Source: Acididesulfobacillus acetoxydans (GTDB lineage: Bacteria > Bacillota > Desulfitobacteriia > Desulfitobacteriales > Desulfitobacteriaceae). From it: a stretch of DNA of 64,000 bases. Below, in pieces: positions 1 through 64,000 of the stretch. The stretch's first letter is position 1. Each line of letters begins with the position of its first letter. The notes under the pieces were generated by a model that saw nothing but the letters and a program-made list of their open reading frames with translations, made no database searches and was not told the DNA's origin. Location of the stretch: assembly GCF_902729405.1 (NCBI RefSeq), contig NZ_LR746496.1, positions 1,178,001 to 1,242,000 of the forward strand, written 5' to 3'. The position numbers were made by a program, and so were the translations under genes.

Positions 1-1
1 A

Positions 2-553
2 GCGGGATTGGGGCATTACCACAAAATCGTGAATCAGTTTCGCTTTAAAGACAACACGATTATGAAATATATGCTTACAGGGATTTCCGTGGGTTTGGTG
101 GGGCTTTATCTCCTTAAGGATCTGGGCGCTCTCAAACTGGATGCCGTAAGCTCAACCTATATCCTGGGTAATCTGGTCGGAGGTTTGATCTTCGGAGTCG
201 GCATGGCCATGGCCGGCACCTGACCGGGCACATTGATCACAGGTTGTGGTCAAGGAAATCTCGATTATCTCATCCCCGGCCTTTTGGGATTTCTCACGGG
301 GGGCGTCCTCTTCGGTGAGACCTATCAATCGTTTTTCCTGAAGATCTCGACCTATGCGTCTTACGGACAGAAGACGCTCGGCGAGTTGCTTGGAGTAAAC
401 CATTGGCTTCTCATTTTCATTGTCGTGGGAGGTACGCTCATTTTCTACCTGGCGAGCAAAATCAGCGAGAGCAAGCAGAGGCGGACGGTTACGGTGAAAG
501 AACAACAGGCGGCCGGGAGCGGACAGGTCCGGGAGAGCGGAACTTCTGCCTGA
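2..553 (+). CDS. YeeE/YedE-family sulfur-compound transporter, probable selenoprotein (5' partial)
   Basis: The frame is open from the left edge and is interrupted only by TGA at 221-223, then continues to the stop at 551-553. The protein is hydrophobic with about four membrane helices and reads like a DUF6691/YeeE domain. The TGA falls exactly where the family has the Cys of its G-x-C-P-G-T signature (here AGT-UGA-PGTLITGCGQG). Conservation is equally good on both sides, and a SECIS-like hairpin follows, so I read TGA as selenocysteine rather than a stop. YeeE of Spirochaeta thermophila is known to carry thiosulfate by way of conserved cysteines. It lies 16 bases upstream of the phsA-like gene, so it probably feeds the reductase with substrate. 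The true start is outside the window. Alternative: a nonsense mutation or sequencing error. No sel genes are in view. Confidence 0.82.
221..253 (+). promoter_or_regulatory. UGA codon with bacterial SECIS-like hairpin
   Basis: After TGA (221-223), bases 233-241 (TTGATCACA) pair with 245-253 (TGTGGTCAA) in nine consecutive pairs including one T-G wobble, leaving the three-base apical loop GGT at 242-244. Bacterial SelB-recognised SECIS elements lie inside the reading frame just after UGA and carry a GGU-type apical loop. The 18 bases between UGA and GGU equal the spacing I recall for E. coli fdhF. The hairpin is seen directly; its recoding role is inferred. Confidence 0.75.
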
Positions 554-569
554 AAGGGGGACAGCGAAG

Positions 570-2777
570 GTGCCAAAAATCTACACGTGGGATCAACTCT
601 TTAGCAGAAGACAATTTATCAAGGGCGGACTGGCGGCGGCCGCGTTTGGCGCAGCGGCGGGTTCCGGGCTGCTTCAGCCGAAGCCGGGTTTGGGAGATGC
701 CCAGAGTACGGTGACATCCACGTTGAGCGGGACTAAATACGTCTACACCATCTGTGAACAGTGTGTCTGGCGCTGCGGTGTCATTGCCCGGGTAGAGAAC
801 GGGGTGGTGCGCAAACTGGAAGGAAACCCGGATCACCCGAACAATGCCGGTAAACTCTGCCCGCGCGGCAACGCCGGAATCGAGACTTTATACAGTCCGA
901 GCCGGGTGAAGTTTCCCTTAATCCGCGCCGGTGCCAGGGGAAGCGGCCTGTGGCGCAGAGCCTCCTGGGATGAGGCTTTAACTTATACGGCCGGGCAGAT
1001 GAAGAAAATCAAGGACAAATACGGTGCCAAGGCTATGATCTTCAACTCTACGGATAACTTGTCCCAACCGTTCTTTGAGACGTTGCTAAAAGCTTACGGA
1101 ACCCCCAATTACGGAACCCAACGCAGTCTCTGCTTCAATTCCATGACCACAGGCTTTCTCTACACCTATGGAGTTGCTCAGCCGGGGACAGATTATGCCA
1201 ATTGCAACTATATGATTTTCTCGGGCCGTAATTTGGCGGAAGGAATCTCCAACATTGAAACTCAGGAAATGATTGACATGGTGGCCCGCGGGGCCAAAGT
1301 GGTGGTGCTTGATCCGCGCTTCACGAAGACGGCGGCCAAAGCGGAGTGGCTGCCGATCCGGCCGGGAACCGATTTGGCTTTTTTCCTCGCCTTAATCAAC
1401 GTCTTGGTCAACGAAAAGCTCTATGACGTCAAGTTTGTCTCCCAGTACACTCAGGGATTTGATGAATTGACCAAGGAAGTGGCCACCTATACCCCCCAAT
1501 GGGCTGAGGTTCAAACGGAGATTCCGGCGGGAACGATTCGCCGGATTGCCCGGGAATTCGCGGCCAGTGCTCCGGCGGCCATTGCCCATCCCAATTGGCG
1601 CACCTCGAACTTCCTGAATTCTTTCCAGGCGGAACGGGCTATTGCCGTGCTCAATGCCCTGGTGGGGAACTGGGCCAAGCCGGGAGGACTTATTCCGGAC
1701 CAGTCTATCAATACGGCCAAGCTGGGGACCCTGTCTCATCCCTCTTATCCGGCGGCGGTAGGCATGCGTTTGGACGGAGTGCCCTGGCAATTTCCGATGG
1801 TGCCGCTGGCTTACGGTGTCCTGCAAGTAATGAGGGACAATATTCTCACGGGCAAGCCTTATCAGGCTAAGGGCTGGCTTATCTCCCGGCAGAACCCGGT
1901 ATTGTCGATTCCGGAACGGCAGAAGACGATCAATGCCATAATGAAATTGGATTTCATAGGGGTCATCGACATTATGGCGAATGACACCGCCTATTATGCC
2001 GATGTCATTTTGCCTGAATCCAGTTATTTAGAGCGCTACGACGGACTTGTGCCGATCGGTGATGAGATCTTTATCAGGCAGCCGGTGATCAAGCCGCTTT
2101 ATGATACGAAGAGCAGCTTGATGATTTACAAAGAACTGGCGGTCAAATTGGGATTAGGGGATTTTCTGCCTTACCAGGATGAAAAGGACCTTTTGGTACA
2201 GCAGCTGAAACCTTACACGGTGAGCCTGGAGGAATTGGAACGGAAAGGGCACTACCGGGTGCCTAACTTTAAAGAAGATCACTCCAAAGACTTTGCTTTT
2301 CAAACCTCCAGCGGCAAGATCGAGATCGCCTCAGGCATCATGGCGCAGATGGGTAAAAAGGCGGTTCCGACTTGGGAGGCTCCGCCGAAACCCGGGCCGG
2401 ATCAATTCTATCTTTTGACAGGCAAGACGGCGCAGCACTCTCAGATGTTTACGCAAGACAACCGTTGGCTCTTGGAGATTTTTCCGGAAAACAAGGCTTG
2501 GCTGCACACAACGGTGGCAAGAAAGTTAGGGGTCAAGACTGACGATGAGGTCATCATTGAGAGTGAAGTGGGAAAAATTCGGATTAAGGCTTATGTGACG
2601 GAGGGCATCCGGCCGGACAGTGTTTTCATGGTCGGGGGCTTCGGGCACGTCAGTAAAGGGCTGCACTTTGCTTACGGGCGGGGTGCCAGCGATTCGGCGC
2701 TGCACAAATCCTTGGCCGATCCGATTTCCGGTTCGTCGGCTTTGAGCCAGACCTTTGTCAGAGTAAGCAAGGCCTAG
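570..2777 (+). CDS. phsA: Thiosulfate/polysulfide reductase molybdopterin subunit (PhsA/PsrA-like)
   Basis: The 735-residue protein is a typical size for the DMSO-reductase family. A twin-arginine signal (SRRQFIKGG, residues 12-20) precedes a hydrophobic Ala/Gly stretch, so the folded enzyme is exported by TAT. A [4Fe-4S] motif Cys62-x2-Cys65-x3-Cys69-x27-Cys97 is followed by Cys188 in SLCFNSM, the expected molybdenum ligand; Cys (not Ser or Sec) fits the Phs/Psr/nitrate-type group. Start is GTG behind AAAGGGGG. It is followed by an electron-transfer ferredoxin subunit and an NrfD-type quinol anchor, giving the complete Phs/Psr trio outside the membrane. Thiosulfate, polysulfide and tetrathionate cannot be told apart by sequence. 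The upstream sulfur transporter supports thiosulfate or a related sulfur compound. Confidence 0.9.
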   Translation: MPKIYTWDQLFSRRQFIKGGLAAAAFGAAAGSGLLQPKPGLGDAQSTVTSTLSGTKYVYTICEQCVWRCGVIARVENGVVRKLEGNPDHPNNAGKLCPRGNAGIETLYSPSRVKFPLIRAGARGSGLWRRASWDEALTYTAGQMKKIKDKYGAKAMIFNSTDNLSQPFFETLLKAYGTPNYGTQRSLCFNSMTTGFLYTYGVAQPGTDYANCNYMIFSGRNLAEGISNIETQEMIDMVARGAKVVVLDPRFTKTAAKAEWLPIRPGTDLAFFLALINVLVNEKLYDVKFVSQYTQGFDELTKEVATYTPQWAEVQTEIPAGTIRRIAREFAASAPAAIAHPNWRTSNFLNSFQAERAIAVLNALVGNWAKPGGLIPDQSINTAKLGTLSHPSYPAAVGMRLDGVPWQFPMVPLAYGVLQVMRDNILTGKPYQAKGWLISRQNPVLSIPERQKTINAIMKLDFIGVIDIMANDTAYYADVILPESSYLERYDGLVPIGDEIFIRQPVIKPLYDTKSSLMIYKELAVKLGLGDFLPYQDEKDLLVQQLKPYTVSLEELERKGHYRVPNFKEDHSKDFAFQTSSGKIEIASGIMAQMGKKAVPTWEAPPKPGPDQFYLLTGKTAQHSQMFTQDNRWLLEIFPENKAWLHTTVARKLGVKTDDEVIIESEVGKIRIKAYVTEGIRPDSVFMVGGFGHVSKGLHFAYGRGASDSALHKSLADPISGSSALSQTFVRVSKA

Positions 2778-2846
2778 CCGGGAGCGGAAAGTCTTCAAAC
2801 CATGCCGTTTTGTGCCTCGAGCGAAGCGAAAGGAATGTTTATAAAA

Positions 2847-3422
2847 ATGACAGTTCGCATGGGTTTTGTAATCATCACCTCGCGCTGTATCGATTGCGAT
2901 GCCTGTATGGTGGCTTGCCGGGCGGAAAATGAGGTGCCGATCGGTTTCACGCGCAACTGGGTGAGAGACAGCGGCGCCGTAGGCAAGTTTCCCATCGTCA
3001 AGCAAATGTTTGAGCCAGGTAATTGCATGCATTGTGAAAAGCCCAGCTGCCTCTCGGTCTGCCCGACCGGGGCCACTTATAAGCGCGCGGACGGGATCGT
3101 GCTTGTTGATGATACCAAATGTATCGGCTGTAAATACTGTATTGAGGCCTGTCCCTACGATGCCCGTTTTCTTAACCCGGTGACGGGTAAGGCCGACAAA
3201 TGCACCTTCTGCTTGCAACGTTTGGAGCAAGGGCTGAAACCGGCTTGCGTGCAAACCTGTTTGGGCAAGGCTCGCCATTCGGGCGACTTAAATGATCCGG
3301 AAAGCGTGGTCTCCAAGCTTTTGAACCGCTATCCGGCTCGTCAGCTGAGCCCGGACGCGGGCACAAGACCGAATATCTACTATATTGACGTACCGGTGGC
3401 AGAAATTCCATCGGGAACGTGA
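2847..3422 (+). CDS. phsB: Iron-sulfur subunit of sulfur-compound reductase (PhsB/PsrB-like)
   Basis: A small four-cluster ferredoxin of the DMSO-reductase B-subunit family. Cysteine sets are visible as CIDCDACMVAC, CMHCEKPSCLSVC (with the usual enlarged spacing), CIGCKYCIEAC and CTFC...CVQTC. It would pass electrons from the membrane quinol site to the molybdenum subunit. I prefer ATG 2847 (MTVRMGFVI) because PsrB-type proteins begin shortly before the first cluster and AAAGGA lies upstream; an in-frame ATG at 2802 would add 15 residues. It lacks its own signal and is expected to be co-exported with the TAT-signal subunit. It follows phsA by a short gap and precedes the NrfD subunit. Confidence 0.9.
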   Translation: MTVRMGFVIITSRCIDCDACMVACRAENEVPIGFTRNWVRDSGAVGKFPIVKQMFEPGNCMHCEKPSCLSVCPTGATYKRADGIVLVDDTKCIGCKYCIEACPYDARFLNPVTGKADKCTFCLQRLEQGLKPACVQTCLGKARHSGDLNDPESVVSKLLNRYPARQLSPDAGTRPNIYYIDVPVAEIPSGT

Positions 3423-3440
3423 GGCCGGGAGGAGAATGTT

Positions 3441-4346
3441 ATGCACACCGAAGTGACCTGGGGGCTGCTTATTGTCGTCTATCTCTTTACCGCCGGGGTC
3501 AGTGCCGGGGCCATGGTGGCTTCGAATGCCGCTTTTTTGCTGGGGGGAGACCGCTACGAAAGGGTGGCCCGCTGGGGAGCGTATCTGGCGCCTTTCCCGA
3601 TTGCTTTCGGGACGGGTGTCCTCTTATTGGATCTCGGCAGTCCCCTCAATTTTTTCCGCCTGTTTATGACCTTGCAGTATAAATCGCCCATGTCCTGGGG
3701 CAGTTGGGCGATCCTGCTCTTTACGCTTCTGTCTTTAGTCTATCTCTATCTCTGGCTTCCGCCGCGCTACCAAATCGGACACGTCATAAAAAGGGTACGG
3801 GTCTGGCAAGGAGGCTTGGCGAAAGGGATGCCGATTTTGGCGGTGAGTGTGGCATCTTACACAGGGGTCTTGCTCAACGCCGCCGACAGGCCTTTGTGGC
3901 AAATCGCCTTGCTGCCGGAACTGTTTTTGGTGTCTGCCATGTCCACAGGGGTAGCTGCGGTTGGCGTCGCGGTGGCCTTGAGTCGACGCTGGCGGGCGAA
4001 CCACGAGGAGAAGCGTTCCTTGGCCCTGGTCGATATTGTTTTGGTGGGGATCGAGTTGCTTATATTTGGAGCGATGATGATCGACTCGCAAATCGGAACT
4101 TTAAACCAGCAGTTGGCTTACGCCGTCTTGTGGACGGGGAGCTATGCGGCGACCTTCTGGATCATGATTATGCTTTTGGGTCTGGTCGTTCCCTTGATCC
4201 TGAAAATCGTGGAAGTCAGGGGCAGGTTGTCTTGGAAATGGACTGAACGGGTGGGCTTAGGCAGCAGTCTCTTAGTGCTGGTGGGCGGTTTTTTCGTGCG
4301 CTATGTGATTACCTATGCCGGACAGATGACCGGTTGGCTGCGTTAG
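3441..4346 (+). CDS. phsC: NrfD/PsrC-type quinol-oxidising membrane subunit
   Basis: This 301-residue protein has eight to nine hydrophobic helices and begins with the NrfD-like stretch WGLLIVVYLFTAGVSAGAM. Family members anchor Phs/Psr/Nrf reductases in the membrane and exchange electrons with menaquinol. Start ATG 3441 has GGGAGGAG nine bases upstream. It completes a PhsABC-like operon with the two preceding genes. A 229-base spacer with direct repeats separates it from the Rieske gene. Confidence 0.9.
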   Translation: MHTEVTWGLLIVVYLFTAGVSAGAMVASNAAFLLGGDRYERVARWGAYLAPFPIAFGTGVLLLDLGSPLNFFRLFMTLQYKSPMSWGSWAILLFTLLSLVYLYLWLPPRYQIGHVIKRVRVWQGGLAKGMPILAVSVASYTGVLLNAADRPLWQIALLPELFLVSAMSTGVAAVGVAVALSRRWRANHEEKRSLALVDIVLVGIELLIFGAMMIDSQIGTLNQQLAYAVLWTGSYAATFWIMIMLLGLVVPLILKIVEVRGRLSWKWTERVGLGSSLLVLVGGFFVRYVITYAGQMTGWLR

Positions 4347-4366
4347 AATTTCGGGTGGAAGGCGCC

Positions 4367-4408
4367 GGAGGTTCGGATCCAAGGTCGCTGGAGGTTCGGG
4401 TCCAAGGT
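4367..4408 (+). repeat. Short direct repeat, period 23
   Basis: GGAGGTTCGG[A/G]TCCAAGGT occurs at 4367-4385 and 4390-4408. A second degenerate pair (GGACCTCG-x-GCGAGA) follows between about 4467 and 4505. They fill the spacer between the NrfD-like and Rieske genes. No coding sense is apparent. Confidence 0.75.
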
Positions 4409-4575
4409 TAGGTTTAGACCACAGGTGTCGGGTCACGACGGAGTGTGGCTGCCGGGCAGCGCCGGACCTCGCGCGAGAAAGGGCTTTGGACCTCGGGCGA
4501 GAGGTACCGAGCACGTGAGGTTGCCTCGGACTGCCCGGGCGCAAGCGTGAAAGGACGGGGGAAGGAGGGAACAGC

Positions 4576-5007
4576 ATGGCACGGGACTGGACCCGAAGAG
4601 ATGTCTTGAAAATGGGTAAAGGGGCCCTTGTGGCAGCCGGGCTTCTCTCCTTGTATCCGGTCACGCGTTACCTCGGCAGCCGTGAGGATGCGGTTGCCTC
4701 TCCCCTCATTTCTTTCAAGGGCGAATTGAAAAAGGGTGCTCCGTGGCAGAATATACCCCAGACGAGGGTTTGGCTGCGCCTGGTGAGCGGGGGCTATCAA
4801 GCCATTCTGGCTACCTGTACCCATTTGGGCTGTGAGGTCCGGTATTATCCCGAGCGGCGGGAGTGGCGCTGTCCTTGCCACGGCAGTGTCTATGACGAAG
4901 ACGGCCGGCCGATCCGCGGCCCGGCTCCCCTGCCCTTGCCCCGGGTGGCGGTTCAGCCGGCAGGGAATGGATCGTTAGAGATCGATACCTCGCGGAAACT
5001 GAACTGA
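4576..5007 (+). CDS. petC: Rieske [2Fe-2S] protein of a b6-type cytochrome complex
   Basis: The 143-residue protein has a twin-arginine signal (TRRDVLKMG) followed by one hydrophobic segment acting as membrane anchor. Rieske box I is Cys81-T-His83-LG-Cys86 and box II is Cys99-P-Cys101-His102-GS, so all four cluster ligands and both disulfide cysteines are present. It would take an electron from quinol at the outer membrane face and pass it to a c-type cytochrome. The cytochrome b6, subunit IV-like and multiheme cytochrome genes follow in the same direction. Start ATG has GGAAGGAGG upstream. Confidence 0.93.
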
Positions 5008-5099
5008 AGCCTGAAGTGCCGGGATGGAGGTGCGAGGCGGCCAAGCGCGAGGGGTATTGTGCCAGGAGTAATCCACAAGGTGAGAGGGACGCGAGGTAC

Positions 5100-5184
5100 A
5101 CGGTGCAAGGAGCAAGGCGCTAAGTGACTGAGGCGTGAGACGCACGGTGCAAGGAGCAAGGCGCAAAGTGACAGGGGCGTGAGA
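5100..5184 (+). repeat. Two 41-base tandem repeats, period 44
   Basis: Near-identical copies at 5100-5140 and 5144-5184 both begin ACGGTGCAAGGAGCAAGGCG and end GGCGTGAGA. A partial copy continues after 5184 and a degenerate one precedes 5100. They lie in the Rieske-cytochrome b6 spacer, which holds no gene. Confidence 0.85.
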
Positions 5185-5250
5185 TACATGGTGCAAAACG
5201 CGAAAACCCGGTGGATAAGGGTCTGAGCGCCGGCGATATGATAGGACCGG

Positions 5251-5298
5251 GAGCGGGTAAGGTCAAGAGCGGGTAAGGTCAAGAGCCGGTAAGGTAAG
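5251..5298 (+). repeat. Three 16-base tandem repeats
   Basis: GAGCGGGTAAGGTCAA occurs at 5251-5266 and 5267-5282, with a third variant copy at 5283-5298. The last copy supplies the AAGGTAAGGAG that probably acts as ribosome site for the cytochrome b6 gene, so repeat expansion reaches into the translation signal. Confidence 0.85.
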
Positions 5299-5313
5299 GA
5301 GTCGGCACAGCAG

Positions 5314-5940
5314 ATGGCACAGAAACGCGGCTTTCTCAATCATATTCGACCTCGTGGGGTTTCGGAAAAGGCTATGTCTTTCGGCTATACATTTTGCTTG
5401 GGAGGGGTATCGTTCCTCGCCTTTGTCGTGCTCGGTTTCACCGGGATCTTGCTTATGTTCCATTATCTTCCTGGTGAAAAGAGCGGATATGCCAGTGTTA
5501 CCACCTTGGCTTCCGTGATCCCTTTCGGCGGCTTGATCCGCGACTTGCATTTCTGGGCCGGGCAGGTCATGGTCATCAGCGTCAGTTTGCATATGGTGCG
5601 CGTCGTGAAGACCAAATCTTACCGCCCCCCTAAAGAGTGGAATTGGCTGGTCGGAATGAGTTTATTGGTCCTGACTCTGGTGTTGGATTTTACCGGTTAC
5701 TTGTTGCGTGGTTCTCAGGAAAGCGGAGCGGCGGCGGCTGTGGCCGTCCATATCCTCACGTTGCTGCCGGGTATCGGCCGGCCGCTTGCCCAAATGTTTC
5801 TGGGAGGGGCGTCCGCAGCCAACAGCAGCACGCTGATGGTCTATGTTTGGCATTGTGTGGCCTTGCCTTTTCTGGCTCTGTGGTTACAGATGTTTCACTT
5901 CTGGAAAATCAGGAAAGACGGGGGAGTTCGGCCGCTGTGA
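5314..5940 (+). CDS. petB: Cytochrome b6 (four-helix N-terminal cytochrome b)
   Basis: The 208-residue, four-helix protein carries the bis-histidine pairs for two b hemes: His79/His93 on helix B (14 apart) and His180/His195 on helix D (15 apart). The 15-residue spacing on helix D is the b6f/Firmicute type, not the mitochondrial bc1 type. Cys28 sits in a CLGG motif matching the cysteine of plastid cytochrome b6 that covalently holds the extra heme ci, so a third heme is likely. It is the membrane core of the quinol-oxidising complex with the Rieske protein before it and the subunit IV-like protein after it. Confidence 0.93.
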   Translation: MAQKRGFLNHIRPRGVSEKAMSFGYTFCLGGVSFLAFVVLGFTGILLMFHYLPGEKSGYASVTTLASVIPFGGLIRDLHFWAGQVMVISVSLHMVRVVKTKSYRPPKEWNWLVGMSLLVLTLVLDFTGYLLRGSQESGAAAAVAVHILTLLPGIGRPLAQMFLGGASAANSSTLMVYVWHCVALPFLALWLQMFHFWKIRKDGGVRPL

Positions 5941-6177
5941 GGGAGGAGAAGGGCGTTTCCGTTCCCGGGCAGACAACATTATTCAGGAAAAGGCTCGGTA
6001 TATTCAGAGAAAATGTCAGGAATTTGGCTGTTATGTGATGAAGATGGCTGTTCTCGGCTGGAGGAAGACGGGTGTTCCTAAGGGGTGGGGAGTGTCGATG
6101 CAGGAGGAAGTGTCCGTGCAGGAGGGCGTCCGGCCAAAGGGAAGCGGGAGGACGTGTTCACGTGGGAGGGAGTGCCC

Positions 6178-6552
6178 ATGAAGACCGCTGATGGCGAGGG
6201 TGAACGACAAATTAATTTCAGTTGGCCTGAGCGGGAGATGCTGGCCGGTTTGGTATTTCTTGCAGCGCTGATTCTGGTGTCCGCCTTATTCCCGGCTGCG
6301 GTGGGGACGGGACCCCAAGCGCCGTTGCTCCGGCACGCGGCGGCACCTTGGATCTTCGGGCCGATCCAAGTGCTGCTGCTCTATGTTCCGCCTCTGGTAG
6401 GGGCTTGGCTCATTCCGGGTGTTTTTGCGGCTTTCTTGTTCCTCTTTCCTTGGTTGAGCAAGGGACGGGGGGCACGGCCCGCGCTTTACTTCTTTGCCTT
6501 CTTCGTCGGGGCGGTCCTGGTTCTTTTGGCAATGTACGTTTGGCTCGGGTAG
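6178..6552 (+). CDS. Subunit IV-like C-terminal cytochrome b fragment
   Basis: A 124-residue membrane protein with three predicted helices. The stretch with PIQVLLLYVPPLVGAWLIPG resembles the region of cytochrome b subunit IV after the quinol-site loop, and its position after cytochrome b6 fits a split b6-type complex. The classical PEWY motif is not present, so the quinol oxidation site is divergent. ATG 6178 is chosen over an upstream in-frame start at 6085 because GGGAGGGAG ends five bases before it. The 237-base spacer upstream holds degenerate purine-rich repeats. Confidence 0.7.
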   Translation: MKTADGEGERQINFSWPEREMLAGLVFLAALILVSALFPAAVGTGPQAPLLRHAAAPWIFGPIQVLLLYVPPLVGAWLIPGVFAAFLFLFPWLSKGRGARPALYFFAFFVGAVLVLLAMYVWLG

Positions 6553-6561
6553 GGGATAGCA

Positions 6562-8070
6562 ATGAAAAATCAAAGGTATTGGCTTCCGGTTGCCGGTTTG
6601 CTCCTGCTGGCTGTCATGCTGTTTGCTTTGGAAAAGAGCCGGACGCCGGTCTGGATGACTTATCAGAAGGAATATTTCGCCGAGCAGATCAGGCGAATCA
6701 AAAGTGAACTGCCGGCCGTCAAGGATGCGGTCAAGAGGCAGGCCTTGACCCATGAGTTATCGCAATGGGAAAAACGGAAGCCGGAGGTCGTCAATCTCGT
6801 CTTGCCCAACGGGAAGGTTGAACGCTGTCTTACCTGCCACCTGGGTATCGAGGAGATCTCGCCTTCACATCCGACGAATACCTTCGGCTGCACGGTCTGC
6901 CACGGCGGGAATGCCCTCTCTTTGGACGAACAGACGGCTCATGCCGACTGGTATGGACAAGGACATCCGGGCGCTTTGAGCAGCGCTTCGCTCAGCTGCG
7001 GCGGGACCGGGCCTAATGGAGTAAGGTGTCACAGCGGTAATCCGCAGGCCGCCAATAATGAGGTCGACCTGGTCAAGGGTTCTATTATGGCAACCAAAGC
7101 CGGAGAATTGAGTTCCGTGCGCAGGATGCTCGGGCTTGATCCGGGAAACACCGTACCGGGACTCAAACCGGGGCAAAGCGCACAGTATTTCCCCAATCCG
7201 CTGAACGGGCGGCCCCAGCAAGCGAAGTTCATGGCAGACTGCTTGACTCAATGCCACCTCAATAACGGGAACTTACCGATCTTTCGCTTTCCTCAGGGTG
7301 CCCGGGTGAAATCTACGGACGTTGCCGACGCTAACGGAGCGCTCACGGAGACGCCGGCCTACGGATGCGAAACCTGCCACGTCCTGACCAATGCGACTCA
7401 TACCTATGTGGGTGGGGATGTGACGATTCCCCGCAATCAAGTCGGTTTTGGCATGGTGCACCGTTTGACGACTCAGATTCCTTATACCCAGTGCAACCAG
7501 TGTCATAATCAAGGCCAGCATGACCCAATCCATGATATCTTCACACCGCGCAAAGATATGCAACAGGTGGTCAATGACTGGATGAAACCGACATTGAGCT
7601 TTAGCCGGCGGGTGAAGGATTATTACGTTCCGGGCGAGGTCTTCGCCCGCTGTGAGGTGAGCCTGGATTGCATCGATTGCCACACCCGCCAGGATGTCAT
7701 GGGCGACGGGCATGCTTATCAATCCGAATACAGTGCCGTTCACATTCAATGTATGGACTGCCACGGCACGAGCGCGCAACTGCCTAGAACGAAAGTGATA
7801 ACCAGTCTGAATGACCCGGCTTTTGAGGAGAAGATAACGAACCCGGTCTTTCCGCCGCTCAAACTCGGTGACCGGATTGTGGTAACGGCGAAAGGGGAGG
7901 AGATGCCTTTTGTCCGCCAGGAAGGGAAGCGTTGGCTAGTGTACAGCCGGATCAGCGGCAAGAGTTTTAACATACCCTTGGTGAAAGGGAGCGCCTGCCG
8001 GCAAAACCCTGCCCGGCAAGGAGCTGATTCCTGTCACAGATGCCACGCCGAATCGACGGCACACCCGTAA
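6562..8070 (+). CDS. Membrane-anchored multiheme c-type cytochrome
   Basis: An N-terminal hydrophobic segment (residues 8-23) acts as signal anchor. Seven canonical CxxCH heme sites are visible at about residues 89, 110, 269, 311, 370, 397 and 491. Two irregular cysteine sets also end in CH: Cys227-x3-Cys231-His232, and Cys146 with Cys156-His157. Up to nine hemes are possible, but only seven are standard. It starts nine bases after the subunit IV-like gene, so it belongs to the Rieske/b6 complex and is the likely electron acceptor from the Rieske centre, outside the cell membrane. I cannot place it in a named cytochrome family. Confidence 0.85.
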   Translation: MKNQRYWLPVAGLLLLAVMLFALEKSRTPVWMTYQKEYFAEQIRRIKSELPAVKDAVKRQALTHELSQWEKRKPEVVNLVLPNGKVERCLTCHLGIEEISPSHPTNTFGCTVCHGGNALSLDEQTAHADWYGQGHPGALSSASLSCGGTGPNGVRCHSGNPQAANNEVDLVKGSIMATKAGELSSVRRMLGLDPGNTVPGLKPGQSAQYFPNPLNGRPQQAKFMADCLTQCHLNNGNLPIFRFPQGARVKSTDVADANGALTETPAYGCETCHVLTNATHTYVGGDVTIPRNQVGFGMVHRLTTQIPYTQCNQCHNQGQHDPIHDIFTPRKDMQQVVNDWMKPTLSFSRRVKDYYVPGEVFARCEVSLDCIDCHTRQDVMGDGHAYQSEYSAVHIQCMDCHGTSAQLPRTKVITSLNDPAFEEKITNPVFPPLKLGDRIVVTAKGEEMPFVRQEGKRWLVYSRISGKSFNIPLVKGSACRQNPARQGADSCHRCHAESTAHP

Positions 8071-8185
8071 CCGTCCGTCTTCGGCATGCACCCCGCATCC
8101 ACAGGTCAGGGCCTCCGAGTTTATACTCCCCCCGGTCCGACCCCGTACTAAGCACAGCGGCTATATGTAAAGGACGGTGGATACT

Positions 8186-8557
8186 GTGTCTCTGATCGAT
8201 GATATCCGGTTTACCAGAGAGAAGCTCGACACGCTTCACCGGCTTGGGGTTACGTATACAAGATTTGGCCCCGGGGCCTGTTTCGTGGTGCGGGGGTTCT
8301 TCCGCGTCCTGCGTGCCACTTCACTCGGCCGAAGGTGGGACCAGTGGATAGCGGACGGGTCGCAGCGGTTTAAGCGGGAGTTTATCCGGTTGCAGCGTGT
8401 CTGCCCTGTTCCGCCGCGCTTCTGGGATGACTCCGTGCTGAGCCGATTTGAAAGTTATGCCCTGAGCGAACGGGCCGTCACGCTGGAAGATTGCATCCGC
8501 CTCTACAATTCCGAGGTGCTAAACGATAAGAATTGCGGCAATTCATTGAAAACGTGA
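8186..8557 (+). CDS. Hypothetical protein, 123 residues
   Basis: I do not recognise this protein. It is soluble and basic, with a mixed helical look and no signal peptide. GTG 8186 is preferred because AAAGGA (8169-8174) lies at normal distance; the in-frame GTG at 8177 is too close. It is about 115 bases after the multiheme cytochrome and might be the last gene of that unit. Codon use and GC content match the neighbours, which supports it being real. Confidence 0.55.
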   Translation: MSLIDDIRFTREKLDTLHRLGVTYTRFGPGACFVVRGFFRVLRATSLGRRWDQWIADGSQRFKREFIRLQRVCPVPPRFWDDSVLSRFESYALSERAVTLEDCIRLYNSEVLNDKNCGNSLKT

Positions 8558-8930
8558 GTAATAACCTCTCCCCCTGTTCTCTGCCCAGGGTACAACATTA
8601 TTCGCGGGAAATAGGAACCTTGTGCTCGTAGTAACTCAGGGTTTCTTTGTGCTATAATCAATTAAATAGGGATGGCGGAAGGCGTCAAACTGTACCCTTG
8701 TCATAGGGCCGCGGCGGGTGCGGCTACGTCATTGTTCAGGGAAACGTTCATTAGGCACATCTTTCACAGCGGGGGGCTTTATCTTTGGCAGGAGAGGGGG
8801 TCCGTCCGGGTTGTGCCCAAAGGAGCGTTTGCGCCGTCTGACCCCCCACCAGGGGGGAGGGGGGAGTAAATGGGCAACTAATCCCCTGCTCAATCAATGA
8901 CAAAATTTTGCCTTTAGGAGAGTGACTTAC
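8558..8930. other. Gene-free spacer before first DUF134 gene
   Basis: It contains a good -10 hexamer TATAAT (8653-8658) without a convincing -35, and a GC hairpin CCCCCC-ACCA-GGGGGG (8842-8857). An open frame at 8672-8869 has low-complexity composition and no recognisable protein, so I do not call it. Confidence 0.5.
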
Positions 8931-9377
8931 ATGCCCAGACCTGTTAAACTGCGCAAAGTGGAATATGAGTATAACAACAAGTATTTTGCACCGTGTTCGA
9001 AAGGGAACTGTCGGCAAAGCGATGAAGTGCAGCTCAACATAGAAGAGTTGGAGGCAATGCGGCTCAAAGACATCCAAAAATACACGCAAGAGGAATGCGC
9101 GGGGAAAATGAACGTTTCGCGCCAGACCTTCCAAAACATCTTAGATCGCGCCAGGCAGAAAGTGACGGCGGCCCTGATCGAGGAAAGAGCGATTGCGGTG
9201 GGCGGTGGGAATTACACTAAAAATATATGCAGCCTCGTTTGCCGTTCCTGCGGCAACGAAATGTTGGCTCCCTTCGAACAACAAGACAAAAAATGCCGCC
9301 ACTGCGGGTCGGAAAATGTCGCCTGCCAAAAAGAAGAATGCAACACTCAAGCCGGGTGCGAACTGAGCATTCGCTGA
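8931..9377 (+). CDS. DUF134 (UPF0251) family DNA-binding protein, paralog 1
   Basis: The protein opens with MPRPVKLRKVE, the family hallmark. A sigma-70 region 4-like helix-turn-helix follows (EECAGKMNVSRQTFQNIL, about residues 53-70), then a C-terminal zinc ribbon with two CxxC pairs (CRSCG...CRHCG). Family members are presumed transcription regulators found next to MinD-type ATPases and NifX-like proteins in anaerobes; their ligand is unknown. ATG 8931 is chosen for its position after TTTAGGAGAG. It is one of three paralogs in this window and closely resembles the one at 10087. Confidence 0.88.
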   Translation: MPRPVKLRKVEYEYNNKYFAPCSKGNCRQSDEVQLNIEELEAMRLKDIQKYTQEECAGKMNVSRQTFQNILDRARQKVTAALIEERAIAVGGGNYTKNICSLVCRSCGNEMLAPFEQQDKKCRHCGSENVACQKEECNTQAGCELSIR

Positions 9378-9391
9378 AATCCGGCGGAGGT

Positions 9392-9730
9392 TCACTTTGA
9401 CGCTTGCAGCGTTGCGGAAGCTTCGGAAAAGGATAAGTTCGGTTGACAACAATACTGGTTCACTCTCATTAAGGTCTCGATCGATTTATTTAAGTTTTCC
9501 CGCCGCTTATCTCCGTTGTCCAGGGCATCGAGCAGACATGTTTCGGCATAGTGCTGGGCCACAAAGACGGATATTTTGAGCATGGAGGCGCGGATCGCGT
9601 CGAGTTGCAAGAGAATTTCTTCACAGGATTTGTCTTCCTCGATCATATTCATGACGGCCGCTACGTGTCCTTTAGCCACCTTCAAACGGCTGAGGATCTC
9701 TCTGTTTTGTAGCGGGTTGCTGTTTTTCAT
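9392..9730 (-). CDS. CsoR/FrmR-family repressor, CstR-like persulfide-sensor type
   Basis: A 112-residue all-helical DUF156 protein. Cys36 and Cys65 occupy exactly the positions of the two metal-ligand cysteines of M. tuberculosis CsoR, but the position of its His61 ligand is Tyr61 here (a His lies one residue earlier, at 60). Losing that His while keeping both cysteines is how CstR persulfide sensors differ from copper sensors, so a role in sensing reactive sulfur is plausible. Two further cysteines (NQYCCQ) lie near the C terminus. It is convergent with the DUF134 gene, 14 bases away. Metal or formaldehyde sensing cannot be excluded. Confidence 0.85.
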   Translation of the reverse strand: MKNSNPLQNREILSRLKVAKGHVAAVMNMIEEDKSCEEILLQLDAIRASMLKISVFVAQHYAETCLLDALDNGDKRRENLNKSIETLMRVNQYCCQPNLSFSEASATLQASK

Positions 9731-10086
9731 GTCATCTCCAGCTTTCTCACGGTTTTTGCGGACTGCGGTCTCTCACGGCGCTCTCTTAATAATAGCATAC
9801 GCCATAAACGCGGTCTCTGTCAATGAGGAAAATGAGGATATAAAGGCCGGACGTGGGTGCAGCTTCGGTGTCTGCCCTCACCCAATGCGAACGCCAAGGG
9901 AACCCAAGGGAACCCAAGGGGCTGGAAGATGTGATAGAAGGGGAAATGTGTGGTATAATAAGGCCACAGGCGCGGACCAGAAGCCCAGAGTCTCTCTGGG
10001 TGCGCTGATGCCCACAATTATCCCCCGGGGAAGCGGGCTTTTCCTTCCAAGGGTGAAATGCGGGCTGCTGAGTTGGGGGTGATTTT
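9731..10086. other. Spacer with short tandem repeats and possible promoter
   Basis: The decamer AACCCAAGGG is repeated at about 9901-9920. A -10 hexamer TATAAT (9954-9959) lies between TGTGG (9949-9953) and CCACA (9964-9968), an imperfect inverted repeat that might be an operator for the next gene; its -35 is weak. No coding frame here is convincing. Confidence 0.45.
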
Positions 10087-10575
10087 GTGTCGAGGCCGGT
10101 CAAGTGGAGAAAGGTCGAGTATGTTCCCCAGAACGTGTTTTTCGCGCCCTGTCCGAAAAGGGGATGCGAAAGATGGGAAGAGATCAACCTCAAAGTTGAA
10201 GAACTCGAAGCGATGAGGCTTAAGGATGTTCTTGGCCTGACGCAAGAAGAATGTGCGGAGAGGATGCAGATTTCGCGCCAGACTTTTCAAAACATCATTG
10301 ATGAGGCTCGCAAAAAGGTAACCACAGCTCTGCTGGAAAACAAAGCCATCTCGGTGGGAGGTGGAAACTATACCAAAAATGTCTGCCATTTGACTTGCCT
10401 GGAGTGCGGGGGCGAGACAAGTGCTCCCTACGAAGAACGTGGTGTGAAGTGTAAACACTGTGGGTCGGAGAAATTGGTTTGCACGAAGAAATTAGGTTGT
10501 AATATCAGGTGTCAGAGCGAAGAAAGTGTTCAAACTGAAGAAAGTGTTCAAATTGAAGAAAGTGAAAATAATTGA
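10087..10575 (+). CDS. DUF134 (UPF0251) family DNA-binding protein, paralog 2
   Basis: Very similar to the protein at 8931: a basic N terminus (SRPVKWRKVE), an HTH (EECAERMQISRQTFQNII), and a zinc ribbon with CLECG and CKHCG. Starts with GTG behind GGGGGTGA. The tail contains an 18-base tandem repeat (10519-10564) encoding ESVQTE/ESVQIE, a recent slip-type expansion. Together with paralog 1 and the DUF134 at 12226 it suggests a regulator family that has multiplied locally. Confidence 0.88.
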   Translation: MSRPVKWRKVEYVPQNVFFAPCPKRGCERWEEINLKVEELEAMRLKDVLGLTQEECAERMQISRQTFQNIIDEARKKVTTALLENKAISVGGGNYTKNVCHLTCLECGGETSAPYEERGVKCKHCGSEKLVCTKKLGCNIRCQSEESVQTEESVQIEESENN

Positions 10576-10636
10576 GTCCTCAGTTGGGAAGCGAACAGGC
10601 TTCAAGTCTTTTCCGCCGGCGAAGGTTCTGAGACAT

Positions 10637-10664
10637 CCGGGTACTCCTGCCCGGGTGCTTTTTT
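10637..10664 (+). terminator. Rho-independent terminator after DUF134 paralog 2
   Basis: CCGGG (10637-10641) pairs with CCCGG (10650-10654), followed by GTGC and six T (10659-10664). The stem is short but correctly placed 60 bases after the stop. Confidence 0.6.
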
Positions 10665-10701
10665 ATCACTCCATCGCAAAGCATTAGTCCCGCGCGGGAT
10701 A

Positions 10702-10770
10702 AGAAAACTTGCGTCCGCTCGATTCAACCGATCGCGCACTCGAGCGATCGCAGCACCGGCCAAGTTTTCT
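10702..10770. repeat. Nested inverted repeat (hairpin element)
   Basis: The outer arms AGAAAACTTG (10702-10711) and CAAGTTTTCT (10761-10770) are perfect. Inside them CGCTCGA (10716-10722) pairs with TCGAGCG (10740-10746), and the palindrome CGATCG occurs twice. Such nesting is unlikely by chance and suggests a structured RNA or a small palindromic element. Confidence 0.6.
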
Positions 10771-10932
10771 CACGAAAATGTGTCGCGGGTCCCAGTGAAC
10801 TCTGCTTTGTGAACGATAGTTCATGATTGTTTCTATAGTGCGTCAGGCATGACGATTGGCGAGACGATGGCGGCGAAAGTGTCTGGCCGTTATGTGGGTT
10901 ATGAATTCGGGAAGGAAATGGGCGAATAGTTA

Positions 10933-10980
10933 TTGACATATGCCAGAAATAGATTATAATACAAGTAGTTGGCATATGCC
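10933..10980 (+). promoter_or_regulatory. Sigma-A promoter with CATATG-type operator (copy 1)
   Basis: TTGACA (10933-10938), a 16-base spacer and TATAAT (10955-10960) form a near-perfect promoter. CATATGCC[A/T]GAAAT is present twice, once overlapping the -35 and once at 10973, where it sits in the palindrome GGCATATGCC (10971-10980) around the start of transcription. Two more promoters (11908, 15428) share the TTGACATA[C/T]G start and a downstream palindrome. Confidence 0.8.
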
Positions 10981-11111
10981 TGAAATGACAGGGAAGTGAG
11001 CGGGCAGTCTTTGGGGGATGGTGTTTGGGCCCTTATGTTTCTGCAAAAGTGGGGCGTTACGGACGCGACTGAAGTTGTTTCAATCTTTTGACGGGAAAGG
11101 GGGAGTCAGGG

Positions 11112-11456
11112 ATGCAAAAGGCTATGGTAAGTTTTTATCATTGCCCGGTGAGCATGGAACGCGTGGAAGAAGAATTGGGGTCAATCGAGTATTGTCAGAT
11201 TGAACCGGAGTGGCGGCAGGAAATGGTACTTACGAGTCTTTTCACCAATTACTTCAACCAGTATCTGACATTGGGGGAAGGGGTTTCCGGAGAAGATACC
11301 CGCGCCTACTGGGACCGGGAAACAGGAAGGTTATATGGTTTCATCACGGAGCCCGGGGAAGATGGGACTCGAACGGCTGGAATTATTTCTAAAGCGGTAT
11401 TTCAAAAGATGACGGAGACATATTGTGACCGGAATATTGACAAAATAATAGCATGA
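11112..11456 (+). CDS. Hypothetical protein behind regulated promoter
   Basis: A 114-residue soluble acidic protein that I do not recognise. It contains three cysteines (in YHCPV, EYCQI and TYCDR) and no membrane segment. ATG 11112 has AAAGGGGGAG at ideal distance. It lies about 150 bases downstream of the strong promoter at 10933 and shares that promoter type with the DUF5320 and NifX-like units, so it is probably part of the same regulon. No enzymatic motif is visible. Confidence 0.65.
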   Translation: MQKAMVSFYHCPVSMERVEEELGSIEYCQIEPEWRQEMVLTSLFTNYFNQYLTLGEGVSGEDTRAYWDRETGRLYGFITEPGEDGTRTAGIISKAVFQKMTETYCDRNIDKIIA

Positions 11457-11541
11457 GCGGGAGCCGGATCGGTTGCCCCCCAGTCGATGGACTTCATCGC
11501 GAACAAAGGCGCTGAAAGCAGGGTATCCTTTCTGGAAAAGG

Positions 11542-11566
11542 AGACGGCTGGGCAGCGTCTTCTTTC
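11542..11566 (+). terminator. Probable terminator after hypothetical gene
   Basis: AGACG...CGTCT with an inner CTG/CAG extension forms a hairpin (11542-11560), followed by TCTTTC. The T tract is imperfect. Confidence 0.45.
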
Positions 11567-11675
11567 GTCCTTCTCCGGGAGGTATCAAAATGTGACTCGG
11601 CCGCCGGCAGTATCAAAGTTTTAGAGAGAGCAGCGGGTAGAAGTCTTTGGAGAGAGCCGGGGGCAGAAATTTATC

Positions 11676-11791
11676 CAAAGCGTCAGACTCCCACTTCTAC
11701 AAGTGGGAGTGGGTCCCACGTACCCAGCTTCGGCGGGGGTAGAGTGCCCCACCGAAGTCCCGATGTTCAGCTTAAGCTGAACGAGTTCACT
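11676..11791 (+). mobile_element. Orphan IS200/IS605-type right end (omegaRNA-like), copy A
   Basis: It begins near CGTCAGACTCCCAC. A hairpin ACTCCCACTTC/AAGTGGGAGT is followed by a second GC-rich hairpin, then GATGTTCAGCTTAAGCTGAA (an 8-base palindromic stem) and the end GAGTTCACT. This order of hairpins and the TTCAC end are typical of IS605-group right ends that overlap the 3' part of tnpB and encode its guide RNA scaffold. No tnpA or tnpB remains beside it. The same end recurs at 22161, 23925, 31089 and 41935. Confidence 0.65.
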
Positions 11792-11907
11792 GGAGAAGCG
11801 GGGGGAAGAAGTTGCGGTGGCCAGAAGGAGATCGTGTGTCCTCCGGAAAAAGTCAAAGAGAACCGGAACAGGCAGTAAATTTCTCCGAAAACAGCCCGCT
11901 CTCCTTA

Positions 11908-11963
11908 TTGACATACGTTCATAAAGAGACTACACTGATGTATAGAAAATGAACATTTGTTCA
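11908..11963 (+). promoter_or_regulatory. Promoter with palindromic operator (copy 2)
   Basis: TTGACA (11908-11913), a 17-base spacer and TACACT (11931-11936). The -35 continues as TTGACATACGTTCA, nearly identical to the promoter at 15428. Downstream lies the perfect palindrome TGAACA-TT-TGTTCA (11950-11963). The gene start is 22 bases further, behind AAAGGAGG. Confidence 0.78.
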
Positions 11964-11984
11964 AAATAAAGGAGGTTGTTTTGT

Positions 11985-12233
11985 ATGCCACGTGGCGATC
12001 ATACGGGGCCCAACGGAGAAGGTCCGAAAACCGGCAGGGGAGCCGGTTTGTGCGGCGGTCAGAACGTTCCCGGATACGCCAGCGCGCCGGGAAGAATGGG
12101 TGGGCTGGGGAGAAGCGGGATTCCCGGGCAAAACGCCGGGTCCGGGCAGGGAAGCGGTGGCCCAGGCTTTACCGGCCGGGCTCCGGTGAACCGAGGAGGG
12201 GGCCGGGGCAGACGGGCGGGATGGCATGCCTAG
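11985..12233 (+). CDS. DUF5320-like Gly/Pro-rich small protein
   Basis: An 82-residue protein beginning MPRGDHTGPNGEGPKTGRGAG, the signature of DUF5320 proteins found beside NifX-like and MinD-type genes in anaerobes. The remainder is rich in Gly, Pro and Arg and is probably disordered; it has one Cys (GLCGG). The start ATG 11985 has a perfect AAAGGAGG. Its stop overlaps the next DUF134 gene by eight bases, so the two are translationally coupled. Function unknown. Confidence 0.8.
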   Translation: MPRGDHTGPNGEGPKTGRGAGLCGGQNVPGYASAPGRMGGLGRSGIPGQNAGSGQGSGGPGFTGRAPVNRGGGRGRRAGWHA

Positions 12234-12840
12234 ACCGCAAAAGCAGCGTTGGGTAGCGGGGCGGCCCTGTGCGACACATTTTAAACCGCAGGGCGTTCCC
12301 TGGTGTGAGTTAGATGAAGTGGTTTTGACCATTGAAGAGTTTGAGGCGATCCGTTTAAAAGACGCGGAAGGTTTCGAACAAGAAGAGTGTGCCCGCCAGA
12401 TGCGAATATCCCGCCCCACGTTTGTCCGAATTATTCAAAGTGCTCACAAGAAAGTCGCTCTGGCCTTGACCGAGGGGAAAGGGTTACGCATCGAGGGTGG
12501 GCATCACAAGTTTTACGGAGAAAAGGGTCTTTGTCGTAAGAACGGGGCTTGTCGCCATGAACGGCCGGGGGGCGGAGAGCGGGGTGCGACTGAAGCGGAC
12601 CGGGCCGTTCCGGTGAATGAGGTGGCCTTGGACCCGGGAGCCGGTCCGGCGCCCCAGGCCGATCTTGACGCAAAGGTGGATCCCAGGACAGTGGGGGATT
12701 CCGGCGTGAGGACGGATGGAAGAGCGAAAGCAGAACCAGCCGCGAAGACTCGGGAGTCTTCTGAGATGGATGGCACGAAATCAAGCCCGGCGGGGACAAG
12801 AGAAACCGCGGGCAGCAGGAACGATTTAGGGAAGAGCTAG
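12226..12840 (+). CDS. DUF134 family DNA-binding protein with long disordered tail, paralog 3
   Basis: The N-terminal 100 residues carry the MPRPQKQRW start and an HTH (EECARQMRISRPTFVRII). In place of the zinc ribbon of paralogs 1 and 2 there is only a short Cys pair (LCRKNGAC), followed by an 80-residue tail rich in Ala, Gly, Asp and Glu. It overlaps the DUF5320-like gene and heads the unit that contains the NifX-like and MinD-type genes, which makes it the best candidate to bind the shared operators upstream. That link is inferred. Confidence 0.85.
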   Translation: MPRPQKQRWVAGRPCATHFKPQGVPWCELDEVVLTIEEFEAIRLKDAEGFEQEECARQMRISRPTFVRIIQSAHKKVALALTEGKGLRIEGGHHKFYGEKGLCRKNGACRHERPGGGERGATEADRAVPVNEVALDPGAGPAPQADLDAKVDPRTVGDSGVRTDGRAKAEPAAKTRESSEMDGTKSSPAGTRETAGSRNDLGKS

Positions 12841-12856
12841 GAAAGCGGGTGGTTAG

Positions 12857-13228
12857 ATGCGGATGGCGGTGTCAGTAGGTAAAAAGGACCTGAGTGGCTT
12901 AGTTGACGACCGGTTTGGACGTTGTCCTTACTTTATGCTGTGCGATTCCGAAGATGTCGAGGGGACGGCGGAATGGAAAGACAATCCGGCTCTGGCAAGC
13001 ACGGGTGGTGCGGGGATCGCGGCCGGTGAGTTCCTGGACCGGGAAAAGGTAAAAGTTCTGATTACCGGAAGTTTGGGTCCGAATGCCCTGCGTGTGGTTC
13101 AGGCCTCGGGGGTCAGCGCTTTCTCAGCCCCCGGATCCATGACCGTGCTGGAAAGCGTTCGAGCCTGGGCAACGGGGACTTTGCCTGCGATTACCGCAGC
13201 GGGTCAGGCTCACGCCGGAGAGCGCTGA
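12857..13228 (+). CDS. NifX/NifB-C-terminal-like (dinitrogenase Fe-Mo cofactor domain) protein 1
   Basis: A 123-residue protein of the NifX/NafY-like fold: an N-terminal MAVSVGKKDLSGLVDDRFGRCPYF and the conserved VKVLITGSLGPNA region. Proteins of this family bind iron-sulfur or Fe-Mo clusters; those outside nitrogenase clusters have no settled role. No nitrogenase genes are seen, so this is the stand-alone anaerobe type. It lies 16 bases after DUF134 paralog 3 and before the MinD-type ATPases. Confidence 0.85.
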   Translation: MRMAVSVGKKDLSGLVDDRFGRCPYFMLCDSEDVEGTAEWKDNPALASTGGAGIAAGEFLDREKVKVLITGSLGPNALRVVQASGVSAFSAPGSMTVLESVRAWATGTLPAITAAGQAHAGER

Positions 13229-13424
13229 GCCTGACCTCGGACGGAGGACGGCTTGCTCCAGCCGCGGTTCGCGGCAGGGGCCGCAAGATTCGCGGATGAT
13301 GGCGGCGGAAGAGAAAAGAAGCCTCTGTCGAGACGGATGACGGTCGGAGAATGAGGCGGAAGCGCCCGCGGGCAATGGAGATTGGGGTGTGTTCCATGAA
13401 TGGCTTAGTTCAAGAGGTGGCAAG

Positions 13425-14291
13425 ATGAGAATAGGGGTTCTCAGCGGCAAGGGCGGAACCGGGAAAACGACAGTGGCCGTGAATCTGGCGCTCAGTTTCG
13501 CCCAAACCCATAAAACACAGTACCTTGATTATGACGTGGAGGAGCCCAACGGCTTTTTGTTCCTGCAGCCGGAGGTCAAAGAACAGGTTAGTGTTCCGTT
13601 GCTCTACCCCGAAATCAGTGACAAGTGCACGCTCTGCGGGGAATGCAGTAAGGCCTGCCAATATCACGCCCTGGCCCAGGTCAGCCAAAAGGTGCTGGTT
13701 TTTCCCGAGCTCTGTCACGGTTGTGGCACTTGCTCTATTGTGTGCCGGTATGGGGCGGTCCTTGAGCGCGAACGGCCGTTGGGCCTGGTTGAGTTAGGTT
13801 ATCACGGGAACCTGCGCTGTGTTCAGGGTATTCTGCGGGAAGGGGAAGCCTTAGCGGTCCCGGTGATCCAGGCGGTCCGTTCCCGGGCGGAAGAAAGGAG
13901 CACGGAAGGTTTCGAGGTAACCGTCGCCGATTGCCCGCCAGGCAGTTCCTGCAGTGTGATTCACTCGGTTGAGGCCAGTGATCTGGCGCTTTTGGTTACG
14001 GAGCCCACGGCTTTTGGATTGCACGACCTAAAAATTGCGGTGCGGTTGGTGCGTGAGTTAGGGTTGCGCCACGGGGTGGTCTTAAACAAGGATGATGGGA
14101 GCAGATTGATCCGTGATTATTGTGGGGCGGAAGATATACCGCTTATGGCCGCTATTCCCTTTGACATCGGCATTGCCAAGACCTATTCCAAAGGGCTTCC
14201 ATTGCTTGAGGACAGCCGCTGGGCGGTTCTGTTTGCAGACCTGAGGGACAAGCTGGTGAGAGAGGTGCCAGTGCAGAAGCATGAGGACTGA
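13425..14291 (+). CDS. MinD/Mrp-type ATPase with inserted two-cluster ferredoxin, copy 1
   Basis: A 288-residue P-loop ATPase. The deviant Walker A GKGGTGKTT lies at residues 8-16. Two [4Fe-4S] sets, CTLCGECSKAC and CHGCGTCSIVC, are inserted at about 65-110, and the Walker B/switch region is VADCPPGSSCSV. Such proteins always occur in pairs beside NifX-like proteins; Mrp/Nbp35 relatives carry iron-sulfur clusters, so cluster assembly or transfer is a reasonable guess. Start ATG 13425 has AGAGGTGG upstream. The 160-base gap before it shows no gene. Confidence 0.9.
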   Translation: MRIGVLSGKGGTGKTTVAVNLALSFAQTHKTQYLDYDVEEPNGFLFLQPEVKEQVSVPLLYPEISDKCTLCGECSKACQYHALAQVSQKVLVFPELCHGCGTCSIVCRYGAVLERERPLGLVELGYHGNLRCVQGILREGEALAVPVIQAVRSRAEERSTEGFEVTVADCPPGSSCSVIHSVEASDLALLVTEPTAFGLHDLKIAVRLVRELGLRHGVVLNKDDGSRLIRDYCGAEDIPLMAAIPFDIGIAKTYSKGLPLLEDSRWAVLFADLRDKLVREVPVQKHED

Positions 14292-14348
14292 AATGAGGGA
14301 AATCACGGGCGGGATGTCGGGATAATAGAGGAAGGCTCGGGGGTGTTT

Positions 14349-15323
14349 ATGAAGCAAATTGCCATTATATCGGGCAAAGGGGGAACCGGGAAAACAACGA
14401 TTGCGGCTGCTTTCACAGAACTCGCTTCCCGTAAAATCGTGGCGGACTGTGACGTTGAGGCGCCGAATCTGCATCTGCTTTTGGAACACCGTATCCGGCA
14501 GGAAAGCCTCTTTCAAGGGAACCGTTGTGCCCACATTGATCCCGAGCAATGCATTTCTTGCGGCAAGTGCCGGGATGTCTGCCGCTATCAGGCAGTCGAA
14601 GAGCTGGGCAAGGGGGAGGCCGCCGTTGTACGGTCGCGGAACGGGGCGCAAAATGCGGATAAGGAAAGTCGACACCTCATAGCTCGAGCGACAGCTCAGG
14701 CGGATTCCGGGGTGGGACCACTGTTCCGGGTTGACCCGAAGCGCTGTGAAGGTTGTGCCGCCTGTGTCTATGCCTGTCCGGCCGGGGCGGTGGAGCTCAG
14801 GTTGGAGGACACGGGGAAAATATTTCTTTCGGACAGCTCGGCAGGTGAGTTTGCTCATGCGGAACTCTTTCTGGCGGCGGACGGCTCAGGCAAACTGGTA
14901 TCCGAAGTACGTCGTCTCGCTCAGCAGGAAGCGCTTGGCGATGATAAACTGGTTATTATCGACGGTTCGCCGGGGATTGGTTGTGTGGTTATCTCCACGA
15001 TCACAGGCTGCCAGGCAGTGCTGATTGTGACTGAACCGACTCAGTCGGGCAAACATGATCTGGCAAGGGTGCTGAAGATCACGCAGCATTTTCATGTTCC
15101 GGCTCTTGTCGCCATTAACAAATGGGATCTCAATCCGGATATGACGATAGAAATAGAAAAACTGTGCCTGGCCGATGGAGTTGAGGTGGCGGGCAAGATA
15201 CCCTTTGATACGACGGTTCCGCAGGCCATCGCCGCGGCCCAAGCGATCACCCGTTTTGATTCGCCGGCTTCAGCCGCCATTCGCAAACTTTGGGGAAGGG
15301 TGCAAGAGGAGCTTGTGGTCTAA
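14349..15323 (+). CDS. MinD/Mrp-type ATPase with inserted ferredoxin, copy 2
   Basis: A paralog of the preceding gene (324 residues) with Walker A GKGGTGKTT, cluster sets CISCGKCRDVC and CEGCAACVYAC, and IIDGSPGIGC in the switch region. A roughly 30-residue insertion separates the two clusters compared with copy 1. The pair probably forms a heterodimer, as is common for these tandem ATPases. ATG 14349 is preferred to the GTG six bases earlier. Confidence 0.9.
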   Translation: MKQIAIISGKGGTGKTTIAAAFTELASRKIVADCDVEAPNLHLLLEHRIRQESLFQGNRCAHIDPEQCISCGKCRDVCRYQAVEELGKGEAAVVRSRNGAQNADKESRHLIARATAQADSGVGPLFRVDPKRCEGCAACVYACPAGAVELRLEDTGKIFLSDSSAGEFAHAELFLAADGSGKLVSEVRRLAQQEALGDDKLVIIDGSPGIGCVVISTITGCQAVLIVTEPTQSGKHDLARVLKITQHFHVPALVAINKWDLNPDMTIEIEKLCLADGVEVAGKIPFDTTVPQAIAAAQAITRFDSPASAAIRKLWGRVQEELVV

Positions 15324-15427
15324 ACTCTAATTCATGAGGAGAGCACCGTTCCGGGCCTGAAAGCCGAAGGACTGGGGCTTGGGAACGAAGAATTGGGTGA
15401 AGGCGGCGGCAAGCGCAGGAGTTTTAA

Positions 15428-15477
15428 TTGACATACGTTCAGAAAGGCCTATAATGAAAGAATAGGTGGCGTATGCC
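15428..15477 (+). promoter_or_regulatory. Sigma-A promoter with palindromic operator (copy 3)
   Basis: TTGACA (15428-15433), a 16-base spacer and TATAAT (15450-15455), then GGCGTATGCC (15468-15477), almost identical to GGCATATGCC at 10971. The first 12 bases after the -35 start (TTGACATACGTTCA) match the promoter at 11908. Confidence 0.8.
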
Positions 15478-15513
15478 AGTAAAAAAAAATAAACGGAAAT
15501 TCAGGAGGTTTTA

Positions 15514-15870
15514 ATGATGTCAAAAAGAATCGCGATTCCGAGTAACGGGGAATTGTTGGATGCCCATTTTGGCCGGGCTCAGGCTTTTACGGTATTTGAA
15601 GTTGACGGCAATCAAGCCCGGCAGGTAGAGGTTTTAAGTGCTGCGGGATTGGAACACCAACATGAAGGTCTGGCAAGTATGTTCAAACGCAACGGTATAG
15701 ATGTTTTGGTCTGCGGGGGGATCGGCGGAGGGATGATTGATAGTCTCAATTATGCCGGCCTGGACCTCGTCACCGGAGCGTCCGGCCTGACGAAAGATGT
15801 TGCCCAGTCATACGCGGCGGGAACCTTGGTCAGCACCGGTTCGGTCTGTCAGGAACATCATCACCATTAA
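15514..15870 (+). CDS. NifX-like protein 2 with His-rich C terminus
   Basis: A 118-residue NifX-fold protein (KRIAIPSNGELLDAHFGRAQAF; DVLVCGGIGGGM). It ends in CQEHHHH, a probable metal-binding tail. It has its own regulated promoter 60 bases upstream and AGGAGG before the ATG. Only about 35% of residues seem shared with the copy at 12857, so the two are not recent duplicates. Likely part of the same iron-sulfur-related system. Confidence 0.88.
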   Translation: MMSKRIAIPSNGELLDAHFGRAQAFTVFEVDGNQARQVEVLSAAGLEHQHEGLASMFKRNGIDVLVCGGIGGGMIDSLNYAGLDLVTGASGLTKDVAQSYAAGTLVSTGSVCQEHHHH

Positions 15871-16232
15871 ACGGTAAGTTATTGACAGACAGCGTCCGCA
15901 TATCTGATATTGCCCGCCAGAGGAGGACGTTGCCGGATATATTGCCCAGTATCTTAGAGATGGCCGGGTCTTGCTCATAAGAGGCTTGAGCCCTGCTAAC
16001 TTGCCAAACAGAAAACCAATGATATCCCTGGGAGGACCTCCCGGGGATATTGGTCTTAGCAGGTCACAGGAGGGGGTCATAGAGAAATTATGGCCTTGTT
16101 TCGCAGCCGCATTATCAAAAGATATTATACAAAAGATGCTGGAAAAGATCATAGAGAGGCCACCACAGAGAGGCTATAGAGAGGGATCGTTAAGGCAAAT
16201 GCCACCATAAAACAAGAAACGGAGAGAGCTAT
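15871..16232. other. Spacer with possible gene debris
   Basis: Two short open stretches in different frames (about 15890-15978 and 15971-16210) could be pieces of one decayed gene, but neither has a family I can name or a ribosome site. A small palindrome GGAGGACCTCCCGG lies near 16030. Confidence 0.35.
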
Positions 16233-17402
16233 ATGAAGAAGGTAACCGTGCTGGGCGGGGGGATAGCCGGGGTCGAAGCGGCGATTCACTTAAGAAAGAA
16301 AAACTTCGAAGTGACCGTGATTTCTAATCGAGATTATGTTTATATTTACCCGATTTCCATCTGGGTGCCCACTGGAGAAAAGACTCTCCAAGATGTCAGT
16401 GTGCCGCTGGCGAAACTGGCGGGGAAACATGGTTTCCGGGTGATTGTGGATGAAGTGGTAAGTATAAGGGCCGCGGAAGGGACCGTTGTCCTCAAAACTT
16501 GGGGAGATTACAGAGAATTCGATTATTTGGTGGTTGCGCTCGGTGCGAGCAAACTCAAACCACAGGGGGCGGCACACACCTTGTCCATTTGCGGCGAGCC
16601 CGGGGAAGCGGCCATGCTCCATGAACGTTTGGAAACGTTGGTTCAGCGCGGACAGGGCCAAATTGCCATCGGGTTCGGCGGCAATCCCCAAGATCAATCT
16701 GCTGTTCGGGGTGGTCCGGCTTTTGAAGTCATGTTCAATATCGATCATTTTTTGCGCCGCAGAAGATTGCGCCAAAGTTTTGACCTGACGTTTTTCGCGC
16801 CGATGGAAAGTCCGGGCGCCAGAATGGGTACAAAAGCAGTGAAAAAAATGGGGCAGATGTTCGAGACACTGGGCATCAGTACGCGTTTTGGCCGGAAAAT
16901 TGTGCGGTTTGAGCCCGATGGGGTCGTCTTTGAAGATGGCTCCGTCCTGGCAAGTGACTTGACGATGTTCATCCCGGCAGGGGCGGGTCAGAAAGTTCTC
17001 CGGGATTCGGGTCTTCCTTTATCAACAGCTGGATTTATTGAAATCGACGACTATTGTCAAGTCCCGGGTTTTGACCACATCTACGCGATAGGTGACTCAG
17101 CCGCTATGAGGGGACCCGAATGGAAGGCTAAACAGGGTCACCTGGCCGAAGTGATGGCTCGCAATGTTGCCCACAATATCGCGGTCCGCGAGTCGGGCGG
17201 GCAAAATTTCCTGGGCTATGAGGAGCATGTCGGCATCCTATGCGTCATGGACAGCGGCAACGGGGCCGCCTATGTCGAGCGTGATGCCCGGCACGAGAAG
17301 ATGATTCTCATGCCGTTCTTCGGGCATTGGCTTAAAAAGAGCTGGGGCGTGTATTATAAGCTCTCCAAGATGGATAAGATTCCCCGCTTGCCCGGTATGT
17401 AG
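16233..17402 (+). CDS. FAD-dependent oxidoreductase, sulfide:quinone oxidoreductase-like
   Basis: The 389-residue protein starts with the FAD-binding VTVLGGGIAGVEAAIHL and has the second nucleotide-type signature YAIGDSAAM near residue 290, both typical of SQR and type II NADH dehydrogenases. The C terminus is amphipathic with aromatic residues (HWLKKSWGVYYKLSKM), as in monotopic membrane SQRs. Cysteines lie at SICGE, DYCQV and GILCVM; the last two are near the positions of the SQR redox pair, but the match is not certain. AGAGAG precedes the ATG. In a sulfur-reducing cell it could return sulfide electrons to quinone or act on polysulfide. Confidence 0.78.
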   Translation: MKKVTVLGGGIAGVEAAIHLRKKNFEVTVISNRDYVYIYPISIWVPTGEKTLQDVSVPLAKLAGKHGFRVIVDEVVSIRAAEGTVVLKTWGDYREFDYLVVALGASKLKPQGAAHTLSICGEPGEAAMLHERLETLVQRGQGQIAIGFGGNPQDQSAVRGGPAFEVMFNIDHFLRRRRLRQSFDLTFFAPMESPGARMGTKAVKKMGQMFETLGISTRFGRKIVRFEPDGVVFEDGSVLASDLTMFIPAGAGQKVLRDSGLPLSTAGFIEIDDYCQVPGFDHIYAIGDSAAMRGPEWKAKQGHLAEVMARNVAHNIAVRESGGQNFLGYEEHVGILCVMDSGNGAAYVERDARHEKMILMPFFGHWLKKSWGVYYKLSKMDKIPRLPGM

Positions 17403-17456
17403 ATGGAAGTTTGGCGGCAAGTATATGAAGAGGATATAAAGATGCAAAGGGGAAGC

Positions 17457-17494
17457 GGCAGAAATCCCCGGGATATATCCCGGGGATTTCTGCC
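17457..17494. terminator. Perfect 38-base palindrome, bidirectional terminator
   Basis: The arms 17457-17475 and 17476-17494 are exact reverse complements over 19 bases each (GGCAGAAATCCCCGGGATA and its complement). It sits between two convergent genes. There is no long T run, but the stem is very stable. Confidence 0.7.
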
Positions 17495-17530
17495 AAGCGG
17501 GTTGAGTGTAAACGGGTTCACCGGCGGCAC

Positions 17531-18517
17531 TTAGTGTATGACGATTTTTCCGTACATCCCCTTTTCCGCATGGCCGGGGAACTGGCAGATATAGTAAAAA
17601 GTGCCTGCTTGTTTTGCGTTGAAAGAGGTCGTAACAGCCGGATACTTAGCAGCCGTGGCCGGCGGCAGCGGCTGAATAAAGGCACCGGGGTAAATGCCTC
17701 CCTGCATCATGGACATATAGGCGTAGGGAGGAGTAGCCGTGGTGATTTCAACGCCGTGGGGCATGCCTGAATCTTGGTTGATAAATTCCAAGGTCACATT
17801 GGCTCCTTCGGGGATGTTTAAAGTTGGGTTGATCAAGCCGTCGATGACGAACTTCCCGTCGGCATTTTGCGGTCCGCCCAGCATAACGATCTTCACACTG
17901 GAGCCGGCATAGGTTATCGTATTTGCGCTCTTGTCGACAGTTGCGTTGACTAAAGAGGCTTTGATATCATTGGTTGCGTCGGTTTGATCCGTGAAAGCCG
18001 AGCTGTAATTGGCGCCGTGAAATAAACCTCCCATCATGCCGTAACCCCAAGAACCGTCGGCGGAACCGGAAGCGCGGTATCCGCCCATCATGCCGTAGCC
18101 CCAGGAACCATTGGCGGAACCATATCCCCCCATCATGCCCGGACCGTAGGGATACTGATTGCCGGCCGAGGGAACAGATGGGGGAGTGGGTGCCACGCCG
18201 GAATTTTCTGGGACCGGGGGAGTTGATTTTCCTGGGGGCAAGGCAGCGGCCGATGAAGGGGATTGAGTGACAGCGGTGGACTGAGCGGCTGCAGCCGCGG
18301 CGGTCGGGGTGTCGGCCCCCGCAGCCACTGCGGGAACGATGCTCCGGGAAGCACCGCCTGACGAGGAGTAACGCGACGTAGCCGCCGAAGCAGGTGTAAA
18401 GCTGGAAGTGTGAAGGCCGCTTGGCCCGGCAGTATGTCCTGAAGTAAGTGCCGCGGCGGTTCCCGAGACCGCCAGAATTCCGGCCAGAGACAAGCCCGCG
18501 ATCCAAATTTTTTTCAT
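17531..18517 (-). CDS. Rusticyanin/sulfocyanin-like blue copper protein
   Basis: The secreted 328-residue protein has an N-terminal signal (MKKIWIAGLSLAGILAVSG). A long Ser/Ala/Pro-rich linker is followed by two near-repeats of GSWGYGMMGG, then a C-terminal cupredoxin domain of about 150 residues. Type 1 copper ligands are clear: His in MPHGVEI, then Cys-QFPG-His-AEKG-Met, the same Cys-x4-His-x4-Met spacing as rusticyanin. It would shuttle electrons at high potential outside the cell. Start ATG 18517 is chosen for AGGAGG eleven bases before; an upstream start at 18598 lacks one. Such a protein is unexpected in an anaerobic sulfur reducer. Confidence 0.88.
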   Translation of the reverse strand: MKKIWIAGLSLAGILAVSGTAAALTSGHTAGPSGLHTSSFTPASAATSRYSSSGGASRSIVPAVAAGADTPTAAAAAAQSTAVTQSPSSAAALPPGKSTPPVPENSGVAPTPPSVPSAGNQYPYGPGMMGGYGSANGSWGYGMMGGYRASGSADGSWGYGMMGGLFHGANYSSAFTDQTDATNDIKASLVNATVDKSANTITYAGSSVKIVMLGGPQNADGKFVIDGLINPTLNIPEGANVTLEFINQDSGMPHGVEITTATPPYAYMSMMQGGIYPGAFIQPLPPATAAKYPAVTTSFNAKQAGTFYYICQFPGHAEKGMYGKIVIH

Positions 18518-18678
18518 GATAATCATTTCCTCCTTCTGCCCATTCGGACTCTTGCCTATGCCTGTAGTTAAAGACGTACAGGTTTCGGCGTTCTTCATGG
18601 CTAAAGTATAAATTGGACTTACGATAGGGGCATGAAAGAGTTGTGAATTTGTCGTGAAGGGTCATCACCGAGTCATGT

Positions 18679-19590
18679 CTAAAGCCCCCGCCAGTCTTCG
18701 GGTCTCAAAAGATGGCTTTGGGCTTGGCCGATAATCCGGGCTAAAGTTTGCAGCAATTGCTGTTTTTCCTGAGGAAGATGAGCCTTGAGGGATAGATAAT
18801 TTGAGGCATGATTGCTGCGAAAAAGACAATCTGTAACTTCCAGAGGCTCGATCATTTCATAGAGCTCATGGAGGGTTTCCCAGGCAGTCAGTTGCTTAAA
18901 CTCCCCGCTTTTTACCCGGCGGTAGAGGGGAGCCCCAGGTTCCGGCATAAGGGTTAAGGCTCCAAGATAGTGCGGATCAATAGCACTGAGGATTTGGGCC
19001 GTGCCGAGGGCATGTTCCCGGGAAAGTTCTTTTCCCCCCAAACCCAAGATCACCGTGCAGGATAGTTTGAGGCCGGCGGCGACAATTCGTTGTCCGGCCA
19101 GAGCCATTTCCTGGAGTGTGACTCCTTTTTTCACCTGTCGCAGTATGACGGGGCTTCCGCTTTCAACGCCAAGATAAACGATGCCTAAACCCCCCCTCTT
19201 AAGCGCGTCAAGTTCTTGCGGGGATTTGGCCAAGATATCTTTGGGCCCGCCGTAGATTCCCACACGTTTCAAACGCGGAAATTTCCGATAAAGTTGACCA
19301 AGGATGGAAAGCTGGAGTTCCGTATCCAAGGTCAAAGCATCTCCGTCCGCCAAGAAGATCCGATCGGCCAAAGGGTACTGCGCCTGCCCCATTTCAATCA
19401 GGCGGCGGATTTCTTCTTCAGATTTGATGCGAAAAGATTTTCCCTTATACATACCGCAGAATGTGCACTGATTATGGCGGCAGCCTACCGTGACTTGCAG
19501 GATAAGGCTGGAAGCTTCGCTGGGCGGACGGTAAATAACTCCTTCATAGAATGAATCCTTGAATGAATCGTTCTGCGCTTTCTGACTCAT
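18679..19590 (-). CDS. Radical SAM protein (Elp3/B12-independent YhcC-like group)
   Basis: A 303-residue protein with the cluster motif VGCRHNQCTFC (Cys-x4-Cys-x2-Cys), followed by the family phrase MYKGKSF. The glycine-rich and GVESGS elements of a radical SAM barrel come next. Members of this group are widespread in anaerobes with mostly unknown substrates. Start 19590 (MSQKAQNDSF) has GAGAGGAG upstream; the longer open frame to 19752 has no such signal. It stands alone. Confidence 0.85.
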   Translation of the reverse strand: MSQKAQNDSFKDSFYEGVIYRPPSEASSLILQVTVGCRHNQCTFCGMYKGKSFRIKSEEEIRRLIEMGQAQYPLADRIFLADGDALTLDTELQLSILGQLYRKFPRLKRVGIYGGPKDILAKSPQELDALKRGGLGIVYLGVESGSPVILRQVKKGVTLQEMALAGQRIVAAGLKLSCTVILGLGGKELSREHALGTAQILSAIDPHYLGALTLMPEPGAPLYRRVKSGEFKQLTAWETLHELYEMIEPLEVTDCLFRSNHASNYLSLKAHLPQEKQQLLQTLARIIGQAQSHLLRPEDWRGL

Positions 19591-19849
19591 GGAGTTTCTC
19601 CTCTCAATTTTTGCGCCAGTGTGTTTTCCCGTACCTGCCCGGATGGGCAGCCGGGCAGGCGGCGGCCCGCAGGCCGGACATATCAATGCTTGGGTTCTTT
19701 GGTGGTCTGCGGGCAATTTTTCCGGGATTTTGGTGGACTTTTTTGCCGGCACGGAGAAGGCGGTTCATAACTTTGAAGGGCTGGGCATGCGCCTGGGCAG
19801 GTCATCGAGCCGGAAGACTTTGAGGCCGTCGCTCAAGCGTGTATCCGGC

Positions 19850-20218
19850 TCAGACCAGGCCTCCCTGGCCGTGAACAAGGTCACGGGCCTGTTCAAACAG
19901 GTCTTCGTCGAGGACGGCGGCAAGAACTATATTTCTGCCGCTGCTCGTATCCGCTCCCCCATCGCTCATGCCGCTGGCTCCCACATCGGCGGAGGCCAAC
20001 ACGCCGGCTTCATGGCTGGTTATCGTTCCCAAGGTCATTTCTGCCTGACTGTTGATGTTTCCGGTCAAGGGGTTCATGAGCTCATCCGCGCTTCCTCCCG
20101 GAAAGGCGCTGAAACGGTCGACCCGCACATCCGTTATCCCCAGGCTTTTGAGTTGGTCGGCTGCCCGCTCCGCCTGATGGGGTGTTTTGAAATAAGCCAA
20201 GATACTCCGCTCACTCAT
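19850..20218 (-). CDS. YflT-like general stress domain protein
   Basis: A 122-residue protein beginning MSERSILAYFKTPHQAERAADQLKSLG, which resembles the heat-induced stress/YflT (DUF1269-like) fold: a ferredoxin-like beta-alpha unit. A Gly/Ser-rich middle and an ELVHGQGG-type end follow. The ribosome site is weak. The function of the family is not established. No operon partner. Confidence 0.55.
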   Translation of the reverse strand: MSERSILAYFKTPHQAERAADQLKSLGITDVRVDRFSAFPGGSADELMNPLTGNINSQAEMTLGTITSHEAGVLASADVGASGMSDGGADTSSGRNIVLAAVLDEDLFEQARDLVHGQGGLV

Positions 20219-20616
20219 CTTACGATCCTGGTTTCTAAACCTGCCACCAACTGCAAGCAGGCCTTTCACCCGTCCGACAAACGGTCGGCAGTGTCACGGG
20301 ATTCAAGGGTCGGACCATAGGTTCTAGTCCATGTTCCGGATGGTTCCCATGACGTTTCTCCGCTGAACCTGCCGGGAAACCAGGCTTTTCACCTTCCTTC
20401 CTGCTGCTCTTTTGGCCGAAGTGCCGTGGCCAGATTTAGCTTGGGAGGGAAAAGAAGATTCTATACGGGGCGGCACTATTCACGCCAGTCTGGCCAACAG
20501 TTTTTACTGTCACTATGAGAAAGGCACGAACTCCCGTGGTTCAGATTATCCTGCGGAGCGCTTCCACAGGAAAAAGACGGTTTCTCCGGGCTTTAAACTC
20601 GGGGTTTGACCGGGGT
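20219..20616. other. Spacer between two leftward genes
   Basis: I see no convincing gene, terminator or promoter here. The composition is less GC-biased than the flanks. Confidence 0.4.
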
Positions 20617-21627
20617 TCAGATTTTGGCGCGGATGTTCTCCGGCGGCAGGAAAGAATAGAAGTCGCCGAGGAGCAGTTGGAGGGAATTAATGTCACTGGT
20701 CCAGTCAAAAACAGTGAAACGACCGGTCAGGCGGGCGTTCAACCAATAGCCCGGTTGCTTCTCCGGCGCGGGGAAGAGGGCCAGATTGAAACTGGGCAGG
20801 TTGAGTGAATCATAGAAGCGAAAGACCCTTTGCAGGCCCCGAGCCAAATAATGGATGTCTTCAGGTGCGAGATCCCGCAAGGTTGATTTTCCCTCGAATA
20901 CCAGGGTGAGGTCCCCCAGGCCGCGCGGAGCGAAAGACGCCAGCCAGTGAAGGGATCCTTCTTGCCAGAGGTAGCGGTCTCCTTTTACTTTTTCCTGGTC
21001 GATGAGGTTTTCCCAGGCGTTGTTGCCCGTCTCCAGGTAATAAGAGTGTGAACGCTCCATTGACAGTTTATGCCTGTTGCTGGGTTCCGGTCCGGCCAGA
21101 GCCTGAAGATGAGGATGGATGACAGACCCTCCGGCAAAGGGCATGTAGTTCCAGCCAATGGTCGAGTAGCGGGCATTCGCGGAGTCGTAGGCTTGAGCCT
21201 GCTCCAGAAAAGCGAGAGCGGCGCTGAATCCGTCTTCCATTACCCCCGCGGGGAATTGAGCCAGAGGCAGGTAGTGCTCTCGGCACATGATGACGACACC
21301 GGAATAGGGGGCATAAGGCGAAAGGTTCGGTATTACGGTGGCTCCGCCATGGGTAAGTCGCCCCGTGGGAATCATGGCTTCCGGGAATAGGGGGGTAGCT
21401 TTTTTGAGCGCGTCCGGACAAAAAGGACAGCCTTTTTCTTGGGTCAAGGTTGCCAGAGGAGCCCAATCCCGGCGTTGGAGCCGAAAATTGTGCAGGGGGA
21501 AGATGCGTGTCAGTTCTTCGGTGATGGGGTCGAAGCGGATTTCAAACTCCGCTTTGCTTGTCTGAAAATCGCGGCGAGGGTCCCGGAAAACGGATTGGCG
21601 CGTTTCCCGCTGAAATGCCAGGCTCAT
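20617..21627 (-). CDS. GalT-like HIT-superfamily nucleotidyltransferase/phosphorylase
   Basis: A 336-residue protein with a CPFCPD zinc-type motif near residue 68 and an H-P-H-L-Q active-site motif near residue 175, the arrangement of galactose-1-phosphate uridylyltransferase (usual HPHGQ) and related ADP/ATP-sugar phosphorylases. The Gly-to-Leu change and the lack of other Leloir genes argue for another nucleotide sugar. ATG 21627 lies eight bases after AAGGAG. Single gene, leftward. Confidence 0.75.
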   Translation of the reverse strand: MSLAFQRETRQSVFRDPRRDFQTSKAEFEIRFDPITEELTRIFPLHNFRLQRRDWAPLATLTQEKGCPFCPDALKKATPLFPEAMIPTGRLTHGGATVIPNLSPYAPYSGVVIMCREHYLPLAQFPAGVMEDGFSAALAFLEQAQAYDSANARYSTIGWNYMPFAGGSVIHPHLQALAGPEPSNRHKLSMERSHSYYLETGNNAWENLIDQEKVKGDRYLWQEGSLHWLASFAPRGLGDLTLVFEGKSTLRDLAPEDIHYLARGLQRVFRFYDSLNLPSFNLALFPAPEKQPGYWLNARLTGRFTVFDWTSDINSLQLLLGDFYSFLPPENIRAKI

Positions 21628-22230
21628 GGGTTTCACTCCTTATCTTGATCTCTTCTTTGGTCCATTCTGCTTTGGCAAAGAGTTTTGCATAGGGATCCCA
21701 AAGCAAATTTGTTGGCAGTGGGTACAGGCGGGGAGTCCCGGATGCGCAAAATATCTTGCGTTATGGCACCCAGCCTCCAAAACGCCCAAGCGGGGTCCGG
21801 AAGGCATGAGGAGTGTCCGAAAACATTGTCGGTTGGCCCGCCGCCCGCCTGAATAGGGAGGCTGGCAAAAGATGCCTGTCCCCGGCGCGAAATTTATGTT
21901 AAAATTGAATCTTGATAATGGGGAAGAGGCCTTTGTGGCACATAGATTGCACCGAAAAAAGTCCAGACGCGTGGCGCGGTGCCTTTCCGACACCCGGTTT
22001 CAAGGGATTGCGCTTAGGCTCTGACCTATTGACCCCAAAGTCCCTCGCCCAGGCGGAACGGAAGACACAGGGTGTCTTTCTTCGAGAAGGAGGTGATGAG
22101 ACCGAAGTTGTCAAAATTGCAGAAATCTTGAAAGCAACTGACCCGCTAAAACATGCACAAAGTGAACTCGTTCAACTAAAGATGAATGGCAGTCCAGGGG
22201 AAATAATAGCTTGAGGAAGGTGGTCACATC
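21628..22230. other. 603-base divergent intergenic region
   Basis: It must hold the promoters of the GalT-like and permease genes; no strong pair of hexamers stands out. It contains one transposon-end relic on the minus strand (22161-22190). An open frame at 21912-22214 runs through the relic and is not called. Confidence 0.5.
22161..22190 (-). mobile_element. IS200/IS605-type right-end relic, copy D
   Basis: On the minus strand it reads CATCTTTAGTTGAACGAG then TTCACT, the same terminal 25 bases as copies B and C. Only the last hairpin remains. It faces away from the permease gene, opposite to copy C. Confidence 0.6.
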
Positions 22231-23805
22231 ATGAAACCGGTTGGACTGAAACGGGACCTCTCTTTATTGGATCTTACTTTCGTCGGTGTCGGAGGCATCA
22301 TTGGCTCGGGCTGGCTGTTGGCCTCCCAAGTCGCCGCGTCCGTCGCCGGGCCCTCAGCCATCGTGTCCTGGCTCATCGGTGGTATCGCCATTATCTTGGT
22401 CGCTCTGGTCTATGCCGAATTAGCCGGGGCCCTTCCGGAAGCGGGAGGAACCGTCCGTTACCCCCAGTATTCCCACGGCAGTTTGGTCAGCTTTATCATT
22501 GGCTGGGGCGGTTGGCTGAGTTGGGTGGCCACTCCGCCGGCGGAGGCCGAAGCCATTACCCAATATGCCAACAATTTTGCCCACATCCTTTACAACGATA
22601 AAACCGGGCTTTTGACTCTGAGCGGTCTTATCGTTTCCATTCTCTTGACGGTGCTTTTCTTTGTCCTTAACTATTTCGGGGTAAAACTTTTTGCCAAGGT
22701 CAACACCACGGTTACCTGGATCAAGTTTGTCATTCCCGTGGCTACGGCTATCTTGATCATGGTTTTCGGCTTTCACGGCGGAAATTTTGTCGCCCATGGC
22801 GGCTTTTTCCCCGACGGCTTTTCCGCCACCCTAATGGCCATAGGAAGTTCCGGGATTATCTTTTCCCTGCAGGGTTTCCGCCAAGCCGTCGAATTGGCCG
22901 GCGAAGCGCGCAACCCGAAACGGGACCTTCCTTTGGCCGTCATCTTGACGGTACTTATCTGTGTCGCTATCTATGTCTTGTTGGAGATTGCTTTTGTCGG
23001 GGCGCTTTCTCCGGCCATGTTGGCCAAAGGCTGGCATTCACTGAATCTGGACGCCCCCTTTGCCGAACTGGCGGTAGCCGTCAACCTGGGCTGGCTGGCG
23101 ATCATTTTACAAGCGGATGCCATGGTTTCCCCGGCAGGCACGGGTTTGGTTTACACAGCCTCGACAGCCCGGGGTCTTTTGGCCATGGCTGAGAACGGTT
23201 ATCTGCCTAAGGCCTTTCTCAAGCTCCATCCGAAATGGAGGGTGCCGATCAATGCCCTCATCTTCAACATGATTATCGGTATCTTAACTTTACTGCCATT
23301 TTCCTCCTGGAGCAAGATTATATCATTTGTTTCGGTTACCGGCGTAATTAGCTACCTCCTGGGTCCGGTGGCAGCCAGCGTGCTGCGGCGGACGGCCCCG
23401 GAAATTGAGCGCCCGGTGAAGATAGGGGGTCTGTCCGTCGTATCTCCCCTGGCGTTTATTGTGGCTGGCCTTATCGTCTACTGGACCGGATGGCCCAATA
23501 CCGGCTATGCACTGGGAGCGGTTGTGGTCGGCCTCTTGATCTATTTTTATTACTACAGCAAAGGTAACTTCCGGGCCCGCCATCTCCGTGCCGGGCTCTG
23601 GCTGGCAGTTTATCTTCTGTTCATTATCGTCTGGTCGTATGTGGGCAGCAAGTCTTTTGGCGGCAAGAACTGGGTCGGGGCCCCTTGGGATACGATCATT
23701 TTTGCCATCGTCAGTCTGGGGGCTTTTGCCTGGGGCATGCGTTCCGGCTATCGCACGGAAGAAATTGCCGAAACCAGCCGCCAAATTGCCAATGGTGAAT
23801 ATTAA
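22231..23805 (+). CDS. APC-family amino acid permease
   Basis: A 524-residue membrane protein with about twelve to fourteen helices. The N-terminal VGVGGIIGSGWLLAS is the APC signature of helix 1, where the unwound Gly-rich region binds the substrate amine. The substrate cannot be read, but the sequence resembles the amino acid/polyamine transporters near YhfM/AspP-like proteins. GAGGAAGGTGG precedes ATG 22231. It is bracketed by two inverted transposon-end relics (22161-22190 and 23925-23956), so it may have travelled as cargo. A terminator follows. Confidence 0.9.
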   Translation: MKPVGLKRDLSLLDLTFVGVGGIIGSGWLLASQVAASVAGPSAIVSWLIGGIAIILVALVYAELAGALPEAGGTVRYPQYSHGSLVSFIIGWGGWLSWVATPPAEAEAITQYANNFAHILYNDKTGLLTLSGLIVSILLTVLFFVLNYFGVKLFAKVNTTVTWIKFVIPVATAILIMVFGFHGGNFVAHGGFFPDGFSATLMAIGSSGIIFSLQGFRQAVELAGEARNPKRDLPLAVILTVLICVAIYVLLEIAFVGALSPAMLAKGWHSLNLDAPFAELAVAVNLGWLAIILQADAMVSPAGTGLVYTASTARGLLAMAENGYLPKAFLKLHPKWRVPINALIFNMIIGILTLLPFSSWSKIISFVSVTGVISYLLGPVAASVLRRTAPEIERPVKIGGLSVVSPLAFIVAGLIVYWTGWPNTGYALGAVVVGLLIYFYYYSKGNFRARHLRAGLWLAVYLLFIIVWSYVGSKSFGGKNWVGAPWDTIIFAIVSLGAFAWGMRSGYRTEEIAETSRQIANGEY

Positions 23806-23842
23806 AGGCTTTTGAGGAAAAGAAGCAGCGGCATCAGAGGAA

Positions 23843-23880
23843 GGGGCTGGCTCCCGTGTTGGGAAGCCAGCCCCTTGGCC
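23843..23880 (+). terminator. Terminator after APC permease
   Basis: GGGGCTGGCT (23843-23852) pairs with AGCCAGCCCC (23865-23874), followed by TTGGCCTTTT. Confidence 0.75.
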
Positions 23881-23924
23881 TTTTGACTCGGTATTGTTCA
23901 TCTTATTGTCCGCGAGTGCCGCTG

Positions 23925-23956
23925 TCCATTTTCATCTTTAGTTGAACGAGTTCACT
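23925..23956 (+). mobile_element. IS200/IS605-type right-end relic, copy C
   Basis: CATCTTTAGTTGAACGAG followed by TTCACTG matches the terminal hairpin and end of copies A and B. The upstream hairpins are missing. Confidence 0.6.
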
Positions 23957-24036
23957 GGGCTCGGTTTCTTTAGCTGTTGACAGCGGATGGACCTTGGGCC
24001 GGTGTCGCGGATATACTTGGGGTTGACGTTCCGAAG

Positions 24037-24090
24037 TTAACACAGGCTTTACATCGGCTTAACAGTTCGTTGACATTTTTCCTCTAGAAT
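24037..24090 (+). promoter_or_regulatory. Pho box (PhoP-binding repeats) and pstS promoter
   Basis: Four hexamers TTAACA, TTTACA, TTAACA and TTGACA start at 24037, 24048, 24059 and 24070, each separated by exactly five bases. This is the Gram-positive PhoP box (TT[A/C/T]ACA with about 5-base gaps). The -10 TAGAAT (24085-24090) lies 20 bases after the third repeat. Phosphate-starvation control of pstS follows from the known family. Confidence 0.85.
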
Positions 24091-24127
24091 TTGGTGGTGA
24101 AGGATTTTGAAAGGGGAAATTAAGACA

Positions 24128-24997
24128 ATGGTTAGCAAGAAGTCCAAGATTGCCCTTCTGAGTGTGGCTCTGGCGGCAGCCCTAGCTCTGAGCGGATGTG
24201 GTCAAAGCGGGGCGGCGGGTCAAGCCGGCGGCGGGTCTGCGGCGGGCGGGAAAAAGACGGTGAACACAGCCGGCTCGACAGCACTGGAGCCGTTGGTCAA
24301 GATTGCCGCGGATGAATTTATGCAGAAAAACAGCGGGGTTCAGGTTACAGTGAGCGGGGGTGGCTCTTTTACCGGTCTCAACAATGTGGCGAGCGGCGCT
24401 ATCGATATTGGCAACTCCGATGTCTTCGTGACTCCGGAGTTGAAAGGGAAGGATCTGGTGGACCACCAAGTGGCCGTCGCCCCGTTCCTCATCATTGTCA
24501 ACAACGACGTTCCGGTTGACAATCTCAGCCAAGCTCAATTGCAAGACATCTTCACCGGCAAGGTAACTAATTGGCGACAGGTTGGGGGCAAGAACGAGAA
24601 AATCTCCATTATCGGGCGGGCCAAGTCGTCTGGATCCCGCGCCACGATCAGCAAGGTTGTTCTGGACGGAAAAGATTTTACCCCTGCGGCGGCTTCCCAG
24701 GATTCTACCGGAAATTTGATTGAGAGTGTCGCGCAAACTCCTGGAGCTATCGGCTACATTGATGCGGCCTACCTGACCGGTAAAGTGAAAGCCCTCAAAT
24801 ACAACGGTGTCGCCTACAGTGCCTCAACCGTGGAGAACGGGCAGTATCCGATCTATGCGTTTGAGCATATGTATACAAAAGGTGAACCCACCGGGAATGT
24901 CAAAGCTTTTCTTGACTATATGATGAGCTCCGATTTCCAGAACCGCAATGTGGCGAAGGCAGGTTTTTTGCCAATCAGCGCGATGAAGAAGAAGTAA
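24128..24997 (+). CDS. pstS: Phosphate-binding lipoprotein PstS
   Basis: A 289-residue lipoprotein (signal with lipobox LSGC) followed by a linker and a periplasmic-binding fold. Phosphate-site elements are visible: AGSTALEPL near the start, GGGSFTGL, and GRAKSSGSRATI, all standard for PstS. ATG 24128 is preferred, behind GAAAGGGGAAA. No pstC, pstA or pstB follows, so it is either a solo binding protein or is used with a transporter elsewhere. The Pho box upstream shows phosphate control. Two terminators follow. Confidence 0.93.
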   Translation: MVSKKSKIALLSVALAAALALSGCGQSGAAGQAGGGSAAGGKKTVNTAGSTALEPLVKIAADEFMQKNSGVQVTVSGGGSFTGLNNVASGAIDIGNSDVFVTPELKGKDLVDHQVAVAPFLIIVNNDVPVDNLSQAQLQDIFTGKVTNWRQVGGKNEKISIIGRAKSSGSRATISKVVLDGKDFTPAAASQDSTGNLIESVAQTPGAIGYIDAAYLTGKVKALKYNGVAYSASTVENGQYPIYAFEHMYTKGEPTGNVKAFLDYMMSSDFQNRNVAKAGFLPISAMKKK

Positions 24998-25130
24998 AAA
25001 AGTTTTCACAAAAACTTTGCATTACTTTTACGCCTTGTTCACTTTTTCTTAAGATAAGTGTGGTAAAGTAAAACATGTTCTCCCCCTGTTTCACATATAG
25101 AGGAGTTTGAACTGCTCCTCCTGGTTTTGA

Positions 25131-25158
25131 GGCACCGGCTTGCGGTGCCGTTTTCTTT
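25131..25158 (+). terminator. Terminator after pstS, first hairpin
   Basis: GGCACCG (25131-25137) pairs with CGGTGCC (25143-25149), then GTTTTCTTT. A weaker hairpin GAGGAG/CTCCTC precedes it at 25100-25120. Confidence 0.75.
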
Positions 25159-25179
25159 GCTTTGGCGTCACAAGACAAA

Positions 25180-25209
25180 GACATCGCTCATCGCGGGCGA
25201 TGTCTTTTT
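25180..25209 (+). terminator. Strong terminator, second hairpin
   Basis: GACATCGC (25180-25187) pairs with GCGATGTC (25197-25204), followed by TTTTT. Confidence 0.8.
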
Positions 25210-25298
25210 GATGAGTGAAAATGTATTTTAAGGCACGTTCTGTTGGTCGTTAGTTCTGTTAATCGTTCGTTCTATTGGCCGTTAGTTGAGGTGTGTAT

Positions 25299-25601
25299 TC
25301 AGGACGGAGAGATATTACCCGGGTCGGGCCGCGAAGGCGCCGGATGGACGGGGTTGGGCGAAGCCTGAGCAGCGGTGGGCTCTGCCTTGGATGGGTAGGC
25401 TCCCATCTCGTACACATTGGTTTGCCCGGCGGCGCGGGTGGTCGCGGGGGCTTTGCTTTCATCGACCAGATCGAGGATGGTCGCAGTCCCCTTCACCAGC
25501 CAGTTCCGGGCTGCTTCCCGGGCTTTGGGAGACGCTACCAGCACCAAGGCGGTTGCGGTCAGAATAAATCCCAGCGGAGACTTTCGGATAAAATCCAGCA
25601 T
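25299..25601 (-). CDS. Small membrane-anchored protein, possible P-ATPase partner
   Basis: A 100-residue protein: a single N-terminal hydrophobic segment (GFILTATALVLVAS), a short amphipathic helix (AREAARNWLVKGTATILDLV), and a Pro/Ala-rich disordered tail. This plan (one membrane helix, then a helical or disordered cytosolic tail) resembles DUF5132/PacL-like proteins and the protein at 31153, and it is divergent from the giant P-type ATPase. Start ATG has GGGAGGG upstream. The partnership is an inference from position and form. Confidence 0.6.
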   Translation of the reverse strand: MLDFIRKSPLGFILTATALVLVASPKAREAARNWLVKGTATILDLVDESKAPATTRAAGQTNVYEMGAYPSKAEPTAAQASPNPVHPAPSRPDPGNISPS

Positions 25602-25925
25602 AGTTTTCCCTCCCTCAAAAAGTTATGATGTTGTTCGCTAAAGACATAGTGTTTCCCGCCGGGCTCAGGTTATGCATGTTTTTTTTGCCTCAACTTCTCA
25701 TATTTCCAGACGGACCGGCGAATACTAAAGTCTGTTACCCTTACAACAACCGTGCTTGTCAGCGTGCGCTGCCTTCATGGGAGATGGGGGTCGATGCCGG
25801 TTCCAGCGGCCGGTCCGGGTTCGGGTCAGGAGAGCGGATCTTCCCGGGTCCTAATCTGAGAGCATAAGTCTGCGGAAGCTAAGATCAAGCGGGATGGAGT
25901 GGTCTGCAGGATGCGGGAGGAATTT
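25602..25925. other. Divergent spacer before giant P-type ATPase
   Basis: It must carry divergent promoters. I see no consensus promoter pair, repeat or gene. Confidence 0.4.
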
Positions 25926-28900
25926 ATGGGTATGGGCCGTCAGGCCGGAGCAAAAGAAGAAGGAAGATTTATTCGGGCCTTACCGGGGAGAATTCGCCTC
26001 AGCGTACAAGGGCTGAAAGGCAATTTGGCTATGGTTCGGCTCTTGCGGGCAACCCTCAGTATTTGCCCTGGGGTTGAGGAGATTTCCCCCAGTGCCCATA
26101 CGGGCCGGATGCTTATTCTTTTCAATGAGCAAGAGATCGGTCTCGGTGATCTTCTGGCCAGGATCGAGAAGCTGGAGACGGCACCCTCGGAAATCCGGCG
26201 GGACGACGGCCCGGAGCGGGCGGCTCACCGAGAGAAGAGGGTCATAGGGGCTCCTTGGGATCAAGCGGCTGCCGCCGCGGGGCCGGCAGTCGCAGACCGG
26301 GGCGGGATGGGACCGGCTTGGGGCGGCTTTACGGGGGTCGGCCGTTATCCCGCCCTGGTGCTCTCCGCCGCCGGGTTGGGGATTCTGGCTGTAAAGCGGG
26401 TGTTTATGGGCAAATCCGCTTGGGCCGAGGCCCCCGCTTTGTTCTGCTTGGCGGCTTTGGTGGCTGTTTTGCGCGACTATCCGCCGGCGCGCAGGCAGGT
26501 GGAAGATTTACCGTCCCTTCCCGGAAAGGGCCGGCACGACGCTTCGGGCCGAGGTCCATGGTTCCGTACGCCCCTGTCTGGGGCAGAAGGTTGGCGCGGC
26601 GAGGCTATGCTGGGAGCGGTGACTCTTGGTTTAGCCTTGGTACGGGAAAATCTTGTGGTTCTGGCGGGGATCGCGCTCATCCAGTACCTCCACCGGCAAA
26701 TTGAGCAAAGCGGAAGAGCCGGGTTCCCGGAGGAGTGGCAGAACAGCCCGGAAAAAGCTTACGCCAGCCGGGTCGGAAAACCTCATCTTGCCCTGGCCGC
26801 TGGGGCCGTGGTGTTGAGCGGACAACCGTCACGAGGGTTGGGTGTACTGCTTGCGGGGAGTCCGCGGGTGGCCACGGTTCCCGCCCGCTATGCCTGGGAA
26901 CAGGCGCAGTGGGCGGCCGAAGAAAAAGGTTGCTTTATTCCGGAGCACATTTCACTGGCGCGGCTTGCTCAGGTTAAACAAGTTGTGCTGACAGACAGCG
27001 CACTCCTGCGGCAAGGCAGCGAGGAAGAAATACGCTGTTCGGCTGATCCGGAAAATGAGGACGAGGTGTGGCGTTTGGCGGCATCCTTAATGAAGCGGGT
27101 GCAGCATCCCTGGCTGGAGAAGGTTTTAACCAAGGCAGCCGGGTCCGGAGGCACGCTCCGGACCGCTTTCAAGGTCGAACGCGGGGTAAACGGAGTGAAA
27201 GGAACAATTCGGGGATCTGAAGTCCTCCTTGGCAGCCTGGAATACTTGCTGGAAAATGGGGTGGATTGTGATTCCCACCTGGTGGAGATTCGAAGGCTTC
27301 AACGCGCAGGGCATCAAACCTTATGCCTGGCCAGGGATTTTAGGTATCTTGGCGTTTTAATGAGGTACAAAGGCGGAACTCCGACGGAACTTGCCCAAGG
27401 GTTAAAGTACTGGCGGAGTATAGGGATCAAGACCGGGGTTCTAAATAACACTTCGGGTCTCAGTATAGGGGAGTTGAGAGAGTGCGGAATCGACGAAATT
27501 CTGTCCGGCACAACCTCTGATAATTGGGAGATGTTGGCAGTCGCGCGCGAACGGGGTGAAGAAGTGCTCTTCGTCGGGCGGGACGAGGAAGGGTTCTTGG
27601 CGGGGGTGCCCTTGGCAGCGCCGGAGAAAATTACGGCCCTTAACCGTTCTCTAGCCTGCGCCAGGTCCATGAAACCAGTTATCGCTCGGCATTTTCGCGT
27701 GGCTAAGTTCTGGAATTATGCGGGGATGGGTTTGGCAGCTTTAGGCGTAATAACGGCACCGATGGCCAAGCTTGTGACAGATGCGTTGACACTGGCCCTT
27801 ATGGCCGAAAGTAAGCGCGCCGGCCAAATTGTGAGTGGAGAGAGCGTCCCGCTGAGAGATGTGGAAGAGTCCGAAGCGGCCCGGCTGCCCAAGAGTCAGG
27901 CGGAGCCGTCGGGCTGGGTGAGCGGGACTTCCGGGGGACCGGCGGGCCGACTGGGGACGCCGAACACGGCCCAAGCGTTAGATGGGGCCGTACTTTCCGG
28001 TGCGGCTGGGTCGTCAGGCAAGAACGGACCGTCAGGCACGGCCGTACTGTCAGACGCTGCCGGGCCGCCGGGCGCGGCAGGATCGCCACACGCGGCCGGA
28101 GTGTTAGGTGCGGCTGGACAGCCGGACAGGGCCGGAGCGCCGCCCACGGCAGGAGCGTCGGACATGACCGGACCGTCAGACACGGCGGAGCGCTGGTATT
28201 GCCTGAGTACGGATGAAGTCTTGCACCGTTTTGCGGTCGCCGAAGACCGAGGTCTGTCTCCCCAACAGGTGGAAGTGCTGCGTAAGCAGTACGGGCTGAA
28301 TCACCTGGAGCCTAAGAAACCCAGACCGTGGCTCGTATCCTATCTGGCCCAGTTTACCGAGTTCACCACCCTGATCGTTTTGGGGACATCGGTCATGGCT
28401 CTGATTACGGGGGCCGTCTTCGACGGTTTGGCTATGGGGGCAATTCTGCTGGCCAACGCAGCCATTGGCACCCTGCAGGAGCGTAAGGCGGAGCGCGTTA
28501 TCGAGGCGCTCAACCAATTTCAGCCCCCTTCCTGCCGGGTTGTGCGCGAGGGGCAGGAGGTGGAAGTCGTAGGCACCGAATTAGTGCCCGGGGATGTCGT
28601 TAGGTTGGAAGCCGGTGACCGGGTGCCCGCTGATTTGCGTCTTCTTCAGTCCTGGAATTTGGAAGTCAATGAATCGGCACTTTCGGGGGAATCTTTGCCG
28701 GTGGGCAAGAACCCCCAAGGCCTTTCGAATGATTGTCCGCTGGCGGAACAGACGAACATGTTATTCATGGGTACGGACGTCACGCGGGGCAAGGGAAGCG
28801 GAGTAGTCGTCGGAACGGGAATGCAAACAGAAATCGGACATCTTATGTCTTTGATGAAAAACCAGGATGTCGTGAGCACTCCTTTGCACGAAAAAGTGAC

Positions 28901-30959
28901 GGGTATTAGTAAAATGTTTGTCAAGGGAGCCGCCCTAGCCGGTACACTGGTCTTTGTGGTGGGGCTCCTGCGGGGGAGGCCCCTGACAGAGATGATTACG
29001 ACTTCGATTACCCTGGCCGCTTCGGCTGTTCCGGAAGGGCTGCCGGTGACCATCACCATTGCGCTCAGTGCCGGAATTTACCGGATGGCCAAGCATCATG
29101 CCCTCATCCGCAAACTCTCCGCTCTGGAGACGCTGGGCAGGACCACGGTCATCTGCACCGATAAGACGGGAACCCTGACCAAGAATGAAATGACGGTTAC
29201 CCGCATCGTGACGGCTAACCGTACTTGGAAAGTGACCGGAGAAGGGTATGAGCCGAGCGGAGAGATCGTGCGCTTGCCTCTGTCGGAGCCGACCCAGTCA
29301 CGCAGTCCGGATCTTGAACGCCTGACTACCATTGCCTTGCTTTGCAATAACAGCCGGTTGGAACGGGAAGCGGACAGATGGGTCGTCAGAGGGGATCCGA
29401 CGGAAGGGGCACTGCTCACCCTGGCCGCCAAAGCGGGGGTGCGCGTGGAAACCATGGAACACTGGCACCGGGTTCACGAGGTACCGTTTGATTCCAAGTC
29501 GGGTACCATGAGTGTAGTCTGCCGGGACACGCGTCAGGACACGGATTGTTTTGTGTTCTGCAAAGGTTCTGTGGAGACCGTGCTCCAACGTTGCAGTCAT
29601 TACCAAGAGGATGGGGTCATCTACCCCATGACCGAAGCCAAAAAAGAACTCATTTACAGGCAGAATGAAAAGCTGGCCAGTGATGCCCTGCGGGTTTTGG
29701 GCTTCGCCTACTGCCCCACGGACTGGGTGGACACGCCAGAGCCCGGCCCCGCGCTCGACGACGAGCTGATCTATGTCGGATTGGTTGGCATGATGGACCC
29801 TGCCAAGCCGGAAGTGGAGGCGAGCATTCGCGAGGCTTATGCTCTCGGAGTTAAACCCGTGATGATTACGGGGGACCACCCGGTGACCGCCTTGGCTATC
29901 GCCAGGGAATTGGGCCTGGGCGCGGACGGCAGCCGGGTCATGACCGGTCAGGAACTGGATGGACTGTCCGAGCGGGACCTGGCCAAAGCGGTGGAACAGG
30001 TGGACATCTTTGCCCGGGTAACTCCCGAACATAAGCTAAGGATCGTGAAAGCTTATCAGAAAGCGGGTCACATTGTGGCCATGACGGGAGACGGAGTGAA
30101 TGATACTCCTGCCATCAAACAGTCCAATACCGGCATCGCCATGGGCGGTACGGGGACGGAAGTTACCAAGGCTACGGCTGACATGGTGCTAAAGAAAGAT
30201 CACTTCGGCGCCATTTTGGAAGGAGTGAAAGAAGGACGAACGATTATTGCCAACATGCGCAGAGCCATTGGCTGTCTGCTGACCGGGAACTTGGCAGAGA
30301 TTCTGGTCACGGCCACGGCGGTCATCGCTGGCTTGCCCATGCCTCTGGTACCGATTCAGATTTTGCTCATGAATCTCCTCACCGACGCGATTCCCGCCAT
30401 GATTCTGGCGGTGAACCCCGGGAATACGAAGCAGTACACAAAACGCCAGGATATTGTCGACAGGAATCTCTACCGCAAAGTCGTAACGCGGGGGCTCCTC
30501 CTGGGGGCCGGTGCTCTGGGCCTGTTCGGGCTGACTCTGAGCGCCGGGGCACCGTTGGCCGTTGCCCAGACTGTGGCCTTCACCACTTTAGTATTGGGAC
30601 AGTTGGGCCAGACCTTTTCCTGGCATCAGGAGGGTTCCTCCGGCGGGGTGCGGGAGTCGGTCAAGGACCGTTATTTGGTCGGGAGCTTGGCCGCTTCCTT
30701 CTTGGCTTTGGTTGGCACCATTTATATCCCGCCTGTGGCCGGTTTCTTCCACACCGCCCCCTTGCAGATCCGGCACTGGTTCCTGATTTTCCTCTTGGCG
30801 GGAACCGTATCCCTCTTGGCCCAGCCGTTTCTCAGTCTCATGGCCAGAGCGGAAGAGGAGCCGTCCGGCGGCCAAGCCGGGGGTGAGCTCCGTGTGCTGC
30901 CTAAAGTCGGGAGAGGAGATTTGAAGGGCGGGATTCCCACCTTGATGGCCGGAAAGTAA
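25926..30959 (+). CDS. Giant tandem P-type ATPase (HMA2 domain, degenerate ATPase half, Ca2+-type ATPase)
   Basis: About 1677 residues. An N-terminal heavy-metal-associated-like domain (RFIRALPGRIRLSV) lacks the CxxC pair. A first P-ATPase-like half follows, in which the phosphorylation loop has decayed to LTDSALLRQG around Asp357, without DKTGT. A Gly/Ala/Pro/Ser-rich linker follows, then a full P2-type pump: SGES, PEGLP in helix M4, DKTGTLT with Asp1079 as the phosphorylated residue, MTGDGVNDTPA and the C-terminal helices. Size and plan resemble mycobacterial CtpH/CtpI. Start ATG 25926 has GGGAGG at five bases; in-frame starts at 25899 and 25911 are possible. The ion is unknown; the pump half resembles calcium/manganese ATPases. 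Confidence 0.88.
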   Translation: MGMGRQAGAKEEGRFIRALPGRIRLSVQGLKGNLAMVRLLRATLSICPGVEEISPSAHTGRMLILFNEQEIGLGDLLARIEKLETAPSEIRRDDGPERAAHREKRVIGAPWDQAAAAAGPAVADRGGMGPAWGGFTGVGRYPALVLSAAGLGILAVKRVFMGKSAWAEAPALFCLAALVAVLRDYPPARRQVEDLPSLPGKGRHDASGRGPWFRTPLSGAEGWRGEAMLGAVTLGLALVRENLVVLAGIALIQYLHRQIEQSGRAGFPEEWQNSPEKAYASRVGKPHLALAAGAVVLSGQPSRGLGVLLAGSPRVATVPARYAWEQAQWAAEEKGCFIPEHISLARLAQVKQVVLTDSALLRQGSEEEIRCSADPENEDEVWRLAASLMKRVQHPWLEKVLTKAAGSGGTLRTAFKVERGVNGVKGTIRGSEVLLGSLEYLLENGVDCDSHLVEIRRLQRAGHQTLCLARDFRYLGVLMRYKGGTPTELAQGLKYWRSIGIKTGVLNNTSGLSIGELRECGIDEILSGTTSDNWEMLAVARERGEEVLFVGRDEEGFLAGVPLAAPEKITALNRSLACARSMKPVIARHFRVAKFWNYAGMGLAALGVITAPMAKLVTDALTLALMAESKRAGQIVSGESVPLRDVEESEAARLPKSQAEPSGWVSGTSGGPAGRLGTPNTAQALDGAVLSGAAGSSGKNGPSGTAVLSDAAGPPGAAGSPHAAGVLGAAGQPDRAGAPPTAGASDMTGPSDTAERWYCLSTDEVLHRFAVAEDRGLSPQQVEVLRKQYGLNHLEPKKPRPWLVSYLAQFTEFTTLIVLGTSVMALITGAVFDGLAMGAILLANAAIGTLQERKAERVIEALNQFQPPSCRVVREGQEVEVVGTELVPGDVVRLEAGDRVPADLRLLQSWNLEVNESALSGESLPVGKNPQGLSNDCPLAEQTNMLFMGTDVTRGKGSGVVVGTGMQTEIGHLMSLMKNQDVVSTPLHEKVTGISKMFVKGAALAGTLVFVVGLLRGRPLTEMITTSITLAASAVPEGLPVTITIALSAGIYRMAKHHALIRKLSALETLGRTTVICTDKTGTLTKNEMTVTRIVTANRTWKVTGEGYEPSGEIVRLPLSEPTQSRSPDLERLTTIALLCNNSRLEREADRWVVRGDPTEGALLTLAAKAGVRVETMEHWHRVHEVPFDSKSGTMSVVCRDTRQDTDCFVFCKGSVETVLQRCSHYQEDGVIYPMTEAKKELIYRQNEKLASDALRVLGFAYCPTDWVDTPEPGPALDDELIYVGLVGMMDPAKPEVEASIREAYALGVKPVMITGDHPVTALAIARELGLGADGSRVMTGQELDGLSERDLAKAVEQVDIFARVTPEHKLRIVKAYQKAGHIVAMTGDGVNDTPAIKQSNTGIAMGGTGTEVTKATADMVLKKDHFGAILEGVKEGRTIIANMRRAIGCLLTGNLAEILVTATAVIAGLPMPLVPIQILLMNLLTDAIPAMILAVNPGNTKQYTKRQDIVDRNLYRKVVTRGLLLGAGALGLFGLTLSAGAPLAVAQTVAFTTLVLGQLGQTFSWHQEGSSGGVRESVKDRYLVGSLAASFLALVGTIYIPPVAGFFHTAPLQIRHWFLIFLLAGTVSLLAQPFLSLMARAEEEPSGGQAGGELRVLPKVGRGDLKGGIPTLMAGK

Positions 30960-31088
30960 GCCCATGGGTGAATCCAGAGAAGGAGGAGCAAGGTGCGGGA
31001 CAGAGTTTGAGGGAGGCGGAAGTGCGACAGAAATTTAAAGGAAGGTAAGTGTAAACGAGATTTAGAGGAGGGTATAAGTGTGAAGGAA

Positions 31089-31133
31089 GTGAACTCGTTC
31101 GGCTTAAGCTGAACATCGAGTCTCACGGTTGGA
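31089..31133 (-). mobile_element. IS200/IS605-type right-end relic, copy E (internally deleted)
   Basis: On the minus strand it reads CCAACCGTGAGACTC, then directly GATGTTCAGCTTAAGC and CGAACGAGTTCACT. The first part equals the beginning of copy B and the second the end of copies A and B, so the two middle hairpins have been lost. Confidence 0.6.
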
Positions 31134-31152
31134 TCAAAGGGGGTCTTCTGCT

Positions 31153-31404
31153 GTGTTGAAAGAGCTGGATAAAACGGATTTGATTACGGGGACAGCCCTG
31201 GTCCTGGTAGCCCCCGCCCTGTTCCCGGTACTTAGGGATGCCCTCAAACCGCTCGTCCTTCTGGGTCTGCGGGGGGCGGTCGGGGTGGTCGGTACGGCCA
31301 GGACGACCTTCGAACTGGCCAAGGAAGAAGTAGAGGATATCGTAGCCGAAGCGCAATTTGAACGTCTGAAAAAGGAAATGGATCGGGAGATTGGCGCCCG
31401 GTGA
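31153..31404 (+). CDS. DUF5132/PacL-like small membrane protein
   Basis: An 83-residue protein: a hydrophobic N-terminal helix (LITGTALVLVAPALF), a second weakly hydrophobic stretch, and an acidic helical tail (AKEEVEDIVAEAQFERLKKEMD). Mycobacterial PacL proteins (DUF1490) have the same plan, including the E/A-rich tail, and work as scaffolds for the P-type ATPases beside which they are encoded. Here it directly follows a P-type ATPase gene. GTG 31153 is chosen, nine bases after AAAGGGGG. The homology is a resemblance of form, not proven. Confidence 0.7.
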   Translation: MLKELDKTDLITGTALVLVAPALFPVLRDALKPLVLLGLRGAVGVVGTARTTFELAKEEVEDIVAEAQFERLKKEMDREIGAR

Positions 31405-31454
31405 AGCATCGCGGTTTGAACTGAGTACAAAATAAAGTTGAGAGAAGGGATGCT

Positions 31455-31685
31455 GTGGAAGAGCTGCCGGGTATCGAGGAGCATTTAAAAGAAGCGCTTT
31501 CGCATCTGGAGCAAGCGATTGAGCAAAGCGTGCGGACGATCGTCCGGCAACCGGCTGCGCAGAAGGAGCTTGCCCGAGCGTGGGAACTTTTCTTGGGGGA
31601 CTTTTTGGGCAGTGTGCGGGAAAAAGGAAAGCAATACGAGGTGAATCTTTTCAACTTGATCTCTTTTCCGCGTTTGCGCCGTTAG
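31455..31685 (+). CDS. Small helical protein, 76 residues
   Basis: I do not recognise a family. The protein is predicted to be almost all helix (HLKEALSHLEQAIEQSVRTIV), without a membrane segment. Start GTG, with AGAGAAGGGA before it. It lies between the PacL-like and glycine-zipper genes in the same direction with short gaps, so it belongs to the ATPase-associated unit. Confidence 0.6.
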   Translation: MEELPGIEEHLKEALSHLEQAIEQSVRTIVRQPAAQKELARAWELFLGDFLGSVREKGKQYEVNLFNLISFPRLRR

Positions 31686-31710
31686 TTGGAAGTGAAAGGG
31701 GAAATCGACT

Positions 31711-32055
31711 GTGCTGAGTAAGGGGACATTGTGGGCCGGGGTCATTTCCGCGGGTTTCGCTCTGTGGCGGGATGCCGGGGCACATCGGTCCGGCCGTCTG
31801 GATGACAGGGAATATGCCGTACACACGACTTCTGACCTGACTTCAGCCTTAGGTTTAATGGCAGGGTTTGAGTATGGGGCCTGCCTTGGCTCGGCCATTG
31901 TGCCGGGGGCCGGAGCCGTCATCGGAACGATTCTGGGAGGAATTGTGGGGGACCGCCTGGGCCAAGCCCTGGGGCAGGGCGCGGGCTCGGCTCTCTTTCC
32001 GGAGCGAAGTCCTCAGGGAATCTCCGAACGTAACCCTATGCAAAACCACACGTAA
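31711..32055 (+). CDS. Small glycine-zipper membrane protein
   Basis: A 114-residue protein with a central glycine-zipper region (PGAGAVIGTILGGIVGDRLGQALGQGAG) able to insert into or pack at membranes, preceded by a weak hydrophobic N terminus. Family not recognised, although glycine-zipper proteins of this size often accompany DUF5132 and HMA2-ATPase genes. GTG start behind GAAAGGGG. Last gene before the Pho-box promoter. Confidence 0.6.
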   Translation: MLSKGTLWAGVISAGFALWRDAGAHRSGRLDDREYAVHTTSDLTSALGLMAGFEYGACLGSAIVPGAGAVIGTILGGIVGDRLGQALGQGAGSALFPERSPQGISERNPMQNHT

Positions 32056-32126
32056 TCGGTGCACCACCGGACGTAATCCAGACTAAAGCTGGCTGGAAAA
32101 AATTGATCGGGTGAAAATCTCACTTG

Positions 32127-32180
32127 TTGACCTAAGTTTTACATAGAATTAACAACGCCGGTTCCGGATTGATTTAAAAT
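32127..32180 (+). promoter_or_regulatory. Second Pho box and promoter
   Basis: TTGACC (32127), TTTACA (32138) and TTAACA (32149) are spaced by exactly five bases. The -10 TAAAAT (32175-32180) lies 20 bases after the last repeat, the same distance as in the pstS promoter at 24059/24085. The gene start is 31 bases downstream. Confidence 0.75.
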
Positions 32181-32211
32181 ACTGTTAGAAATCTGGTGCC
32201 GGGGTGAAAAG

Positions 32212-32982
32212 ATGTTTAGAGAAGAGATATTCAAAAAAGAAATTCTTCTTTATGCGCACGAAATCCGCCGTCAGCGGGCGGAATGGGAGACTGCCGAGGC
32301 GGTCGACGAAACGCTTTGTTTCTTAACAGATGAGATTGGGCGATGGTTTAAGGCCTATAGCAGGCACGAAGCTACGGGATTCCGTTTCGATCTTACCGCC
32401 TTGACGGAAGAATTGGCACATTTGCGTCAGACCTTGCAGGCGGGTTTGCTGGAACGGATCGGGCAGCGTTTCGGTTTGGACGGGGAACAAGCCATGAGCC
32501 TCCTGGCACAGGAGCACTTTGCATCGGATCTCTGGCAAGAACAGACGGTGGAAGATTTTCTTCGGGATGTGTCAATCCTTGTCCGGGGCTGGCTGGCGGA
32601 AAAAGAGGGAAGTGTTTTTTGGGCGGGGCAGGCGGAATATTGGAGCCGCAGAGTGTGGGGAGAAGCGGCACATCGCCTGATTCCCAATCCCCTGTTGGCG
32701 GCACTGGCCGAACAGGCGGGGGCGGGGGAAAAAATGGTCGCCTCCTTGGGTGTCGATTCGCGGCGGGAGAAAGAAGAATTGACCAGGGGGATGGAACGGC
32801 GTCGAGAGGGTGCTCTCTTGGCCCTGGAAGAACGACTGAAACGCGAGGCGAGCCGCCGGGCGGCCCAGATCCTTTATTCCCTGCATGACAGAGTTATTGA
32901 GCGCAGATTTGTGGCCAAAACGGAAGTTCTGGAGGCAACTCTGTCTGCATACGAATCCGAGTCACTGGCCCAAGAAGCCTAA
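32212..32982 (+). CDS. Hypothetical helical protein under Pho-type promoter
   Basis: A 256-residue protein, rich in Glu, Arg and Leu, nearly all alpha-helical and soluble, with a long charged coiled-coil-like C-terminal third (RREKEELTRGMERRREGALLALEERL...). No family recognised. The Pho box suggests induction by phosphate starvation together with pstS. It sits between two P-type ATPase genes and ends before a terminator, so it may be a separate unit. Confidence 0.7.
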   Translation: MFREEIFKKEILLYAHEIRRQRAEWETAEAVDETLCFLTDEIGRWFKAYSRHEATGFRFDLTALTEELAHLRQTLQAGLLERIGQRFGLDGEQAMSLLAQEHFASDLWQEQTVEDFLRDVSILVRGWLAEKEGSVFWAGQAEYWSRRVWGEAAHRLIPNPLLAALAEQAGAGEKMVASLGVDSRREKEELTRGMERRREGALLALEERLKREASRRAAQILYSLHDRVIERRFVAKTEVLEATLSAYESESLAQEA

Positions 32983-33118
32983 TGATACGATTTTCGGCAA
33001 AACGGCGACAGCCTGCCACAAAGACCCGGAGCCTGTTATACCAGATAGGCCTGTGCGACATAAGCCGGTGATAAGGGGAAATGATCCTGACGGAAATGAT
33101 CCGGATGGAGAGGGAATG

Positions 33119-33145
33119 ACTGCCTGTCGGGCAGTTATTTTTATT
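33119..33145 (+). terminator. Terminator after helical protein gene
   Basis: ACTGCC (33119-33124) pairs with GGCAGT (33130-33135), followed by TATTTTTATT. The rest of the 32983-33320 spacer shows no gene, only short repeats of GAAATGATCC. Confidence 0.7.
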
Positions 33146-33320
33146 CCGGAGTTGGCAGAACCTTCCGCACGGCGATTTACATATTCTCGTCTGTGACTGG
33201 AGAATCTGTTAAGGACGGAAAATATCCTATCCGTTTTCTGACCCGTCAATTTCCGACGCGTCCAACGAATTGACCGCGAACAATCAAGCACAGTTGAAAA
33301 TTCCGATCTTGGGGGTGCGT

Positions 33321-35723
33321 ATGGCGACTCGGAGAAATAAAACGGTTCACTCCCTTCCCGGGAGAATCCGGCTCAGAGTGCCCGGCTTGAGAGGAGATCC
33401 CGTGTTGGCGGAGGCGATCGCCAGTCATTTCGCAGGTTCTCCGGGAATTTCGGCGGCTCGGGTCAATGTCCATACGGGGACTGTTTTGGTTGAGTATAGT
33501 CCGCAGTACTGGGATGAGCCGGGGGTAATTCTGAGTGTCGAAGAAACAAGGAAGGGGCGATTTTCCGGACCCGAGCAAGAAACAGACCGCGGCGTTCGGG
33601 AAGCGGTCCGGACATCATCCGCTCCAAGAGAACACAGAATGCTTGAGCCGGGCCGGCGGGGCGGTGACCGGCACGGTGAGCGAAAGCGGCGCAGCGGCTG
33701 GGAACGGCGTCTGGCGGACGAAGAGAGAGCGGGGCGGGAGCGTGCTCCGGAAGGGGTAAAGGCTCCCGAGACGGGGCTGCCGGAAAGACTGGACCTCAGG
33801 GGAGTCTTGACAAGTCCCAGTGTGACCCGGCGTTCATTAAAGACGGTTTTCACCGGGTTTGCCCTCGGGACGCTTTTGCTTAAGCGTCAAGTTATCGGCC
33901 GCTCGCCCCTGGCGGGTTCGGAGGCGGTCGCGGACGGAGCCACTGTCGTAGGTTTGATTGCGGCCTATCCGCTTTTCCTCTGGGGGTTAAAACATCCGCA
34001 ACAAGCAAAACGCTTGCCTTATGATGCGATTATTAATGCGCTCTCATTCACTTTGCTTGTGCTTCAGGAAAGTGTCGGGGGTCTGCTTTTGACTTTGCTT
34101 GTGCACCTTTCCAAGCTTTCCATGGGGATAGACCAGGCCAAGGCCCGGCAGATTATCCGTCAGGTGGGAATCTTGCCGCAAAAGTCCTGGTTGATCGCCG
34201 CAGGGGGCGAAGTACCGGTGCCGACCGGAAGCCTGGCTGCGGGTGACCTGATTGCGGTGCATCAGGGTGAGACTGTCCCTGTGGACGGCCGGGTCGTGGG
34301 CGGAGAGGCAGACGTAGGGGAGAGCCAATTAACCGGTATTCCCCGGCCCGTTTGGAAAGGGCCGGAATACCCAGTGCTCGCGGGATCGGAGCTGCTGCAA
34401 GGAAATCTGCGGATCCGGGTGGAGCGGACCGGGCGGTCGACGCGGATCAGGGCTATGATCCGCTCTGCGGCACGGCGCAAAGGGTTGGCAGACCGGGAGT
34501 ACCGAGAGCGCATGGACCGAATGGTCCTGTTCTCGCTCCTACTGGCCGGGGGTATTCTCCTTCTCACTCGGGATACCAAACGGACCTTGGCCGTCCTCTT
34601 TTCCGGAGCTCCCGCGGCGGCGGGTTTAGCCCTGCCTACGGCGGCCGGAGTGGCGGTCGGCCGGGCTCTGGATCGCGGAATATATGTGAGAGATGAAAAG
34701 CACTTACTGGCGGCGGCCGACATCAATGCCTTGGTGCTTGACAAAACCGGGACGCTCACCGATGAAAAGGCGGAGATCCGCGAGATCACGGTGATTGGCA
34801 GAGAGTATACGAAAGCGGGGATCATTCGTCTGGCAGCCGCGGCCGAAAGGAGGGCAGACCATCCCGTGGCCCGGGCTTTGCGTGCCCAAGCCGTGATCTT
34901 GCGTGCTGCCCCCATGCCTGAACCCGAGAAGAGTGAGGAAATTTCCGGTTTCGGGGTCAAGGCCCGCTTCAAAGACGAAGAAGTCTTGATCGGGAACTTC
35001 CGCTTTATGGAGAGGGAGAAAGTGGAACTGGCCGAGGTTGAAGCCAAAGCTCGACGCCATCAGCATTTGGGACTTGATCCCGTTTTCATAGCGGTTAACG
35101 GCCAAGTTCGCGCCCTGCTGGGCGTGCATGAGGAAATCTCGCCCCAAAGCGCCCAGCTGATCACGGCCCTGCGCGCCGGCGGAATCAGGAAGATTGTCCT
35201 GGTGACAAGGGATACGAGGGAGGCGGCAAAACGGGCAGCGAGTGAGCTGGGAATCACTGAATACCATGGGGAATTGACTCCGGAAGACAAGGCCGCTGTG
35301 GTCCGCTCCCTCAAAGGAGAGGGGTTCAAAGTCGCGGTGGCGGGAGACGGGCTGGATGATGCTCTGGCCATGGCGGAAGCCGAGTTGGGAATTGCCGTCG
35401 GTTGCATGGGAGTGGATTCCGCCGCCAAGGTGGCGGGGATCGTGATCCCACAGCGCGAACCGCAAAGAGTGGCGGAAGCGATTTACCTTGGACAACGGCT
35501 GAAGGAGCGGATCAATCAAAATTTAAGTATTGCTTTCGGACTCAATGTCGTGGGTTTGGGATTGGGTGCCGCAGGCGTTCTTACGATTGTAGGCGCTTCG
35601 ATATTGGGGAATATCGGGATCATAGCCGTTATCGCCAACACCTACGGTAAAACTTGGCTGGAGGAAGCGTTCGGTGGGGCCGGGGAGGTCAGGCACGTTT
35701 CTTCGGCATGGGTGGACTCATGA
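33321..35723 (+). CDS. P1B-like P-type ATPase with HMA2 domain and non-canonical metal site
   Basis: An 800-residue pump. An HMA2-like domain (SLPGRIRLRVPGL, residues 8-75) lacks CxxC, and a charged Arg-rich linker follows. The phosphorylation motif DKTGTLT (Asp474), the nucleotide-site HP (ADHPVARAL) and the hinge GDGLDDALAM are present, so catalysis is likely. The membrane motif CPC of heavy-metal pumps is replaced by APA (SGAPAAAGLALP, around 428-437), and the actuator TGES reads TGIP. Those changes would alter metal choice and dephosphorylation. ATG 33321 follows GGGGGTG. It resembles the CtpC/HMA2 group linked to PacL-like and DUF5132 proteins. Confidence 0.85.
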   Translation: MATRRNKTVHSLPGRIRLRVPGLRGDPVLAEAIASHFAGSPGISAARVNVHTGTVLVEYSPQYWDEPGVILSVEETRKGRFSGPEQETDRGVREAVRTSSAPREHRMLEPGRRGGDRHGERKRRSGWERRLADEERAGRERAPEGVKAPETGLPERLDLRGVLTSPSVTRRSLKTVFTGFALGTLLLKRQVIGRSPLAGSEAVADGATVVGLIAAYPLFLWGLKHPQQAKRLPYDAIINALSFTLLVLQESVGGLLLTLLVHLSKLSMGIDQAKARQIIRQVGILPQKSWLIAAGGEVPVPTGSLAAGDLIAVHQGETVPVDGRVVGGEADVGESQLTGIPRPVWKGPEYPVLAGSELLQGNLRIRVERTGRSTRIRAMIRSAARRKGLADREYRERMDRMVLFSLLLAGGILLLTRDTKRTLAVLFSGAPAAAGLALPTAAGVAVGRALDRGIYVRDEKHLLAAADINALVLDKTGTLTDEKAEIREITVIGREYTKAGIIRLAAAAERRADHPVARALRAQAVILRAAPMPEPEKSEEISGFGVKARFKDEEVLIGNFRFMEREKVELAEVEAKARRHQHLGLDPVFIAVNGQVRALLGVHEEISPQSAQLITALRAGGIRKIVLVTRDTREAAKRAASELGITEYHGELTPEDKAAVVRSLKGEGFKVAVAGDGLDDALAMAEAELGIAVGCMGVDSAAKVAGIVIPQREPQRVAEAIYLGQRLKERINQNLSIAFGLNVVGLGLGAAGVLTIVGASILGNIGIIAVIANTYGKTWLEEAFGGAGEVRHVSSAWVDS

Positions 35724-35842
35724 ACGGAGCCGAGTTCTCCGGTCTGCACCGGGAAGTGACCTGAATGCGTCCGAGAAAAGCGACAGCCGGGATGACACAC
35801 ACAAGTTATTCCGTTCAGGCTCTTACTCCGTGAACAAGCCCA

Positions 35843-35880
35843 AACAAGCTCCGGGGCATCTCCGGAGCTTGTTCTTACTT
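35843..35880. terminator. Bidirectional terminator between convergent genes
   Basis: AACAAGCTCCGG (35843-35854) and CCGGAGCTTGTT (35862-35873) form a perfect 12-base stem followed by CTTACTT. It serves the ATPase at left and possibly the leftward gene at right. Confidence 0.75.
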
Positions 35881-35975
35881 AATCCCAACAGTTTTGTGCG
35901 AAGTCACAAGGGTTGCGGTACTCTCAGCTTTCCGCTTAAGATGACGGGAAATTGCGGTCAAGAGAATCCTGGCTT

Positions 35976-36386
35976 TCAAGGGTTTGCCGGGTGTACCGTG
36001 TCATGCTGCTTATCTGATGTTTTGCCGGCACTCGCGCCGGCCGCTCCTCCCAGGCCGCCGCCCACGGCTGCGCCGACGGGACCGGCCATTCCGCCGATAG
36101 TGGCTCCCACCGCGCCGCCGGCACCTGCGCCCAGGATTGTATTCATGTCCGGCCTGGAGAGTCCCTTCTGTTCTTGGGCTTTGGCGACGACATCGTCCCA
36201 TCCTTCTTTGACATTATTGGCCAAGGCTGCGCCTCCTTGTGCCAGGGACATCGCTCCTTTGACCGTGGTCACCGCAACTCCCTTAACGACGTTTTTAAGG
36301 ACGGGAGCCAGAACTACGATGGCGGTTCCGGCCACAACCACACCTAATAAGGAGGATTCCCCCAAAAACTCGGGTATACCTTTCAC
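35976..36386 (-). CDS. DUF5132-like membrane protein with glycine-zipper tail
   Basis: A 136-residue protein. An N-terminal hydrophobic segment (LLGVVVAGTAIVVLAPVL) is followed by a helix and then by a strikingly regular Gly/Ala zipper (GGAVGATIGGMAGPVGAAVGG). The N-terminal part fits DUF5132, found with HMA2-type P-ATPases. GTG 36386 lies seven bases after GGAGGAGGG; the longer open frame to 36515 lacks a ribosome site. Convergent with the P-type ATPase gene. It may be a second pump partner. Confidence 0.7.
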   Translation of the reverse strand: MKGIPEFLGESSLLGVVVAGTAIVVLAPVLKNVVKGVAVTTVKGAMSLAQGGAALANNVKEGWDDVVAKAQEQKGLSRPDMNTILGAGAGGAVGATIGGMAGPVGAAVGGGLGGAAGASAGKTSDKQHDTVHPANP

Positions 36387-36525
36387 TGATAGCCCTCCTC
36401 CGCAAAAAGATTGAGCGAGCAAATGCTGCCAAACGCGAGTACGCATTTGAGCTCTCATACGGCTAGTATGCGCGTATGAGGCGCGAAAGATGCATTTGGA
36501 TTTTCTTTCGCTCACAGGCTCCCGA

Positions 36526-37959
36526 TCAGTGGTTCAGAAGGAGGAACAGGCGATGAAAGAGAGGCAGAAGCCAAGGTTGATAGATTAGATCCAAAAAGAA
36601 AAAAAGGAACAAACCGGCAAAACCACCTACAAGGGAGCCGTTGATCCGGATCCACTGCAGGTCATCCCCGGCTTTGCCCTCAATGAAAGAATTCAGGTCG
36701 GTTTCGCTCAAGGACTCAAGTGTGTTCCTGGCGATACTGCCGATCAGACGGTGCTCGGCGGCCGCCAGCCGGCCCAAGGCGGAACGGATATAGGCATTCA
36801 GGCGGTTTTGTAAAGACTGATCCTTGAGAAAGTCCTGCCACAGTCGATTGGCTCCCTCACTGAGCCAGGTGAAAAGCAGGGAATCATTTTCCGGCATAAC
36901 CTTACCCTCCGTGATGCTCCGCGCAGGGTTCTCCGCGGTATGTATCGGGTTCGGCCGGGGCGCGGGGTCTTCGGCAACCGTCGATGCTGAAGTTTCCGGG
37001 GCCGCGGGTGGGGCTGTCGGCGCCTTGGGCGGGCCCATGACCTGGCTGAGGACCGTGGTCAAAAATCGGCACAAGGTGTCCTCCCAAGGCAGCTGTAAGA
37101 GCACCTCCGTTTTCCACTGTTCCAGTGTTTGGTCCAGGGGTTGATCATCCGCTTCAGTGGCTAAGAGCTCAAGGATGCGCTGCCGCAAGGGATGGCTGGG
37201 GTTTTGCAGTTCCCGGAGGGCCAGACCCAACTGTTTTTGTAAGACGGTCGCGGCTTCCCTCAGGTTGAGCCCGTCGATTTTTTGAATGAAACCGAGCAGG
37301 TAGCGATTGAAGGGGGAATCGGTCTCCCGGGCTTCTTTTTGGGCCAAAAGAAGCCGGTAAAGACTTTCTCTCACCGGAGGTCCGTTCACGATCCCATGCA
37401 GTTGGTCAAGAGCATAATCGAGGCCGGCGCCGGTCGGGAATATCCGGCGCAGTCTATGCAGTCCCTGGTCCAGAGAAGCGCTGCCGATTTCTTGCTTGAT
37501 TTTGGCAGCGATAAACGGAGCACTCTGGGCGGGGATCTTATCCTTTCTTTCGTCCAAATAATTGAAGAAAAGCCGGGTCAGAGCGGCCACGCCACCATTT
37601 TGTTCGACCCAGGCTCTGAGCCCATCCGTAAAAGAGACTTGGGCAAGTTTTTCTTGTATGAGTTCCAGGCTGAGCAGATCGTTTTCGACCATCTGGCTTA
37701 CCGAGAGAATGACTTTATCCCGGTTTCTGGGGATGAGAGCGGTGTGGAAAGGCCAGCCCAAAGGGCGTTGAAAAAGTGCCGTCACAGCGAACCAATCGGC
37801 GATTCCGCCGACCAGAGCAGCCTCGAGTACGAAATTTAAAAGCCGCAGGGAGAAGAGCCCGGGCTCGTTGAGTTTAAAAACGGTGGAGAGCACAAAAAGG
37901 GAAAATACGACGGCAAGGGTAACATTGGCTTTATGGCGGTAGTTCATCTTGTTCACCAC
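36526..37959 (-). CDS. DUF445 family membrane protein, copy 1
   Basis: A 477-residue protein with two membrane helices near the N terminus, the DUF445 hallmark GGIADWFAVTALFQRPLG, a long helical middle domain, and one C-terminal helix pair (GGFAGLFLFFFLDLIYQPW). A Pro/Ala-rich insertion lies around residues 315-345. Its start overlaps the end of the second DUF445 gene by seven bases, so the two are translationally coupled. The family is widespread and of unknown function; a role at the envelope is assumed. Confidence 0.85.
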   Translation of the reverse strand: MVNKMNYRHKANVTLAVVFSLFVLSTVFKLNEPGLFSLRLLNFVLEAALVGGIADWFAVTALFQRPLGWPFHTALIPRNRDKVILSVSQMVENDLLSLELIQEKLAQVSFTDGLRAWVEQNGGVAALTRLFFNYLDERKDKIPAQSAPFIAAKIKQEIGSASLDQGLHRLRRIFPTGAGLDYALDQLHGIVNGPPVRESLYRLLLAQKEARETDSPFNRYLLGFIQKIDGLNLREAATVLQKQLGLALRELQNPSHPLRQRILELLATEADDQPLDQTLEQWKTEVLLQLPWEDTLCRFLTTVLSQVMGPPKAPTAPPAAPETSASTVAEDPAPRPNPIHTAENPARSITEGKVMPENDSLLFTWLSEGANRLWQDFLKDQSLQNRLNAYIRSALGRLAAAEHRLIGSIARNTLESLSETDLNSFIEGKAGDDLQWIRINGSLVGGFAGLFLFFFLDLIYQPWLLPLFHRLFLLLNH

Positions 37960-39284
37960 TTTTGCTGGATTAGAAAGTTGACCAAATAGATGAGCGATCC
38001 GGCCAGACTGCCGACTACGGAACCATTGATCCGGATCATTTGCAGGTCATTGCCCGCCCGGGATTCTATGAGTTCCACCAGCCGTTCGTTGCTCAGGGGT
38101 TCCAGGTTTTGTCTCACCATGCGGCCGATGATGGCATGCTGGGTGTCAATGAAGCGGAGGAGGGAATCTTTCAGCCAACCGTCGAGGTTGGCCTCCCACT
38201 CAGGGTTTCTTCGGGTGATGACGATTTCCCGGATTATGTCCTCGATCAAGAGTTTGAGGGTATCACCGTCCGTCATGGAAGTTGCGATTTTGGCGGAAGA
38301 CACTTTGTCATTTCCCGGCCCTTGGGTCCCGAATGGAGTGTCCGGTTGCGGGGGAGTCCCGTTGGAGCTGAGCAGTTTATTCCCGATGATGTGGCGCACA
38401 AGCTCGAAGAGGCTTTGGCTCAAATTGATCCTGGCGGCCCGGGAACTGACCAGTTCGCCGGCATATTCTCTCACCCAAGACATGAGGAGTTCCTGCGCTT
38501 CGGGGCCCGTGAGGAAAAGGCGCAGTTGCTCGAGAATATCAGCCGCCAGTTCTCCGGCTGAAGGGAGGAAAGTGTCAACCAGTTTGCGGGCGGTATTTCC
38601 AGCTTCATAGGTTTGGTAGGCTTTCTGTAACCACAGGGCCAAGGCTTGCTTCAACTGGGGCGAGTCGACAAGGGTAAGCAGTGAACGGTTGGCGAATGTT
38701 GCCATGAGTCCAACGTAGCCTTTTTTTTCCGATAAGTTCAGGGCCTCAACTAAGAGCGGCGTGAGGTCTTCGAAGAGGAACTCTTCACATGTTAACCCTT
38801 CCAGAAAGTTAATCAAGGCCTGTGGCTCAGTTTGACCCGTTAGGTCCCGGGCCAGGTCGGCGAGGAAGCTGCTCGATTCCGCCAGAATTTGGGGCTGAGA
38901 CAGATAATCGAGAAGAAAGGCGGCGCTGTTGTAATGGGTGAGGCGTTCTTTCAGGGCTTTTTTGCTTAGGAGATCATTTTCCACCATATCCGCCAAGGCC
39001 TCAAAAAGCCTTTCACGATTGCGGGGAATGATCTCGGTGCGCAAAACCCGGCCCGGGCGAATCCCGAGCGGGCGGCGAAAAAGAGCGGTGACCGCGAACC
39101 AGTCGGCGAGGCCTGCCAGCATCCCCGCGCGGCAGGCCGTGGATATAAGTCCGCCCCAGAAATCGGCCCGAAAAGGATAACTAACCAGGAAGCCGACGCT
39201 CACTAGGGCCAAGGTCAGAGTGGCCCAATGGCTGTAGTTCCTGGATATTTCAGTCTGTACTTGGTCATCTGTCGGATGATTCAT
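37953..39284 (-). CDS. DUF445 family membrane protein, copy 2
   Basis: A 443-residue paralog of the following gene with the same motif (GLADWFAVTALFRRPLGI), N-terminal helices, helical stalk and C-terminal helix pair (GSLAGSLIYLVNFLIQ). It is the first gene of the leftward pair. Paired DUF445 genes suggest a hetero-oligomer. Upstream (39285-39663) I see a terminator of the next leftward gene and no clear promoter. Confidence 0.85.
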   Translation of the reverse strand: MNHPTDDQVQTEISRNYSHWATLTLALVSVGFLVSYPFRADFWGGLISTACRAGMLAGLADWFAVTALFRRPLGIRPGRVLRTEIIPRNRERLFEALADMVENDLLSKKALKERLTHYNSAAFLLDYLSQPQILAESSSFLADLARDLTGQTEPQALINFLEGLTCEEFLFEDLTPLLVEALNLSEKKGYVGLMATFANRSLLTLVDSPQLKQALALWLQKAYQTYEAGNTARKLVDTFLPSAGELAADILEQLRLFLTGPEAQELLMSWVREYAGELVSSRAARINLSQSLFELVRHIIGNKLLSSNGTPPQPDTPFGTQGPGNDKVSSAKIATSMTDGDTLKLLIEDIIREIVITRRNPEWEANLDGWLKDSLLRFIDTQHAIIGRMVRQNLEPLSNERLVELIESRAGNDLQMIRINGSVVGSLAGSLIYLVNFLIQQKW

Positions 39285-39585
39285 CCCATGGGTTCTCCCG
39301 TTAACTTTTTAGGTAAAGGAACGTCTGCGCACGCAAAAGGTGCAGCCTTAAGACGCGCCTCAGACGTCAACACTACTGATATTTACCCACAAACTTGTCC
39401 TTCTGTCAACCTCGTCCTTCTGTCCACCTCGTCCCTCGCCGAACCTCCCCATGGCTAAAGTCGGCTAAAGCCGGGGGCATGCGGCAAAGCTTTTTGGTCA
39501 CGGGCATTGCGAAAAGTCACGGCAAAGGATAGGGGAGAAAAGGTTCCGCCGGGAACGGACAAACAGAGGGACTTACTCAAAAATA

Positions 39586-39620
39586 GAGGGACTTACTCAT
39601 AAAAATTGAGTAAGCCCCTC
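39586..39620 (-). terminator. Terminator of the leftward coiled-coil gene
   Basis: On the minus strand GAGGGGCTTACTCA, loop ATTTTTA, TGAGTAAGTCCCTC, then TATTTTTG. One mismatch in a 14-base stem. A second copy of AGAGGGACTTACTCA lies at 39565-39579. The rest of the 379-base spacer holds a GCTAAAGTC/GGCTAAAGCC hairpin near 39450 and no gene. Confidence 0.7.
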
Positions 39621-39663
39621 CCAAGTTATATGATATGCGGAAATATGAAACGGGAACGGTTAT

Positions 39664-40443
39664 TTACAGATCAGAGTCGACTTTTTGCAGGGCTGTAAGC
39701 ACGGACTGTTGAGCCTTCACCCTATTTTGCATGTCACCGGTTAGTCCGGACAGGTCCCGGGCTACGGCGTCCGCGTTTCCGGCTTGGACGTCGGTTTTGA
39801 TCTGCTGCTGATCCGCCTTTAAAGAAATACCTTTAACAGTCTGATTCGCTGACTTTACGGCTGCCATATCCGCCCTGGCCGCTTGAAGGGCTGACTTATT
39901 CTTATTTTGGCGGTCTGTGTTTATTTTGGCTCGAATGTCCTGGCGGACCGTCTTAATTTGTGACGCCACCTGCTTTTCCTGAGCACGGGCCTGAATCAGA
40001 TTACTGTCGTTGTTCTTGACGGCCGTAAGAATGTTCACCCTCGCTTGGTCGGCTTGAAGGCGATTATTGAGGTCACCCTGGAGTTTCGTGAAATCTTGTT
40101 GTACCGCGCCGGCATTTTTGGCTTGCCGGTCGGCCTTCAGTTGCTGAAAATCGCTCTTGATGGCCTGGTTAATCTCTTTTTGACTTGCCCAGTTAAGTCC
40201 CACATTGGCGTGGTTTTCTTTGAGGTTTTGCCGCAGTGCCTTAATCTGTTCGCGCATTTGTTGGTCTTGGGATCTTAGCTCCTTCAGGCTGTTCATCCCG
40301 GTGATGCGGACGCTGTGGAGCGTCCCGGCAGGAGCCGGGGGCGTGATTGGGCTGGGGCCGTTATCAGCCAGGACGGGTACGGCAGAGGCAAGCAAGGCCC
40401 CAACGGTTAGCAAGGTCAGGACGGGTTTGACAACCTTCTTCAT
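39664..40443 (-). CDS. Secreted coiled-coil protein
   Basis: A 259-residue protein with a clear signal peptide (MKKVVKPVLTLLTVGALLASAVPVLA). The mature part is almost entirely Gln/Lys/Asp/Ala-rich helix with repeated QADRQAKNA-like phrases, predicting long coiled coils outside the membrane. No family recognised. ATG 40443 has AAGGAG upstream; the frame extends to 40491 without a signal. A terminator follows at 39586-39620. Confidence 0.75.
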   Translation of the reverse strand: MKKVVKPVLTLLTVGALLASAVPVLADNGPSPITPPAPAGTLHSVRITGMNSLKELRSQDQQMREQIKALRQNLKENHANVGLNWASQKEINQAIKSDFQQLKADRQAKNAGAVQQDFTKLQGDLNNRLQADQARVNILTAVKNNDSNLIQARAQEKQVASQIKTVRQDIRAKINTDRQNKNKSALQAARADMAAVKSANQTVKGISLKADQQQIKTDVQAGNADAVARDLSGLTGDMQNRVKAQQSVLTALQKVDSDL

Positions 40444-40793
40444 TCTGAAATCACTCCTTACAAAATTTGATCTTGGCACTGTCCGTATCATAATAAACCT
40501 AACCTAAGAAATGGCTGAGAAAAACGTGAGGATTTTGTGGTGGAAAAGAATTGAAAATGTGCACGGGCAGTTTCTGCACATGCCCGGGTCTCCAAAGCAG
40601 GAAGCCGAGCGGGGTTCTTGATTCGCGCAAGGAAAAAAGGTAAGCTATAGGCAGTTCAGTTGCATAGTATATATCATAAGAGTGTATATAATTGGATAAG
40701 TTAAGGGAGTGGGTTTCCGTGCCGCGCTGAGCGGCAGACTCGGGAAATAATGGGAATGCGACCCTCCGACTTCTGAAGAAGACAGGTGCAGAT
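40444..40793. other. Divergent spacer between coiled-coil and VTT genes
   Basis: AT-rich for this window. TTGCAT (40660-40665) and TATAAT (40687-40692) are present but 21 bases apart, so a rightward promoter is only possible. No gene. Confidence 0.4.
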
Positions 40794-41471
40794 ATGTCAA
40801 AGATAAAATCGCACGGGCCTCTCGGGCAGATACAAATGGAGAGATATGTCTGGGTACCCGTAGCTTTAGGAATTTTCGTCATTTTGATTGTCGCTTTTTT
40901 CTATTTCGACCGTACTAACCAAATTTCAACGATGATTCAGAGCCTGGGCCCTTTAGGTATCGTGCTGGCCGTTCTCTTGATGGCCGCGGTTTGTCTCACT
41001 CCTATACCGTCGGAAGGAATTGTCCTGCTCTTTCTCAAAATCTACGGGGTCTATTTGGGGACTTTTGTCGCCTGGTTCGGATCCTGTGTCAGCGCCCTGC
41101 TTATTTTTGCCATCGCCCGCTATTACGGACGCATGTTCATTGCCAGGTTTGTCACTGAGGAAAATTTCAAGATGGTTGATAATTGGGTCAAACGCAAGGG
41201 TACCGCCGGCCTGCTGATAGCTCGTCTGCTGCCGATTCCGGCATTCGTCGTCAATTACGTGGCAGGGGGACTGCCTTCGATTAAAGTTTGGCCTTATTTT
41301 TGGACTGCGGCCGTTTCGATCATCCCCTATTATGTCGGTACGGCCCTCGTCTTTCTGGGAGTGTCGAAGGAACTCTGGACCTGGCTCATGGTCGGGGGTG
41401 CGGCCATACTCGCTTTTTGGGGGATCGGTTTCTTGCTCAACCGTCACCCCTTGAGAGATCCGTTACAATAG
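40794..41471 (+). CDS. TVP38/TMEM64 (VTT/DedA-like) membrane protein
   Basis: A 225-residue protein with five to six membrane helices. The conserved VTT core is visible: the re-entrant region around SCVSALLIFAIARYYGR and the later RLLPIPAFVVNYVAGG. Relatives are lipid scramblases or undecaprenyl-phosphate/phosphatidylethanolamine translocases in bacteria. Start ATG 40794; an internal ATG at 40836 is possible. The gene stands alone. Confidence 0.82.
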   Translation: MSKIKSHGPLGQIQMERYVWVPVALGIFVILIVAFFYFDRTNQISTMIQSLGPLGIVLAVLLMAAVCLTPIPSEGIVLLFLKIYGVYLGTFVAWFGSCVSALLIFAIARYYGRMFIARFVTEENFKMVDNWVKRKGTAGLLIARLLPIPAFVVNYVAGGLPSIKVWPYFWTAAVSIIPYYVGTALVFLGVSKELWTWLMVGGAAILAFWGIGFLLNRHPLRDPLQ

Positions 41472-41474
41472 AAC

Positions 41475-41838
41475 ACCCTGCCTGCGGATATCACATTCGT
41501 CGATAAAGAGGGTACGGTCAAATATGTTTTGTTAAACAGGGCATAGAACGGATTTTTGCGCGGCCCAAAACGATTCTGGGCCGTTCGGTGCAGAACTGTC
41601 ATCCGCCGGCCAGCGTGCATATCGTTAACGGGATCGTCGGGGATCTGACGCTGAGGAAAAAGAATTACGAAGATTTCTGGCTCAGGATAGGGGAGAAGTA
41701 CGTCTACATCCGTTATTTTGCCGTGAGCAATGAGCGGGGTGAGTATTTAGGGACGATGGAGGTTACCCAGGCATTCAGCTGCTGCAGGGAATCAAGGGCG
41801 AAAAAAGACTTATGGAGTCTGGGAACGACGAAGGTTGA
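41475..41838 (+). pseudogene. DUF438/PAS-domain protein remnant (two frameshifts, no N terminus)
   Basis: Read with two single-base deletions restored, the region gives PADITFVDKEGTVKYV..., then IERIFARPKTILGRSVQNCHPPASVHIV..., then IQLLQGIKGEKRLMESGNDEG and a stop at 41836-41838. This is the C-terminal PAS part of DUF438 proteins. One base is lost near 41543 and another near 41770, and everything before the PAS domain is missing. The uninterrupted frame 41588-41872 is only the middle piece. A terminator and a transposon-end relic follow directly. Confidence 0.8.
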
Positions 41839-41870
41839 ATTCAGTGAACGGCTGATTTTCAGGATAGCAT

Positions 41871-41915
41871 AAAGGGCGAAGGATATTCCCGAAGGAATAC
41901 CGCGCTCTTTTTTTT
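41871..41915 (+). terminator. Terminator of the former DUF438 gene
   Basis: AAAGGGCG (41871-41878) pairs with CGCTCTTT (41903-41910), and inside it TATTCC-CGAA-GGAATA forms a second stem. A T run follows to 41915. Confidence 0.8.
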
Positions 41916-41934
41916 GAGTGTTCCCAGCGTTGGT

Positions 41935-42054
41935 CCAACCGTGAGACTCCCACTTCTGCAAGTGAGAGTGGTTCCCGCTGCTTCGGCGAAACTCTCCACT
42001 GGAGACTTTCGTCACCGAAGTCTTGATGTTCAACTTTAGTTGAACGAGTTCACT
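41935..42054 (+). mobile_element. Orphan IS200/IS605-type right end (omegaRNA-like), copy B
   Basis: It begins CCAACCGTGAGACTCCCAC. An imperfect hairpin around TTCTGCAAG is followed by a second hairpin, then GATGTTCAACTTTAGTTGAAC and GAGTTCACT. It aligns with copy A over its whole length except for a divergent middle. No transposase or tnpB is adjacent; the upstream neighbour is a pseudogene. Confidence 0.65.
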
Positions 42055-42363
42055 GCAGGTGTGAAACCCTGGTTAGAGATTTGGGCAGGGTGCGGAAGCC
42101 GCGGAATGGTGTGAGGGCCTCGGCGGGAAGAGCAGGCGAGAGTGAGTGAATATACTCATGCATAGATTCGCGGAATTTTCCTTACACTACGGGAGTGGGA
42201 CCTACCGGCAGGGGAGGGGGACCTATGTGCCGGAACGATACCCGCCACCTGGGGGTGGTAACAGTTAGCACAGAGGCGGAAGCAACGGACCTGAGGGTGA
42301 GGTGAGATCCGCAGGCTCCTGCCCAGCGTCGCCCGCCAGAGAACACGGGAAAGAGGAATTCGC
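42055..42363. other. Leader region of the germination operon
   Basis: No gene. It should contain a forespore promoter, but I cannot point to a confident sigma-G site. The ribosome site of gerA is AAAGAGG just before ATG 42364. Confidence 0.4.
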
Positions 42364-43836
42364 ATGTCTCAAACAGCTCCGTTGCCGAAGGCGATCACGC
42401 CTTCTTTGGAGGAAAATCTCCTTTACCTGCACCAAATGCTGCAGGGTTGTGATGACTTTGTTTTCCGTCCTTTCCGGACCGCGGCCGACATTCCGGGTAT
42501 GCTCGTCTATTCTATTCTCTCAACCGACCAGAATTTCCTCAGTCAGACTGTCCTGCCCGCCCTTTACCGTTTAGAGATGAGGCCGGAACGGGGTTTTTTC
42601 CCTGAGGCCATCCGTGACAGGCTGCCTTTCCTGCCGGAAAAGACTTTTACCGGCTGGCCGGACGCGTTGGTTGCTCTCAGCGGCGGCAGTACGCTGATTC
42701 TTCTGGACGGGGTGGCGGAGACGTTTCCCGCGGCAACGGCGCAAGTGGAGCACCGTGGCATCGAGCGTTCCGAAACGGAACCGGTCATCCGCGGCCCCCA
42801 GGAAGCCTTCACAGAAGCTTTGAGTCCCAATTTGGCGATCATTCGCGCCCGCATGAAAAATCCCGACCTCAAGATTAACCTCCTCAAGTTGGGGGAAAAA
42901 TCCCATACCGATGTTGCCTTGGCCTACTTGGAAGGAGAGATTCAGCCCGCTCTTCTGGCGGAGATCCGTAAGCGTCTGAGTGGCATTAAGCTCCCCAGTG
43001 TGCAGGAATCCGGCTTTCTGACGGAATTCCTGGCCCGAAACAGCTACACTCCTTTTCCCTTGGTCCAGTCGACCGAACGCCCGGACAAAGTGATTGCGGC
43101 CATGCTGGAAGGACGCGGTGCGGTTTTGGTCGAGGGCAGCCCTTTTGCCTTGCTCTTACCGACGACTTTCTGGCACTTTTTTCAATCCCCGGACGATTAT
43201 TTTCAGAGCTTTTTCGTGGGCACTATTATCCGCTGGATTCGTTACCTGGCTTACATTCTTGCGGCTGCTTTGCCCGCCCTCTATTTGGCTTTCACCGTTT
43301 TTCAGCCCGACATGCTGCCTTTGCGTTTTCTTTTCTCCCTGTCCGCGGCCCGGGAAAATGTCCCCGTGCCCACGGTGGTGGAGATCCTGATCATGCTCAT
43401 CGCTTTGGATATTTTCCGGGAGGCGGCTCTGCGGCTCCCGCGCAGCATCGGGCCGGCCATCGGCATTGTCGGCGCTCTGGTCCTGGGTGAAGCCGCCGTG
43501 TCAGCCGGCATCATTTCCCCGATCATGGTCATCGTTCTCGCCTTGACTGCGATTTCCACCTTTGCCATACCCACGGAGGATTTGCGCTCCACGGTGCGCA
43601 TCTTTTCTTATGCGCTCGTCTTGTTCTCTTCTGTTCTCGGCCTTTACGGCTTTCTGCTCGGGGCCAGCGCCATTCTCCTCCATGCCTGTTCTCTGGACAG
43701 CCTGGGTGTTCCTTATTTTGCTCCGGTGGCTACCTTACATTGGAGGGAATGGCAGGACGTGTTCGTGCGGGCACCCTGGCCTGTCATTGGGAGCAAACAA
43801 CAGAAGATCAAGGCCCAGCGCCGGGGCAGGCATTGA
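42364..43836 (+). CDS. gerA: Spore germination protein, GerA-type A subunit
   Basis: A 490-residue protein: a soluble N-terminal domain of about 290 residues, then five to six membrane helices. The GerAA-family blocks are clear (LARNSYTPFPLVQSTERPDKV; VLVEGSPFALLLPTTF; PTVVEILIMLIALDIFREAALRLPR). With the B and C subunits it forms the nutrient receptor in the spore inner membrane. It opens an operon gerA-gerC-gerB-gerB, directly showing that the organism forms endospores. Confidence 0.95.
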   Translation: MSQTAPLPKAITPSLEENLLYLHQMLQGCDDFVFRPFRTAADIPGMLVYSILSTDQNFLSQTVLPALYRLEMRPERGFFPEAIRDRLPFLPEKTFTGWPDALVALSGGSTLILLDGVAETFPAATAQVEHRGIERSETEPVIRGPQEAFTEALSPNLAIIRARMKNPDLKINLLKLGEKSHTDVALAYLEGEIQPALLAEIRKRLSGIKLPSVQESGFLTEFLARNSYTPFPLVQSTERPDKVIAAMLEGRGAVLVEGSPFALLLPTTFWHFFQSPDDYFQSFFVGTIIRWIRYLAYILAAALPALYLAFTVFQPDMLPLRFLFSLSAARENVPVPTVVEILIMLIALDIFREAALRLPRSIGPAIGIVGALVLGEAAVSAGIISPIMVIVLALTAISTFAIPTEDLRSTVRIFSYALVLFSSVLGLYGFLLGASAILLHACSLDSLGVPYFAPVATLHWREWQDVFVRAPWPVIGSKQQKIKAQRRGRH

Positions 43837-43930
43837 GCGGGCGGCTCCCGGTTTTCAGGGGAATCGTTTGTGTTCCCGCCGACGACGGAGTGAACCCGGA
43901 GGGTGTCCGGGGCTCGCCCGGGAGGACGTG

Positions 43931-44090
43931 GATCTTGGGAAGGTAATCATGAAGAGGACCTTGGGAAAAGTAATCATGAAGAGGACCTTGGGAAGGTAAT
44001 CATGAAGAGGACCTTGGGAAGGTAATCATGAAGAGGACCTTGGGAAAAGTAATCGTGAAGAGGATCTTGGGAAAAGTAATCGCGGAGAGG
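43931..44090 (+). repeat. Six tandem 26-27-base repeats
   Basis: The unit GA[C/T]CTTGGGAA[GG/AAA]GTAATC plus RTGAAGAG is repeated six times without gaps. Each unit carries an AAGAGGA-like ribosome site; most also contain ATG. The array fills the gerA-gerC spacer. Spacing of 26-27 without unique spacers excludes CRISPR. Confidence 0.9.
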
Positions 44091-44106
44091 AGAAATATAC
44101 GGACTT

Positions 44107-45291
44107 ATGCGCTTTCTCAGAGGGCACCGTGTTTTACCGGTGATATTGCTGTGTGTTCTGCTGCTCATACCGGGCTGCTGGAGCGGGCACGAATTGACGG
44201 ATCAGTTGATCGTGCTCGGGGTCGGTTTGGACAAAGTGGGGGACCAAGTCCGGCTCACTATCCAGGGGATCCGGCCGGAAGCGGCCATCTCGACCGCGTC
44301 CTCCCCAAGTGGGTCAGGAGGGAGTGAGCAGCCTCCTTTTTCTCTTGTTGCGGCTAAGGGGGATTCTGTGCAAGAGGCCCTGCAGAAGATCACGCGACGG
44401 GTTCCCCGTTTTATTTACGGCGGGCACAATCAGGTTTTCTTTATCGGAGAAAGCCTGGCCCGGGAGGGTATCATGCCGTACCTGGACCTTTTCGCCCGCA
44501 GCCAATGGAGTCAGGAAGCCGCTTGGGTCGTTATTGCCAGGGGCGGGACGGGGCAGGAACTGCTGACCACCACGAACCTTGTCGCCAAGTATCCTTCCAT
44601 GGGTTTAGCGGAGACGGTGCGCGCCCATCAAGTGGACATCCCCACGCTCTTTCAGTTTCTGCTGCATTACCATGAGGACAGCGGTGCGCAAATCCTGGTG
44701 AGTGCGGCCGCCGTGAAGAATCAGACGGCGCCTCCCGGTTACCAAATGGAGCAGCTGAGATTGCAGCCGAACGCGATTTTTCAGGGGGATAAGCTCAAGG
44801 GTTACCTTGATGACTCCGACGGCGAAGCCTACGCTTGGTTGAAATACGGTTTTCAGGGGACGCGTTTTTCTTTTCCCGTCAGCGCTCTCCCCGGTGCTCC
44901 CGTGCTGGGCGTCAGCCTTAGCAGCGCCCCGGCGGAATTCCGTATTCTCTCAACTCCGGATCTGGGCGTCGGGGTCGAGGTGAATTGCAATTTCAGCGTG
45001 ACGGAGGATATTCCTTCACCCTTGAATAGCCCGGCGGCTATCCGGGCCTTGGAAAACAGACTGGATCAAACTTTGAGTCAACGTTTCAGCCTGCTTTTTG
45101 CCCATCTGCAGGCAGATCAAGCGGACGTCTTCAACTTGGCCGAAAAGGTACACGCTTACCACTTAGCGCTTTGGGAGAAAGACAAAGGCCGCTGGCCGGA
45201 GGTTTACGCCCAGTTACCGGTTGAAATCACGGTCAACTGCCATTTCCGCCATTCCGGCGTGATGAGCAAATACCCCGGCTTCAAGGAGTGA
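44107..45291 (+). CDS. gerC: Ger(x)C-family germination lipoprotein
   Basis: A 394-residue lipoprotein: signal with lipobox LLIPGC, followed by the typical WSGHELTDQLIVLGVGLDKV start of mature GerC. The family block RRVPRFIYGGHNQVFFIGE is present. It sits on the outer face of the spore inner membrane as part of the receptor. The gene order A-C-B differs from the common A-B-C of Bacillus. Ribosome site GGAGAGGAG lies within the last repeat unit. Confidence 0.93.
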   Translation: MRFLRGHRVLPVILLCVLLLIPGCWSGHELTDQLIVLGVGLDKVGDQVRLTIQGIRPEAAISTASSPSGSGGSEQPPFSLVAAKGDSVQEALQKITRRVPRFIYGGHNQVFFIGESLAREGIMPYLDLFARSQWSQEAAWVVIARGGTGQELLTTTNLVAKYPSMGLAETVRAHQVDIPTLFQFLLHYHEDSGAQILVSAAAVKNQTAPPGYQMEQLRLQPNAIFQGDKLKGYLDDSDGEAYAWLKYGFQGTRFSFPVSALPGAPVLGVSLSSAPAEFRILSTPDLGVGVEVNCNFSVTEDIPSPLNSPAAIRALENRLDQTLSQRFSLLFAHLQADQADVFNLAEKVHAYHLALWEKDKGRWPEVYAQLPVEITVNCHFRHSGVMSKYPGFKE

Positions 45292-45295
45292 GTGC

Positions 45296-46396
45296 ATGCA
45301 ACCCGGAAAACTGTCCAAACGTCAGGTGATGGGGCTGCTCCTTCCCTTTGTTTTGAGCACGGACGTGCTTATGATTCCGGGAGCCCCCTTAGAACTGGCC
45401 CGCAGGGGAGCTTGGCTGTCCTCTCTGCTGGCGACTTTCCTGGGAGTCGGTCTCACTTTTTTCATTGTTAAACTCGTCTCCTGGCAGCCCCGCCTCCGGG
45501 TTACCGAACGCTTCCGGCGTCTTCTCGGCAGGGGTCCGGGTACGATTACCGGTTTGGTCTTCACCCTCTTTATCTTTTTCAGCTATATTCTGGTCATCCG
45601 GGAGGGCAGCGAACTGGTCAGAATCTCTTTTCTGCCCGACACCCCACTGGATGTGATCACGGCGGGCTTGACTCTTGTTTCCATGTATGGGGCTTTGCTC
45701 GGCATGGAAGCTGTTTCCCGTTTCAATATCCTGGTCTTTCCTTTTTTTCTGCTTTCCTTTATTCTTCTTTTCCTGGCCGCTCTGTCTCATCCCGAGTGGA
45801 CAAATTTGTGGCACCCTTTGCAATCCGGAATAGGCTGCGTTATCGCGGGAGCCTTTGCCCCTTTATCCTGGCTGGGCGAACTTGTGGTCATTGTCTTCCT
45901 CATCCCGGATCTTAGTCCCGGGGAGCAGGGAACGCCGTTTTTTCTCTTTTTTGTCACTCTTGGCGCGGGGTGTTTGATGACCCTGAACATTGTCACCATC
46001 CAGATTTCCTTAGGTTGGGGCCTTGGCCAGTTCTATACATTTCCCATCCTGCAGGTGGGGCGTTCCCTCTTTTCCCGGGAGAGTCTGAGGGGGCTTGATG
46101 TCCTGATCATGACGCTCTGGGTGATGGGGGTGGCTACCAAACTTTCCTTTCTCCTCTACTACGGGTTGCATGAGATCTGCCACATATTTCGGGTTAGAAA
46201 CATGAAAAGCCTGATTTTGCCGGGGGGTCTTCTCTTTCAGGTCTTGAGCCTAACCTCTATGGACAGTGTTAAAGAACTGGAGTATGTCACACGCTACCTG
46301 GCCCCTTTCTTGGCTCTGGGAACCTATGAGGGCATTATCCCCATTCTCCTCTTCCCGCTTATTCTTCGCTACTTGAAAAAAGAAGGAGGGGTCTGA
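45296..46396 (+). CDS. gerB: Spore germination permease, GerB-type, copy 1
   Basis: A 366-residue membrane protein with ten helices of the GerAB/endospore germination permease family (APC superfamily). The start KLSKRQVMGLLLPFVLSTDVL and block YILVIREGSELVRISFLPDTPLDVI are typical. It would bind the germinant amino acid or sugar. Starts four bases after gerC and ends one base before the next gerB, so the genes are tightly coupled. Confidence 0.93.
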   Translation: MQPGKLSKRQVMGLLLPFVLSTDVLMIPGAPLELARRGAWLSSLLATFLGVGLTFFIVKLVSWQPRLRVTERFRRLLGRGPGTITGLVFTLFIFFSYILVIREGSELVRISFLPDTPLDVITAGLTLVSMYGALLGMEAVSRFNILVFPFFLLSFILLFLAALSHPEWTNLWHPLQSGIGCVIAGAFAPLSWLGELVVIVFLIPDLSPGEQGTPFFLFFVTLGAGCLMTLNIVTIQISLGWGLGQFYTFPILQVGRSLFSRESLRGLDVLIMTLWVMGVATKLSFLLYYGLHEICHIFRVRNMKSLILPGGLLFQVLSLTSMDSVKELEYVTRYLAPFLALGTYEGIIPILLFPLILRYLKKEGGV

Positions 46397-46397
46397 G

Positions 46398-47525
46398 GTG
46401 GAATCGGGCAGAATCTCAGAGCGCCAGCTGGTGGGGCTCATCGTCGTGAGCGTGCTGGCCACCGGTTTGATCTATGTCCCCTCCAGCCTTTTGGCCAATT
46501 CGGGTCGGGACGCTTATCTGGTCCTTCCGCTCAGTGCTGTTCTCGGCCTGCCGGCCGTCTGGCTGATCGGAAGCCTTTGCCAACGCTGCCCCCGGGCCGG
46601 AGCTCTGGCGCTTTTTACCGACCTTTTGGGCAAACCGCTGGGCACAGGGGTGGCCCTCGCCTATGTGGGGTTTTTCTTCATTACGGTGCTGACGATTGTC
46701 GATCCGGGCGGGGCGATGATCCGCACCGCTTTTATGCCGGATACGCCTATGCTGCTTTTGGTTTTTCTCTTGACGGCCCTGGCCGGGTATGGGGTTTATC
46801 TGGGTTTGGAGACCCTGGCCCGTTTCAATGCCTTTGTCATGCCTCCCATGTTTTTGACCTTCGTCGTGCTGGCTTTGGCCAACTATAATCATTTCAACTT
46901 TGACCACCTCTTGCCGCCCTTGGAGCATGGGCTGGACCCCGTTTGGACGGGTGTGGTCGATCCGGTCGGCTGGTTTACCCAAATCATCCTGGTCCTGTTC
47001 TTCATCCCGGAAGTCCGCCACATTAACCGTCGAACACTCCTCTCAACGGTTATCATCAATACCTTGGCTTTCGAGTTTCTCATTCTGATCATTCTCGCGA
47101 CCATGGGGGCCAAGTTGCCGTCCTTTTATGAGTTTCCGACCCTCGAACTGGCCCGTATCGCCACTTTTGGCGGCAGTGTGCGCGGGTATGACGCCCTGAT
47201 CATGACGGTCTGGGTCACGGCGGTCAGTCTCAAGGTCGCTTTATGGCTCTACGCCGGTCTGGTGCTTTTGGGAGATATTTTTCGCCTGCAGAACCGAGGC
47301 TCCTTGCTGCCGCCGCTCATCGTCCTCATCAGCATTACGGCTTACGCCGGGGTGGATAACATTTGGCAAATGAGCCACTACGGCCGCTCCATTTGGCCGC
47401 ATTTCGCCCTGCCGACTTTCGAAGTGGGGATACCCTTTCTGCTCTATGTCATTTCCCTATGCAAAAGGCGGCGCCGTGCCTCCGGAAGGGGTGGAGGTTC
47501 TGCGGGCCGGCAGCGGGGGTCGTGA
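46398..47525 (+). CDS. gerB: Spore germination permease, GerB-type, copy 2
   Basis: A 375-residue paralog of the preceding gene (GRISERQLVGLIVVSVLATGLIYVPS; ITVLTIVDPGGAMIRTAFMPDTPM). Same ten-helix plan; the C terminus is Arg/Gly-rich. GTG start behind AAGGAGG. Two B subunits in one operon mean the receptor may exist in two germinant specificities sharing the same A and C subunits. Confidence 0.93.
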   Translation: MESGRISERQLVGLIVVSVLATGLIYVPSSLLANSGRDAYLVLPLSAVLGLPAVWLIGSLCQRCPRAGALALFTDLLGKPLGTGVALAYVGFFFITVLTIVDPGGAMIRTAFMPDTPMLLLVFLLTALAGYGVYLGLETLARFNAFVMPPMFLTFVVLALANYNHFNFDHLLPPLEHGLDPVWTGVVDPVGWFTQIILVLFFIPEVRHINRRTLLSTVIINTLAFEFLILIILATMGAKLPSFYEFPTLELARIATFGGSVRGYDALIMTVWVTAVSLKVALWLYAGLVLLGDIFRLQNRGSLLPPLIVLISITAYAGVDNIWQMSHYGRSIWPHFALPTFEVGIPFLLYVISLCKRRRRASGRGGGSAGRQRGS

Positions 47526-47680
47526 TTACAGTTCAGATGCGGCAGGTCCGGGGTGCCCGGAAGCCCGCGGGAGCGTGTGTGCGTAAAAAGGAGTGTGCGG
47601 GCCGTTGCTTTGGGATAACTTAGGAGCGTACGAAGCCGGGGAGAGGGCGCGCAGAGGCGCAGCGGGCGGACTGCCAAGCA

Positions 47681-47776
47681 GAAAAGGAAGGAATGCAGCG
47701 GGTGAAGGCACAGGACAAGGCTAAAGAAGCCCAGAAAATCTTGGTGGAAAAGGAAGGAATGCAGCGGGTGAAGGCA
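47681..47776 (+). repeat. Two identical 30-base direct repeats, period 66
   Basis: GAAAAGGAAGGAATGCAGCG followed by GGTGAAGGCA occurs at 47681-47710 and 47747-47776 without a mismatch. They lie in a 406-base gene-free spacer (47526-47931) between gerB and a small membrane protein gene. Confidence 0.9.
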
Positions 47777-47931
47777 AACGTGCCGCCGGGGAAAGCTTGG
47801 CTGCCGCACCCGTATAGTTTGAAGCAGAGACTTGGAACGGACACGGGCCCAAGCCCGACCGGTGAGACCGGGGGCACTGCCCGGCGGGAGAGGGGAGCGC
47901 GGGGACGAGCGAAAGGAGGTCTGGGTTAGGA

Positions 47932-48168
47932 ATGGCGGTCGCAGCGGTTTTGGTTGGATTTGCTTTAATGGCGCTGATCCAGGTGCCGCCCATGTGGCGC
48001 AAGAGGTGGTGGCGTGATCTTGGGGTGTACGGTTTTATTTTTCTCTGGGCCCTGTTCACGGCCCTCTCCTACGCTCTCAATTGGCCGATTTTCAGCCCGG
48101 TCAAAACTCTGATTCTGGTCATGAACGGAATTTATCATTTTCTGGGCTATCAGGTGCCTCCCCGTTAA
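47932..48168 (+). CDS. Small two-helix membrane protein
   Basis: A 78-residue protein with two hydrophobic segments joined by a basic loop (WRKRWWRD), Pro-rich at the end. ATG 47932 has AAAGGAGG upstream, a strong sign that this short frame is real. Similar small proteins are encoded behind ger operons, so it may be a germination accessory (GerD-unrelated). Family not recognised. Confidence 0.6.
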
Positions 48169-48449
48169 GGCAAGGGAACAAAAGCAACCCGGGTGTCTGA
48201 GAAGGCAGGGTAGTGCGGCAGGGTCGTGGCCGGGGAAACGTGCGTCCGGGAGGGTGCGAAGGAGAAGGGTGTTGAGAAAAAGAGCCTCATGGCCGCGGGA
48301 GCAGCCGAGCGGAAGGCGGGCACGAAGGAGATTGGGCGGAGGCCGAGTCCGGAAGGGACCGGGGGCCGGGGAGGGGGCCGGGTACGGTAGGGAGCGGGGA
48401 GGTGGAGCGGGATCTTTCCGACCTCAGCGTGTGCCGGGATTAGGCTTGG

Positions 48450-48478
48450 TTGAGAAAGGTGTCCCGGTATATTACAAT
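48450..48478 (+). promoter_or_regulatory. Probable asnS promoter
   Basis: TTGAGA (48450-48455), a 17-base spacer and TACAAT (48473-48478). The rest of the 48169-48562 spacer is GC-rich and holds no gene. No T-box signature (AGGGTGG-type) is seen. Confidence 0.5.
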
Positions 48479-48562
48479 AGGTCTGGGTTCACAGGTCTTG
48501 GTTTACCGCCACCGGTGGAGCGGTGTCTGTCTGCCGAAGAAAGAAGAAAAGGAGTCATTTGT

Positions 48563-49954
48563 ATGGAAAAGGTTGATATCAAAGAAATCTTTCGCCACGC
48601 CCCCGCTTATTTAGGGCAGCCTGTGCAAGTCAACGGCTGGGTACGGACAATTCGGACTTCAAAGGCTTTCGGTTTCATAGAACTGAATGACGGGACGTTT
48701 TTTGCCAATCTTCAGGTAGTCTTTGGCGAAGAGCTAGCCAACTTTGCTCAAGTTGCCAAGATCTCGCTGAGCTCACCTATCACCGTGGAAGGGCAGCTGG
48801 TTGAGTCGCCCGGGGCCAAACAGCCGTTTGAGCTCAAGGCGGAGAAGATTGAAATAATCAGCTTCTGTTCGCCGGAATATCCCTTGCAGAAGAAAAGGCA
48901 CACGTTTGAATATCTGCGGACGATTGCCCACCTGCGCCCGCGGACCAATACCTTTGCCGCCGTATTCAGGGTCAGATCAGTCATCGCCTATGCTATCCAC
49001 AAGTTTTTTCAAGAAAGAGGCTTTGTCTATGTCCATACCCCGATTATTACCGGAAGTGACGCTGAAGGCGCGGGGGAGATGTTCAGGGTTACCACCCTGG
49101 ACTTAAATCAGCTTCCGCGGGATGAGTCGGGCCGGGTCGACTTCCGCGCAGACTTTTTCGGCAAGGAGACTAACCTGACGGTCAGCGGACAACTGGAAGT
49201 GGAGAGCTATTGCCTGGCGTTTAACAAAGTCTATACATTCGGGCCCACTTTCCGGGCGGAAAATTCCAATACGGCCCGGCATGCGGCCGAATTCTGGATG
49301 ATTGAACCAGAGATCGCTTTTGCCGATCTCGCGGACAATATGAAACTGGCTGAAGAGATGCTGAAATTTATCATTAACTATGTTATGGAGAACGCGCCGG
49401 AGGAAATGGCTTTTTTCAATCAGTTTGTGGACAAAGACCTCTTTGCCAGGCTGGAAAATGTGGTCAAGTCCGACTTCGGCCACCTCACTTATAGCGAAGC
49501 CATCGAGATCTTGCGGAAATCGGGGAACAAGTTTGAGTATCCCATAGAGTGGGGGCGCGATCTGCAGACTGAACACGAAAGATATTTGACCGAGCAAGTG
49601 TTCAAAAAGCCTCTCTTCGTCACGGATTACCCCGCTGCGATAAAGGCTTTCTACATGAGGCTGAATGACGACCGGCAAACAGTGGCGGCGATGGATCTGC
49701 TGGTGCCGGGGATTGGGGAAATCATCGGGGGCAGCCAAAGGGAAGAAAGGCTCGATGTCCTGGAACAGAGGATGGCGGAACTGGGGCTTAAGCAAGAGGA
49801 TTATGGCTGGTATCTTGACTTACGCCGGTACGGCGGGACGAAGCATGCCGGGTATGGTCTGGGCTTTGAGCGGGTCATCATGTACTTAACCGGCATGTCG
49901 AACATTCGCGATGTCATCTCATTCCCGAGGACGGTTAAGTCGGCCGAGTTTTAA
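48563..49954 (+). CDS. asnS: Asparaginyl-tRNA synthetase
   Basis: A 463-residue class IIb synthetase: an N-terminal OB-fold anticodon-binding domain ([23 protein letters not shown]), then the catalytic core with motif 2 ([27 protein letters not shown]) and motif 3 ([15 protein letters not shown]). The NSNT-x-RHAAEFW phrase distinguishes AsnRS from AspRS. It attaches asparagine to tRNA-Asn in the cytoplasm. ATG 48563 has AAAAGGAG at eight bases; the open frame runs upstream to 48254 but is not coding. A housekeeping gene in an accessory-rich stretch. Confidence 0.97.
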
Positions 49955-50071
49955 GGCTGAGGCAGCGCGGGCGGCCGTTTGCCGGGGGGAGACAGCCCGG
50001 CGGGCTAAACCTGGGCCAGCCAAAGGATCAATGATTTTTTCAGGCATGCGTCATTGAAGGTAAAAGAAGAG

Positions 50072-50098
50072 TTGACAAGTAGCCTAGGGGGGTATACT
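50072..50098 (+). promoter_or_regulatory. csoR-copA promoter with CsoR-type operator
   Basis: TTGACA (50072-50077) and TATACT (50093-50098). The 15-base spacer contains TAGCCTAGGGGGGTATA, matching the GC-rich dyad (TACCC...GGGTA-like) bound by CsoR repressors. Overlap of operator and promoter fits copper-relieved repression. Confidence 0.7.
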
Positions 50099-50124
50099 AT
50101 AAACAGCAAAGGTGGTGAACAAAC

Positions 50125-50457
50125 TTGGATGAGCCGGAGGGTTCCTGCCCGGTCTGCCATGAGGGCGAAGGGGACGGTGAACGCAGGAGTCACCATGATG
50201 AGAGGACGATCCGGGAACTGGTGAATCGCATGAACCGGATCGAGGGCCAGGTGCGCGGAATCAGGGGTATGATTGAGCGGCACGTCTACTGTGATGATGT
50301 TCTTAATCAAATTGCCTCGGCCCAGGCGGCTTTGCACGGGGTTGCCAAATTACTGCTGGAAAAGCACATGAAGTCTTGTGTTAAGGAACAACTGCGCTCC
50401 GGTGATGACGAGGTCGTGGATGAGGTCTTGAAGACGATATTCAGGCTTATAAAGTAG
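50125..50457 (+). CDS. csoR: CsoR copper-sensing repressor
   Basis: A 110-residue helical protein. The copper ligands Cys56, His81 and Cys85 keep the exact CsoR spacing (25 and 4), unlike the protein at 9392. An N-terminal extension SCPVCHEGEGDGERRSHH adds possible metal ligands. Start TTG 50125 has AAAGGTGG upstream; ATG is not available in frame. It precedes copA-copZ in the same direction with an operator upstream, so copper should induce the whole unit. Confidence 0.92.
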   Translation: MDEPEGSCPVCHEGEGDGERRSHHDERTIRELVNRMNRIEGQVRGIRGMIERHVYCDDVLNQIASAQAALHGVAKLLLEKHMKSCVKEQLRSGDDEVVDEVLKTIFRLIK

Positions 50458-50775
50458 ACAAGCTGAAAGACGCGGGAAAGGGTTGAGACATACGGGGAGA
50501 GAAGGTTGAGAAGCGGGGGAAGGGTTGAGACAGGCAAGAAGAGAAGGTTCAGAGAAGAGCAGGGAGAAAGGCGTAAAGAAGGGGTAATGTGGCAAGAAGA
50601 AAGCGCTTATGAAAAGAGAAAAGCTTAAGAGAAATGGAGACAAGCACTAGCTAGGAGAAATAGAGAAAAGCATTAGGAGAAACAGAGAAAAGCGTCAAGA
50701 AATCAAGATAAAGTTTTGGGGTATGATAAAGAAAACATTGAGGAAGGACCTGGAAGGATTAAGGAGGTGAGGAGC
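50458..50775 (+). repeat. Purine-rich spacer with degenerate repeats
   Basis: GGAAGGGTTGAGACA is present twice (about 50477 and 50519), and AGAGAAAAGC-like words recur several times to 50695. The strand is almost all purine. No open frame is convincing. It separates csoR from copA. Confidence 0.6.
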
Positions 50776-53679
50776 ATGTCGGAGCCGGCGGAAAAAATTA
50801 CGCACAGTCTTAGTCCTATAGATACCGAGATTCCGGTCTACGGGATGATGTGTGAGCATTGTGTGCGGCGCGTGACCAAAGCGTTGGCTGACCTGCCGGG
50901 TGTGAACAATGTGGAGGTTTCTTTGGCGGGAAAGAAGGCCAATTTTACCTATGAGCCCGGTCGGGTGAACCCGGAAGAGGCAGCCAAGGCAATTGCGGCG
51001 GCCGGCTATTCAGTCAGTCCTCTCCCGGAGGAGGAAGAAACGGAAACCGGGCAACCGGCAGAGGCGGCTGAGGCGGGGTCGAGCGAGGGATCGGCAGCGG
51101 GGCCGACCAAGGGGCCGGAAACGGGGCCTGCCGAGGGACCGGCGGCGGGATCGGCAAAGGGAAGGGCTGGGCTTGGGGGCGCGGAAAGCCCCGGCCAAGA
51201 GCCGGCGCAAGCGCAACCCGCTCCGGCCCTGATCCTGCCGGGGGTTCTCGGGGGGCAAGATCCGTCTGCGGCGGCCCGTGAGACCAAGAAACAGTTTAAA
51301 GTGAGCGGGATGACCTGCGCCAACTGTGCCTTAACCATTGAAAAAGGGGTAGGCAAAATGCCGGGGGTGAAGTCAGCTGCCGTCAATTTCGCTTCGGAAA
51401 AGCTCACGTTAGAACTGGACCCCGCGCTCATCTCGGAAGAAGAGATCCTGAACAAAATCAAGGATCTCGGTTATGGGGCCCGGGGCGAAGAGGGTGCGGG
51501 CGGAAAAGAACAATTTAAGGTGAGCGGGATGACCTGTGCCAACTGTGCTTTGACGATCGAGAAGAAATTGAAAGGCACGGCGGGCGTGCGCCAAGCGGCG
51601 GTCAATTTTGCCAATGAAACGGTCACGGTTGAATATGACCCGGGTCAACTCAGCCGGGCGGACATTTTTGAGCGGGTACGGGATGCCGGTTACATTCCCC
51701 TGGAGAACAAAGAGGAGGCGGAGGAAGACCGGACGGCGATCAGGCAGCGGAACTGGCTCATTTTCAGCGCAATCCTTTCCCTGCCCTTGATGCCGATGAT
51801 GTGGTTTTTGCCCATGACCCCGGCTGTCACCTACACGGCCTTTGTCATGGCGACAGTTGTCCAGTTCACGGCCGGCTGGACATTTTACCGGGGCGCTTAC
51901 CATGCCCTGAAGAACCGATCGGCCAACATGGATGTCCTGGTCGCTATGGGCATCACGGCTGCTTACGGCTATAGTGTACTGACCGCTTTTCCGCAGGTGT
52001 TTTTCTCCGGGCCGACGTTCTTTGACGCTTCGGCCGTACTGATTACCTTCGTTCGCTTCGGGAAGTATCTGGAGGCTAAGGCGAAGGGTCGCGCCGGGCA
52101 GGCGCTCAAACGCCTGCTGGAACTTCAGGCCGATCGTGCCCGCCTTTGGCTCAATGGGGAAGAGAAAGAAATTGCCGCTTCCGAACTGCGGGTCGGCGAC
52201 CTGGTCGTGGTCAAACCGGGTGAGAAAATACCGTTGGACGGAGAAATCGTGGAAGGTCAAAGCAGTGTAGACGAGTCCATGCTAACCGGAGAATCCCTGC
52301 CGGTGGAAAGGGGACCGGGAGAGACGGTGGTCGGGGCGACGATTAACCAGTCCGGTCAGATTAAGGTTCGTATCGCCAAGACCGGCCAAGACACGGTTCT
52401 GGCAGGAATTGTAAGAATGGTGGAGGAGGCCCAGGGGGTTAAACCGCCGATTCAGCGGCTGGCGGATACGATTTCCAATTATTTTGTCCCGACTGTGGTT
52501 TCCCTGGCGATCATCACCTTCCTAATCTGGTATCTGCTTATCCATCAGTCCTTTGTCTTTGCTTTCACTGCGGCCATCGCTGTTTTAGTCATCGCTTGTC
52601 CCTGCGCTCTGGGGCTGGCGACACCGACCGCCATCATGGTGGGCAGCGGAGTGGGTCTGAACCGCGGTATTCTCTTCAAATCCGCCGCCGTTTTGGAACG
52701 TATATCGGGTCTTCAGGCCATTGGCTTTGACAAGACCGGAACTTTGACCAAAGGGAGGCCGGAGGTTACCGATATTGTTCCCGCTGACGGCCTCGGCAGC
52801 CGGGAGCTTTTGCTGATTGCCGCGGCCGGGGAAAATCCGTCCGTTCATCCTCTGGCTCAGGCGGTAGCGGCCAGGGCCCGGCGGGAAGGGATCGAGCTTG
52901 AACAGGTGGGGAACTATCATGAAGAAAGCGGTCAGGGTATCACTTGCTCCTACCGGGGACAGCTCCTCTTGATCGGCAATCGGAAGCTTATGGAGAACCA
53001 CCGCATTGATGTTCTTCCCCTCGAAGAAGATTTTGTGCGTCTGGCGCAGCAAGGCAAGACCACGATGTATGTCGCCTTGGCCGGCCGGGGGATCGGGATC
53101 ATGGCTCTGGCGGATGTACTGAAAGAGAGCAGTCAGACGGCGATCCGACGCTTGCAGGCTTTGGGACTGAAGACCTTTATGGTCACGGGTGACAACCAAA
53201 AAGTCGCTCAGGTCGTCGCCCGGGAAGTGGGTATGGACGAGGTGGTGGCCGAAATCCTGCCCCAGGACAAGATCCAAATCGTCAAGAAATACCAGGATCA
53301 AGGTCTGAAAGTGGCCATGGTCGGAGACGGGATCAATGACGCCCCGGCTTTGGCCCAGGCTGACATCGGTATCGCCATCGGTTCCGGCACGGATGTGGCT
53401 AAAGAAACCGGGGATGTGATCCTCGTGCGCAACGATCTGTTGGATGTTGAGCGGGCCATCCGTCTGGGTAGGAAGACCTTGAATAAAATTAAGCAGAACC
53501 TTTTTTGGGCGCTTATCTATAACACGATTGGGATTCCGGTGGCGGCGGGTGTGCTCTATCCCTTGACCGGCAGGCTCTTGCCCCCGGAATGGGCGGGGTT
53601 GGCCATGGCTTTTTCCTCGGTCTCGGTGGTCACAAATTCTTTGCTTTTGCGCCGCTACGGCAGGAAATTGATTGATTAG
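50776..53679 (+). CDS. copA: Copper-exporting P1B-type ATPase with three HMA domains
   Basis: A 967-residue pump. HMA1 is a variant with GMMCEHC (Cys26/Cys29); HMA2 and HMA3 have GMTCANC (Cys181/184 and Cys254/257). A Gly/Ala/Pro/Glu-rich linker of about 85 residues separates HMA1 from HMA2. Then come eight helices with CPC ([12 protein letters not shown]), [13 protein letters not shown], the HP motif and [12 protein letters not shown]. It exports Cu(I) using ATP. HMA2 and HMA3 are nearly identical at the start, a recent internal duplication. ATG 50776 has AAGGAGGTG. Operon csoR-copA-copZ. Confidence 0.96.
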
Positions 53680-53763
53680 CCCGGCGTGCGGAGGGCTCGG
53701 GCTGGGGTGAGGCCACCGACAGACTGGCGAGCCAATGGGGTAAATTAAGTGAAGGAGGTGAAT

Positions 53764-53967
53764 ATGATGAGTGAAACGGTTTTGAAGATTGAGGGTATGA
53801 CCTGTATGCACTGTAAAATGAATGTCGAAAAGGCCTTGAGAGGTGTTGCCGGGGTTACGAATGCCCAAGTGGACCTGGGCAAGAACGAAGCGGTTGTCAG
53901 CGGTTCCGCCGGCCGGGATGAGATGGCTAAGGCGGTCGCCGCGGCGGGCTACAAAGTCGTGGGCTGA
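53764..53967 (+). CDS. copZ: Copper chaperone CopZ
   Basis: A 67-residue HMA-fold protein with the copper site GMTCMHC near the N terminus and the usual C-terminal AAAGYKVVG. It carries Cu(I) to CopA in the cytoplasm. AAGGAGGTG immediately precedes two consecutive ATG codons (53764, 53767). Last gene of the copper unit, followed by a strong terminator. Confidence 0.95.
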   Translation: MMSETVLKIEGMTCMHCKMNVEKALRGVAGVTNAQVDLGKNEAVVSGSAGRDEMAKAVAAAGYKVVG

Positions 53968-53988
53968 GACGCAAAAAGGTCCGAGAGG

Positions 53989-54020
53989 GAGAAGTACGGA
54001 GTTCTCGTGCTTCTCTTTTT
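53989..54020 (+). terminator. Terminator of the copper operon
   Basis: GAGAAGTACG (53989-53998) pairs with CGTGCTTCTC (54006-54015), one wobble, followed by TTTTT. Confidence 0.85.
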
Positions 54021-54164
54021 CCTGTTTTCCTTCACGGAGGGTGTTTGGGTGTTTCCTTCGGGTCTTAATGTCGTTCAACCAGGCCTCACTGGTTTGCGGG
54101 CGGCGAAAAATGGTTGTTGCCGGGGTCCCAACCACATCTCAAATAATCGGAATACTTTTTCCGC

Positions 54165-54193
54165 TTGACGGACGGGGTCTGGGAATCTATAGT
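54165..54193 (+). promoter_or_regulatory. Promoter upstream of PFOR
   Basis: TTGACG (54165-54170), a 17-base spacer and TATAGT (54188-54193). The leader to the gene start is over 300 bases. Confidence 0.6.
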
Positions 54194-54258
54194 GTTGTTA
54201 TGGAATAGACGGGACTGTACTTGGCCCTGGCAGGGGGGGGCTTCGCTCCCCGGGAGAA

Positions 54259-54310
54259 TTCAAACGCGCACGGTATACGGTAGAGTTTTTCGTTCATCGT
54301 GGCGTTTGAA
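54259..54310 (+). repeat. Inverted repeat in the PFOR leader
   Basis: TTCAAACGC (54259-54267) and GCGTTTGAA (54302-54310) are perfect 9-base arms around a 34-base loop. It could be a structured leader. No known riboswitch pattern is recognised. Confidence 0.5.
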
Positions 54311-54517
54311 AAAACGTGGGTATTCGATGGAAAGTCCCGCGTGAGACGGCTTTGAATTTGGCGTGGTGCAAGGGGGAGGAGGTTTCAAGAGAGGGAAATA
54401 CGGAGGTTACCCGTTTCCATATGAGGGAACGGGATAGAGGTGTGTTTGCGCGTGCCGGATAAGAATGCCGGTATGGCCATCAGGACAACCTGATTCGAAT
54501 TAAAGGGGGACTTTTCA

Positions 54518-57500
54518 GTGGCAAGAAAGATGAAGACGATGGATGGGAACACAGCCGCGGCCCATGCATCCTATGCTTTTACTGAGGTCGCGACGATTTT
54601 TCCGATTACACCTTCCTCTCCTATGGCAGAACTTGTGGATGAGTGGGCGGCCCACGGCAAGAAAAACATTTTCGGGCAGCCGGTGAAAGTGGTGGAGATG
54701 CAGTCAGAGGGGGGCGCAGCCGGGGCTTTCCACGGTTCCCTGCAGGCAGGCGCTTTGACGACCACTTATACGGCCTCTCAGGGCTTGCTTCTTATGATTC
54801 CCAATATGTATAAAATCGCCGGCGAACTCTTGCCGGGTGTCTTCCAAGTGAGTGCCCGCGCTCTGGCCACCCATGCCCTTTCTATTTTCGGCGACCATCA
54901 GGATGTTATGGCGACCCGGCAAACCGGCTTTGCTCTCTTGTCCTCGGCCAACGTGCAGGAGGCCTTAGATCTGGGCTTTATTGCTCACCTGAGTGCGCTG
55001 AAAGCGAGTCTGCCTTTCCTCCATTTCTTTGACGGTTTTCGTACTTCGCACGAGGTGCAGAAGATCGACGTTCTCGATTACGAAGATTTAGCGCCGCTGG
55101 TTGACTGGCAAGCCATTGAAGCGTTCCGCAGCCGGGCGCTCAATCCCGAGCATCCGGTGCTGCGCGGTACAGCCCAGAATCCGGACATCTATTTCCAGGG
55201 CCGCGAAGCTTCCAACCGGTTCTATGAGGCGGTGCCGGACCTCGTCGAGCACTACATGCAAGAGTATCAAAAACTCACGGGCAGGGAGTATCATCCTTTT
55301 ACTTATTATGGGGCGGCAGACGCCGAGCGGATCATTGTGGCGATGGGCTCGGTTTGTGATGCGGCTGAAGAAGTAGTGGATCATCTCAGAGCCAATGGTG
55401 AAAAAGTGGGCGTTCTGAAAGTCCATCTCTACCGTCCTTTCTCAGCTAAGTACTTTGTCAACGTTTTGCCTAAGAGTGTGAAAAAAATTGCGGTCCTGGA
55501 CCGGACGAAAGAGCCGGGGTCCTTGGGCGAACCATTGTATTTGGATGTGGTCAATGTTTTCTACGGCCGGGAGACAAAACCCGTGATTGTGGGCGGCCGT
55601 TATGGGCTGGGTTCGAAAGATACAACTCCCGCCCAAGTCTTCGCCGTTTACAAAAACTTGGAAGCGCCTGAACCGAAGAACAATTTTACCATCGGCATTG
55701 TTGACGATGTCACCTATGCTTCTCTCCCCTTGGAGGAGGCCAGGGACACGACGTCGGAAGGCACGATCAGCTGTAAGTTCTGGGGTTTGGGTTCGGACGG
55801 GACGGTCGGGGCCAACAAGTCCGCGATCAAGATCATCGGGGACGATACGGACCTATACGCACAGGGATACTTCGAGTACGATTCCAAGAAATCGGGCGGG
55901 GTGACGATTTCCCACCTGCGCTTCGGCCGCCAGAAAATCAAGTCTTCTTACCTTGTTTCAGATGCCGATTATGTGGCTTGCCACAATAAGGCTTTTCTGG
56001 GCCAATATGATCTCCTGGCCGGATTGAAGAAAAACGGCACTTTCGTCCTGAACTGCAATTGGACTCCGGATGAACTGGAGGAGAACCTGCCGGCCTCGGT
56101 CAAACGTTACATTGCCAAAAACGGGATTAAGTTTTATATTATCGATGCGATTTCCATTGCCGGTGGGATCGGCTTAGGCGGCCGGATCAACATGATCATG
56201 CAAGCCGCATTCTTTAAGTTGTCTAACGTGATTCCGGTTGAGGATGCGGTGAAATACCTAAAAGAATCTATCGTAAAAACCTACGGCAAAAAGGGCCAGA
56301 ACATCGTTGAGATGAACTGGAAGGCCGTGGATGAAGGGATCGGGGCCCTGGTGAAGGTCGACGTGCCCGCTGCCTGGGCGGGCGCGGCAGAAGAGGCGGC
56401 TGCCACGGTCGAAACCGAACTTCCGGCTTTCATCCGCGATGTCCACAATAAGATGGAACGCCGCGAAGGGGACGCTTTGCCGGTCAGTGCTTTCAGCGGC
56501 CGGGAAGACGGGACCTTCCCCCTGGGCACCGCGGCCTATGAGAAGCGCGGCATCGCCGTGCAGGTTCCCGCATGGGATGTGGAAAAGTGTATTCAATGTA
56601 CCCAGTGTTCTTTGGTCTGCCCGCACGCGGCGATTCGCCCCTTCCTCCTCAATCAGGAGGAACAGAACAGGGCCCCGCAGACGTTTGTGACCAAAAAGGC
56701 CTTGGGTAAAGCCTTGGAAGGAATGGAATACCGGGTTCAGGTCAGCCCGCTGGATTGTACGGGCTGCGGCAACTGTGCCGATGTTTGTCCGGCCAAGGGC
56801 AAGGCACTTGTGATGAAGCCTGCCGAGGAACTGAGTGCCGGGGAAGCGGCCAATTGGGATTTCGCCATGACTCTGAGTGAAAAGCACAATATCATGGATC
56901 CTAAGACTCTGAAAGGCAGCCAGTTCAATAAGCCGCTCCTGGAGTTCAACGGCGCCTGCCCGGGCTGCGGTGAGACGGCTTATGTCAAACTTCTGACCCA
57001 GCTTTACGGCGACCGTTTGATGATCGCCAACGCGACCGGCTGTTCTTCCATCTGGGGCGGAAGTGCACCCTCTATTCCTTATACGACGAATGCCAAGGGT
57101 CAAGGGCCGACCTGGGCTAACTCCCTCTTTGAAGATAACGCCGAATTCGGTTACGGTATGTACCTGGGGGTGCGTCAAGCGCGTTTGCAGCTGGCCGAAT
57201 TGATTAAAAAGGTGATGGCGCAAGGGACGGGCCAGCAACTTGCTGCCGCCTGCCGGGAATGGCTGGATAATTTCGATGAGGGTGAGGGATCCAAAGCCGC
57301 TTCCGCCAAATTGCTTGCCGCTTTGGCGGCGGAAGGGAAGCCCCAGGATCCGCTGTTCCAACAGATCGTGGCCAAAAAGGATCACTTGGTCAAGAAATCC
57401 CAATGGATCGTTGGCGGTGACGGTTGGGCTTATGATATCGGCTACGGCGGTTTGGATCATGTCTTGGCTTCCGGGGACGATGTCAATATCCTGGTTGTGG

Positions 57501-58054
57501 ACACAGAGGTGTACTCCAATACAGGCGGGCAGTCTTCAAAAGCCACTCCGACCGCGGCTATCGCCAAGTTCGCGGCCTCCGGGAAAAGAGTGCGCAAAAA
57601 GGATCTCGGCATGATTTCCATGAGCTATGGCTACATCTATGTGGCCCAGATTTCTTTGGGTGCCAACATGAACCAAGCGCTGAAAGCGATCACGGAAGCC
57701 GAAGCCCACAAAGGGCCATCCATCGTCATCGCCTATGCCCCTTGTATCAACCACGGCATCAAAGCCGGCATGTCGAAGAGCGTGGCTGAAGGGAAACGGG
57801 CTGTGGAAGCCGGTTACTGGCATCTCTACCGCTATAATCCGGCCCTCAAGGAAGAAGGGAAAAATCCTTTCATTCTGGATTCCAAAGAGCCCACGGCATC
57901 TTTCAAGGACTTCATTCTGGGCGAGATTCGCTATGCCTCACTGGCCACTGTCTTTCCGGACGCGGCGGATCAGCTGTTCGAAGCCGCAGCTAAGCATGCC
58001 AAGGAGCGGTATGAGTCTTACAAGCGCATGACGGAGATGAAGTACGGTGAGTAA
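54518..58054 (+). CDS. nifJ: Pyruvate:ferredoxin (flavodoxin) oxidoreductase
   Basis: A 1178-residue single-chain PFOR, the usual size. Domain order: pyrimidine-binding/pyruvate domain (FPITPSSPMAELVDEWA), transketolase-C-like, gamma domain, a two-cluster ferredoxin (CIQCTQCSLVC and CTGCGNCADVC), then the thiamine-diphosphate domain (GACPGCGETAYVKLL; GDGWAYDIGYGGLDHVLASGDDVN). Converts pyruvate and CoA to acetyl-CoA, CO2 and reduced ferredoxin. GTG start behind AAAGGGGGA. Confirms a strictly fermentative or anaerobic carbon metabolism. Confidence 0.97.
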   Translation: MARKMKTMDGNTAAAHASYAFTEVATIFPITPSSPMAELVDEWAAHGKKNIFGQPVKVVEMQSEGGAAGAFHGSLQAGALTTTYTASQGLLLMIPNMYKIAGELLPGVFQVSARALATHALSIFGDHQDVMATRQTGFALLSSANVQEALDLGFIAHLSALKASLPFLHFFDGFRTSHEVQKIDVLDYEDLAPLVDWQAIEAFRSRALNPEHPVLRGTAQNPDIYFQGREASNRFYEAVPDLVEHYMQEYQKLTGREYHPFTYYGAADAERIIVAMGSVCDAAEEVVDHLRANGEKVGVLKVHLYRPFSAKYFVNVLPKSVKKIAVLDRTKEPGSLGEPLYLDVVNVFYGRETKPVIVGGRYGLGSKDTTPAQVFAVYKNLEAPEPKNNFTIGIVDDVTYASLPLEEARDTTSEGTISCKFWGLGSDGTVGANKSAIKIIGDDTDLYAQGYFEYDSKKSGGVTISHLRFGRQKIKSSYLVSDADYVACHNKAFLGQYDLLAGLKKNGTFVLNCNWTPDELEENLPASVKRYIAKNGIKFYIIDAISIAGGIGLGGRINMIMQAAFFKLSNVIPVEDAVKYLKESIVKTYGKKGQNIVEMNWKAVDEGIGALVKVDVPAAWAGAAEEAAATVETELPAFIRDVHNKMERREGDALPVSAFSGREDGTFPLGTAAYEKRGIAVQVPAWDVEKCIQCTQCSLVCPHAAIRPFLLNQEEQNRAPQTFVTKKALGKALEGMEYRVQVSPLDCTGCGNCADVCPAKGKALVMKPAEELSAGEAANWDFAMTLSEKHNIMDPKTLKGSQFNKPLLEFNGACPGCGETAYVKLLTQLYGDRLMIANATGCSSIWGGSAPSIPYTTNAKGQGPTWANSLFEDNAEFGYGMYLGVRQARLQLAELIKKVMAQGTGQQLAAACREWLDNFDEGEGSKAASAKLLAALAAEGKPQDPLFQQIVAKKDHLVKKSQWIVGGDGWAYDIGYGGLDHVLASGDDVNILVVDTEVYSNTGGQSSKATPTAAIAKFAASGKRVRKKDLGMISMSYGYIYVAQISLGANMNQALKAITEAEAHKGPSIVIAYAPCINHGIKAGMSKSVAEGKRAVEAGYWHLYRYNPALKEEGKNPFILDSKEPTASFKDFILGEIRYASLATVFPDAADQLFEAAAKHAKERYESYKRMTEMKYGE

Positions 58055-59044
58055 AGGGCCGCACTGCTCCTGGGAATCGCGGAGCGGCGAGAGCCTCCCC
58101 GGGGCGACGGCGGGTGAAAGTCGGGAATGCTTTGATTGGCAAAAGGCTCCTTGCCGTGTAGGGCACCGGGCGGCAGATGAGTTTGGGAACGTGATTGTTG
58201 AGAAGCTCCTTGCCGTGTAAGGTGCCGGTGTGACGGAAGACGAGAGTCTGACAATGCAACTCGGGCGGCACGCTGGCGCTGAAGACTAAGGATGTTCGAA
58301 CACGGCCGGGGGAGAGCCGGGAGAATGTCCCGGATGAGAACGCGGGGAAGAGCGGAGGCATTTCTTGTAAAGAGAGAGGTGCTCCGCTCTTTCTTTAACC
58401 CCGCAGCGCCTCGGCGTTGGTCCGTGCTGCTTTTGGCATTGGTCGGCATCGCTTTCGGCGGGTGCAGCCCGGCAAAATTCTTTTCATTCCCGAAGTGGCT
58501 GGCCTGCGCTAATGTTAAGAAAGAAATCCGACAAATCCTAACCGCAGTTCAGGAGGAAGGGGATGATCCCGACCTGCTTCGGAGCCCGGAAGCAGATATT
58601 TGCATAGACTTGTATGTACAGTATCTAAGGCGTATGCGGACCATACTCCTGTACGCAACCCAGCGCCAGATACCGGCAAGGACGGTCATAAGCAAACATG
58701 CCGGCCGCCGATCTGGCGCCATGGCTGATTTCCTTATGGAAGAAGTCGCACCGACCGGTCCCTTACCAACTCGTTCTGCCGGGGCCGCCGAAAGAAGAAG
58801 GCGAGTGTACCGACAATTAAGGATCTGCGGGTAGATCAACCTATTACCGGCTTTTGCGCCGTCAAGGTTAGTGAACCACAGGCTGTCACGGCGGCGCGCT
58901 CAATTGCGCGGGCACATGGTTTTAGTACTTTAATCGGAGCCAAGTTGGGTATTGAGTATGCCAATGGCGTTTGGCTCAGTCCCAGGGCCCTTACATTTTG
59001 CCCTGACGAAAGACTGCCTTAGAATGTGTGAAACGGTAGGATCT
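58055..59044. other. Gene-poor region of about 1 kb
   Basis: It contains the direct repeat GCTCCTTGCCGTGTA (about 58146 and 58205). An open frame 58292-58834 has a lipoprotein-like stretch (LVGIAFGGC) but poor start signals. An incomplete frame to the stop at 59020 encodes DLRVDQPITGFCAVKV, possibly the decayed start of a YhaM-like exonuclease. I regard the region as degraded and do not call a gene. Confidence 0.45.
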
Positions 59045-59746
59045 TCACGGTACTTTTTGGCGCAGCTTTCCGCTGTATTCCCGGACCAGCAGGCCGAGGG
59101 TGGCCCCCACCAGAGCGCCGATGACGATACCGGTACTTCCCGCATGCAGCAGCGTGGCTGCGATGGCCAGCAAGGCACCGCTCAGGGCGGCAATCAGATG
59201 GGCGAGCGTGCGCTCCCCGAGAAACAGAAGGGCCAGAAAGAGCGCCGGCAAAGCGAAGCCGAGTGCTTGAGAAACGGAAGTCGGAACGGCTTGGCCGATG
59301 CCGGCACCCGCGACGGTGCCGCTGACCCAGGAAGCATAACAAGCGAAGACGAAGGCGAATTGATAGACCGGGGTGGGTTCCTTTTCCCGCAGGCGGGTGC
59401 TGCTGACCGCGAAGACTTCGTCCGTCAAGCCGAAGGCCGCGATCCATTTGTGCCTTTCCGTCCATTGCCGGAAGGACGGGCCGAGGGTCGTGCCATAAAG
59501 AAAATGGCGCAGGTTGACCAGTAAGACTGTGATGACCGTTGAAAGCGGGGAACTGTTGGACAAAACCAGGCCGACGAGCATGAATTGGGCTCCGCCCGCA
59601 TAGACGCAGACGGAGATGAGGATGGTCATCCACCAGGCGATGCCGCCCGCCACGGAAAGTACTCCGAAGGTCACGGCAATGGGAAAATAAGCCGTTACGA
59701 TCGGCAGGGAGTCTTGCAGGGCAGCTTTGACAGGTGAACCGGACAC
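59045..59746 (-). CDS. azlC: AzlC-family branched-chain amino acid exporter, large subunit
   Basis: A 233-residue membrane protein. The AzlC phrases YFPIAVTFGVLSV, VYAGGAQFMLVGL and VNLRHFLYGTTL are all present. With AzlD it forms an exporter of branched-chain or related amino acids (4-azaleucine resistance in Bacillus). GTG start with GGAGAG upstream. It is second after azlD in a leftward pair, divergent from an XRE-cupin regulator. Confidence 0.94.
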   Translation of the reverse strand: MSGSPVKAALQDSLPIVTAYFPIAVTFGVLSVAGGIAWWMTILISVCVYAGGAQFMLVGLVLSNSSPLSTVITVLLVNLRHFLYGTTLGPSFRQWTERHKWIAAFGLTDEVFAVSSTRLREKEPTPVYQFAFVFACYASWVSGTVAGAGIGQAVPTSVSQALGFALPALFLALLFLGERTLAHLIAALSGALLAIAATLLHAGSTGIVIGALVGATLGLLVREYSGKLRQKVP

Positions 59747-59798
59747 AGCGTTCTCTCCTTTCCGGTTGGATGTTTGCTGGGTTCTTTAGCAATGAGCG

Positions 59799-60113
59799 CT
59801 AGATGTGAACAATCAAGGCAAAACACACGACCCCTACAACGACCGTTAGCAAAAGGTGCCGGCTGATCCAGGCCACAGCTGCGGTGGGAAGCGCCGCCAG
59901 CAGAGTGGGGTTATGTGTGATGCTCGGCCAATGATCGCCGTTAAGGAGAAGCATGGGGCCCAACAAAGCACCCAGTACGGCAGGCGTGACAAAAGACAAC
60001 CATTTCCTGGCCCACTCCGGCCAAGAGGCGCGGCTGCCCAAACTGAGGGAGCCGGCCCTGATTAAGTAGGTTCCCGCACCGATGAGAAGTGTTTCGAACA
60101 AGACCGGGGGCAT
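59799..60113 (-). CDS. azlD: AzlD-family exporter, small subunit
   Basis: A 104-residue protein with three to four helices and the AzlD phrases GAGTYLIRAGSL and TPAVLGALLGPML. Partner of AzlC. ATG 60113 lies after GGAAGGAGAACGG; the open frame extends to 60137 without a signal. The 53-base gap to azlC indicates one transcript. Confidence 0.92.
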   Translation of the reverse strand: MPPVLFETLLIGAGTYLIRAGSLSLGSRASWPEWARKWLSFVTPAVLGALLGPMLLLNGDHWPSITHNPTLLAALPTAAVAWISRHLLLTVVVGVVCFALIVHI

Positions 60114-60317
60114 AAAACCGTTCTCCTTCCTCTCCACATATGCTGCACCCGCGAAGCAGGTGCTTCTTTTTTAAGAAACAGGGACTCCAGCCTTGGGGCA
60201 TTCATGTACGGAATTTGCGCTAAGCGTATAAAGGCAGCGCCTTAGCTTACTTTGTTCAATATAACATATTTCTGTGCAGTATGATATAATAAGAGAAAAA
60301 AAGGGAGATGAAATTGT

Positions 60318-60902
60318 GTGGAGGCTGATCGCTTGACCTGGCGGATTGGGCAGATTCTCAAAAATCTTCGTAAGCAAAAACAGTTGACGCTCGACCGCTT
60401 AGCCGAAATGACGGGGGTCAGCAAGCCTATGCTCAGTCAGATCGAACGGGGCGAAACCAACCCTACGGTGGTGACCTTGTGGAAGATTGCCACGGGCTTA
60501 GCGGTGCCTTTTTCCACTTTTCTGCAAGATATGGAGGACCCGGGAATTACGCTGGTGCGTGCTTCAGAACAGCGGGTCGTCGTGGATGATGAGGGAGAAT
60601 ATGTCGTACGGAGCATTATGGCTTTTAAAGGTCCGCAGCCCGCGGATCTGTTCCATGTCCGCTTGGAGCAGGATTGTTCACACCGAGCCGAATCGCACGG
60701 AACCGGGGTAACGGAAGGAGTCTGGATTCGGCGGGGGCGCCTCACCCTAAACATCGACGGCAGGGTTTATGAACTTGAGCAAGGGGATTCTCTCTGTTTC
60801 TTCGCCAACGCTGAACACACCTACATAAACCGGGGCGGATGCGGCTGTGAGTTTCTGGTGGTCCTGATCTATTCGGGGGAGGGTTCTCATCCTGCGCCAT
60901 AA
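60318..60902 (+). CDS. XRE-type regulator with cupin domain
   Basis: A 194-residue protein: an N-terminal helix-turn-helix (LTLDRLAEMTGVSKPMLSQIERGETNPTVVTLWKIA) and a C-terminal cupin beta-barrel (HRAESHGTGVTEGVWIRRGRLTL) that binds a small ligand. Such XRE-cupin proteins commonly stand divergent to azlCD and control them, presumably sensing an amino acid. GTG start after AAGGGAGATG. TATAAT at 60285-60290 may be its -10. The divergent intergenic region is about 200 bases. Confidence 0.9.
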   Translation: MEADRLTWRIGQILKNLRKQKQLTLDRLAEMTGVSKPMLSQIERGETNPTVVTLWKIATGLAVPFSTFLQDMEDPGITLVRASEQRVVVDDEGEYVVRSIMAFKGPQPADLFHVRLEQDCSHRAESHGTGVTEGVWIRRGRLTLNIDGRVYELEQGDSLCFFANAEHTYINRGGCGCEFLVVLIYSGEGSHPAP

Positions 60903-61046
60903 CCGAAGGCATTCTGCCCTTGGTTCCAACCCGGTTTGCTGTTCTCTTCAGTAATGGGTGTTGGGAGCGGGGCCTGACGGAAGGCCGGGCGGCGGTACCG
61001 GAATATTGGTGCGGGAAACTTTTTGCGGGAAGAAGGTGATGGGGGG

Positions 61047-62630
61047 TTGGAACGCTTTACCCGGCTGGAAATCAGTGCGGAAGACCGGCTAGGGATGACT
61101 TCGGAAATTCTCAAGGTGCTCCATAAGCTGGGCATCAATCTGCATTCACTGGAAGTTTTCCCGCGTAAGGTGCGAGTAAAAACGGAGGTGCTTGAGGAAG
61201 GCAGATTGCAAATCATCCAACGTGACCTGAAAAACGTCCAAGGCGTTGACTCAGTGGGCGTGGTGGATCTGTTTGATTTTGAAAAAAGCGAGCGCAGGCT
61301 TTTAGCCATTCTGGATGCCATTGACGAAGGAATCGTGGCCGTCAATAAAGAGTTCCGCGTGGAGTTGTTTAACAGCTACTGTGAAAGCGTATTCAAGGTA
61401 AAAAAGGAAGACGTTTTGGGCCAGGACATCCGCCGGCTGATGGGGCCGGATTCTCCCCTGCTGCGCTTGATCCAGGACGGTATTGCCTGGAAGAACAAGG
61501 AAGTCTCCGGACACAACCAGTGGGGCGACAGTCATTACATTATCAATGGCAGGCCAGTGCGGGATGATGACGAGCACATTATCGGGGCGGTGGCTTCGGT
61601 TAAGGATATCCGGAAAGCGATTGAACTGGCCAACGCTGTATCCCGGACCACCGAAGGAGCCTTCAAGGAGATCGTGGGCAGCAGCCAAGCGATCGAAAGG
61701 GTCAAGAAAATGTGTGTCGCCGTGGCCAAGAGCAACTCCACCATTCTTTTGCGCGGGGAGAGCGGAACCGGCAAGGAGTTATTCGCCAAGGCGATTCATC
61801 GGTTAAGTAAAAGAAGGGATCAGCCGTTTGTCACGATTAATTGTGCCGCCTTGCCCGATAGTCTCATCGAAAGCGAGCTTTTCGGCTATGCGCGGGGAAG
61901 CTTTACCGGTGCCGCTCAGTCGGGTAAGGAAGGGCTCTTCAGGGAGGCCGACGGTGGGACGTTGTGTCTGGATGAGATAGGCGAGCTGTCGGTTAGGCTG
62001 CAGGCCAAGCTGCTGCGCGTCCTTCAGGAGGGGGTCATTCGCAAGATCGGCAGCAACCGCGAAGAGCAGGTCAACGTCCGCATCATTGCGGCGACCAACA
62101 AGAATTTGGAGGAGATGATGCGGCAGTCTCTCTTTCGCGAGGATTTATTCTACCGCTTGAATGTTGTGCCGATTTTCCTGCCTCCTTTGCGTGAACGAAA
62201 GGAGGATATTCCCCTCCTGGTCAACCACTTCATCGCGGTTTACAGCGAGAAGCTGAACCGCCGGGTATCCGGTACAGACATGGCTTTTATGGATAAACTA
62301 TTTAAACATGATTGGCCGGGAAATGTGCGTGAATTGCAAAACGTGATTGAGCGGGCGCTGGTTCTGGGGGACGATGATATTTTGAGCTTGCAGAGCCTGG
62401 CCCTGAGCCTGGAACATTCCGCACAAAAGAGCGGTGAAGGGGATGCGCCTCAGCCTTTCCCCCCCGGACGGAAAAATCTAAACCTACGCAGGGCTGTACA
62501 AATGTGCGAACGTGAGGTTATCGAACAAGCGCTGGCACAAAGCAAAAGTTACCGCGCAGCCGCCAGAATTTTAGGCATTTCCCATACGGCACTGATGAAG
62601 AAAGTGAAGAGATATGAGTTGTCCAGTTAA
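61047..62630 (+). CDS. TyrR-like sigma-54-dependent activator (ACT-PAS-AAA-HTH)
   Basis: A 527-residue activator. N-terminal ACT domain ([32 protein letters not shown], 4-75), PAS domain (about 85-190), AAA+ domain with Walker A GESGTGKE and the sigma-54 loop GSFTGA (variant of GAFTGA), then a C-terminal Fis-like HTH ([19 protein letters not shown]). The same domain order as E. coli TyrR, which senses aromatic amino acids, but with a working GAFTGA. Start TTG 61047 follows GAAGGTG; TTG 61023 is possible. It almost surely drives the methionine gamma-lyase gene downstream, which has a sigma-54 promoter. Confidence 0.93.
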
Positions 62631-62705
62631 ATAAATAAAGGGTTTACCTGCGGGGCTGCCGCCGGACAAAATCAATACCTGAAAACGTTAGCTCAGGTTG
62701 CCAAA

Positions 62706-62723
62706 TGTAACGAAATGATTACA
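62706..62723 (+). promoter_or_regulatory. TyrR-type box, upstream activator site
   Basis: TGTAAC-GAAATG-ATTACA agrees with the TyrR box TGTAAA-N6-TTTACA at 10 of 12 positions. It lies about 165 bases upstream of the -24/-12 promoter, the normal distance for a sigma-54 enhancer, and 76 bases after the activator gene. Confidence 0.7.
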
Positions 62724-62878
62724 CCACCGGCAGATAATGGCAGCATATGTTACCAGGAACGGAGCGCTAATTGACGGAGCCCGGTTACGGGCGGCTTGGA
62801 ACAATAGGAATAGGCCAAGTGAAGCGGTGGAAGGCGACCTGTCGAAGTGGGAGTTGGGCTAGGGAAATAAATAATTCC

Positions 62879-62892
62879 GGCACAATACTTGC
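62879..62892 (+). promoter_or_regulatory. Sigma-54 (-24/-12) promoter of methionine gamma-lyase gene
   Basis: GGCACAATACTTGC has GG at 62879-62880 and GC at 62891-62892 with ten bases between, and fits GGCAC-N5-TTGC. It lies 44 bases before the start codon. Confidence 0.8.
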
Positions 62893-62935
62893 AAGATAAG
62901 AGTAAAGCAGCAAGATTGTTGAGGGGGAAAGACAG

Positions 62936-64000
62936 ATGCATGACCACGCCCGAGACGCTTTTGGCACGTTGGCCATTCATGGAACTCATCGGAAGAATCC
63001 GGCCGGCGCCTTGGCCACGCCGATTTACCAAACAGCCACGTTCGTCTTTGATTCGGCCGAGCAGGGAGGGAAACGCTTTGCCGGGGAGGAAGACGGATAC
63101 ATTTATTCAAGATTGGGCAATCCGACTAATGCCGAGTTAGAAGAGAAAGTTGCCTTATTGGAGGGAGCGGAGGCCTGTATCTCTACGGCTTCCGGCATGG
63201 GGGCCATTTCAGCCCTCATGTGGACCGTCCTGCGGGCGGGAGACCATATTGTGGCGGCGAAAACCCTTTACGGCTGTACTTTCGCCCTGCTGAATCACGG
63301 TTTGACCCGCTTTGGCATTGAAGTGACTTTTGTGGACGCGACCGATCCGGAAAACATCCGTCAAGCCATGAAAGAAAACACAAGGGTGGTTTATCTCGAA
63401 ACTCCGGCCAATCCCACCCTGGAAATCAGCGATATCGAGATGATTTCTTCGATCGCCCACCGGAATCCCGGCTGTATGTTGGTAGTCGATAATACCTTTT
63501 GCACACCCTATTTGCAACAGCCCTTGACTCTGGGTGCGGACGCGGTGGTGCACTCGGCCACGAAGTTTCTCAACGGACACGGGGATGTCATCGCCGGCTT
63601 GGTCGCGGGCGGGAAGGAACTGATCGACCAGGTCCGGCTGGTGGGGGTCAAAGACATGACGGGAGCGGTTTTGAGTCCGTTCGAGGCCTTTTTGCTCCTG
63701 CGGGGCTTAAAGACTCTGGAGGTCCGCATGGAGAGACATTGCGGCAACGCCTTGGCAGTCGCCAAGTTTCTTGAGGGGCATCCGGCGGTAGAGGGGGTTT
63801 ATTATCCGGGACTGGAGAGTTTTCCCCAGTACGATCTGGCTAAAAAACAAATGCGTCTTCCCGGTGCGATCATCGCTTTCGAGATCAAGGGCGGAGTCGA
63901 AGAGGGCAAAGCCGTCATGAACAACGTACACTTGGCCAGTCTGGCGGTCAGCCTGGGCGATGCGGAAACCCTCATTCAACATCCGGCTTCGATGACCCAT
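62936..64000 (+). CDS. megL: Methionine gamma-lyase (3' partial)
   Basis: 355 residues are present; about 40 are missing past the edge compared with the usual ~398. A PLP-dependent trans-sulfuration fold: substrate and cofactor residues [14 protein letters not shown], and the PLP lysine Lys210 in [12 protein letters not shown]. Cys114 in LYGCTF is the residue characteristic of methionine gamma-lyases as against cystathionine enzymes, and the whole protein follows the Pseudomonas putida enzyme closely. It splits methionine into methanethiol, ammonia and 2-oxobutyrate. ATG 62936 follows GAGGGGG. Probably activated by the ACT-domain regulator upstream in response to an amino acid. Confidence 0.93.

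Follow-up and report, generated by a model that had tools for sequence, protein, structure and literature searches.

A gene cluster of Acididesulfobacillus acetoxydans, at positions 8931–15870 of the window (the 64,000-nucleotide stretch of contig NZ_LR746496.1 that we analysed), appears to encode an ORP/IssA-like iron-sulfur handling module under the control of DUF134 repressors. We put the probability of this explanation as a whole at about 0.6. The control by CATATG operators is its new part; the gene module itself is not a wholly new kind. What was computed is the gene content, the conserved linkage, the fold predicted for the HTH, and the operator together with its position and its tie to DUF134.

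Gene content of the cluster

Pfam bore out the gene set and placement originally predicted from the letters: three DUF134 genes, one DUF5320 gene, two NifX genes and two genes for MinD-type ATPases, all on the + strand. The DUF134 genes score 71–76 bits against PF02001, whose curated cut-off is 27 bits. DUF134a (8931–9377, 72 bits) has a predicted sigma4-like HTH and a C-terminal zinc ribbon with a weak zinc_ribbon_6 match; DUF134b (10087–10575, 71 bits) has the HTH and zinc ribbon as well and is 58% identical to it. DUF134c (12226–12840, 76 bits) belongs to an operator-controlled operon, and its start overlaps the end of the DUF5320 gene (11985–12233; PF17253, 32.2 bits), which encodes a basic, Gly/Arg-rich protein of pI 11.7. 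The DUF5320 open reading frame spans 11976–12233, with the ATG likely at 11985.

Downstream lie NifXa (12857–13228; Nitro_FeMo-Co domain, PF02579, 62.6 bits), MinDa (13425–14291), MinDb (14349–15323) and NifXb (15514–15870; PF02579, 69.6 bits), the last with a His-rich end. Both MinD/ParA-type ATPases have the CbiA/ParA P-loop, seen as the Walker A sequence GKGGTGKT in the MinDa translation, and each contains two inserted CxxCxxCxxxC (Fer4) motifs, in agreement with the inserted [4Fe-4S] domains of the original prediction. A sulfide:quinone-reductase-like flavoprotein gene (16233–17402, + strand; PF07992, with SQR_III_seleno as the best NCBIfam model, below its cut-off) may be the final gene of the cluster's unit. 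The protein encoded at 11112–11456 (+ strand), downstream of the best operator pair, had been called unrecognised and indeed matches no Pfam or NCBIfam family and nothing in a PDB sequence search. It is restricted to one genus, where it occurs in two genomes at 86% identity; an AlphaFold model built from these two sequences reached a pLDDT of 40 and was unusable.

The statement that no nitrogenase genes are present holds for the window but not for the genome, in which nifH-E-N-X-B-V-like genes lie 2 Mb away. The domain shared with NifX, together with these nifE, nifN, nifX, nifB and nifV-like genes, could mean that the NifX proteins of the cluster serve the host's nitrogenase cofactor pathway. 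We regard this as extremely improbable: nifD and nifK were not found in the genome, nifE is without its N-terminus, the distant nif genes have a NifX of their own, and the cassette is kept across phyla, with no nif genes recognised in its neighbourhoods in an unsystematic look.

A CsoR-family repressor gene (9392–9730, − strand; PF02583, 60 bits) and the repeated promoter operators were absent from the original account. In a PDB alignment, Tyr replaces the His of the Cys-His-Cys copper ligands of CsoR, as it also does in linked homologues, while both cysteines stand at the positions they have in CsoR; a CsoR-like gene at 50125 retains the His. The common CsoR fold, the two cysteines and the sulfur genes nearby make the protein a putative relative of the CstR/YrkD-type sulfane-sulfur repressors (PMC9918477).

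Paired CATATG operators at consensus promoters

The operator is a near-palindrome, TTGACATATGYYcA, that overlaps the −35 box of perfect sigma70 promoters and recurs about 38 bp downstream. On the + strand, the first pair consists of TTGACATATGCCAGAAA at 10933–10949, identical in CEB3, and TTGGCATATGCCTGAAA at 10969–10985, downstream of the −10 box. Before DUF5320, TTGACATACGTTCATAA lies at the −35 box (11908–11924) and is followed by the perfect palindrome TGAACATTTGTTCA (11950–11963), and the third pair is made up of TTGACATACGTTCAGAA at 15428–15444 and TGGCGTATGCCA at 15467–15478, which fits the core pattern of the palindrome exactly. All four of these sites are conserved in CEB3, as established for the DUF5320 pair by pattern scan, since an indel led the MAFFT alignment to misplace it. 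At the 10933 and 15428 pairs, the sites are retained in CEB3 and their flanks have diverged. The promoters whose −35 boxes these two pairs overlap are sigma70-type, match the consensus at 12/12 positions and have a 16 bp spacer. On the − strand, a core scan located the operator-like TAGCATACGCCA (9793–9804), also conserved in CEB3, over the −10 box of the CsoR-family promoter, TTGACA-18-TATGCT. No clear site was found upstream of DUF134a or DUF134b.

Allowing one mismatch or fewer, a scan of the window returned four sites, all within the cluster, where 0.09 would be expected. In the host genome, a 17-mer scan with two mismatches gave 123 hits where the control gave 74, a noisy result, and only near-exact or paired sites were used. 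The stricter paired pattern occurs in four places, three of them on both strands, and nowhere with the control; the place at 1,748,189 lacks a TTGACA at its edge. The operator-associated genes of this genome include IscU, Mrp, CDF-NifX, YedE and CoA-disulfide reductase-rhodanese, and our best reading is that DUF134 proteins act as autoregulatory repressors of this iron-sulfur and sulfur-trafficking regulon.

Association of the operator with DUF134

In the host's order, the exact site occurs 76 times in 74 genomes, compared to about 9 times for the reversed pattern. Thirty-seven exact sites lie less than 2 kb from a DUF134 gene (0.16% expected), and in 32 gene-site pairs the site is less than 700 bp upstream of the DUF134 gene. 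Enrichment of 8-mers with no preset motif recovered CATATGTC/CATATGCC both in the loci of the order and in other DUF134-bearing genomes. RCATATGY was found upstream in 23 of 27 loci of DUF134-bearing genomes and in 0 of the 21 loci whose genomes lack DUF134 (Fisher p = 6e-10), a test confounded by ancestry in that the comparison genomes are mostly from other phyla and of higher G+C. Nine control palindromes gave no comparable pattern between these two groups. Among the relatives that carry DUF134 (Firmicutes, Chromatiaceae and one other phylum), nearly all have the operator ahead of cluster genes.

Position is conserved as well. A −10 box lies 15–19 bp from the site in 129 of 151 distinct sites (22 at control positions), and the distance to a second copy peaks at 38–39 bp. 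Three operator classes could be distinguished (TGACATATGTCA, TGAGCATATGCTCA and CGCACATATGTGCG): type-B loci have one TGRGCATATGCYCA-type site in 15/15 cases, which precedes the DUF134 start by about 22 bp in the loci measured, and Chromatiaceae have CGCACATATGTGCG-like sites, in three cases 53 bp before it. Two DUF134 loci (L072 and L119) have no clear site before DUF134. Conversely, six genomes of the order have an exact site but no DUF134, and some of these sites are probably due to chance, given the roughly 9 hits of the reversed control.

These sites could instead serve another co-travelling factor, such as an unlinked regulator or the repressor of the CsoR family, with DUF134 a target and not the binder. 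CsoR-family genes do recur next to DUF134, a 78% complete genome (L022) and a MAG (L063) have sites with no DUF134 found, and the assignment of DUF134 as the CATATG binder is itself inferred. We nevertheless consider this explanation quite improbable. Most DUF134 loci have no CsoR gene, the operator also precedes isolated DUF134 genes, with sites 53–70 bp upstream of DUF134 genes that in some cases stand alone, and the flanks of the site vary with DUF134 subfamily. Moreover, the known CsoR-type operator is a G-tract palindrome distinct from CATATG; a search for such operators at the cluster yielded none that was convincing, and one clean site of this type, TACCCC-N9-GGGGTA, was found close to the YedE operon (L158:4056).

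DUF134 as a putative repressor

The proposal that DUF134 proteins are regulators gains support from this association and from their predicted fold. In an AlphaFold2 model of DUF134, the HTH matches sigma region 4 with Z scores of 6–7 (up to 7.2), which are middling, and sigma factors make up most of the 50 fold-search matches listed; sigma4-like HTHs are common, and the resemblance is one of fold only. DUF134 would share its predicted HTH fold with sigma-70 region 4 and DeoR-type HTHs. Sigma region 4 is the part that binds the −35 box, and the operator contains that hexamer, TTGACA, as an inverted repeat. Unlike sigma-70, DUF134 is a small stand-alone protein with a palindromic site, and the other sigma regions are unmatched.

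This predicted resemblance, and the overlap of the site with the −35 box at most promoters, would also suit an activator or sigma-region-4-like recruiter that stabilises RNA polymerase at the −35 box. Such a role is unlikely, however, because two of the promoters match the consensus at 12/12 positions with a normal 16 bp spacer and should need no activation. In addition, the second copy past the −10 box and the type-B sites close to the start codon are in places typical of a repressor, which favours repression by DUF134.

Linkage and comparison with ORP and IssA

The linkage of DUF134 to NifX and MinD genes far exceeds chance. In the host's order, 74 of 111 DUF134 genes have a listed NifX gene no more than 5 kb away, and the MinD pair is kept in 35 of 41 loci, 29 of which have DUF134 within 6 kb. 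These counts uphold the predicted recurrence of the set in anaerobes. The idea of a DUF134 system needs revision, as the linkage is real but strict dependence on DUF134 is not: the NifX-MinD-MinD(-NifX) core is kept across phyla whether DUF134 is present or not, and the cassette is common without it. DUF134 therefore looks like an exchangeable regulator of the cassette.

Functional studies of DUF134 (UPF0251, COG1342) and of DUF5320 were not found in the literature searched, nor was a published function for the DUF134-containing gene set, as the original prediction had supposed. That prediction did overlook two precedents: the core, to which MrpORP is often added, has the published gene content of the ORP (orange protein) complex of Desulfovibrio, and the theme of NifX plus a Gly-rich segment is that of IssA (PMC5524996). 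The ORP complex comprises a MinD-ferredoxin pair, NifX proteins and MrpORP; Fe-S transfer among partners has been shown in vitro, Orp8 binds a Mo-Cu sulfide cluster, and a role in cell division is putative (PMC6345978). Both systems belong to anaerobes, each of their two MinD-type ATPases carries two [4Fe-4S] motifs, and the NifX/Di-Nase partners Orp5 and Orp8 have counterparts in the two PF02579 proteins.

A plain Firmicute ORP complex with the published function (Mo-Cu cluster protein, cell division) is an alternative that we consider rather unlikely. The pair and its NifX partners do resemble Orp3/4/5/8, and relatives have MrpORP-like genes inside the cluster. NifXb matches ORP 2wfb weakly (E 9e-4) but scores higher against the other NifX-domain structures 1t3v, 1o13 and 2yx6. 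For MrpORP, an NBP35-type ATPase-Di-Nase fusion, the best NF041136 score in the genome is 337 bits against a cut-off of 450, and it covers the ATPase part only. The orp genes lie in two divergent operons that depend on sigma54 and have a cognate regulator (PMC6345978), whereas here the promoters are sigma70-type with CATATG operators and DUF134, and sigma54-like sites are at chance level. The cluster also adds DUF5320 and CsoR-family genes, the operator targets point to sulfur and Fe-S, and the cell-division role is putative even for ORP.

IssA of Pyrococcus furiosus is a thioferrate store whose expression is tied to sulfur and iron; it has a NifX domain (IPR003731) and a basic, C-terminal Gly/aromatic tail of about 70 residues (PMC5524996). 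The cluster shares the NifX domain and a basic Gly-rich segment, here DUF5320. Its NifX proteins, of 123 and 118 aa, have no such tail, and DUF5320 has a gene of its own, fusions of the two being seen in relatives only. The window has a MinD pair where the description of IssA has none.

Proposed mechanism

The theme of cluster assembly, delivery or storage is retained, by analogy with ORP and IssA. In the DUF134-controlled module that we favour, the two MinD-type ATPases and the NifX proteins would form one complex that takes, keeps and transfers Fe-S or thiometallate units, with ATP powering the exchange of partners. DUF5320 may act in trans as a counter-ion or scaffold, like the fused tail of IssA. 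DUF134 proteins, with their sigma4-like HTH, would act as dimeric repressors that bind the CATATG-centred palindrome twice, over the −35 box and then beyond the −10 box at a distance of about 38 bp, and would thereby block RNA polymerase at strong consensus promoters, including that of the DUF134c operon. What we infer is that DUF134 binds, that it forms dimers and that it represses instead of activating, together with the signal and the whole of the biochemistry. Fe-S status or sulfide/sulfane sulfur would be the signal, to judge by the CstR-like repressor and by shared targets, among them YedE transporters and a CoA-disulfide reductase-rhodanese.

It is tempting to generalise: bacterial, and perhaps archaeal, DUF134 proteins might be sigma4-like CATATG repressors that sense Fe-S or sulfane sulfur and control a metal-sulfide module common in anaerobes, a possibility we hold tentatively. 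Their sites would be CATATG palindromes that resemble inverted −35 boxes, the cysteines of DUF134 itself or its zinc ribbon would do the sensing, and the MinD-ferredoxin ATPases, NifX and Gly-rich DUF5320 would store and deliver metal-sulfide.

DUF134 is a large family, and the predicted operator, promoter geometry and regulon make its function directly testable. The DUF134 link joins the ORP complex, IssA-type thioferrate storage and the MinD-ferredoxin ATPases in one regulated module that extends well beyond Desulfovibrio and Pyrococcus: a probable iron-sulfur storage and delivery set behind strong CATATG on/off switches, for which DUF134 is probably the switch protein.

The predicted operator and its promoters

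A CATATG-centred palindrome, the predicted operator, was first spotted by reading the sequence, in three promoters of the gene cluster at 8931-15870. Allowing at most one mismatch, TTGRCATAYGYYNNAAA occurs four times in the window, always within this cluster, against 0.09 expected. Two promoters, at 10933 and 15428, are 12/12 matches to the sigma70 consensus; in each, the word sits on the -35 and a second palindrome 36-42 bp downstream. The promoter of the CsoR-family gene has an operator-like word over its -10. These elements are kept in the genus mate CEB3 despite diverged flanks. Among the loci compared, a -10 stands at the right distance in 129 of 151 distinct sites, as opposed to 22 when a control distance is used, and the copies of a pair are most often 38-39 bp apart.

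The 74 genomes of the order hold 76 exact sites versus about 9 for the reversed pattern. Of the 76, 37 have a DUF134 gene within 2 kb, where 0.16% would be expected; counting NifX genes as well raises the number to 48. These genomes also yield 32 gene-site pairs in which the site precedes a DUF134 gene by under 700 bp, several of them by 57-70 bp.

Association with DUF134

An 8-mer count with no preset motif ranked CATATGTC/CATATGCC at the top in the order loci and other DUF134-bearing genomes; both were absent from the loci of genomes lacking DUF134, and the same count in Chromatiaceae with DUF134 yielded ACATATGT. RCATATGY was found upstream in 23/27 loci from genomes with DUF134 and 0/21 from genomes without it (p = 6e-10), a split confounded by ancestry, since the genomes without DUF134 belong mostly to other phyla. 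Nine other palindromes showed no split of this kind. Chromatiaceae and L122 are separate lineages and still keep the operator core. The flanks vary with DUF134 subfamily. All 15 type-B loci (DUF134-NifX-Mrp, in some cases joined by a CsoR-family gene) have a single TGRGCATATGCYCA-type site, which where measured stands about 22 bp ahead of the start codon; in three Chromatiaceae loci, CGCACATATGTGCG-like sites precede DUF134 by 53 bp, and in L122 TGAACATATGTTCA precedes it by 34 bp. As far as the literature we found shows, the DUF134-operator link is new, within the limits that the comparisons share ancestry and a few loci break the rule.

An AlphaFold model of DUF134a (64 sequences) has a pLDDT of 79, exceeding 90 over most of residues 31-80, and its helix-turn-helix matches sigma region 4; structures of this region of sigmaA and SigW on -35 DNA are among the matches. 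Because TTGACATATGTCAA amounts to an inverted pair of -35 boxes, a sigma4-like dimer would be its natural reader. We consider it likely that DUF134 reads the operator, and somewhat less likely, though still probable, that it acts as a repressor.

The gene set and its relatives

Pfam agrees with the original prediction of three DUF134 proteins, a DUF5320 protein, two NifX-domain proteins and two MinD/ParA-type P-loop ATPases, in both identity and placement. Each ATPase contains two Fer4 stretches in Pfam, and the translations show a GKGGTGKT Walker A and two CxxCxxCxxxC motifs apiece. Missing from that list was the CsoR-family gene (9392-9730, minus strand). Because its product has Tyr at the position of the copper CsoR His, it fits a putative sulfane-sulfur sensor of the CstR type, repressors whose function is known from YrkD/CstR (PMC9918477). 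A second CsoR-family gene, at 50125-50457, keeps the copper-ligand His. The genus has one other genome among those searched, in which the 11112 protein is 86% conserved; a search of the order genomes gave no match elsewhere.

The genome is a single contig of 4.52 Mb. The same cluster is present in the genus mate G001 (locus L053), apparently CEB3, followed by Desulfosporosinus records as the next matches. DUF134 occurs in 55 and NifX-domain genes in 65 of the 74 order genomes. Neighbourhood counts of DUF134, NifX and MinD bear out the proposed linkage, with at least 74 of the order's 111 DUF134 genes within 5 kb of a NifX gene among the NifX matches listed. Fetching with MinDb gave 73 loci in other genera and phyla; the MinD pair is kept in 62, and these have NifX (60), DUF5320 (42) or DUF134 (13) nearby; on these counts NifX-MinD-MinD is the core and DUF134 a frequent, non-universal companion. 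The original observation of the gene set is sound, and the module belongs with an already known kind of system.

Its gene content matches the Desulfovibrio orange protein (ORP) complex, in which each of two related proteins, Orp3 and Orp4, bears two [4Fe-4S] motifs, Orp8 is a relative of the orange protein, and Orp3-Orp4-Orp8 receives Fe-S clusters from MrpORP in vitro (PMC6345978). Two features that define the ORP complex set it apart, however: a profile search found no MrpORP at the family cut-off in this genome, and the ORP complex is under sigma54 control, of which the cluster shows no sign. Elsewhere in the window, a perfect sigma54-type sequence, TGGCACATAGATTGCA (21936-21951), lies upstream of an ORF at 22231.

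The second relative is IssA of Pyrococcus furiosus, whose NifX domain is followed by a basic Gly/aromatic tail; it is a thioferrate store that reconstituted ferredoxin in vitro (PMC5524996). Whereas IssA joins NifX and tail in one protein, the Gly-rich DUF5320 of the cluster is separate (85 aa as scanned, or about 82 aa when counted from the likely ATG; pI 11.7, 28 Gly). Over all 84 DUF5320-like ORFs found, the median pI is 10.0, with 20% Gly. We infer that DUF5320 may take the place of the IssA tail. In three relatives (L083, L062, L106) a NifX domain is fused to a Gly-rich or DUF5320 segment; L083 has the true N-terminal motif of DUF5320, and the L062 and L106 matches may be due to low complexity.

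The genome also contains, at 3.27 Mb (L163:98-6436), a nif operon with nifH, nifE, nifN, nifX, nifB-like and nifV-like genes; nifD and nifK were not found in the genome. Its nifE directly follows nifH and is without about 50 N-terminal residues, as though a segment were missing.

Predicted regulon

Genes preceded by site pairs or clusters were taken as regulon candidates in this genome. One group, 2 kb before the window (L158), holds a cytochrome-like gene and two genes of the YeeE/YedE (Sulf_transp) type. Another candidate (L161) is a flavoprotein that resembles CoA-disulfide reductase and includes a rhodanese domain. The third is an operon at 2.33 Mb (L159) that encodes DUF5320, an IscU-like scaffold, one more DUF134, an Mrp ATPase and a cation-efflux protein-NifX fusion. 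A set similar to this operon, at 4.32 Mb (L008), is divergent to a second NifX-MinD-MinD; the DUF5320-IscU-DUF134-Mrp-CDF/NifX operon is found twice, its Mrp split over two frames in the 4.32 Mb copy. At 3.19 Mb (L160:3286-3582), an operator pair accompanies a fragment of Mrp. Before the cytochrome/YedE operon, a clean CsoR-type palindrome, TACCCCTTGGCCGAAGGGGTA (L158:4056-4076), adjoins DUF134-type operators, as if two repressors shared the promoter.

In relatives, sites precede a ferredoxin, an Etf with a ferredoxin domain, an HdrD-like protein and DUF5320-NifX (names partly by eye). In G055 (L172:3672-6666), the gene behind an exact operator encodes 227 aa and by eye resembles heavy-metal chelation (DUF364-like) proteins; a SelD-like gene comes next.

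The genes behind the sites, here and in relatives, point to a predicted regulon of iron-sulfur and sulfur traffic, and we lean towards a module that handles Fe-S or metal-sulfide. As a matter of judgement, we put the probability that the main points hold together, a cassette under DUF134 control that would serve as an Fe-S/metal-sulfide module, at roughly 0.62.

Follow-up and report, generated by a model that had tools for sequence, protein, structure and literature searches.

P-type ATPases and PacL-like small membrane proteins in a conserved gene cluster of Acididesulfobacillus acetoxydans

Background

In mycobacteria, the small proteins PacL1 and PacL2 (DUF1490) stabilise the P-type ATPases CtpC and CtpG in membrane clusters (PMC9374683, PMC13043812); for PacL2, the binding site on CtpG is the metal-binding domain (PMC13043812). 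PacL-like proteins of the DUF6110 family, encoded together with P1B6-ATPases, were proposed for Firmicutes in 2022 (PMC9374683). Another described group comprises the double-length FUPA24 ATPases CtpH and CtpI (PMC3573892, PMC10654040); according to a review, whether these two are functional pumps is not known (PMC10654040).

The window analysed here is a 64,000-nucleotide stretch of the A. acetoxydans genome (contig NZ_LR746496.1, positions 1,178,001 to 1,242,000). A sequence-only reading of it had noted two P-type ATPases accompanied by four very short membrane proteins, at least one of them built like a PacL scaffold, and suggested that metal-efflux platforms with small partners extend to Firmicutes. 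Such an extension is not new, given the 2022 proposal of DUF6110 proteins there; the part that holds is that the family described below is tied to HMA_2 ATPases of Bacillota.

Results

A conserved eight-gene unit

The region between 25299 and 36386 contains eight genes, including two P-type ATPases and several small membrane proteins (Table 1). The gene order is the same in three genomes, the other two being Peptococcaceae bacterium CEB3, the closest named relative found, and Desulfosporosinus sp. BG (locus L100). Gene-by-gene identity to the window unit is 79-95% in CEB3 (89% for ATPase2) and mostly 43-70% in BG, where the copy of the 256-aa protein is just 23% identical over part of its length. 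Both outermost small genes are retained: the 25299 protein has an ortholog at the equivalent place in CEB3 (92% identity) and BG, and the 35976 protein is 67-95% identical in BG and CEB3. The genes flanking the unit in L100 differ on both sides, so that it is the eight-gene unit, rather than the whole region, that is conserved. The dN/dS values of the small ORFs in comparison with CEB3 (0.10-0.27) indicate that these are real genes, and plausible ribosome-binding sites are seen by direct reading at the starts 25926, 31153 and 33321. The unit is a conserved eight-gene cluster of acid-loving sulfate reducers. Two adjoining membrane proteins, DUF445-like by first-pass naming, follow it in the window (36526-39284); this pair is also found in CEB3 and is absent from that place in Desulfosporosinus BG.

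Table 1. Genes of the conserved unit (positions in the window)
Feature	Coordinates	Strand	Basis or remark
PacL-like single-TM protein, 100 aa	25299..25601	-	divergently oriented relative to ATPase1; leave-window-out profile
ATPase1, about 1677 aa	25926..30959	+	Pfam/NCBIfam: HMA_2, degenerate P1B, intact P2A
DUF5132/PacL-like single-TM protein, 83 aa	31153..31404	+	PF17195 above cut-off
76-aa soluble protein, predicted helical hairpin (s77 family)	31455..31685	+	family A2/A6, AlphaFold
Gly-zipper protein, 114 aa	31711..32055	+	PF13488, E 9e-4
256-aa all-helical protein (h250 family)	32212..32982	+	homologs near HMA_2 ATPases, AlphaFold
ATPase2, 800 aa: HMA_2 and degenerate-motif P1B-type ATPase	33321..35723	+	alignment to LpCopA and family
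136-aa fusion: PacL-like TM core and Gly-zipper domain	35976..36386	-	Pfam, leave-window-out profile

Three of the four small membrane proteins belong to one family

An alignment was compiled from 27 TM proteins encoded in HMA_2 neighbourhoods of a sample of 299 Bacillota genomes. Leave-one-out profiles recover every one of the 27 members (weakest E 7e-5), and a profile constructed without the three window sequences identifies, in a set of 4,184 ORFs, the proteins 31153 (E 4.3e-18), 35976 (E 3.2e-10) and 25299 (E 2.7e-5). These three of the four proteins originally listed are PacL-like single-helix proteins. The fourth, 31711, is a Gly-zipper protein that contains no PacL-like core and does not match the family profile; its assignment as PacL-like, and with it a single family for all four, was rejected. 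Among the loci examined, CEB3 and Desulfosporosinus BG alone have an ortholog of 31711.

In Pfam terms, 31153 is a DUF5132 protein (PF17195, 29.8 bits vs the gathering cut-off of 25), the PacL-like half of 35976 matches DUF5132 below the cut-off (E 0.04, 14.4 bits), its second half being a Gly-zipper, and 25299 has no Pfam match, DUF5132 included. Across the family, 11 of the 27 proteins have a DUF5132 match (E up to 0.5), and a few show weak matches to DUF1490, DUF6110 or YtxH. DUF6110 (PF19605) matches none of the window proteins and one relative (L046) with E 0.006. Profile searches of PDB sequences detected nothing for the PacL-like proteins. The protein 31153 contains a TM helix (residues 9-27) followed by an Ala/Glu-rich cytoplasmic helix with AKEEVEDIVAEA, ending in EEVEDIVAEA; this plan is weaker in 35976, and the helix is short in 25299.

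One family member outside the window (L051, 8904-9440, minus strand) begins with a stretch resembling rubrerythrin/ferritin (Pfam Rubrerythrin, E 6.5e-4), which suggests a link to iron or another metal; other long members contain similar '[DN]P..R..L' helices upstream of the TM core.

Relationship to PacL and DUF6110 proteins

For comparison, real DUF1490 proteins were drawn from plasmids of Pseudonocardia, Rhodococcus and Mycobacterium. When the DUF1490 profile is run against the 4,184 Bacillota ORFs, ATPase loci supply each of the top seven matches, every one a PacL-like or DUF6110 protein, with 31153 in seventh place at E of only 0.19; reciprocally, the best matches of the Bacillota family profile in 1,001 ORFs of plasmid loci are DUF1490 proteins. 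An hhalign comparison of the two families gives P 2e-5 and a score of 30.3, whereas column shuffles in which TM and cytoplasmic parts are kept apart give a mean of 9.4 and a maximum of 15.5, with 0 of 200 reaching 30.3 (0 of 20 in a further shuffle control). The profile comparison of DUF5132 with DUF1490 proposed as a check thus came out positive: the reciprocal matches and the alignment score beyond the shuffles indicate that the DUF5132-like single-TM proteins share ancestry with DUF1490 (PacL) and DUF6110 proteins.

The pumps are related as well. The nearest plasmid relatives of the HMA_2 P1B ATPase of L053 are Actinobacterial, 38-40% identical over 97% of the length, and are encoded directly 3' of 'DUF1490 family' genes. 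A tblastn search of plasmids with a short PacL-like protein retrieved none even at E 10, probably because of low-complexity filtering.

Despite this homology, the window proteins lack the motifs that define PacL itself. The DUF1490 model PF07371 matches none of them at E up to 1, and the best score among their relatives (L052:11703) is 20.4 bits vs the cut-off of 28.4. None of the three has a GxxG within the TM helix (the one GxxG of 31153, at residue 37, lies beyond it), and the C-terminal His/Asp metal-binding motif is absent, the tails being DREIGAR, NISPS and TSDKQHDTVHPANP. The suggested PacL plan therefore stands for the arrangement of TM and cytoplasmic helices and for homology to DUF1490, and fails for the metal-binding tail and the GxxG of the TM helix.

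Compared with PacL1-CtpC and PacL2-CtpG of M. tuberculosis, the likeness includes a neighbouring P-type ATPase gene and a single-TM protein whose amphipathic helix is cytoplasmic and terminates in a D-V/I-V-A-E-A-like motif; in contrast to those pairs, the window cluster has several PacL-like proteins along with helical and Gly-zipper partners, and its intact pump is of the P2A type, the P1B modules apparently being dead. The DUF6110 systems, which belong mainly to Firmicutes, are similar in that PacL-like proteins without the metal-binding motif are encoded beside Firmicutes P-type ATPases, and the family profile also recovers DUF6110 proteins (L083, L084); they differ in the ATPases, in Pfam assignment (DUF5132 rather than DUF6110 in the window) and in having, as a rule, one small protein per locus (PMC13043812).

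Linkage to HMA_2 ATPases

Gene linkage, whose absence had been named as counting against the proposal, is strongly conserved. In a set of 20 neighbourhoods with a true HMA_2 ATPase, picked from the 299 genomes without regard to small genes, all 20 clusters contain a PacL-like or DUF6110-like neighbour, DUF6110-like in one case (G207/L084). In the opposite direction, 44 of 59 matches to the PacL-like family lie within 12 kb of an HMA_2 gene (about 1% expected), and so do 17 of the 32 matches outside the profile training set; phylogenetic independence cannot be claimed for these samples, and some of the non-training matches are additional copies from clusters already represented in the training set. 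By Pfam's DUF5132 model, which is independent of this profile, the match lies beside an HMA_2 ATPase in five of the seven other Bacillota genomes that have one. The remaining 15 of the 59 matches, mostly weak, are found away from HMA_2 ATPases, in loci without any P-type ATPase except for those of the DUF6110 type; in L083, the DUF6110 protein adjoins an ATPase with the HN motif. Throughout Bacillota, DUF5132-like proteins and HMA_2 P-type ATPases are genetically linked.

ATPase1

The sequence-only reading was accurate on the ATPases themselves, as regards both their positions and their CxxC-less HMA_2 domains. The HMA_2 domain (PF19991) is N-terminal in both (E 1.2e-8 in ATPase2; E 1.9e-6, slightly below the gathering cut-off, in ATPase1) and of the 'PGRIR' kind, CxxC is absent from both entire sequences, and the 4.52 Mb genome yielded no other HMA_2 protein.

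In ATPase1, the HMA_2 domain and a degenerate P1B module without DKTG or TGE extend to about residue 715 and are followed by a P2A module with intact motifs (SGES, ICTDKTGTLT, PEGLP, GDGVND). Among solved structures, the nearest to this C-terminal half are SPCA1 and LMCA1 (E about 1e-152), and a by-eye alignment indicates that the residues of the SERCA Ca2+ site (E309, N768, E771, N796, T799, D800) are kept; the NCBIfam equivalog cut-offs are not reached (614.6 of 798.3 bits). The C-terminal half is apparently a working P2A pump, of Ca/Mn type to judge from its sequence. It resembles SPCA1 (ATP2C1) and Listeria LMCA1 in catalytic motifs and Ca2+ site residues, and differs from them in sharing its chain with HMA_2 and a dead P1B module and in having PacL-like partners.

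The N-terminal P1B half of such ATPases matches TIGR01525 with E of 5e-113 in L052, 6e-72 in L065, 3e-27 in L048, 8e-15 in Desulfosporosinus BG and 2e-8 in the window, so the long N-terminal segment of the double-length ATPases is best read from this series as a P1B pump in stages of decay. By length and layout alone, the FUPA24 proteins CtpH and CtpI are similar (about 1,550-1,690 aa, with type II pump motifs in the C-terminal half only and a long N-terminal segment); the difference is that the N-terminal segment here is recognisable as a decaying P1B ATPase. A concrete origin can thus be offered for double-length P-type ATPases, and if CtpH and CtpI share this layout, the question of their pump function becomes testable. 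No full double-length relative was found on any plasmid searched. In L052, an HMA_2 segment (6629-7015) and the double-length ATPase (1980-6695) are in overlapping frames, possibly owing to a frameshift or an assembly error.

ATPase2 and degenerate modules elsewhere

Aligned to LpCopA and its family, ATPase2 has TGI for TGE, GAPA for CPC and GDGLDD for GDGxND. The CEB3 copy shows the same losses, with DKTGTLT kept as in the window, and in Desulfosporosinus BG DKTGTLT is lost too (DKVPSLT, plus SGK). With dN/dS in comparison with CEB3 of 0.21 (0.28 for the dead half of ATPase1, 0.18 for its pump half), ATPase2 is a degenerate P1B pump retained under purifying selection, and it looks catalytically dead. 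Metal efflux by two pumps, as first suggested, does not follow from the sequence, because the sole intact module is then the P2A one. Nor does ATPase2 carry the P1B6-like (CtpC type) signature: it has GAPA and GN, not the CPC of TM4 and the HN of the penultimate TM region seen in relatives from L048, L051, L053, L056 and L059.

Among related clusters, one intact pump occurs together with a separate degenerate P1B copy in L046/L047, L052, L055 and L056/L057, an intact pump with a fused degenerate P1B module in L048, L053, L061 and L065, and intact pumps without a dead module in L051, L058-L060 and L062-L064. Stand-alone proteins of 590-630 aa, consisting of HMA_2 and a partial P-type ATPase without DKTGT (L049, 6126-7904; L054, 6746-8644; L058, 6880-8718), are by their sequences separate decayed pump proteins.

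Helical partner proteins

The 76-aa (31455) and 256-aa (32212) proteins, absent from the sequence-only reading, are further conserved partners. The former is 33% identical to its homolog in L048 and is modelled by AlphaFold with pLDDT 92.5; 16 of the 23 matches to its family are no more than 12 kb from HMA_2 genes (about 1% expected), as are 9 of 16 outside the training set, in samples that again are phylogenetically non-independent. The 256-aa protein is modelled as long helices (pLDDT 83), and its family is represented in at least ten clusters, with homologs beside HMA_2 ATPases in L048, L051, L052, L053, L056, L057, L058, L059, L061 and L100. Foldseek searches with both models returned no significant match, and a profile search of PDB sequences with the 76-aa family gave chance helical matches only.

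In L066 (7510-8162) and L067 (7697-8331), 76-aa-family proteins are paired with YtxH-like TM proteins, with no P-type ATPase nearby. Lone members away from pumps (L079, 7605-7835, after dnaG-rpoD; L080, 7806-8033; L082, 7419-7649) indicate wider use of this family.

Discussion

Taken together, these observations are best compatible with the cluster encoding a PacL-type membrane assembly around a P-type pump, to which we assign a probability of about 60%. This best-supported reading joins the observed homology and gene linkage to contact, clustering, a substrate and a direction of transport that we infer. The PacL-like proteins would self-associate via their TM helices and contact the HMA_2 domains, in a manner similar to that of PacL2 at the metal-binding domain of CtpG, keeping the pump or pumps in a membrane patch; the dead P1B modules might serve as non-catalytic docking or regulatory subunits and the two helical proteins as cytoplasmic adaptors, and the platform would export Ca2+/Mn2+, or a similar divalent ion, from the cytosol. 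The missing PacL motifs, the 15 unlinked matches among 59 and the several clusters without a dead module count against it. Pump assembly of the mycobacterial kind probably exists, in altered form, across Firmicutes.

The main rival is a ferrosome-like organelle, in which PacL-like or DUF6110-like and helical proteins would shape or coat a compartment that the pump fills with metal, without export. Fez clusters likewise combine a small membrane protein with a P-type ATPase for a metal-handling membrane structure, and FezB is a P1B6-ATPase. Ferrosome formation in C. difficile needs the membrane protein FezA and the transporter FezB (PMC12574912), and this is the parallel that makes such an organelle the chief competitor; the encoding of DUF6110 proteins with P1B6-ATPases (PMC9374683), the DUF6110 protein beside the HN-motif ATPase of L083, the rubrerythrin-like N-terminus in L051 and the long helices of the 256-aa protein point in the same direction. 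However, FezC, a DUF4405-like cytochrome, is not seen in these clusters, the intact pump of the window is P2A rather than P1B6, and a membrane-shaping role is a guess given the lack of significant Foldseek matches. We consider a ferrosome-like store unlikely and favour an efflux platform.

The small TM proteins could instead be general envelope-stress or YtxH-like proteins that are co-regulated with the pumps without touching them. Single-TM proteins with an amphipathic helix are simple and common, four of the 27 family members match YtxH weakly, and the unlinked quarter of the matches would be expected; yet such a protein is present in every one of the 20 HMA_2 ATPase clusters, the unlinked loci, DUF6110-type ones aside, are devoid of P-type ATPases, and the specific relationship to DUF1490, a family of pump-binding proteins, exceeds shuffled controls, so this explanation is rather improbable. 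Still harder to accept is that ATPase2 is an active pump with unusual motifs and that the cluster exports two different metals: the DKTGTLT of the window and CEB3 copies, the nucleotide-domain HP of the window copy and the purifying selection are compatible with activity, but the dephosphorylation Glu, both TM4 cysteines and the Asn of GDGxND are lost, and the Desulfosporosinus copy is without DKTGT as well.

A broader version of the PacL-type assembly is more tentative, and we regard it as possible though doubtful: a widespread, undescribed membrane machine of Bacillota, in which PacL-like proteins, 76-aa hairpin proteins and 250-aa helical proteins would arrange a pump of the P2A (Ca/Mn-type) or P1B kind, with dead P1B modules, fused or separate, as structural subunits, possibly around a metal-storing compartment rather than in an efflux patch. 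No mention of DUF5132, of a P2A partner, of dead pump modules or of either helical partner family was seen in the literature searched. DUF5132, previously unannotated, is likely to form, within the PacL/DUF6110 scaffold superfamily, a third branch with a fixed partner set, and clustering of pumps by small proteins therefore becomes testable outside mycobacteria.

Other P-type ATPases

The window also encodes a CsoR-like protein (50125) followed by a 987-aa P-type ATPase (50716; the pair spans 50125-53679) with the CxxC HMA motif MMCEHCV. Named from its sequence, the latter is apparently an ordinary copper exporter, a canonical CopA, and its presence in the same genome marks the HMA_2 ATPases as a distinct type. 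Another multi-part HMA_2 arrangement in Bacilli is found on a Priestia megaterium plasmid (L088, 3147-6659), where a cation P-type ATPase lies among three small proteins that are named 'HMA2 domain-containing' and flank it. On an Enterobacter hormaechei plasmid (L089, 3214-5761), an operon of AntR, a 62-aa hypothetical protein that belongs to no Pfam family and a P-type ATPase, for which a link to the antimonite proteins AntA/AntC was considered and not found in the literature searched, represents another small-protein/pump pair on mobile DNA.
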